A stretch of 24,253 bases of DNA from a virus. Both the position numbers and the translations under genes were made by a program. The notes beneath the pieces are model-generated. The model was given only the letters and a program-made list of their open reading frames with translations. It searched no databases and was not told the DNA's origin. The stretch covers positions 1 to 24,253 of IMG/VR virus record IMGVR_UViG_3300028883_000137; one strand, written 5' to 3'. Below are positions 1 through 24,253 of the stretch, piece after piece (the first letter of the stretch is position 1; every line of letters begins with the position of its first letter).

Positions 1-9
1 TTCCTTCAT
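1..9 (-). CDS. start of a further leftward gene, cut by the window edge
   Basis: An ATG at 9-7 overlaps the TGA of the preceding leftward gene in an ATGA arrangement, and only the codons for Met-Lys-Glu lie inside the window. The overlap is the same coupling used throughout this arm, so the operon probably continues leftwards. Nothing can be said about function. Confidence 0.45.
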
Positions 10-302
10 CAATATCCTATCTCCAATTTTTTTGCAAATGGTAATTTATAAAGATATTCTATAATCTTTTCCTCACTATTAAAGGGTGCATCTCCTCTAA
101 TTTCTATCCAAGATACACTACCTAAACTTGCTGTTTCTATATAGGTATCATACCACCAATCATATTCCTCTATGTTATCTTCATCAGCATACTTATCAAG
201 TAATAACAAATATCTATATAATTCTTCCTCTTCTTTATTGTTTAGATTATCTGTTCTAACTCTCATAGTAGCTTCAGAACAATTTGGGTTTAAATCAATC
301 AT
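9..302 (-). CDS. LNPNCSE-motif small protein, paralogue 1
   Basis: A 97-residue acidic protein of unknown function. It begins Met-Ile-Asp and then LNPNCSE, a heptapeptide also found near the N-terminus of three nearby leftward proteins. After it comes a charged stretch (LNNKEEEELYRYLLLLDKY) that aligns by eye with LTKKEREEMNKYLSLFDYF in the protein at 589-828, and both end with a PFAKKLxI block, so the two are paralogues. The start has a GGTGG-type ribosome-binding site and overlaps the preceding stop by ATGA, which indicates coupled translation in one operon. There is no signal peptide or membrane segment. I do not recognise the family. Confidence 0.8.
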   Translation of the reverse strand: MIDLNPNCSEATMRVRTDNLNNKEEEELYRYLLLLDKYADEDNIEEYDWWYDTYIETASLGSVSWIEIRGDAPFNSEEKIIEYLYKLPFAKKLEIGY

Positions 303-592
303 AATAATTCCACCATTAATTTATTCTTATCTATCATTTCTTTATAACAATTTTTAATTTCAGCTAAATCTATTAATCCTATATTTTGTTTTAAGGTTAA
401 ATCATCTATATATCCATCATACTTTTTTATTGATATAGGTTTAAATATATAACAATTAGTTAGCATACCTGAATACTTGCTATATCTATATCCTGTAATT
501 TTAATTAAATTTCCATTAATCTTATTCTTAAAATATTTATTAATATATTTAGATTTTGAATTCGGAAAGGATTTATAGGTAGAATTCATCAT
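299..592 (-). CDS. hypothetical protein, basic, 97 aa
   Basis: A lysine-, tyrosine- and isoleucine-rich protein with no domain I recognise. It sits between two LNPNCSE paralogues but lacks the motif. Its TGA overlaps the ATG of the following gene (ATGA at 299-302) and its own start lies in the stop region of the gene at 589, so it is an internal member of the same operon. It is predicted soluble and cytoplasmic. Confidence 0.7.
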   Translation of the reverse strand: MMNSTYKSFPNSKSKYINKYFKNKINGNLIKITGYRYSKYSGMLTNCYIFKPISIKKYDGYIDDLTLKQNIGLIDLAEIKNCYKEMIDKNKLMVELL

Positions 593-828
593 ACATATTC
601 CCGCTCATTTCTAATCTTTAATTTTTTAGCAAAGGGTGTATTCATAATACATTCCTCTATCTCATCTGTCATATCCTCTACCCTAGCTACTGCATATTCA
701 TCAGTAGTATCAAAGTAATCAAATAAAGATAAATATTTATTCATCTCCTCTCTTTCCTTTTTAGTTAAGTCATCATAATAAATATATAAATAAGTAACCC
801 ACTCTGAACAGTTAGGATTGAGCATCAT
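589..828 (-). CDS. LNPNCSE-motif small protein, paralogue 2
   Basis: A 79-residue protein starting Met-Met-LNPNCSE. The middle part (LTKKEREEMNKYLSLFDYF) and the C-terminal PFAKKLKI match the protein at 9-302, so the two derive from a duplication, with this copy shorter. The first ATG overlaps the last codons of the gene at 812. GGGAATGAT just upstream can serve as an archaeal-type ribosome-binding site. The function is unknown; the acidic, soluble character would suit a protein that binds a host factor, but that is only inference. Confidence 0.78.
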   Translation of the reverse strand: MMLNPNCSEWVTYLYIYYDDLTKKEREEMNKYLSLFDYFDTTDEYAVARVEDMTDEIEECIMNTPFAKKLKIRNEREYV

Positions 829-1213
829 CTACATCATTCCCCATATGTCTTCTATTATATACATCTTTAAATGGTAATCCATAACAATTACAAAAGTGTT
901 TCATTTCTTTAGTATATTCCTCTCTAGACCAACCACTTGTTCCTGATGTTGTCCAATGATTTCTATTAGAGTATATTCCAAAGTAATCTAGGAATAAATC
1001 TAATTCAGGTTTTTCAAAGTAAGGTCTATAATCTAATCCCTTACTATTAGGACTATACAATGCTCTCTCATAATCCTCTTCACTCATTATTCTTTTAAAG
1101 ATTTTTAATTCATCATCTGTCATATCCTTTAATATTTCTATAGGTATCTTATATACTGCTTCAGAACAGTTAGGATTTAACTCTACTTTATATTTACATC
1201 TGGTCTTTTTAAT
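812..1213 (-). CDS. LNPNCSE-motif protein, paralogue 3, start codon unclear
   Basis: From the ATG at 1123 this reads as 103 residues, but the frame stays open upstream to a TAG at 1219-1217 and encodes VELNPNCSEAVYKIP just before that ATG. This is the same heptapeptide that heads three neighbours, so translation very probably starts upstream of 1123. No ATG, GTG or TTG exists there. The best candidate is an ATT at 1213-1211, five bases after a GAGGGAT ribosome-binding site, which I use here; a frameshift from the upstream gene, whose stop at 1185-1183 overlaps, or a lost start codon are alternatives. The C-terminal part has YGLPFKDVY, vaguely like the PFAKKL block. Function unknown. Confidence 0.62.
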   Translation of the reverse strand: MKKTRCKYKVELNPNCSEAVYKIPIEILKDMTDDELKIFKRIMSEEDYERALYSPNSKGLDYRPYFEKPELDLFLDYFGIYSNRNHWTTSGTSGWSREEYTKEMKHFCNCYGLPFKDVYNRRHMGNDVDDAQS

Positions 1214-1668
1214 AAGCTATCCCTCTTCTTTTTACTCTTTTTACTTTGATAATCTTTAATAGGTTTACAACCATTATGAATCCATTCTTCATATTCATTA
1301 GCACTACCACCATCCTGTCCATATACTTCTCCACCTAGATTATCTTGTATCTTTTTTAATGTGGGAAATAACTGATGTTGACAATGCTGATGTCCATCTA
1401 TCCTTATACCATCATCTCCATAACCATTATCCTCACCATCTCCATATATATGTATAGTTGCTCCATTTTCATAATCAGGCATATTAGGATTATCCTTATC
1501 AAATATTACTGACATCTTATCTCCTGAATTATCCCATTCATATATATCATTACTAGGGATTTCTATATAATATATTCCTAAATCTTTAAGCATCTCTATA
1601 ACTTGCTCTTTAGTATAATCATCAGGTAATCTCAATACCAACTCACTACAATTTGGATTTAATAGCAT
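1183..1668 (-). CDS. LNPNCSE-motif protein, paralogue 4
   Basis: A 161-residue protein beginning Met-Leu-LNPNCSE, the longest of the four that share this start. The middle is rich in Asp, Gly and Asn (GDGEDNGYGDDGIRIDGHQHCQ) and the tail is basic (KSKKKRDS). There is a good AAGGAG ribosome-binding site 8 bases before the ATG. It is the first of the four motif-bearing genes in transcription order. The Asp/Gly-rich stretch could bind a metal, but I see no known motif. Function unknown. Confidence 0.78.
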   Translation of the reverse strand: MLLNPNCSELVLRLPDDYTKEQVIEMLKDLGIYYIEIPSNDIYEWDNSGDKMSVIFDKDNPNMPDYENGATIHIYGDGEDNGYGDDGIRIDGHQHCQHQLFPTLKKIQDNLGGEVYGQDGGSANEYEEWIHNGCKPIKDYQSKKSKKKRDSLLKRPDVNIK

Positions 1669-1670
1669 TT

Positions 1671-1922
1671 TTATTTTCTCCTTTTCATCATATAATATAA
1701 ACTATATAATCCTAATATAAATACTATTGGAAACATTATAGCCTCTATATCAGCTTCTCCTAGCTTATTTATTAATATCGTAGTTGATTTACTAGGATGA
1801 AAATAAGCACTAAAAAATGTATAGGTTAATGTTATTGTATTAGCAAATAAACAAGCTACACCTATTGTTGCTATAAAATGTTTTCTATCCTTTACTCTTA
1901 ATTTTATTCTAATGTAACTCAC
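1671..1922 (-). CDS. small membrane protein with two transmembrane segments
   Basis: An 83-residue protein with a short basic N-terminus (IRIKLRVKDRKHF), a first hydrophobic segment at about residues 17-40, a polar loop and a second segment at about residues 58-77, ending in KRRK. Charge distribution suggests both ends face the cytoplasm. The only conventional start is a GTG at 1922 without a good ribosome-binding site; a GGTGAG followed four bases later by an in-frame ATT at 1913 is an alternative. Function unknown; no holin or transporter motif recognised. Confidence 0.65.
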   Translation of the reverse strand: MSYIRIKLRVKDRKHFIATIGVACLFANTITLTYTFFSAYFHPSKSTTILINKLGEADIEAIMFPIVFILGLYSLYYMMKRRK

Positions 1923-2145
1923 CTGTTTTCTTTATGGATTTTTCTCTATCTTTAATCAATCTTTTAATGTTTTCTTTAGTTCTTATTTCCTTTAGTCTTT
2001 CCTTAAGTTTAGTAATCTCATTAAGACAGTTAAGTATTTCCTTATCTATATCCATATCTCTATATTTTTCTAATAAGGTTACTCTACCTCTATAATATTT
2101 AAGTAATTTTTTAATTGCATCTTTAGTCATCTCTCCATTAGGCAT
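1909..2145 (-). CDS. coiled-coil small protein
   Basis: A 78-residue, highly charged helical protein: after MPNGEMTKDA it is nearly all Lys, Glu, Leu and Ile in heptad-like spacing (KLLKYYRGRVTLLEKYRDM). I choose the ATG at 2145 because it overlaps the preceding TAA by one base (TAATG) and has GGTGGT at the right distance. It follows the metalloprotease-like gene directly. Function unknown; a dimerising helper or regulator is possible. Confidence 0.65.
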   Translation of the reverse strand: MPNGEMTKDAIKKLLKYYRGRVTLLEKYRDMDIDKEILNCLNEITKLKERLKEIRTKENIKRLIKDREKSIKKTGELH

Positions 2146-2441
2146 TACATACCACCACAATCTGTATAATTCTCACTAATAAATGGAGCTATATTATCTA
2201 ACATATGACTAATATCATCTCCTTGCTCTTCTATTAAGACAAGATGTAATAATTCGTGGGATATAGTTGAGCATATAGTCTTATAATTTTCTTCCTTTAA
2301 AAATCTAGGATTAAGATGTATCCTATTATCTTCCATTACTGCTCCTGTCCATATACCATTCCAACCAAAAGTAAAAATATATTCCTTATCTAACTCATCA
2401 TATTTCTTTATGGTTATATTACTTCCATCTACAATAGACAT
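2145..2441 (-). CDS. HExxH metalloprotease-like protein
   Basis: A 98-residue protein with the motif STISHELLHLVL, a zinc-binding HExxH signature with hydrophobic residues around it as in small zincin-type peptidases. In those families the two His bind zinc and the Glu activates water. A third ligand could be His in the following ISHMLDN segment or an acidic residue, but I cannot assign it. The start at 2441 is preferred over a GTG at 2450 because GAGTGAT lies about 5 bases upstream of this ATG. There is no signal peptide, so it would act in the cytoplasm, perhaps on a host or viral protein. The length is below that of usual full zincins, so activity is inferred. Confidence 0.65.
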   Translation of the reverse strand: MSIVDGSNITIKKYDELDKEYIFTFGWNGIWTGAVMEDNRIHLNPRFLKEENYKTICSTISHELLHLVLIEEQGDDISHMLDNIAPFISENYTDCGGM

Positions 2442-2446
2442 AATAA

Positions 2447-2602
2447 TCACTCTGCATAAGTATAATCATTTGGAGGATATGTTTTATTCTGTAAATCCTC
2501 AATGTATTTAGTCATCTCTAGTTTCTTTAGTTCATCTACTTTCTTTTTTAATCTTTCCATTCTGTCTTCCTCACTCTCATAACTACAATCTACATCATAC
2601 AT
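2447..2602 (-). CDS. hypothetical charged helical protein, 51 aa
   Basis: A short acidic then basic protein beginning MYDVDCSYESEEDR and continuing with a lysine/glutamate-rich helix. Its ATG overlaps the stop of the zinc-ribbon gene by one base (TAATG) and its terminal GAG-TGA supplies the GAGTGAT ribosome-binding site of the metalloprotease-like gene, a tight operon arrangement. Function unknown. Confidence 0.6.
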   Translation of the reverse strand: MYDVDCSYESEEDRMERLKKKVDELKKLEMTKYIEDLQNKTYPPNDYTYAE

Positions 2603-2688
2603 TACAGTTCACAACCACATACCCAGCATTCATCTGCATTGATATTATTTCCCATTCCACAATCTTTACATATCTTTTTATTCTTCAT
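2602..2688 (-). CDS. mini zinc-ribbon protein, 28 aa
   Basis: Only 28 residues, almost entirely one zinc ribbon: ICKDCG, a short loop, then CWVCGCEL. Two CxxC pairs about 11 residues apart are what zinc-ribbon knuckles need. It overlaps the end of the gene at 2678 by a few bases. Such single-knuckle proteins commonly mediate protein or nucleic-acid contacts; the partner is unknown. Confidence 0.6.
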   Translation of the reverse strand: MKNKKICKDCGMGNNINADECWVCGCEL

Positions 2689-3022
2689 CACATACACCTT
2701 CCCAACATTTTAATAGAGTTTGTATCTTATTTTCTTTTCCCCATTTCTTTAAATCTTCATAAGCTTCTTTATGATAAACTTTTATTATCTTTGTAGCTAG
2801 ATTGATATCACCAGCTGGTCTAGATATATTTATAGTTTCTTTAATCTCCTTAAACCATTTCTTTTTAGTTCTTTCATAAGGTATATATTTCCATACAGTA
2901 GCAAATTTACCTGCACAGGATACCTGAAAATAATAATCATCTCCAAAATAATTATCTAGCTCTTTCCTAAATATCTCATCTTTCTTTTTTCTTAACATAT
3001 TTGTGCATATTTCTTCCTTCAT
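2678..3022 (-). CDS. hypothetical basic protein, 114 aa
   Basis: A lysine-rich soluble protein with a central aromatic part (YYFQVSCAGKFATVWKYIPYER) and a C-terminal half that looks helical (KWFKEIKETI...). It has a GAGGAAT ribosome-binding site before the ATG. The basic character would suit nucleic-acid binding, but I recognise no family. Confidence 0.72.
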   Translation of the reverse strand: MKEEICTNMLRKKKDEIFRKELDNYFGDDYYFQVSCAGKFATVWKYIPYERTKKKWFKEIKETINISRPAGDINLATKIIKVYHKEAYEDLKKWGKENKIQTLLKCWEGVCDEE

Positions 3023-3032
3023 ATATATTCCT

Positions 3033-3188
3033 CTATATAAGATGATATCTCTTTAATATTTCATAGTCCTTAAAGTATAGTAAATCCCATATCTGAAACA
3101 GCTTACCTAATCCCATATGGTTACATACACCTAAAAAACTATCATACGTTTGCTCTCTACTTTTTTTACTCTTATATTTCTTTTTCAT
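3033..3188 (-). CDS. hypothetical small basic protein, 51 aa
   Basis: Starts MKKKYKSKKSREQTYDS; I prefer the ATG at 3188 to a longer upstream reading because GAGGAAT lies 4 bases upstream and the stop of the zinc-ribbon gene at 3190 directly precedes it. The N-terminus is strongly basic and the remainder aromatic (LFQIWDLLYFKDYE). Function unknown. Confidence 0.58.
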   Translation of the reverse strand: MKKKYKSKKSREQTYDSFLGVCNHMGLGKLFQIWDLLYFKDYEILKRYHLI

Positions 3189-3189
3189 T

Positions 3190-3309
3190 TTATTCCTCTT
3201 TATAATTACATTTAATATCTGAACAGGCAATAACCTCTCCACCACCAGCACAACAATACCATATCTTTAGTGGCTTTCCACATATAGGACACTTATCTCC
3301 TTCTTTCAT
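3190..3309 (-). CDS. mini zinc-ribbon protein, 39 aa
   Basis: 39 residues with CPICGKPLKIWYCC followed by GGGEVIACSDIKC. The first CxxC and the final CxxxxC are typical knuckle pairs, and an additional CC lies between. GAGTGATTGAAA precedes the ATG, the archaeal-type ribosome-binding site seen repeatedly in this arm. It is probably cytoplasmic and binds one zinc ion; partner unknown. Confidence 0.6.
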   Translation of the reverse strand: MKEGDKCPICGKPLKIWYCCAGGGEVIACSDIKCNYKEE

Positions 3310-3311
3310 TT

Positions 3312-3452
3312 TCAATCACTCTTTAAATATCCATTTAATAGTTTATCCAAATATTCTATCTGACTTTTAACAAATGATATTTCCTCATCATCAGTTAATT
3401 CCTTTAATTTATTATTTCTATCCACAATAGCATTTATTATTTTATAAATCAT
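3312..3452 (-). CDS. hypothetical helical protein, 46 aa
   Basis: Begins MIYKIINAIVDRNNK and continues as an amphipathic, acidic helix-rich protein. The ATG at 3452 is chosen because AAAGGAAA precedes it and the zinc protein at 3454 ends immediately before. Function unknown. Confidence 0.55.
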   Translation of the reverse strand: MIYKIINAIVDRNNKLKELTDDEEISFVKSQIEYLDKLLNGYLKSD

Positions 3453-3453
3453 T

Positions 3454-3618
3454 TTATTTCTTTTCCTTTTGACAACAAGTGCATCTCCAACTATCATCTT
3501 TCATTTTATTATGCACTCTTTTTCCTTTACCATATATCTTATCCTGTTGAGGACATTCACAATCGCAGGATAATATCTTACAGTTTGTTTCCTTTTTAGT
3601 TTTATCTCCTTCCGTCAT
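3454..3618 (-). CDS. zinc-binding small viral protein, 54 aa
   Basis: A 54-residue protein with CDCEC near residue 18, then the run QDKIYGKGKRVHN, then WRCTCC near the end. This order (CxC, a QDxxYGKGxRVHN stretch, a C-terminal CTxC knuckle) matches a small zinc-ribbon family I recall from many phages; its role is not established. The start overlaps the stop of the gene at 3615 by ATGA. Confidence 0.68.
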   Translation of the reverse strand: MTEGDKTKKETNCKILSCDCECPQQDKIYGKGKRVHNKMKDDSWRCTCCQKEKK

Positions 3619-3977
3619 AAATATTCCACCATTACTCTATCCCTTAACTCAATGGGTATTTCATTATCCTTTAATTTTCTTAACTTTAAAATTTCTATCC
3701 ACGAACTAGAAGCATACTTATCTCCTTCAACTAATTCCTTTAATAGATATCCCCCATATAATAATAAATCACTCAACATTCCTTCATTATCTTTATATCT
3801 ATTATATTCAAGATAGTAACTCATATTTCCTATATGCAAACAAAATAATCTATCTATAATATATATCCTAAAGAGTTTATTATTAATTCCTGCTATATTA
3901 ATAGGAGTAGCACTAACATAAGTTCTAATCTGACTATCCTCATCTATTTCAGGTAGTTTATTCCTCTTTAATTTCAT
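3615..3977 (-). CDS. hypothetical protein, 120 aa
   Basis: A soluble protein of mixed composition with a beta-like middle (KLFRIYIIDRLFCLHIGNMSYYLEY). It overlaps the 38-residue gene upstream by 20 bases, and no internal Met is early enough to replace the ATG at 3977. SSSWIEILK resembles the SVSWIEIRG segment of the LNPNCSE protein at 9-302, a hint of distant relationship. Function unknown. Confidence 0.7.
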   Translation of the reverse strand: MKLKRNKLPEIDEDSQIRTYVSATPINIAGINNKLFRIYIIDRLFCLHIGNMSYYLEYNRYKDNEGMLSDLLLYGGYLLKELVEGDKYASSSWIEILKLRKLKDNEIPIELRDRVMVEYL

Positions 3978-4074
3978 CCATTAATTCTCCAATAACTTTA
4001 AGCAATTTAGAATGAACAGTTTTTATTCCTTCTTTATAGCCATCTTTATAACCTTCATCATACTTATCATTCAT
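3958..4074 (-). CDS. hypothetical charged protein with DGYKEG repeat, 38 aa
   Basis: A very short acidic protein with a tandem EGYKDGYKEGIK pattern, like many small phage proteins whose YxxGYxxG helix packs against partners. It ends 20 bases inside the next gene. A gene this short is supported by operon continuity rather than by homology. Confidence 0.5.
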   Translation of the reverse strand: MNDKYDEGYKDGYKEGIKTVHSKLLKVIGELMDEIKEE

Positions 4075-4086
4075 AAAGATTACCTC

Positions 4087-4248
4087 TTACTTTATTATAT
4101 AAAATCTATTAGCCAAATGTTTAGTGAATATTTCTATATTGTCATCTGTCAGTAAACTTTCATTAAAAGCAACTATCCTTATATCCTTATGCTTATCTAA
4201 AAGATAGTCCACTATTAAATGAATATCTGCTCTACTTAATTTCTTCAT
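4087..4248 (-). CDS. hypothetical protein, 53 aa
   Basis: Begins MKKLSRADIHLIVDYLL and reads as a small alpha/beta protein with a strand-like IRIVAFN. It starts two bases before the stop of the 35-residue gene upstream and has GAGGAAAT as ribosome-binding site. Function unknown. Confidence 0.58.
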   Translation of the reverse strand: MKKLSRADIHLIVDYLLDKHKDIRIVAFNESLLTDDNIEIFTKHLANRFYIIK

Positions 4249-4356
4249 CTAATTTCCTCTTGACTTTCTTCTTGCTAACTCTTTATTAATCCAAGTCCTT
4301 AATTGTTTTAATTGTTTATCACTTAAATTTTTTAAATCATATTTAGGTATTATCAT
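4249..4356 (-). CDS. hypothetical small basic protein, 35 aa
   Basis: A lysine/leucine-rich peptide (MIIPKYDLKNLSDKQLKQL) that overlaps the gene before it by ATGA (4353-4356) and is followed immediately by the next ATG. It is probably helical. Function unknown; the evidence is operon structure only. Confidence 0.5.
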   Translation of the reverse strand: MIIPKYDLKNLSDKQLKQLRTWINKELARRKSRGN

Positions 4357-4490
4357 TTTATATCCTCAACATAATATATCATTTCATTCCTTTCAAGATA
4401 GTCCACATAATCCTGTGTCCATACCTTAAGATTAATCAAAACATCTTTTAAGTTTCTACTTATCCATATTTGCTCATCAAAATACATCAT
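4353..4490 (-). CDS. hypothetical acidic protein, 45 aa, first gene of an operon
   Basis: Starts with two ATG codons (MMYFDEQIWISRN) and is the first gene downstream of a leftward TATA-type promoter at about 4530, so it probably opens the transcript that runs to the left edge of the window. The sequence before the ATG is GAGGTAGATAAAA, a plausible ribosome-binding site. Aromatic and acidic, soluble; function unknown. Confidence 0.55.
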   Translation of the reverse strand: MMYFDEQIWISRNLKDVLINLKVWTQDYVDYLERNEMIYYVEDIK

Positions 4491-4526
4491 TTTTATCTAC
4501 CTCAGTTTTTGAACACCTTGAAATTC

Positions 4527-4541
4527 ACTATATATAAAACA
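4527..4541 (-). promoter_or_regulatory. leftward TATA-box promoter
   Basis: On the minus strand the sequence reads TTGTTTTATATATAGTG, a good archaeal TATA box. A start about 25 bases further on would give a leader of roughly 15 bases before the ATG at 4490. The 150-base gap here is the first sizeable break in the packed leftward genes, which supports a promoter. A second TATA-like CCATATAAAAGAGG lies near 4620-4633 on the same strand. Confidence 0.5.
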
Positions 4542-4645
4542 ATTTGCCTATAAAATATTCCATATATAGAACAAAATGGCTTAAAACGATTTTTAATCAC
4601 TAAACTCTATATGTTTTAGCCTCTTTTATATGGTTTAAGGCATTT

Positions 4646-4876
4646 TTACCCTGAATTAAAGGAAGATAAATATAATCCCTTCTTAAGATTACTTTTACCT
4701 ATTAGTTTTATGGTAGAGTAATCTCTATTTAACCAAAAATCTCTACCTTCCACATCACTAATACACATCTTCCTTGCTTCTCCTATACTATCTGCTATTA
4801 CTATATGTCCTAAATAACAATCCCATTTTCTAAAGTTCTTATCTTTTGGTTTTAATAAGTATATATTATGTTTCAT
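4646..4876 (-). CDS. small phage-type protein of unknown function
   Basis: 76 residues from the ATG at 4876, which follows GATTGATTAAA; a TTG further upstream is less likely. The pattern is an N-terminal strand (NIYLLKPKD), then a segment W-D-C-Y-L-G-H-I-V-I-A-D-S with IGEARKM, then WLNRDYSTIKLIG. This resembles a widespread small phage and prokaryote protein in which a strand, an SxEEAR-like helix and a final V/I-x-x-I-G strand recur; no function is known to me. Confidence 0.65.
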   Translation of the reverse strand: MKHNIYLLKPKDKNFRKWDCYLGHIVIADSIGEARKMCISDVEGRDFWLNRDYSTIKLIGKSNLKKGLYLSSFNSG

Positions 4877-5079
4877 TTTAATCAATCATCTTTAAGTCCT
4901 TATCTATATCGGCAACTTGTAGATAGTTTTTTTAATGTTGTTTGGTAACCCCATAGTCATTTGGGAATATTTGCCTGACACCCCAACATCTCCCATATAG
5001 AGGACTTGCACATACTACTCTATAATGCTCATAGAATTTACCGATACTCTATCTACTTGCTCTACCGTAGATAAGCAAC
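4877..5079. other. short non-coding gap with hairpin
   Basis: About 200 bases between two leftward genes. It contains TTGCTCTA-CCG-TAGATAAGCAA near 5068-5090, which can fold back on itself, and a leftward frame rich in plausible residues (FYEHYRVVCASPLYG) that has no start codon. It may be a remnant gene or a leader RNA; I see nothing decisive. Confidence 0.3.
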
Positions 5080-5205
5080 TTATTTATTAAATATTCTATT
5101 TTTAGTGGTATATTTAAAGGCAACATTATTAATTCCTGATGTTTTTTCTAAAGTTTGGGCTAATGTTAATGCCTTATTCTTATCCACATCTAGTATTATT
5201 TTCAT
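5080..5205 (-). CDS. hypothetical protein, 41 aa
   Basis: Begins MKIILDVDKNKALTLAQTL and looks like a small beta-alpha-beta unit (ILDVD..., LAQTLEK, INNVAFKY). GGTGGTGG lies upstream of the ATG, though somewhat far. It follows the methyltransferase-like gene. Function unknown. Confidence 0.5.
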   Translation of the reverse strand: MKIILDVDKNKALTLAQTLEKTSGINNVAFKYTTKNRIFNK

Positions 5206-5268
5206 ATCTGCTTTCCACCACCTTTTTAGTTTGGTTTTTTAAGGAAACCTATAAAAACCTATGGCGTA

Positions 5269-5895
5269 TTACTTAAACTTGTTATTTGTATCCTTCCTTA
5301 TTATATATGCTAACTCTATCATAGGTGTCTTATCTCTATAACTATCCTTAATAGTTCCTGATATAATATATCCAAATGATAAAGCCATTATTCTAATTTC
5401 TTTATCTAGTTTTTCTAGATTTCTATATGCTGAAGGTTGATTTCTAAATGTTAATGTTAAAGTTAAACCTGCATAACCTTGTTTAAACTTTTTATTTTTT
5501 AAGCAATAATACACACAATTTAATATCTTATTTCCTAATTGAGTATATCCTGCACATAAATCTAAATCTAATACAGCAATAGGTTTATCATATGTTTTTA
5601 CAAATCTGAATATGTCATCATTAACTAATTCTATTCTATCCTTTTCACTCATTTTAGATAATTGAATTTTTTGATTTTCGTGTATTTCCTTTTCTATCTC
5701 ACATACAACATATCTACTGCGATTATTTAATAAAGGTTTCCAATTATTGTAATGAGTTTCTAGTGTATTTCCTACCAATGCTACTACATTTCCACTTATA
5801 TTTTTAGATTTAAAAAATCTACAAATAAGATTTTCTAAATTTCTTTTTCTAGTAGCATTTTCAAATCTCTCTTTTTCATACTTGATAAAACACAC
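5269..5895 (-). CDS. methyltransferase-like Rossmann-fold protein
   Basis: A 208-residue protein with a pattern typical of class I SAM-dependent methyltransferase-like folds: a glycine-containing first strand (NVVALVGNTLETH), an acidic end to the second strand (YVVCEIEKE), IELVNDDIFRF like the motif that contacts the adenine, then PIAVLDLDLCAGYTQ in the position of the catalytic motif IV, and finally GLTLTLTFRNQ. The motif I glycines are weak and there is no DPPY or NPPY, so target and activity are uncertain; it may be an inactive relative. The GTG start at 5895 lies within AAGGAGGTG; an in-frame ATC seven bases later is an alternative. There are no membrane segments. Confidence 0.55.
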   Translation of the reverse strand: MCFIKYEKERFENATRKRNLENLICRFFKSKNISGNVVALVGNTLETHYNNWKPLLNNRSRYVVCEIEKEIHENQKIQLSKMSEKDRIELVNDDIFRFVKTYDKPIAVLDLDLCAGYTQLGNKILNCVYYCLKNKKFKQGYAGLTLTLTFRNQPSAYRNLEKLDKEIRIMALSFGYIISGTIKDSYRDKTPMIELAYIIRKDTNNKFK

Positions 5896-5899
5896 CTCC

Positions 5900-5980
5900 T
5901 TATTTCTTTTTATTCACTTTCTTATTTTCCTTTTCAAACCATTCCTTTATATCCTTCCATTCGTTAGGTGTAAACATCAT
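5900..5980 (-). CDS. tiny basic protein, 26 aa
   Basis: A 26-residue peptide starting MMFTPNEWKDIKEW and ending in a lysine-rich tail. A strong AGGAGATG ribosome-binding site precedes it and its start overlaps the TGA of the gene at 5977. Probably translated; function unknown. Confidence 0.5.
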   Translation of the reverse strand: MMFTPNEWKDIKEWFEKENKKVNKKK

Positions 5981-6087
5981 AATTTACATCTCCTTTTTAT
6001 AATCATATATTTACCATACATCTTTTTTATATATTTAGTAACCCTATAATCTATAATCTTATTTCTAATCTTGTTAATGATAGACAT
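5977..6087 (-). CDS. hypothetical basic protein, 36 aa
   Basis: A lysine/arginine/isoleucine-rich 36-residue protein (MSIINKIRNKIIDYR...), with GAGTGATTGAAA before the ATG. Its tail contains the ribosome-binding site of the next gene. The charge would suit nucleic-acid binding, but this is inference. Confidence 0.5.
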   Translation of the reverse strand: MSIINKIRNKIIDYRVTKYIKKMYGKYMIIKRRCKL

Positions 6088-6093
6088 TTTCAA

Positions 6094-6294
6094 TCACTCA
6101 AAATCATAAGCATTATCTATATACCAACCTTTAGGATTATCTCTACCTAATGTAGTATCCCCTATTTTATCTGCAAGACTATCATATGCTTTATATTCAA
6201 GCATACTATCAGTATCATTTTCACATACATCTACCAATACATATATATGCTCTTTATCATTGCAGAAATGATATTCCAATATATTTGTTTTCAT
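6094..6294 (-). CDS. hypothetical acidic protein, 66 aa
   Basis: Starts MKTNILEYHFCNDKEH from the ATG at 6294, preferred over a GTG at 6303 because GAGTGATTAAA precedes it at ideal spacing. It contains IYVLVDVCENDTDS, strand-like, then an acidic helical region. Function unknown. Confidence 0.6.
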   Translation of the reverse strand: MKTNILEYHFCNDKEHIYVLVDVCENDTDSMLEYKAYDSLADKIGDTTLGRDNPKGWYIDNAYDFE

Positions 6295-6299
6295 TTTAA

Positions 6300-6458
6300 T
6301 CACTCTATTTCATTCACTAAAGGATTACTCTCTTTAGATTTTTTAACTGTAATCTCTATACAATATAATTCCCCACTCTCTAAATATGTTGGCTTTATAT
6401 CTATATCTGAATGGGTTTTATACCATATCCTTTTCCAATTTGTCTTATTTTTAATCAT
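6300..6458 (-). CDS. hypothetical protein, 52 aa
   Basis: Begins MIKNKTNWKRIWYKTHSD and continues with strand-like GELYCIEITVKK. It has an exact GGTGAT ribosome-binding site six bases before the ATG, the match to the archaeal 16S rRNA tail. Its last bases form the GAGTGAT site of the next gene. Function unknown. Confidence 0.58.
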   Translation of the reverse strand: MIKNKTNWKRIWYKTHSDIDIKPTYLESGELYCIEITVKKSKESNPLVNEIE

Positions 6459-6477
6459 TCCCCATCACCTATTTTAT

Positions 6478-6612
6478 CTAATCATCTACAAAATAATACC
6501 AAAACTTTTTACCATTTTTTATTTCAAAACCCCTATATATATTTTTATCCAATTTACAGGCACATCTTAAAGCATCTCTAATATTATTAAACTTTGGTTT
6601 ATCTTTACTCAC
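6478..6612 (-). CDS. hypothetical basic protein, 44 aa, GTG start
   Basis: Reads from a GTG with AAGGAGAT upstream; the overlapping ATG runs straight into TGA, so the GTG is the only usable start. It contains ALRCACKLDKNIYRGFEIKNGKKFWYYF, like the short basic domains that phages use for nucleic-acid contacts, but no family is recognised. Confidence 0.52.
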   Translation of the reverse strand: MSKDKPKFNNIRDALRCACKLDKNIYRGFEIKNGKKFWYYFVDD

Positions 6613-6616
6613 ATTA

Positions 6617-6703
6617 CTAATCTCCTTTTATTAATTCCTTTCCACACTTACTACATCTGTAAACATCATCTATATAAGAATACACCAATTCATGTCTACA
6701 CAT
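6617..6703 (-). CDS. mini zinc-finger protein, 28 aa
   Basis: A 28-residue protein with CRHE at the N-terminus and YRCSKCGKEL at the C-terminus, so a CxxH/CxxC zinc knuckle. GAGTGATTAAA precedes the ATG. It is the first gene after a TATA box at about 6750. Probably one bound zinc; partner unknown. Confidence 0.55.
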   Translation of the reverse strand: MCRHELVYSYIDDVYRCSKCGKELIKGD

Positions 6704-6746
6704 TTTAATCACTCTTTTTAAATGTGATATGGGTTTACTTTTTAAT

Positions 6747-6758
6747 TTTATATATAGG
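6747..6758 (-). promoter_or_regulatory. leftward TATA-box promoter
   Basis: The minus strand reads CCTATATATAAAATTAAAAAG. A transcript starting about 25 bases later would have a leader of some 20 bases carrying GAGTGATTAAA before the zinc-finger gene at 6703. The match to an archaeal TATA box is good; there is no direct evidence of use. Confidence 0.48.
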
Positions 6759-6791
6759 TAAAAGAAACCCAACCTTAAAGAAACCTATTGT

Positions 6792-6917
6792 TTATTCTAA
6801 TATTTTACAATCTATTATATTTGTATCATCAAAGTATATACGAATTACTGTTCTTTCTTTATTTATAAAGGCTATATCCATAACCTTATTTCCTTCTAAT
6901 CTTATTTCATTATTCAT
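6792..6917 (-). CDS. hypothetical protein, 41 aa
   Basis: Starts MNNEIRLEGNKVMDIAF and continues with a strand-turn-strand like TVIRIYFDDTN. AGGAGATGATAT lies upstream and can be masked by a hairpin in the leader (see 6927-6942). Function unknown. Confidence 0.52.
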   Translation of the reverse strand: MNNEIRLEGNKVMDIAFINKERTVIRIYFDDTNIIDCKILE

Positions 6918-6926
6918 TTATATCAT

Positions 6927-6942
6927 CTCCTTTTTATAGGAG
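6927..6942 (-). promoter_or_regulatory. hairpin that covers a ribosome-binding site
   Basis: In the leftward RNA, CUCCU and AGGAG are separated by six bases and form a five-pair stem. The AGGAG is the ribosome-binding site of the gene at 6917, so folding would block its translation. The stem is short and may be weak. Confidence 0.35.
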
Positions 6943-7010
6943 GGGATTAAGATATAGAGCAAGTATTAAAACTTGTATCTGAATTGAACAGATAACCCAC
7001 TAATTATATT

Positions 7011-7061
7011 TATTCGTATAGTAAAGAATAGTTTATCACTCTATACGAATATTTATATCTA
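7011..7061 (-). promoter_or_regulatory. TATA box overlapping an 11-bp inverted repeat
   Basis: TATTCGTATAG at 7011-7021 and CTATACGAATA at 7041-7051 are perfect inverted repeats 19 bases apart. On the minus strand the right arm overlaps an AGATATAAATATT TATA box, and the expected start falls in the spacer. This is the expected layout of a promoter with a repressor operator, controlling the genes from 6917 leftwards. Confidence 0.45.
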
Positions 7062-7104
7062 ATGGAAACCTAACCATAGGATAACGCCACTCTATATCCT
7101 TGTT

Positions 7105-7245
7105 TTATTCACGATTTTCTAACTCTTTTTGTATAATTGCTATTTGCTCTAAAAACCAAAAGTCTATTTGTCCATTATCAAATGCTAATGAGTATTCTTC
7201 AAGTTTTTTAAGCAACTTTTCTTTACTCATTTTTGAGTAATCCAT
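7105..7245 (-). CDS. hypothetical coiled-coil protein, 46 aa
   Basis: Begins MDYSKMSKEKLLKKLEEY, a charged helical protein with leucines in heptad spacing. AAAGGTGTT lies upstream of the ATG at 7245. Function unknown. Confidence 0.55.
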   Translation of the reverse strand: MDYSKMSKEKLLKKLEEYSLAFDNGQIDFWFLEQIAIIQKELENRE

Positions 7246-7258
7246 TTTAACACCTTTA

Positions 7259-7426
7259 TTATAAATATAACTCTACCCAATTATACATATTTGCTGGATA
7301 TTTATTCAGTAAATCTTCTACAATTTTTCTATTTGTAATCATTACTACACTACCTAATGTAGCAACAATTTTACCTGAATTTTTATCATATATTTTATAT
7401 CCAAGAAATTCCATATCATTATTCAT
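7259..7426 (-). CDS. hypothetical alpha/beta protein, 55 aa
   Basis: Begins MNNDMEFLGYKIYDKNSGK and contains a strand pair (YKIYDK, IVATLGSVVMIT) followed by a helix (RKIVEDLLNKY). GGTAGTAAT precedes the ATG. Small and soluble, function unknown. Confidence 0.55.
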   Translation of the reverse strand: MNNDMEFLGYKIYDKNSGKIVATLGSVVMITNRKIVEDLLNKYPANMYNWVELYL

Positions 7427-7441
7427 ATTACTACCATTGTT

Positions 7442-7537
7442 TTATAGTATGAACATTTCAAGCACTTTTTCTGCTTCTTCTTTTGAACAACCTGTTATTA
7501 GGTTGATTTTCTTTAGTGTTTCTTTTACATATTCCAT
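7442..7537 (-). CDS. hypothetical helical protein, 31 aa
   Basis: A 31-residue peptide MEYVKETLKKINLITG followed by CSKEEAEKVLEMFIL, a helix-turn-helix-like shape. GGAGAAATAGAA precedes the ATG. Too short to assign; it could be a small adaptor or antitoxin-like peptide. Confidence 0.45.
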   Translation of the reverse strand: MEYVKETLKKINLITGCSKEEAEKVLEMFIL

Positions 7538-7551
7538 TTCTATTTCTCCAT

Positions 7552-7869
7552 TTAAATTTTATTCTGAATGTTATGAAAGATTTTTGAATGTAGATATGCA
7601 GGTAAGCACAATAGATTACCTGATAGATATACTACTTTACCAAAAAGCATAAAACAGTATATCTTTTTACCTAATCTATTGTCTTTTTTATTCCTATTAA
7701 TATGGTGTATTTCATATCCTTTAGGAATTTTTCCATATCTTAATTCCCATAAATATCTATGTTGAAATTCTAATTTTGTATCGCCATTTTTATTCATACG
7801 ATACTCATAGATATATCCTTGCTTATCATAGGAATTAAGCAAAGTTTCGTATTGCATTTTACTCATCAT
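7552..7869 (-). CDS. HNH homing-type endonuclease with in-frame insertion
   Basis: A 105-residue HNH protein. The core is FQHRYLWELRYGKIPKGYEIHHINRNKKDNRL, where the HH pair and the HxNxxxxDN spacing are the usual metal and catalytic residues of phage HNH nucleases. Normally DNRL is followed at once by xNLLxLP...H; here that tail (NLLCLPAYLHSKIFHN) appears only after 18 extra residues (GKKIYCFMLFGKVVYLSG). The 54-base insert is flanked by GGT codons on both sides and lies inside a strong hairpin. A possible target is viral DNA at a homing site. Two consecutive ATG codons open the gene, inside the end of the one upstream. Confidence 0.75.
   Translation of the reverse strand: MMSKMQYETLLNSYDKQGYIYEYRMNKNGDTKLEFQHRYLWELRYGKIPKGYEIHHINRNKKDNRLGKKIYCFMLFGKVVYLSGNLLCLPAYLHSKIFHNIQNKI
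7609..7681 (-). repeat. nested hairpin inside the HNH gene
   Basis: CAATAGATTA (7609-7618) pairs perfectly with TAATCTATTG (7672-7681), and within it AGATATACT (7625-7633) pairs with AGTATATCT (7656-7664). It coincides with the 18-codon insertion in the HNH gene and may be the insertion itself or a landing site for it. Confidence 0.6.
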
Positions 7870-8047
7870 CTATATATATGAATGGTAACTCATAAGGAAT
7901 GAATACATTAAACACACTTTCATAAGTGCAATATAATTTACTCACTATCCTATGCACTATTTTATTGTAGTGAGAATACCTATGGATTTTAAATACAAAC
8001 TTTTCAAAAATCCATTCAGCAATCACTACACATTTTTTACCTAACAT
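7859..8047 (-). CDS. hypothetical protein, 62 aa
   Basis: Starts MLGKKCVVIAEWIFEKF with a GTGATTAA ribosome-binding site. It is aromatic and basic (KIHRYSHYNKIVHRIVSKLYC) and resembles the neighbour at 8055 in having an HRxV-like segment and a Cys-containing helix, so the two may be distant paralogues. Function unknown. Confidence 0.58.
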   Translation of the reverse strand: MLGKKCVVIAEWIFEKFVFKIHRYSHYNKIVHRIVSKLYCTYESVFNVFIPYELPFIYIDDE

Positions 8048-8054
8048 TTAATCA

Positions 8055-8225
8055 CTATTTGTAAAGTTTTTCAAAGATACTATCACTTGCTATATCACAT
8101 TCAATACTATATTTACAATGTTTTTCCTGAATTTTCCATAGCATTTTATAATTAAATTTCAAGCATAGGATACATATTATTTGATGTAACCTATAATGAA
8201 ATTCATTCACTAATCTATGTATCAT
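8055..8225 (-). CDS. hypothetical protein, 56 aa
   Basis: Begins MIHRLVNEFHYRLHQIIC and is rich in His, Cys and aromatic residues. GTGAGTAAAA precedes the ATG. Its stop is just upstream of the ribosome-binding site of the gene at 8047. Function unknown. Confidence 0.52.
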   Translation of the reverse strand: MIHRLVNEFHYRLHQIICILCLKFNYKMLWKIQEKHCKYSIECDIASDSIFEKLYK

Positions 8226-8238
8226 TTTTACTCACTAT

Positions 8239-8346
8239 TTATAATTCTCTTATTCTAATTCCACAGATAACAGTATTCATAATTTCAAGCATTTCTTTAT
8301 GCTCTTTTTTACTATCTACTGTTGCTACTACTGTAAATCCATTCAC
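8239..8346 (-). CDS. hypothetical protein, 35 aa, GTG start
   Basis: Reads MNGFTVVATVDSKKEHKEM from a GTG with GGAGAGATG eight bases upstream. Strand then helix (EMLEIMNTVICGIRI). Too small to assign. Confidence 0.48.
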   Translation of the reverse strand: MNGFTVVATVDSKKEHKEMLEIMNTVICGIRIREL

Positions 8347-8401
8347 TATTTCATCTCTCCTTTTATTGCTACTTAAAGCGTAATCCTAATAAAAAATAAA
8401 T

Positions 8402-8472
8402 TCAGGATACCATTACTATTTTTTTTTACCATAACTATTATTGTATGTGGATTTCTACTCACAGTATCCTGA
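8402..8472. repeat. 9-bp inverted repeat between two leftward genes
   Basis: TCAGGATAC at 8402-8410 and GTATCCTGA at 8464-8472 are perfect inverted repeats 53 bases apart, in the gap after the gene at 8490-8678. It could be a processing or termination hairpin for the leftward transcript; the long spacer makes this tentative. Confidence 0.4.
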
Positions 8473-8489
8473 TTGTTTTAAGCACATAA

Positions 8490-8678
8490 TTATGCTTTCT
8501 TTTCGGTAAGGTAACCAGATAGGTAATGAATTTTACCGTCAATGACATGCTGTCCATATAATCTGAACATTTTGTTACCATTACTTGATTTTGATTTTGT
8601 AGCAGTAACAGTTCCGATTTCAATAGCAACTTTTTCATTACCATTGCTGGATTTACCTAATTCTACAACTTTACTCAT
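8490..8678 (-). CDS. small protein with internal KSSNGN repeat, likely well expressed
   Basis: A 62-residue protein: MSKVVELGKSSNGNEKV, IEIGTVTATK, then SKSSNGNKMFRLYGQHV and IHYLSGYLTEKKA. The KSSNGN segment occurs twice, suggesting a duplicated beta-hairpin, and the whole looks like a small beta barrel. It has a strong AAGGAGAT site, its own TATA box, a dyad operator and less extreme base composition than neighbours, all fitting strong expression. Function unknown; single-strand nucleic-acid binding would suit but is unsupported. Confidence 0.68.
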   Translation of the reverse strand: MSKVVELGKSSNGNEKVAIEIGTVTATKSKSSNGNKMFRLYGQHVIDGKIHYLSGYLTEKKA

Positions 8679-8717
8679 AGAATTTATCTCCTTTTTAGTT
8701 GTCTTTTTTAAAGTAGA

Positions 8718-8745
8718 GATTATAAAACTACTGTTACAAAGTAAC
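8718..8745 (-). promoter_or_regulatory. TATA box with upstream dyad GTTACAAAGTAAC
   Basis: On the minus strand a perfect 5-3-5 dyad (8733-8745) is followed five bases later by TTTTATAATC (8728-8719), about 40 bases before the ATG at 8678. The dyad sits where an archaeal regulator would meet the TFB recognition element. Confidence 0.42.
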
Positions 8746-8942
8746 TCTAATTTTTAAGCACTTATTGTATCTGCTTTAAGGTTGTAATGAAGTTAAATTT
8801 AATCACATATACAGAAACCTTTTTATGGGTAGGTAAACACCAAATAAAATCACTACAATACCTATATTTACAGCAATAAGCACTTATTTATTCATATTTT
8901 AATTGATATTTTTACCTTATACCTATCCAAAAGAAATAAGAT

Positions 8943-9134
8943 TTATTTAATATTTGTAATTATTTTTCTATTATTATAAAATAATCCTATATGTAAACAT
9001 CTTTTATACTTTAAGAATGAACTATTTTCATTCCAAGTATTATTAGGAAAGGTTAATATATCAAATATTATATTTCCATTTTTATTTACATATACTATCT
9101 GATTTTTATTAACTATATGTTTTATTTTATTCAT
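8943..9134 (-). CDS. hypothetical basic protein, 63 aa
   Basis: From the ATG at 9134 (GAGTTGTGAGA upstream) it reads MNKIKHIVNKNQIVYVNKNGNIIFDIL, a beta-rich basic protein. A longer form from 9197 would add a hydrophobic leader without ribosome-binding site, which I think less likely. First gene of the packed leftward block next to the central non-coding region. Function unknown. Confidence 0.5.
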   Translation of the reverse strand: MNKIKHIVNKNQIVYVNKNGNIIFDILTFPNNTWNENSSFLKYKRCLHIGLFYNNRKIITNIK

Positions 9135-9798
9135 ATTCTCACAACTCTTTTTGGGATATAAGATAAAAAGTAAGGATAATAACCTATATTTAAGCACATA
9201 TGGTAATGGCTTTTAAAGTATCCATATAGTTATTGCTATTATCCTTACGAATAACTGTTGCTATATTTCAAGCACATTGTTATTACTGTTTTTACTGTTA
9301 TTATTAGTCATAGTGGATAATAATACCATAAAATATCTTTTACTAATGATATTTATTTATACTATAAGATAAATTTTAGAATAACCAATATTCTTTTAAA
9401 TATCCTATAATAAATTGAATTGTTAAAGGTTTAAAAGATGTTTAATTATTGGTTAATTAAACCTTAAACCTTTAACTTAATCCATGTTTCATGGTTTATC
9501 GGTATTTCATATTTAAATGTTTGCATAAAGTTTATATAGTTTGTCAATAACATATTTAAACTTTATGGTTATTTTATTTGCTATAAAAATAAAAATATCA
9601 AAATAAAATTTATATCTTATAGGATAAAACTTTAAGATATAATCTTATTTTCAATTTAAACCTATCTAAAATCAATCACAATCAAAAAACTATTTAGATA
9701 GGTATATTATCATTAATAAAAAAATAATGTCTTAAATGATTTTAAAATAAATGTCAAATAAAAATAACAGTTAAAAAAAAAATAAAAAAAAAAAGATT
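9135..9798. other. non-coding region with a string of stem-loops
   Basis: No plausible gene in about 660 bases. It holds five inverted repeats: an imperfect one at 9363-9409, 13 bp perfect at 9422-9434/9464-9476, 11 bp at 9524-9534/9557-9567, a compact TAAGAT-ATA-ATCTTA at 9633-9647, and 10 bp at 9661-9670/9693-9702. The last 25 bases before 9798 are nearly all A. A structured RNA, a replication element or a set of terminators for the gene at 9799 are possible. Confidence 0.55.
9422..9476. repeat. 13-bp perfect inverted repeat
   Basis: GTTAAAGGTTTAA and TTAAACCTTTAAC flank a 29-base spacer. This is the longest perfect inverted repeat I see in the window, and lies 320 bases beyond the stop of the Lys/Asn-rich gene. 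Confidence 0.65.
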
Positions 9799-11349
9799 TT
9801 ATTGTTTATGTAATTGTTTTATTTCTTTTATTCTATTTTGACATCTAATTATTTGTTTTTGTTTTAAATTCTGTTGTGTTATCCAATATTTAGATTGTTT
9901 ATTATCTATTGAATTAACTTTATTTGATTTTTTGATTAAAGAAATATTTTGTTTTAACCAATAGTTTAATTTATCTTTATCAATAACTGTTTTATCTATT
10001 AGTTTAATACCGTTTAATCTTATTAAATCATAATCATAATTTAATATAGCATTTTTCTTTATATCATTTAACCAATAGTTTAAAACATCTATTTGTTTTT
10101 TATATAAACCATTATTATAAAATATTCTTTTATTATTCATTAATAATGATAAATACTTATCAAATAAAGATAAATCATTTTTGTTTAAGGTTTTATTGTA
10201 AATACTTATTTTTTTACCTTTAACAATTTTATAAACCTTAACATAATTATCTTTAAAATCAAATAAATTATTGTTAAAGAATAGATTATTTTTGATAAAT
10301 GATTTTAGTTTTTTATCTATATTACTATTTAACAATAGGTTTTTTGTTTTTTCAAAATAGTAATTATTTGTTTTTATCATATTAATTAAACTATTGAATA
10401 TTTCTAAAAACATATTACCATTAACAGTTTTTTGTTTTTTCTTTAAGTTATGATAACTAAATTTATGTTTTGTTTTGTTATCATTTAGAAAATATAAATA
10501 ATCCCGATATACTTTAGATATAAACCTATTAGATAATAGTTTTTTATTAACAGTTTTTTTACCAAATAAATTTATTATTTCATAAGGTTTATATAATTCA
10601 ATATATCCATTATTTTCTAATAATTCTTTATTATAATATAATCTATTTTTTCTTAATTCTAATTTATCTTTAGAATTTTTAATCGTATCATTATATATTT
10701 TTCTTTTAAAAGGATAACCATAATTATTAATTGGTTTATTAAATGTATTTAAATTATCTGTTAAACCTAAATCTGTTAATCTAACAGTTATAATTTTTAA
10801 ATTACTATCTAAAGATTTTAATTCACAATCATTTTTTAAATGATAGCAAAAACCTTTAGAAATAATAAACTGGTTTATTAAATCATTATTTTTGATATTA
10901 CCATTTTTATATCTGTTATATAAACCTATATTAAAATTACATCTAATATTGTGTTTATGTTTTTTAGAATTATAGATAAAAGGTTTATATTTTTCAATAG
11001 AAATATTATTTTCATTATTTTTATTGTTATTATCTTTATTGTTTTTATTTTCATTTAAAGATTTTAACAATTTAGTTTTATTTCTTATTTCTTTATTGTA
11101 ATTTTTCTTTAAGTTAGATAATACTTTATTTCTATTTGATATTATCTTATTTTTAGGTTTAAAATCATTTTTGTTTTTATCTATTAAAAATGTTAAACCT
11201 AACTGTTTTTTATGTTTAGTTTTATGTTTTATTATAGGTTTATTTATCTTATTTTCTTTAAGATATTTGTTTATATCTTTTTTGTTAGTCAACAGCGTAA
11301 TTTTACCATTTTTATTTATGGTTATAGATTTTATTTTTTCGTTTTTCAT
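9799..11349 (-). CDS. large Lys/Asn-rich protein of unknown function
   Basis: A 516-residue protein, the largest in the leftward half, with very high Lys, Asn and Ile/Leu content and an Asn-rich linker near residues 100-115 (NKNNKDNNNKNNENN). The N-terminal 60 residues and the last 60 (NYWLKQNISLIKK...KYWITQQNLKQKQ) are basic; the motif YWL/YWI recurs three times near the C-terminus. ITVRLTDLGLTDN in the middle looks like an ordered core. AGGTG precedes the ATG. I recognise no polymerase, helicase or Rep motif. Its position beside the central dyads and stem-loops would suit a replication initiator or DNA-binding protein, but that is inference. Confidence 0.7.
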   Translation of the reverse strand: MKNEKIKSITINKNGKITLLTNKKDINKYLKENKINKPIIKHKTKHKKQLGLTFLIDKNKNDFKPKNKIISNRNKVLSNLKKNYNKEIRNKTKLLKSLNENKNNKDNNNKNNENNISIEKYKPFIYNSKKHKHNIRCNFNIGLYNRYKNGNIKNNDLINQFIISKGFCYHLKNDCELKSLDSNLKIITVRLTDLGLTDNLNTFNKPINNYGYPFKRKIYNDTIKNSKDKLELRKNRLYYNKELLENNGYIELYKPYEIINLFGKKTVNKKLLSNRFISKVYRDYLYFLNDNKTKHKFSYHNLKKKQKTVNGNMFLEIFNSLINMIKTNNYYFEKTKNLLLNSNIDKKLKSFIKNNLFFNNNLFDFKDNYVKVYKIVKGKKISIYNKTLNKNDLSLFDKYLSLLMNNKRIFYNNGLYKKQIDVLNYWLNDIKKNAILNYDYDLIRLNGIKLIDKTVIDKDKLNYWLKQNISLIKKSNKVNSIDNKQSKYWITQQNLKQKQIIRCQNRIKEIKQLHKQ

Positions 11350-11367
11350 ATTTTACACCTTTTTTAT

Positions 11368-11505
11368 TTAATCTTTAAACATATAGTTTAAAGTTGATAT
11401 TTCTTTTATGTTTATTTCTTTAATTAGATTTATGGTTTTATCTAATTGACTAATTAACTTATTTTCTATTTCTATTCTAGGTTTAACTAATATTTCATTT
11501 TTCAT
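11368..11505 (-). CDS. small helical protein, 45 aa
   Basis: Begins MKNEILVKPRIEIENKLI and is a probable coiled coil (ISQLDKTINLIKEINIKEIS). GGAGAT precedes the ATG. It is encoded 18 bases before the 516-residue protein and starts with the same MKNE, so the two are probably co-transcribed and may act together. Confidence 0.58.
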   Translation of the reverse strand: MKNEILVKPRIEIENKLISQLDKTINLIKEINIKEISTLNYMFKD

Positions 11506-12310
11506 AATATCTCCATAAATATACAACAAAAATTTACCATTAATCATTTATCTATACTATAAGGAGAAATAATTATCTAAATCTTAATATAAAGTAGATA
11601 GAATAAAAACCTTAATTTTATTTATTCGCTAAAAATCTAAATTAACATCTGTTAATATTATTATCTAGTTGTAAAATCTTAAAATTTTATGGTTAATGTT
11701 ATACCCTATTCCCATAACTTTATATATAAAAACTTACTACTTATTATAAAGTATATATATATAAATATATATTTGAAACAAATGTTAAAAAGATAAAAAT
11801 AAAATGTAACAAATGTAAGATATTAACAACTGTTAATCAATTTAGATAATAATAAAATGTTTTAGTTTATAGATATAGTTTAATAAAAAAACTATTATTA
11901 TCCATGGTTACAAATGTAAATATAATGATAATATAAAAATATACATAAATTATTATTTAGGATTATATTAAATAATTTATAATTAAAGGATTATATTAAT
12001 TAAATTATAAGATTAATTACTTTAGATTATATTAAAAGAATTAATTAAATAATATTTCGTTATAAGTATATATTTATATCTATAAATATATCGTTATAAT
12101 AATCTTATCGTTATATATTTGGTGTAGTATATAAAAATCTAAATATATAATATTGATAGATAAATAGAATAAAATATTTCTGTTAATATACTATACTATA
12201 TATAAAAAACAATAAAATATTAAGTATTAAATAATTTAGTTGTTTATATATATTAATTCGTTATATTTATTCATTTATATATTAGATAAAGAATAATAAC
12301 AAAATTTTCC

Positions 12311-12790
12311 TGCTTGTTAATATCTAGCACGATTTTATAATAATCTGTTAATATGTGGTATGCTAACAATTAGCACGTTATCATAATAACAACCTAGATA
12401 ATATCTAGCACGATTTTTTTGACATTGAAGTATGTTAACTTGTAGCGTGGTAACTTGTGGTATGCGTGACAATGTCTAGCACGGTCGCCGCGACTTTCGG
12501 CTCACCCCCTTTTCTCCTGTCGTGTCCATACCTATATAGGTTAGGGGGTATATAAACCTTTCGGAATTATCAAGCCATGCTAGTCATTGTCTAGCACGCT
12601 CGGCTGGCCTGACACTATGCACCATGCTAACATGTAGCACGGCTCGATCCTAAATCTAATATATCTGACTAATAATATAATAATATCTAGATAAAAATAT
12701 CGCGATCCAAATAGGATAAATATCTAGATAATAATATAAAAAAACACCGATAAAAATACGACTCCCGTGCATGACACTGTCTAGCATGGT
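12311..12790. repeat. cluster of about eight TGCTA...TAGCAcg dyads (iteron-like)
   Basis: Related elements lie at about 12311-12331, 12359-12377, 12400-12412, 12431-12449, 12464-12484, 12575-12598, 12622-12641 and 12767-12789. Typical forms are TGCTAACAATTAGCACG, TGCTAGTCATTGTCTAGCACG and TGCTAACATGTAGCACG: a TGCTA half-site, 5-10 bases, then TAGCACG. Most are inverted repeats; some keep only the right half (AATATCTAGCACGATTTT occurs twice almost unchanged). The spacing is irregular. Confidence 0.7.
12504..12549. promoter_or_regulatory. nested palindromes and TATA-like element in the central island
   Basis: ACCCCCT (12504-12510) and AGGGGGT (12543-12549) are inverted repeats enclosing the perfect 12-base palindrome ACCTATATAGGT (12530-12541); GGTATATAAACC follows. 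It lies in the GC-rich core between two groups of dyads and could be a promoter, an unwinding site or a protein-binding centre. Confidence 0.42.
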
Positions 12791-13377
12791 ATAGGCCTAT
12801 ATATTTTCTCCAATAAAAAAAAAACCGATATTCATATTTTTACTCACGTTTTTAGATATAATTTTTATTTTCGTGCGTGTGTGCGTAAAATATTTATATT
12901 TCTATTGGTTTATAAAAGTATTTCACCTATTAATATTTCTATATATAAATAATTAAAAAATCTTGATCTAATATTTTGATCTAAAAACTTGTTTATTGAT
13001 CTTAATAATTTTATGTGCATATTTTCCCAATATAGTAATATGATCTAATAATAAAAGGTTTAACTATATATATAACTACATATATTTAAATATACTAATA
13101 AGAATATTTGTATTTATATATAAATGTTTGATAAAATTAAATATTTATATAGATAACTATATAAGTAAATATCACATTATAAAATTGTAAATATGGTTTA
13201 ATACGATCACATATTTATATAGGTGATAAACCAAATAAGATTAAGGTTTATATGATCTAGATACGCAATAAACAAATATGTATTAAACTTAAACTTATGA
13301 TCTTTTAAGGTTTAATTGATCTTAAAGTTTTATGGTTTTAAAATTGATCTAGATTAAACAAATATATAGGTGATATT

Positions 13378-13647
13378 ATGAACATAAAAGATAGAGTTAA
13401 AGAATATGAAAGCTTATTAAAAGATGATCTAAAACAATTATATAGTTATGATAAAGATATATTCTTTATTGTTGATAGTAATTACAATAAAAATACTAAA
13501 TCTATACATTCAAGTATTTTACTATTTACTGATATAATCTTTATAGATCAAATATACAAATTTAAAGATGAGTATAAAGTTTTATCTGACGATCTACAAT
13601 ATATAACATTAAACAATAAAGCTATTGAGTTACATTTAGTTAATTAA
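13378..13647 (+). CDS. hypothetical acidic protein, 89 aa
   Basis: Begins MNIKDRVKEYESLLKDDL; soluble, mixed helix and strand, with a beta-like middle (DIFFIVDSNYNKNTKSIHSS). An exact GGTGAT ribosome-binding site precedes the ATG. It is the first gene of the short rightward operon on the right side of the central region. Function unknown; the neighbour is a DNA-binding regulator, so a regulatory partner is possible. Confidence 0.68.
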   Translation: MNIKDRVKEYESLLKDDLKQLYSYDKDIFFIVDSNYNKNTKSIHSSILLFTDIIFIDQIYKFKDEYKVLSDDLQYITLNNKAIELHLVN

Positions 13648-13657
13648 GGTTGATCTT

Positions 13658-13774
13658 ATGCCTAGTATTAACGTATATCTTAATCATAAACAATATATGC
13701 AAATAGTTAAAGTTAAAGATAAATCGAAGTTAATACAACAACTATTAAACAAACATTTTAAAGATGGTGATTAA
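13658..13774 (+). CDS. ribbon-helix-helix-like small DNA-binding protein
   Basis: 38 residues: MPSINVYLNHKQYMQIVK, then KDKSKLIQQLLNKHF. A leading alternating strand (INVYL) followed by two helices with a Ser-containing turn and a hydrophobic LIQQLL helix is the layout of CopG/Arc ribbon-helix-helix proteins, which dimerise and bind short dyads in DNA. It is slightly shorter than usual. AGGTTGATC precedes the ATG. It could act on the dyads in the central region, an inference from position only. Confidence 0.55.
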   Translation: MPSINVYLNHKQYMQIVKVKDKSKLIQQLLNKHFKDGD

Positions 13775-13970
13775 TATAAACGATATAGGATATTATAAGC
13801 TATTAGATCAATTAATAAGTTTGTCAGATCATTATAAACAACAATTTAAAATAACTTTAAATAACAAATATCTAGTTAAAAGAAATTGTTTGTTTATGGG
13901 CAAATATTTAGCTTATGACGATCTAATATTATATATGCAACAAAACAAAAACGAATTTATTAAAAAATAG
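13764..13970 (+). CDS. hypothetical basic protein, 68 aa
   Basis: Overlaps the ribbon-helix-helix gene by 11 bases when read from ATG at 13764 (MVININDIGYYKLLDQL). A GGTGAT lies just inside this start, four bases before an in-frame ATA at 13776, so the true start is uncertain. The body is helical and basic (YKQQFKITLNNKYLVKR). It ends at a terminator hairpin. Function unknown. Confidence 0.58.
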   Translation: MVININDIGYYKLLDQLISLSDHYKQQFKITLNNKYLVKRNCLFMGKYLAYDDLILYMQQNKNEFIKK

Positions 13971-14010
13971 ATAGATCATAATAGTTTATTGATCTATCTT
14001 TTATTTTTTG
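13969..14010 (+). terminator. hairpin plus T tract ending the short rightward operon
   Basis: AGATAGATCA (13969-13978) pairs with TGATCTATCT (13990-13999) across an 11-base loop, and the right arm runs into TTTATTTTTT. The left arm includes the stop codon of the preceding gene. T-rich tracts end transcripts in archaea, so this is a convincing terminator. Confidence 0.72.
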
Positions 14011-14763
14011 CATCTATAATTAACAATTGTTAATAATATTATTAGATCATAAGATAATATTAATATATGGTATTAGATAGCTATAAACCTTTAACATTAA
14101 CTAATAAATAAAGATAAAAAAAAAAATTTAAGATATAAGTTTAATTCGATCTAGTAATAAACTTATAGTTAGATCATGTTTGTATATTGTTATATATTGT
14201 TTATCTAGTTGTTTGTTATATGATCTATATATGTTTAGATCATCTTTAAGTTTGTATATCATAACTAGATCAAATATATGTTTGATATAAATAGTTTATA
14301 TGTAAGTAATTATGCAATAGTATAATTAACTATATTGATCTAATATTACAATATAGATATATCATATTATCAAAATATTAAGCATTAAATTCTATAATCA
14401 TTATTATTTAAATTTGGACTATTCAAAAAATTTTCAATCAAAAAATTATATATTAATATTAAAAAAATAAAGATTGAATAAAAATAATTGAAAAAGATAA
14501 AAATGATATTATTATCTATCTAATATTACAATATTGAATTATATATTAATAACAACATAAATAAGCCTTAATGTATATACAAATATATACATATACTGCT
14601 TAGTATCCCACCTCCGGTGTAACGGAAACTCAAAAAGCAGTCCTGATATCCTCATCGCAGCACCTTAATTTTATACCCCCATTTTTCACCAAAATAACGA
14701 TAAATTGTAGCAACATACTATATAAAGGTTTTGGTAGCCCAACAGGAGTGGAGTACTCAAATT
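14011..14763. other. non-coding AT-rich spacer and late control region
   Basis: About 750 bases without a credible gene. The first part continues the GATC-rich, AT-rich DNA (last GATC near 14340). From about 14595 the base composition rises and the sequence becomes structured: ACTGCTT (14595-14601) pairs with AAGCAGT (14635-14641) around an inner CCG...CGG, followed by the late promoter. Because it directly precedes the terminase genes, a packaging site could also lie here. Confidence 0.5.
14718..14728 (+). promoter_or_regulatory. late-operon TATA box
   Basis: CTATATAAAGG is a near-ideal archaeal TATA box. Transcription would begin about 25 bases later, near the 8-base palindrome GAGTACTC (14751-14758). 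It is the only strong TATA box before the packaging and head genes, which all run rightwards with few gaps, so it probably drives the late operon. Confidence 0.6.
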
Positions 14764-14871
14764 ATGAAAAGTTATGCTCGTGTATATTATTATGGAGGAA
14801 GGAAAAAATATTTAAACCTTTCTACAATAAGTATAAATAAGATGAATTCGTTAATTACGGAGAGCCAATAG
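14764..14871 (+). CDS. possible small leader protein, 35 aa
   Basis: A reading frame from ATG at 14764 (MKSYARVYYYGGRKKYLNL) with GGAGTGGAG upstream, directly after the late promoter. Basic and tyrosine-rich. It may be a real small gene or just a leader peptide; I see no homology. Confidence 0.38.
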   Translation: MKSYARVYYYGGRKKYLNLSTISINKMNSLITESQ

Positions 14872-14935
14872 CTAAGGCGGGAATGATGGTGGGAAACATT
14901 TTACTTATTCTATTCTATATTAATTAGATGATATA

Positions 14936-15493
14936 ATGACTAAAGTTAATAAGATCGTAAAAAATAAGATTGAATCCTTTGTAGATCCACTTTTAGATAA
15001 TGGTTATAGTGTCTACACTATTTCAGATATGATTAAAGATAATTACTCTGATAATCCAGATTTAAAGAATGGATCTCATATGATGGTCCAACGATATAAG
15101 GAGCATAGAGATAAGAGTAAACTAATAGAGGTGGATCAATCTGGGGAGGATATGGTAGAATTCGTCAAACAAGAATATAGAGACACAGTCTCTTCCATTA
15201 GGAAGGAAATAAATAAATGGAAGAAGAGAAATGATGAATTATATAAAAAGGCTGAAACTGATGGTAGTATCTCGGATGTAGCTAAGGTTATAAAACAAGC
15301 TAATGATACTCTAATGAATGAACTAAAGGTCTCAGAGTCTAAACTGGACAGACTCGGTAGACAGATAAAGAGTATTGGAGACATAAACCAAAAGAAGGTC
15401 CAGAATTTAAATATTATAATGATAGGTTTGGCTAATAAGTTGTGTCCTGAATGCAAAAAACGAATTCTTGAAGAGTTAAGTAAACTAACATAA
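14936..15493 (+). CDS. terminase small subunit-like protein
   Basis: A 185-residue protein with an N-terminal helical part (IESFVDPLLDNGYSVYTISDMI...) that resembles a helix-turn-helix, a long charged middle with coiled-coil character (about residues 70-150) and a C-terminal CPECKKRILEEL. An N-terminal HTH followed by a coiled coil upstream of TerL is the usual design of small terminase subunits, which recognise the packaging site and regulate the motor. The lone CPEC pair at the end is unusual and may bind metal by dimer sharing. Position is the main support; a DNA-binding regulator is the alternative. Confidence 0.55.
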   Translation: MTKVNKIVKNKIESFVDPLLDNGYSVYTISDMIKDNYSDNPDLKNGSHMMVQRYKEHRDKSKLIEVDQSGEDMVEFVKQEYRDTVSSIRKEINKWKKRNDELYKKAETDGSISDVAKVIKQANDTLMNELKVSESKLDRLGRQIKSIGDINQKKVQNLNIIMIGLANKLCPECKKRILEELSKLT

Positions 15494-15517
15494 TGTTGAA
15501 ACAAATTAGGAGGAAAT

Positions 15518-15781
15518 ATGATAAAACCCAAGAGTTACGTAGAAGTATCATCTTATGATAAATGGAAAACCGTAAAGAAATTCTTAACTGGTTTATTATT
15601 GGGTATAGCACCAACAGCTTTGTTATACACCATAAACTTTCTTGAACAAGAAGAATTTCCTGAGGAGTATGCAGTTTATATTCCTTTAGCAGTAGCGATA
15701 CTACATGCAGCAATGAATTTAGTTAAACACTATAATGATACTATACTGGTAGATCCAACAGATGGAGAACCAGTTTGTTAG
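15518..15781 (+). CDS. small membrane protein with two transmembrane segments
   Basis: 87 residues with hydrophobic segments at about residues 22-43 (FLTGLLLGIAPTALLY) and 54-70 (VYIPLAVAILHAAM), joined by an acidic loop. AGGAGG ribosome-binding site. Its size and topology are holin-like, but in an archaeal virus without a known lysis cassette nearby this is only a guess; a membrane-anchored packaging or exit protein is equally possible. Confidence 0.6.
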   Translation: MIKPKSYVEVSSYDKWKTVKKFLTGLLLGIAPTALLYTINFLEQEEFPEEYAVYIPLAVAILHAAMNLVKHYNDTILVDPTDGEPVC

Positions 15782-15785
15782 ACTT

Positions 15786-15914
15786 ATGAAGAATCTAAAA
15801 TGTCCGTTGAAATACGAACGTGAACTCGTTGAATCCTATGATAACATAAACCATGCCCATGGTTCTTTGACACGGGCGTATCCGCTGAATCCTATATTAA
15901 TCGTAGATCAATAA
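15786..15914 (+). CDS. doubtful small gene or structured leader, 42 aa
   Basis: A frame starting MKNLKCPLKYERELVESYD with no ribosome-binding site. The DNA is less AT-rich than its neighbours and contains a repeated TTGAATCCTAT / CTGAATCCTAT 60 bases apart, which could point to an RNA element rather than a protein. Confidence 0.25.
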   Translation: MKNLKCPLKYERELVESYDNINHAHGSLTRAYPLNPILIVDQ

Positions 15915-15990
15915 TCTGAACCAAATGGTATGTAAACATTAAAGGGAAATGTTATGTTATTATATGATAAATATGAGGAAAAAGGATAAT

Positions 15991-16107
15991 ATGGATATAG
16001 ACAAATGGCTAGCAGATGCAGCTAAATGGATTTTACCATTTTTCGGTTTTCTGTTTATAGCAAAAACAATCTTTGGTCTATCATTCAGCTTAGGATTTGC
16101 TTTCTAA
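15991..16107 (+). CDS. single-span membrane peptide, 38 aa
   Basis: MDIDKWLADAAKWILPFFGFLFIAK followed by a hydrophobic tail, so one transmembrane helix with a short acidic outside or inside tail. AAAGGAT precedes the ATG. It lies between the two-span membrane protein and TerL; the two membrane proteins may work together. Function unknown. Confidence 0.55.
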   Translation: MDIDKWLADAAKWILPFFGFLFIAKTIFGLSFSLGFAF

Positions 16108-16144
16108 GGTCTGATTTATAGACTTTAAGGGAGAAACTTTTAAT

Positions 16145-16180
16145 ATGTATTATGTTTTTTATTTTCACTTAAACTTATGA
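16145..16180 (+). promoter_or_regulatory. 11-codon upstream reading frame coupled to terL
   Basis: ATG at 16145 follows a good GGGAGA ribosome-binding site and encodes MYYVFYFHLNL; its TGA overlaps the terL ATG (ATGA at 16177-16180). terL itself has no ribosome-binding site, so ribosomes probably reach it by finishing this short frame. Confidence 0.45.
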
Positions 16181-18582
16181 CTCAAAAAGAATTTGATGCA
16201 CTGAAATACTCTATAGATCCTATAGCCTTTATGAAGGAAATATTAGGACTAAAGTGTGAGTGGTTTCATCAAGAGTGGTTAAAGTTATTTGAAGACAATA
16301 ACTTTATTTCCTTATTAGCTCCAAGAGGACATGGTAAGGAAGAAGATATAAATACACCTATATTAACTCCAAATGGTTGGAAGAAAATGGGAGACCTTCT
16401 TATAGGAGATTATGTTATAGGCTCTGATGGCAAACCAACTAAAGTAATAGGAGTTTACCCTCAGGGAGTTAAAGAAGTATATAAAGTAGAAACGTCTGAT
16501 GGTAGAAGTACAAGATGTGGGAAAGAACATCTATGGACAGTACAAACTCCTAGTAATACCAAAGATAAATTTATAACTAAAACTACATTAGAATTATCTA
16601 AGAATTATAAATCAAAAAGATTTGATAAACGTAATGGTAAACATTACATAGAATATAGACACTTTATACCTACTGTATCTCCAATTGAATTTGAAGAGAA
16701 AAAATTATTGATAGAACCTTATACTCTAGGTGCTTGGTTAGGTGATGGAGACTCTAATGGTAATGGATTTACTACTGCAGATGAAGAAATATTAAGATAT
16801 TTAAATTATGAGATTACTTCACGGAAGAGAAAATATCGTTATGGTCTTATAGGATTAAAAACTCACTTAAAAGAATTAGGATTAATAAACAATAAGAGTA
16901 TTCCAGAAGAATATTTATTTGCAAGTAAAGAGCAAAGGATTGCTTTGCTACAAGGATTGATGGATACTGATGGTAATAATCAAACTGATGGTCATGTATT
17001 TGAATTTAATAATTCAAATTATGAATTGATAAATGGTGTTCTCGCTTTAATAAGAAGTCTGGGAGGCACAGGTAAACTTTCAGAAAGATACACATCTTAT
17101 TCAGGATCAAATAATAAATTTAAGAGTTATAGAATTACTGGAAAAGTTCCGAAAAGTATAATACCTTTTAGATTAAAAAGGAAAATAGAACAATGGAAAG
17201 GAAGTTTAAAAACTCGCTCTTCAATCATTAATATATCCAAAGATGGATATGCTGAATGTCAGTGTATACAAGTAGAAAATGAAGATGGTTTATATATAAC
17301 AAAAGATTATCTTCTTACACATAACACTGTATTAGTAAGTTCTTATCTTACATGGAAAATTGTACAGGACCCCGATATTAGGATATTAACGGTCACCATT
17401 AATCAAGATAAAGCTAATGAAATGATGTCTCTATTGCAATCAGCTTTAGAGAGAAATGAAAGATTAATAGAAATATTTGGCCAACAGAAGGGATATTCTG
17501 ATTGGTCTAGATCTACCCTAAGAGTTATGAGAGCTGGTAGATCAGGTAAAGCTCATAAAGAACCCACCTTCACTGTAGTAGGTGTAACGGCATCTATGGT
17601 TGGTGGGCATTACGATATAATAATATTAGATGATATAACTGATCAAAACAATTCAAGAACTGAACATAGAAGAAGAGATTTAGTTGATTGGTATAATTCA
17701 ACATTGACTCCTATGTTAGAACCTGAGGGAAAGATAATCTCTATAGGAACTAGATGGCATGAATCAGATATACATACCTACTTACAAAAATTACCAAACT
17801 TTGAATCAAAAATATATAAAGCTATATTGGATGATGAAAACAAGGAAGTCTTATGGCCAGAACAGTGGACATACGACAAACTAATGGAAAGAAAATATGG
17901 AATGGGATCTCTTAGTTTTCAGATGCAATATCAAAATGAAATAATATCTCATGAAGATTCTCCTATAAAGAGAGAATGGGTTGAAAACTCTATAAATAAA
18001 TATAAGATGATACCTCAACCCTTTGAAACATTCATGGGAGTAGATCTCTCATCTAAGGGTGAAGAGACAGATTACTTCACCATAACTATAATAGGAATCC
18101 ATGAAGGTATGATATATATACTTGATGGACTAAGAACCAAGGCATCCTTATTTAAACAATTTGAGTTAATAAAATCTTATGACTCAAAGTGGCAACCCTC
18201 TAAGATAGGAATTGAACAAGCTGCACAACAGAAAATGATAGTAGATCAACTAGTAGAATCTACCACTCTACCAATAATTCCTATAAAGTCATCTATCGTT
18301 AGCGATAGAATGTCTAGGGTTCAACGATTATCAGTTTTATTTGAAACAGGAAGAGTTTATTTAAATCCAAACCTAGAGGATTGGGCTAACGAGATGATAT
18401 ATTTTCCAAGAGGATCTCATGATGATACCATAGATTCTCTCTCATTTGCAATTCAAGCTTCACAGTCTGATGAAGAAGAACATAAAATTGATTGGACTCA
18501 AGTTAAAGAAATGATAGTAACTAGAAAGGATGTGGGTACAAAACCCATTGTTAAGAGAGATTATAGGATAACAAAAATATAG
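16177..18582 (+). CDS. terL: terminase large subunit interrupted by an intein
   Basis: 801 residues, of which about 472 are the packaging ATPase-nuclease. The N-terminal ATPase has Walker A APRGHGK-T, split by the intein between K54 and T384, Walker B DIIILDD (about residues 480-486) and the coupling motif SIGTRWHESD (about 520). The C-terminal RNase H-like nuclease shows acidic residues in FMGVDLSSKG (about 620), GIEQA (about 680) and HDDTIDS (about 745), the three positions that hold metal. After splicing the ATPase motif becomes GHGKTVL. It powers DNA translocation through the portal and cuts concatemers. Translation probably depends on the overlapping upstream frame. Confidence 0.95.
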   Translation: MTQKEFDALKYSIDPIAFMKEILGLKCEWFHQEWLKLFEDNNFISLLAPRGHGKEEDINTPILTPNGWKKMGDLLIGDYVIGSDGKPTKVIGVYPQGVKEVYKVETSDGRSTRCGKEHLWTVQTPSNTKDKFITKTTLELSKNYKSKRFDKRNGKHYIEYRHFIPTVSPIEFEEKKLLIEPYTLGAWLGDGDSNGNGFTTADEEILRYLNYEITSRKRKYRYGLIGLKTHLKELGLINNKSIPEEYLFASKEQRIALLQGLMDTDGNNQTDGHVFEFNNSNYELINGVLALIRSLGGTGKLSERYTSYSGSNNKFKSYRITGKVPKSIIPFRLKRKIEQWKGSLKTRSSIINISKDGYAECQCIQVENEDGLYITKDYLLTHNTVLVSSYLTWKIVQDPDIRILTVTINQDKANEMMSLLQSALERNERLIEIFGQQKGYSDWSRSTLRVMRAGRSGKAHKEPTFTVVGVTASMVGGHYDIIILDDITDQNNSRTEHRRRDLVDWYNSTLTPMLEPEGKIISIGTRWHESDIHTYLQKLPNFESKIYKAILDDENKEVLWPEQWTYDKLMERKYGMGSLSFQMQYQNEIISHEDSPIKREWVENSINKYKMIPQPFETFMGVDLSSKGEETDYFTITIIGIHEGMIYILDGLRTKASLFKQFELIKSYDSKWQPSKIGIEQAAQQKMIVDQLVESTTLPIIPIKSSIVSDRMSRVQRLSVLFETGRVYLNPNLEDWANEMIYFPRGSHDDTIDSLSFAIQASQSDEEEHKIDWTQVKEMIVTRKDVGTKPIVKRDYRITKI
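16339..17325 (+). mobile_element. class 3-type intein with LAGLIDADG endonuclease, inside terL
   Basis: Residues 55-383 (329 aa). The first residue is Glu, not Cys or Ser, so normal N-terminal chemistry is impossible. Block B has His118 and Trp120 (KEHLWTV), block F has Cys363 in the position usually held by Asp (CQCIQVEN), and the end is LLTHN with Thr381, then Thr384 as first C-extein residue. Trp-Cys-Thr is, as I recall it, the signature of class 3 inteins, in which the block F Cys starts splicing. The middle holds two endonuclease motifs, LGAWLGDGD (184-192) and LLQGLMDTDG (257-266). The insert has only one GATC in 987 bases. Confidence 0.88.
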
Positions 18583-18591
18583 GAGGATATC

Positions 18592-18870
18592 ATGGAAGAA
18601 ATCTACATAGGTTCTAAGGATATATCTAGATATATATCAGCTTGTTTCTACTCTCTAGGAAAGGATAAAGATATAAAGATTATAGCTAGGGGAAACAATA
18701 TCAAGAGAGCTATCGATATATTAGCTATTCTTGTCAGAGATTATTTAGAGAATCCCGAATATGATATAAAGGTAGGTAGTGAACCATTTGAAAAGAGAAA
18801 TGTTTCTACCTTGGAGATTATATTATCCGGAACTAAGAAGGGTAATATAAATAATAAGAAAGAAAAATAA
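18592..18870 (+). CDS. Alba family DNA/RNA-binding protein
   Basis: 92 residues matching the Alba fold end to end: IYIGSKDISRYISACFYSL at the N-terminus (the Alba strand and helix with its lysine and tyrosine), IKIIARGNNIKRAIDI in the middle (the highly conserved ARGxxI-x-RAxD segment), and VSTLEIILSG as the final strand. Alba proteins are dimeric chromatin and RNA-binding proteins of archaea and some eukaryotes. AGGAGGATATC precedes the ATG. It lies between terL and the portal gene, an unusual place; it may coat or condense the packaged genome or compete with host Alba. Identity is secure, role inferred. Confidence 0.9.
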   Translation: MEEIYIGSKDISRYISACFYSLGKDKDIKIIARGNNIKRAIDILAILVRDYLENPEYDIKVGSEPFEKRNVSTLEIILSGTKKGNINNKKEK

Positions 18871-18887
18871 AAAAAGAGGATTAATAT

Positions 18888-20183
18888 ATGGGAATATTAG
18901 GAAGTATTAGGGATAAATTCCCTCTTACTTTAAAAAAGAAAAAGAAATCAATATTTTTAGATAGTAAGGGTAGATACAAAACCATTATAGCTACCGGTAA
19001 GACTTCTGGTGGTGGAGGTGTATCTGCAGCTCCAGAGAGATCTGAGAAGGCTCTAAAGAATTATAAGACATATTATGATGGAGAAAATACTGTCTTTGCT
19101 GCTATAAATACTACTGCTTGGAATGCTATAATGGTTGGATACAACCTAGTATCAGATGATAGTAAAGCTAGATTGTTCATCCAGAGGTATTTAGATGCAC
19201 TAGATTTAGATGCAGTATTATTGGATAATGTTGTATATACCTTAATTTATGGAGACTCCTTTATAGAAATAGTAAGAAATTCTTCAGAAGATATTACTGA
19301 TTTGAAGACCGTAGATCCAATAACTATGGTTGTTAATTATGATAAATTTGGAATGGTTACTGGTTACCAACAAAAGATTCAGGGGCAATTACAAAAAACT
19401 ATTCTAAAACCAGGAGATATAATGCACTTAAAGTTCTTTTCCAATCCCAGTAACCCTTATGGTATGTCCATAATACAGCCATCCATGGATACTATTGATA
19501 GAAAAATACAAACTGATGATGCTTTAGCTAACGCTATTCTAAGACATGGAACAAGTAAATATCTAGTAAAGGTAGGAACAGAAGAAGATATACCTGACTC
19601 AGAGGTATTTACGGATATTAAGAATGAATTGGAGGATATAACATCTACTAATGAATTTATTGTACCAGCATTAATAGATATAACTACAATAGATGAAAAG
19701 GGAGTTCAGGGAGTAGAGGAGTATTCCTCGTTATTTCAGACTCAATTAGTTATAGGAATGTTATGTCCAGAGGAAGCTTTGGGTTTAGGAAAAGGATCTA
19801 CTGAAGCCACTGCTACCGTCAAACAAATAATGTATGAGAGATTTATAAGATCTATTCAATTTAAATTATCAACTCAAATAAAAAATGAAATAATAAATCC
19901 TATATTGGAAAAAAATGGATTTAAGAAAAATATAGTAAAGTTAAGGTTTAATTCAGTAACAGATTCTGATGAGGCTGTAAAATCTAAATGGTTAGGTAAT
20001 CTTCTCAGAGGATATCCTCAAGGAAAACATCCCTTTACTATTAATGAAGTAAGATCAATGTTTGGCTACCCTCCAATAAAGGGTGGTGATGTTTTATCCC
20101 ATACTACTCCAGAAGAAGGAGATGAAAAACCGGAGGAAGAAATTGAGGAACCAAAACCAGAAGAAGAAGAAGAAGAAGAATGA
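18888..20183 (+). CDS. portal protein
   Basis: 431 residues with the pattern of HK97/SPP1-type phage portals: YYDGENTVFAAINTTAWNAIMVGY, VYTLIYGDSFIEIVR, LKTVDPITMVVNYD, KPGDIMHLKFFSNPSNPYGMSIIQP and the later helix-rich stem-like part (LGLGKGSTEATATVKQ...). It would form the dodecameric ring at one capsid vertex that carries TerL and the DNA channel. The last 30 residues are almost only Glu, Pro and Lys. AGAGGAT ribosome-binding site. Its stop overlaps a tiny frame that leads into the protease gene. Confidence 0.88.
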   Translation: MGILGSIRDKFPLTLKKKKKSIFLDSKGRYKTIIATGKTSGGGGVSAAPERSEKALKNYKTYYDGENTVFAAINTTAWNAIMVGYNLVSDDSKARLFIQRYLDALDLDAVLLDNVVYTLIYGDSFIEIVRNSSEDITDLKTVDPITMVVNYDKFGMVTGYQQKIQGQLQKTILKPGDIMHLKFFSNPSNPYGMSIIQPSMDTIDRKIQTDDALANAILRHGTSKYLVKVGTEEDIPDSEVFTDIKNELEDITSTNEFIVPALIDITTIDEKGVQGVEEYSSLFQTQLVIGMLCPEEALGLGKGSTEATATVKQIMYERFIRSIQFKLSTQIKNEIINPILEKNGFKKNIVKLRFNSVTDSDEAVKSKWLGNLLRGYPQGKHPFTINEVRSMFGYPPIKGGDVLSHTTPEEGDEKPEEEIEEPKPEEEEEEE

Positions 20184-20206
20184 AAGAACATTACACTTTC
20201 CAATGA
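20180..20206 (+). promoter_or_regulatory. 8-codon relay frame between portal and protease genes
   Basis: ATG at 20180 overlaps the portal TGA (ATGA) and encodes MKEHYTFQ; its own TGA overlaps the protease ATG at 20203 (ATGA). The protease gene has no ribosome-binding site, so re-initiation twice in succession is a plausible route to its expression. Confidence 0.42.
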
Positions 20207-20667
20207 TTCCCTTTAAATACAATGATAAAATATTATCAAAATCCACTGATGCACGAATATATCAAGATGCTATATTGTTAACTCCTGGAGAATTTACGGA
20301 CTCTTTAAGTAGAAGTCCTGTTGTATATACGGAAGAGGCTATACAAAAATCAGCTGGAAAATGGTCTGAAAATTATTTAAACTTAGATCATTCATATGAA
20401 ACTCTAAATAGATTAGGATTTATAAAAAATACCTATTACAAGGATGGAGCGGTTAGAGGAGATCTTTATATATTTCCTATAACAAATAATGCTAAGGATA
20501 CAATAGCCATGATAGATAACAATTTAGTAAATTGGTTATCAGTTGAATTAACTACGGAAGATTATTGGAATACAGAGGATAACAAAAGATATGCTGACAA
20601 TATAGATTATATTGGAGCCGCTATAGTCTTACATCCAGCTTGTGAAAACACTAGGATTAAAACATGA
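20203..20667 (+). CDS. prohead protease-like protein
   Basis: 154 residues. Key segments are WSENYLNLDHSYETLNRLGFIKN (His63), GAVRGDLYIFP and NLVNWLSVELTTEDY (Ser113), then YIGAAIVLHPAC. This arrangement of DHS, GxVxGDL and an S-V-E strand is that of phage prohead maturation proteases, whose nucleophile is the Ser and whose base is the His. The start at 20203 is the first Met after the portal stop. A second, clearer protease is encoded at 22590, so this copy may be a dedicated protease, a paralogue with other work, or a structural relative. Next gene overlaps by ATGA. Confidence 0.65.
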   Translation: MIPFKYNDKILSKSTDARIYQDAILLTPGEFTDSLSRSPVVYTEEAIQKSAGKWSENYLNLDHSYETLNRLGFIKNTYYKDGAVRGDLYIFPITNNAKDTIAMIDNNLVNWLSVELTTEDYWNTEDNKRYADNIDYIGAAIVLHPACENTRIKT

Positions 20668-20816
20668 ATAAAGCTATAATTTGTTCTTTTATAAATAGAT
20701 GTAAAAATTATCCAAAAAAATGCCAAGATTGTAAATGGAACTCAAATAATGAATTAGGAGATTTTCTATTATTAGAGACTGAAGATGGCAAGACAATTAG
20801 ATATCTGGTGAACTAA
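20664..20816 (+). CDS. small Cys-rich protein, 50 aa
   Basis: MNKAIICSFINRCKNYPKKCQDCKWNS followed by a strand-like tail. Four Cys in the spacing C-x5-C-x6-C-x2-C make a zinc knuckle likely. Its ATG overlaps the protease stop (ATGA). It may hold two head proteins together; function unknown. Confidence 0.55.
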   Translation: MNKAIICSFINRCKNYPKKCQDCKWNSNNELGDFLLLETEDGKTIRYLVN

Positions 20817-20818
20817 TT

Positions 20819-21136
20819 TTGATAGAAGATCCCATAAGAGTAAAGAATTGTCCCCTATGTAGAATATTTACCCATAAAGAAGTTGTAACAAAATTATATT
20901 GGCCCAATACTATAGAGGAGGTTCCAGACTCAGAATTTGTGATAGTTGATTGTAAGAGTTGTAATATACCAATGGTAGTTCTAGGAGAACACGTTACATC
21001 CCTAAATAAAGAGTGTTGGGGAAGAATATTATATCGTACTAAAAATATATTTGGTAAAAATATAATATTAAGAACTAAAACTAGAACAATAAGAGATCAT
21101 TGGCATGCACATATACAAAATATAAATAAATATTAA
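20819..21136 (+). CDS. hypothetical protein with CPLC and HWHAHI motifs
   Basis: 105 residues from a TTG with GGTGA upstream. Motifs: KNCPLCRIF, VDCKSCNIPMVVLGEH and RTIRDHWHAHI. The C-terminal HxHxHI and the Cys pairs resemble a small family seen in archaea, phages and HIT-like proteins (histidine triad, nucleotide-binding), though HWHAHI does not fit the exact triad. It may bind zinc through the two Cys pairs. A possible nucleotide or metal enzyme; no role known in head assembly. Confidence 0.55.
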   Translation: MIEDPIRVKNCPLCRIFTHKEVVTKLYWPNTIEEVPDSEFVIVDCKSCNIPMVVLGEHVTSLNKECWGRILYRTKNIFGKNIILRTKTRTIRDHWHAHIQNINKY

Positions 21137-21140
21137 ATAT

Positions 21141-21233
21141 ATGAAATTTGATAGTAAGGTTATGTATAAATTAGGTTGGTTATCTCTAACAATAATAGCA
21201 ATAGCCTATATAATAGATTATTTCTGGATATAA
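21141..21233 (+). CDS. tiny membrane peptide, 30 aa
   Basis: MKFDSKVMYKLGWLSLTIIAIAYIIDYFWI: basic start and a single hydrophobic helix. It has no clear ribosome-binding site and sits between two head-module genes. A third small membrane peptide in this operon, but unsupported by homology. Confidence 0.38.
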   Translation: MKFDSKVMYKLGWLSLTIIAIAYIIDYFWI

Positions 21234-21235
21234 TT

Positions 21236-21694
21236 ATGCCAACTCGTTGCGGCCTTAAGGACTCCAAGGGATATTTCTGCAGATGGGGATCTCATGGAAA
21301 GAAGTATTACTATAAAAAGGGAGATAAAGCATCAATGGAGAGAGCAAAAAAGAAAGCAGATAAACAGGGTGCTGCTGCACATGCATCTGGATATCAAGGA
21401 TCCATAGAAAAGGCATCAGATATCCAATCCGTAAGATTTGATAAGAAGAAATTTAATAGAAACCAAGCTATATCCTGGGCTAAGTCTCATGATTTTAAAT
21501 ATAATGATGTAGAGGAAACTCCCAACCAGTGGAGATTAAGACAATTCGATCCAAAAAAGTGTATAAGATCTGGAGGTATGAAGGAATTAGCTCCAGGTGT
21601 TATGGCCTATATTTGTCCAACATCATCTAAAGCAAAGAGTATCTTGGAATCATTAAAGTCTGAAATAAAAATTATCAAGGAAACCTGTAAATAA
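21236..21694 (+). CDS. head-module protein of unknown function, 152 aa
   Basis: Starts MPTRCGLKDSKGYFCRWGSHGKKYYY at the first good ATG after the TM peptide. Two parts: a basic N-terminus with YYYKKGDKASMERAKKKADKQGAAAHASGY, and a C-terminal domain VRFDKKKFNRNQAISWAKSH...TPNQWRLRQFDPKKC...VMAYICP. The second part follows a pattern I recall from phage proteins near portal and protease genes (F-x-K-x4-W/I-x2-A-x2-W, then R-x-R-Q-x-D). It probably is a structural or assembly protein. Function not established. Confidence 0.6.
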   Translation: MPTRCGLKDSKGYFCRWGSHGKKYYYKKGDKASMERAKKKADKQGAAAHASGYQGSIEKASDIQSVRFDKKKFNRNQAISWAKSHDFKYNDVEETPNQWRLRQFDPKKCIRSGGMKELAPGVMAYICPTSSKAKSILESLKSEIKIIKETCK

Positions 21695-21724
21695 ATGTAA
21701 ATAAAATATGGAGAGAGAAATATT

Positions 21725-21913
21725 ATGAGTTTATTGGGAGCTTATAGAGCATCCGGAATATCTTCATCAGATACATTCTCTAACACAGTTATTAATATGA
21801 CTGGATTCAAGCCTTCTGGTATAGGGGGAAACGCGATGGCAACATGTCTTTATGTATGGTCAGGCACTACTTCAACGGGAGATTGGGTTCCTCTAAGAAG
21901 GGAGTGGCTATAA
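21725..21913 (+). CDS. small Gly/Ser/Thr-rich protein, 62 aa
   Basis: MSLLGAYRASGISSSDTFSNTV... with a GGAGAGA ribosome-binding site. The composition is low-charge and beta-like (ATCLYVWSGTTSTGDWVPL). It is the size of a minor head or decoration protein; I do not recognise it. Confidence 0.55.
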   Translation: MSLLGAYRASGISSSDTFSNTVINMTGFKPSGIGGNAMATCLYVWSGTTSTGDWVPLRREWL

Positions 21914-21926
21914 ATATTAAATTGAT

Positions 21927-22355
21927 ATGACAAATTTAACACCCTTAAGAAGACTAACAAAACAACTAGCAGAAGAGATAGAATATGATGAACATGGTAG
22001 AGTATGGAAGTTCATAACTCTTATCCTAGAAAGTATACAATCTCCAGCTGCAATAATAGATAAGAATCATACCTTACTATATGTAAATAAAGAGACATTT
22101 AGTAGATTCAAGAAAGTAGGATTTGATGGGAAAAAATATCTAGGCAAATCAATAGAAGGATCTGAATTCTGTAAACCTCTAGGAATGGAATGCGATAAAT
22201 GCCCAGTTAAATTGGCTATGGATAGTAAGGAGGTTCATACAATAGATTATAAGAGTTTTGTTACTGGGGTTGATTATAGAATGATATGTATTCCCTTAGT
22301 CTTTGATGGAGTCTCAGGAGTACTTGCAATATTGAGTGATAAAAATGGCAACTAA
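21927..22355 (+). CDS. PAS-domain protein
   Basis: 142 residues. ILESIQSPAAIIDKNHTLLYVNKETF is a clear PAS N-terminal strand pair, followed by a loop with EFCKPLGMECDKCPVKLAMDSKEV and the C-terminal strands YRMICIPLVFDGVSGVLAILSDKNG. PAS domains bind small ligands, haem or flavin or make protein contacts. The four Cys (FC, MEC, DKC) could hold a metal or a haem-like group. There is no attached kinase, HTH or other output domain, so it would act through a partner. Placement between head genes is unexpected; it may have been acquired from the host. Confidence 0.75.
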   Translation: MTNLTPLRRLTKQLAEEIEYDEHGRVWKFITLILESIQSPAAIIDKNHTLLYVNKETFSRFKKVGFDGKKYLGKSIEGSEFCKPLGMECDKCPVKLAMDSKEVHTIDYKSFVTGVDYRMICIPLVFDGVSGVLAILSDKNGN

Positions 22356-22593
22356 TGAATTTGATAAATGGGATTTGAAGCAAGCTGAGTGGAGGGGTTA
22401 TGCCCTTAGAGCTCTTGAAGATATGAACGTTGAGATAAAGGATTTAAGAAAGTCCATAAAGAGAATGGAAGATAAAATAGATAATGTTAGTAGTAAGTTG
22501 ACAAATACTCAAATAAAACTAGCTAGTCTTGCTGGGATAGTATCATTATTAGTAACCATTGTAACATCAGTTATAATACAGGTAGTAACATGA
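22345..22593 (+). CDS. coiled-coil protein with C-terminal membrane anchor
   Basis: 82 residues from the ATG at 22345, preferred because GAGTGATAAAA precedes it. A charged heptad coiled coil (ALEDMNVEIKDLRKSIKRMED...) is followed by one transmembrane helix (LASLAGIVSLLVTIVTSVIIQVV) at the end. The layout resembles XhlA-type phage membrane proteins, but there is no strong residue match. Its ATG overlaps the PAS gene end and its stop overlaps the next ATG by ATGA. Confidence 0.6.
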   Translation: MATNEFDKWDLKQAEWRGYALRALEDMNVEIKDLRKSIKRMEDKIDNVSSKLTNTQIKLASLAGIVSLLVTIVTSVIIQVVT

Positions 22594-24029
22594 AGGAAAT
22601 TACATTAAAGGAACTAGAATTAAAGAAAGACTTAGATAAACAATGGGATAAAATTTTTGAGATATTTGGTTCCGCAAAACTTAATGTTACCATAACTGAA
22701 TTAGAAGATTCAGATGATGATTTAATAATAACACCCTTCGATTTAAGAGGATCAATTAATATAATAAACAAATCAGAGAACAATAGAATAATAGCGGGTT
22801 ACGCTAATGTAGCGGTAGTAGATCAAGAAGAACAGTTTATACCAATAGAAACTTTAAAAAAGGGTATAGAGTGTTTATTAAAGGATCCTCATTATTCAAA
22901 CTTAATGTTGGTTCACAAAAACATCCAGATAGGAAAAATAATACCAAAGTATGAAAAGTTAACCACCCATGTTGATGAAAAGGGTTTATTTATTGTAGCT
23001 GAAATCAGAAAGGATATTAAAACAGCTGATGAAGTATGGAAGGCTATATTAGATAAAGATCTAACGGGATTTTCCATTGGATGTGAAGTAATTAGTTCTC
23101 ATAAAAAATGTGATGATGACAAGTGTATTACAATACTAGATGAGATTAACATCTTTGAAGTTTCTGTATGTTCTCAACCCGTTAATCAAGAATCAGGATT
23201 TATTGTTGTATCAAAATCAAAATTTGAAACATTAGATATTGAAGATGTATGTAATGAATGTATAAATCAAAAAATAAACATGGCAGAAAATAAAACTAAA
23301 ACCGAAGAAAAATCAGATGTATCAGAAATAATTGAAGAGAATACTAGTGAAGAAAAGGAGACAGAGATAGTCGAGGAGGAGGTAGAAGCTCCAACTGAAG
23401 AAGCACCAGTTGAAGATACTCCTACTGAGGAAAAGACAGTTGAAGAGCGTTTAGCTAATATAGAAAGAATGGTTGCAGCTTTAGAGGAAATATTAAGAGC
23501 TAAGGAGGAACCTGAGGAGGAAGCACCTCCAGAAGATATGCCTCCTGAGGATGAAGAGATTCCACCTGAGGAAGAAGAGGAAATGTCAGAGGAAACTCCA
23601 GAAGAGGTACCAGAAGTAGATATGGCCACCTTTATGCTAGAATTTATAATGGCTAACCCAAAGGCATCAGCTCAAGATATTGCAAAGGCTTGGATAGATA
23701 AAAAGAAAGGAAATGAACCTAAAGAGGAGGAACAAGAACTTTCTGAGGAATCTACCACAAAAAAATCATTCAGTGAAATATTAGATAAATTATCTTGTAT
23801 AGCAGATAAACTATCAGAGAAAGAAAAAATGGAAGAAATTAAATTATCCATTAAGGCTAGAGATGATCAGATTGATGCTCTAAATAAAAAAATAGAGATA
23901 TTAACAAAATCTGAAGATACTGAAGAAAAAGGTGAGCCAAAAACTGTTCAAGATGAATCAAACAATACACCTCTTGAAAAGGATAATCCTATTAGAGTTG
24001 AAAGAGGAATCGTTTACTACAAAGAATAA
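22590..24029 (+). CDS. prohead protease-scaffold fusion (XkdF-like)
   Basis: 479 residues. Residues 1-200 form an XkdF/S78-like serine protease: a first strand block around IAGYANVAV, LMLVHKNIQIGKI with His109, LDKDLTGFSIGCEVI with Ser162 as nucleophile, and IFEVSVCSQPVN (190-199) as the usual end strand. From about residue 231 the chain is a very acidic Glu/Pro-rich scaffold-like region and then a helical tail (LDKLSCIADKLSEKEK, IDALNKKIEILTKS). This layout fits a protein that lines the procapsid, trims head proteins and is then destroyed. An internal ATG at 23280 (MAENKTKT), without ribosome-binding site, could give a separate scaffold form. ATGA overlap with the gene before. Confidence 0.85.
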   Translation: MKEITLKELELKKDLDKQWDKIFEIFGSAKLNVTITELEDSDDDLIITPFDLRGSINIINKSENNRIIAGYANVAVVDQEEQFIPIETLKKGIECLLKDPHYSNLMLVHKNIQIGKIIPKYEKLTTHVDEKGLFIVAEIRKDIKTADEVWKAILDKDLTGFSIGCEVISSHKKCDDDKCITILDEINIFEVSVCSQPVNQESGFIVVSKSKFETLDIEDVCNECINQKINMAENKTKTEEKSDVSEIIEENTSEEKETEIVEEEVEAPTEEAPVEDTPTEEKTVEERLANIERMVAALEEILRAKEEPEEEAPPEDMPPEDEEIPPEEEEEMSEETPEEVPEVDMATFMLEFIMANPKASAQDIAKAWIDKKKGNEPKEEEQELSEESTTKKSFSEILDKLSCIADKLSEKEKMEEIKLSIKARDDQIDALNKKIEILTKSEDTEEKGEPKTVQDESNNTPLEKDNPIRVERGIVYYKE

Positions 24030-24076
24030 TGTTCAATGTGTATTAAATCATGTTAAAATAAATAGGAAGATGAAAA

Positions 24077-24253
24077 ATGACATTCACATCGCCAACTGAA
24101 GACATAATCGTACAAGAAGGAACATTCGCTTTTGATTATCTTTGCTCAGGAGCAGTATCAGCAGGTCAAGGAGTAACAGCTATAGGTACTATGGCTGTAG
24201 AAGCACCAACTACAACTGGTGTAGACTTTGCAGCAAAGTGTGTTGGAGTTGCA
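24077..24253 (+). CDS. capsid-cement-like protein, partial at window end
   Basis: The first 59 codons of a gene open to the window edge: MTFTSPTEDIIVQEGTFAFDY, GAVSAGQGVTAIGTMAVE and GVDFAAKCVGVA. The repeated G-V-x-A-x-x-x and the GVA end fit DUF2190-type small capsid decoration or cement proteins, typically 100-130 residues, which sit on the outer shell. AGGAAGATG precedes the ATG. The major capsid gene is expected just beyond the window. Confidence 0.6.
   Translation, partial: MTFTSPTEDIIVQEGTFAFDYLCSGAVSAGQGVTAIGTMAVEAPTTTGVDFAAKCVGVA

Follow-up and report, generated by a model that had tools for sequence, protein, structure and literature searches.

The stretch of DNA analyzed here (24,253 nucleotides, hereafter the window) carries, at the point where its two gene arms part, an array of inverted repeats of the TGCTA..TAGCACG type, inside which lies a leftward archaeal-type promoter. 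These dyads are confined to one locus, they recur in six related viruses, and their 17-bp form matches a site that is also found ahead of aromatic amino-acid genes in cells of the phylum Thermoplasmatota, and on this evidence the control region of the virus seems to be tied to a regulator of cellular type. On the sequence data, we give a probability of about one half to the reading that the array consists of operators of such a regulator, which would gate viral early transcription. The earlier note on this DNA did not foresee the link to a cellular regulon, which came from a search with the viral motif. To our knowledge, almost no regulators are known for the large archaeal tailed viruses represented by metagenomes only; here, the viral motif led straight to a cellular regulon, which provides a binding partner that can be tested and a clue to the lineage of the host.

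Genes on the left side of the window point leftward and those on the right side rightward. Between them, the flanks of the array have a GC content of 15-20%, and no ORF of at least 60 aa was found in 11372-13377, which bears out the earlier description of an AT-rich, gene-free region between diverging genes. Genes typical of tailed viruses are present in the window, i.e., those for the terminase large subunit (with an intein), portal and prohead protease. An Alba-domain gene in the window, together with the family B polymerase, Rad51-like and ERCC4 genes of a 144-kb relative (G001), points to an archaeal host, while the closest cellular-bin relative of the portal is located on a short contig that was assigned, perhaps by mis-binning, to a Thermoplasmata MAG. 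The intein of the large terminase gene (window 16177-18582) contains a LAGLIDADG domain, and the relatives of this gene in G015 and G017 are much shorter (~470 codons). The features of the divergence point are as follows:

9799..11349, minus strand: 516-aa protein, the left arm's first large gene, in the place taken by the P400 family (see below) in other dyad-bearing viruses
12045..14339, unstranded: variable module, comprising the dyads and three small ORFs, with a 463-bp replacement in G001
12311..12331, plus strand: dyad 1, 21-bp class, TGCTTGTTAATATCTAGCACG
12346..12362, plus strand: dyad 2, degenerate 17-bp class, 15 bp ahead of dyad 3
12361..12377, plus strand: dyad 3, 17-bp class, TGCTAACAATTAGCACG
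12392..12412, plus strand: dyad 4, 21-bp class
12433..12449, plus strand: dyad 5, 17-bp class, TGTTAACTTGTAGCGTG
12448..12464, plus strand: dyad 6, degenerate 17-bp class, 15 bp past dyad 5
12462..12599, unstranded: core of ~140 bp (dyad 7, promoter and dyad 8), 83% identity to G004 (IMGVR_UViG_3300029258_001469)
12463..12483, plus strand: dyad 7, 21-bp class, TGCGTGACAATGTCTAGCACG, left border of the conserved core
12530..12541, unstranded: 12-bp palindrome ACCTATATAGGT, where transcription from the leftward promoter would be expected to start
12564-12549, minus strand: predicted archaeal-type promoter CCGAAAGGTTTATATA, read leftward, with BRE CCGAAA and TATA TTTATATA
12578..12598, plus strand: dyad 8, 21-bp class, TGCTAGTCATTGTCTAGCACG, directly upstream of the leftward promoter
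12625..12641, plus strand: dyad 9, 17-bp class, TGCTAACATGTAGCACG
12768..12788, plus strand: dyad 10, 21-bp class, TGCATGACACTGTCTAGCATG
13378..13647, plus strand: 89-aa ORF in the variable module
13658..13774, plus strand: 38-aa ORF, for which a ribbon-helix-helix label is unsupported
13764..13970, plus strand: 68-aa ORF

Searches with two strict consensus sequences, i.e., the 23-bp palindrome CGTGCTAGACANTGTCTAGCACG (at most 6 mismatches) and the shorter form CGTGCTAACANGTAGCACG (at most 5 mismatches), returned eight sites in 12250-12850 and none in the remainder of the window, while 1000 dinucleotide-preserving shuffles of 12250-12850 yielded a mean of 0.022 sites and a maximum of two. Relaxed scoring gave a count of ten, which takes in a 6-mismatch match near 11733 (treated as noise) and omits the degenerate copy at 12346; the dyads of the TGCTA..TAGCACG type extend over 12311-12788. 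The roughly eight related elements, most of them inverted repeats, reported earlier within 480 bases are thus present, clustered far beyond what shuffled sequence produces. They fall into two spacing classes, namely 17-mers (starting at 12361, 12433, 12448, 12625 and, degenerate, 12346) and 21-mers (12311, 12392, 12463, 12578 and 12768), with exact 15-bp tiling at 12346/12361 and 12433/12448/12463; the better-conserved half, TAGCACG, forms the right side of all window dyads. As a single strand, the array folds strongly (z = -4.75), which says little since dyads self-fold. An RNA reading of the array was dropped, as Rfam returned no match at the gathering score and none that was credible at relaxed E-values.

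The GC-rich core with its 12-base palindrome and TATA-like stretch was also found as previously described, the latter being the minus-strand archaeal BRE+TATA element. This element is the single match to the BRE+TATA pattern within the window and has dyads on both sides. The G004 core possesses the same BRE/TATA and start region (CTATATAGG), the same palindrome and, again, dyads on either side; contig L039 retains promoter and start region in reversed orientation, along with part of the palindrome. Downstream of the leftward promoter, several hundred bases pass without a clear gene. In L039, the window-type promoter/start motif is followed by a GC-rich stretch of ~140 bp (3847-3990) that could fold as RNA, for which Rfam returned no match.

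In the six related viruses, the dyads always occupy one divergence-point locus that separates the terminase side from the opposite arm, rather than being scattered over the genome. Relaxed counts are 14 in G004, 19 in G005 (L009), 9 in G009 (L039), 8 in G010 (L040), 59 in G015 and 29 in G017. The latter two represent near-complete maps (~154 and ~138 kb, respectively) whose portals are ~50-60% identical to that of the window and whose gene layout is the same; 44 of the 45 strict sites of G015 lie in the dyad locus (151,879 to 3,860, across the start of the ring), as do all 24 of those of G017 (16,669-18,563). Dense 15-bp tilings are common among the dyads of these relatives. Furthermore, dyads adjoin BRE/TATA promoters of small genes in L008 (at 3037, 4456 and 4887) and G015 (at 2109, 3564 and 153359), being positioned 20-64 bp upstream of these promoters, while some in L009 (3883-3961) lie between converging gene ends. 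In the loci of L039, L040, L009 and L008, each virus also brackets its dyads with a G+C-rich word of its own and the reverse complement thereof, for example GTGGGGCG/CGCCCCAC in L040, GTGGGAC/GTCCCAC in L039 and GGTGGG/CCCACC in L008. Among phage and plasmid records, only a chance-level match was obtained, in an Acinetobacter phage lipase gene, and the viral contig 3300007535_000003, which was matched in a search, is devoid of dyads.

These data bear on the proposal that the region is a master divergent promoter. Genes point away from it on both sides and it contains a BRE+TATA element with adjacent dyads, such dyads being located 10-64 bp upstream of BRE/TATA elements in the window and in relatives, among these several promoters of G004 and G015. 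This speaks for the divergent-promoter part of the proposal, but no rightward promoter was found in the window in a scan with one BRE+TATA consensus.

Two protein families accompany the dyads. A gene of the P170 family (156-178 aa) is preceded by dyads in all six dyad-bearing relatives, and in all six a member of the P400 family (295-410 aa) represents the first large gene of the opposite arm. Both families are absent from the window and from G001, G002 and L036. Dyads and P400 thus co-occur with the window as sole exception (6/1/0/3; Fisher p = 0.033, a hand calculation on few, non-independent genomes). The place of P400 is taken by a 516-aa-type protein in the window, G001 and G002, and by a shorter relative of it in L036; an hhalign comparison (probability 5%, E 0.007) provides no more than a hint of homology between P400 and the 516-aa protein. 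P400 was not found in sets of 293 and 300 archaeal genomes, and its predicted model is poor (pLDDT 54) with no clear structural match, while P170 has only two marginal matches in 293 archaeal genomes. P170 was rejected as a candidate regulator, for its AlphaFold model (pLDDT 84) matches only pairs of helices, no better than the noise expected of helical models. Neither of the dyad binders suggested earlier holds up: the ORF at 13658, taken for a ribbon-helix-helix protein, has 38 aa and no RHH match in Pfam, and the 516-residue protein is 99.8% identical in the dyad-free G001.

A search of 293 genomes of the Thermoplasmatota, the phylum that holds the above Thermoplasmata MAG, with the pattern TGCTAACANGTAGCAYG returned eight exact sites in seven genomes (no control matches; ~0.5 expected by our own estimate); with up to two mismatches, these seven contain one to four sites each (control 0). 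One of the seven, G045, is GC-rich and doubtful and its sites look unrelated, and it was set aside; the other six could, as a guess, be Methanomassiliicoccales. The pattern was absent, even with one mismatch, from 398 genomes of another archaeal phylum (that of G019). The retained sites conform to a 17-bp sequence, GTGCTAACANGTAGCAYG, and nearly all are positioned at promoters of four gene types (the first four lines below):

L114, L116, L127, L129, L130: promoter of an ADTH synthase gene
L128, L131: promoter of a bifunctional chorismate mutase/prephenate dehydrogenase gene, behind a TrpB-like gene
L119, L121, L123, L126, L132: promoter of a PaaK-like CoA ligase gene
L112, L115, L117, L120, L122: promoter of a gene for a 42-44-aa membrane protein (L113 similar by sequence)
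L125: ahead of a winged-helix gene

We regard GTGCTAACANGTAGCAYG as the putative operator of an aromatic amino-acid regulon in these six genomes. A matrix (26 bits) built from 19 cellular sites alone, with the viral sites left out, scores dyads 3 and 9 of the window (at 12361 and 12625) at 24.2 and 25.7 bits, respectively, the cellular range being 23.0-32.9; it fits only the 17-bp class well, i.e., 2 of the 10 window dyads, and does not capture the 21-bp class. With the same matrix, 19 matches were obtained in G015 and five in G017, every one of them inside the dyad locus; G001, G002 and L036 gave no match. A literature search for the dyad motif returned nothing.

In the reading that we favor, at about even odds, the dyads would be recognized by a sequence-specific regulator that has its target site in common with an aromatic amino-acid regulon of some cellular Thermoplasmatota. 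The virus would carry about ten such operators around one leftward archaeal promoter where the gene arms part; the regulator of the cell, or a viral protein of the same specificity, would bind beside BRE/TATA and might thereby gate the transcription of genes on the early side. We infer here that a protein binds the dyads, that this protein comes from the cell, that its effect is repression or activation, and that the leftward transcript is of importance. Several observations argue against these sites being operators: those of the cells are single, whereas the viral sites form dense 15-bp tilings of up to 59 copies, beyond what ordinary control would involve; only the 17-bp class fits the cellular matrix well; some viral dyads are situated between converging gene ends; the leftward promoter has no clear gene close behind it; and the cells that bear the site are candidate hosts at most. 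A wider scheme, to which we would lend only tentative credence, is that a cellular amino-acid-sensing operator has been made into a tiled array, through which the host regulator would gate both early transcription and replication by amino-acid state, or on which it would be titrated.

The viral dyads share features with several known systems. With the Thermoplasmatota operator they have in common the 17-bp site at promoters, but the viruses carry arrays of 8-59 instead of single sites, and no aromatic amino-acid gene was found near the window array. Aromatic amino-acid genes of Methanothermobacter are controlled by TrpY through the TRP box; this, too, is archaeal aromatic amino-acid control, with TGTACA as the box. 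Two reports on cluster A mycobacteriophages (PMC9283540, PMC6550527) describe stoperators, many copies of one regulator site per genome that are tied to early promoters; the sites are asymmetric and spread across the phage genome (PMC9283540). The dyads resemble stoperators, as there described, in being many copies of one site in one viral genome, near promoters, and differ from them in being imperfect palindromes, in being restricted to one locus and in having a motif that matches a cellular operator.

The closest relative of the window lacks the dyads altogether. G001 (IMGVR_UViG_3300030616_000506; 144,545 bp), the ends of which overlap by 192 bp, implying a circular or permuted map, is 99.4% identical to window positions 5888-12044 and 14762-20667, while the intervening segment (~12044-14340), with the dyads and three small ORFs, is replaced by 463 bp without dyads. 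G002 also possesses a short, dyad-free version. Given that so close a relative does without the dyads, this lineage does not depend on them as an origin. Recent import could account for the window segment; a join made in assembly is less likely. A strain that is otherwise 99% identical can gain or lose a whole control module, akin to immunity-region swaps in phages.

The alternative that the array is a replication origin, its dyads being iterons for a viral initiator (P400 or P170 in the relatives) beside melting AT-rich DNA, is possible but distinctly less probable than the operator reading. Iteron origins of plasmids and phages combine repeated sites in a tiled arrangement with neighboring AT-rich DNA and a switch of skew. 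At the dyad locus, several copies of one site are clustered at one place and tile at 15 bp, the flanks are 80-85% AT, and the detrended GC-skew minimum falls inside the locus in both G015 (at 3,272) and G017 (at 17,140). The consistent presence of P400 and P170 in the six dyad-bearing relatives, and their absence from the three dyad-free genomes, is likewise in its favor. The skew, however, follows gene direction, which flips at the same places; minimum and maximum are 61% (G015), 49% (G017) and 37% (G001) of the ring apart, i.e., mostly not opposite, and in ORF-free DNA the skew is weaker or absent in the left arms of G015 and G017, so that these data cannot separate replication from transcription. 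The dyad-free G001 retains a skew switch (minimum at 140,564, in a flat low-skew region adjoining the junction), the sites are not kept in the closest relatives G001 and G002, and the window is without P400 and P170, whose predicted structures gave no informative match. No known initiator is present among the proteins scanned, in agreement with the earlier note. Unlike iterons, moreover, the dyads also flank promoters, and sequence of the identical type is found at promoters in cells. The two outcomes that the earlier note named as refuting, i.e., random scatter of the dyads and a skew switch elsewhere, were not obtained: the dyads are confined to one locus, and the skew switches there. An origin function at this locus, unproven as it is, would be compatible with the operator reading.

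It is improbable, though less so than the two readings that follow, that the array acts as a decoy by titrating the host aromatic amino-acid regulator and so frees synthesis or transport genes for virus production: the 8-59 viral copies against one to four per cellular genome, the dense tiling and the location of some arrays away from any promoter would suit this, but several dyads are placed exactly beside viral promoters, and copies are few in the window. Very little weight is given to the possibility that window 12044-14340 is a chimeric join or a foreign insert, whose dyads have no role in the virus. The segment is indeed missing from the 99.4% identical G001, contains 27 GATC where 9 would be expected, next to 12 kb with no GATC at all, and comes without the proteins which accompany dyads elsewhere; against this, its position equals that of the dyads in six other viruses, and its core, 83% identical to that of G004, has kept the promoter with dyads on either side. 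Least probable, by a small step, is a partition (centromere-like) site for a small viral protein, for while iterated inverted sites near small genes would fit such a role, no ParA/ParM-type partner was found among the proteins scanned and the 38-aa ORF is without an RHH match.

Further observations concern the surroundings of the array. GATC is absent from the whole 12-kb left arm (window 1-12043) and from ~24 kb of the matching arm in G001 (~120-144.5 kb) and G015 (~4-28 kb), as well as from G017 ~20-32 kb, a pattern suggestive of early or first-entering DNA evading a defence that cuts at GATC. The G001 junction (L013 614-1077) carries repeats of its own, TTGACTA/TAGTCAA, similar ones being present in L037 (~3480-3560), and these possibly represent a different operator specificity. 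G001 also has an extra gene of 175 codons (L005 5900-6420) at the position corresponding to window 20667, which is absent from the window. Finally, non-coding blocks at 14560-14935, ahead of what is likely the small-terminase gene, are conserved in a dozen relatives, some of them dyad-free, with the words GTGCTTAGT..CCACCTCCGGTGTAACGG, TATATAAAGGTTTCGGT..CAACAGGAG and GGAGAGGCAAGCTAAGCCGGG. RNAalifold returned three pairs with next to no covariation signal for this region upstream of the terminase, and the blocks are therefore treated as a DNA element, possibly a packaging site, a promoter cluster or an origin.
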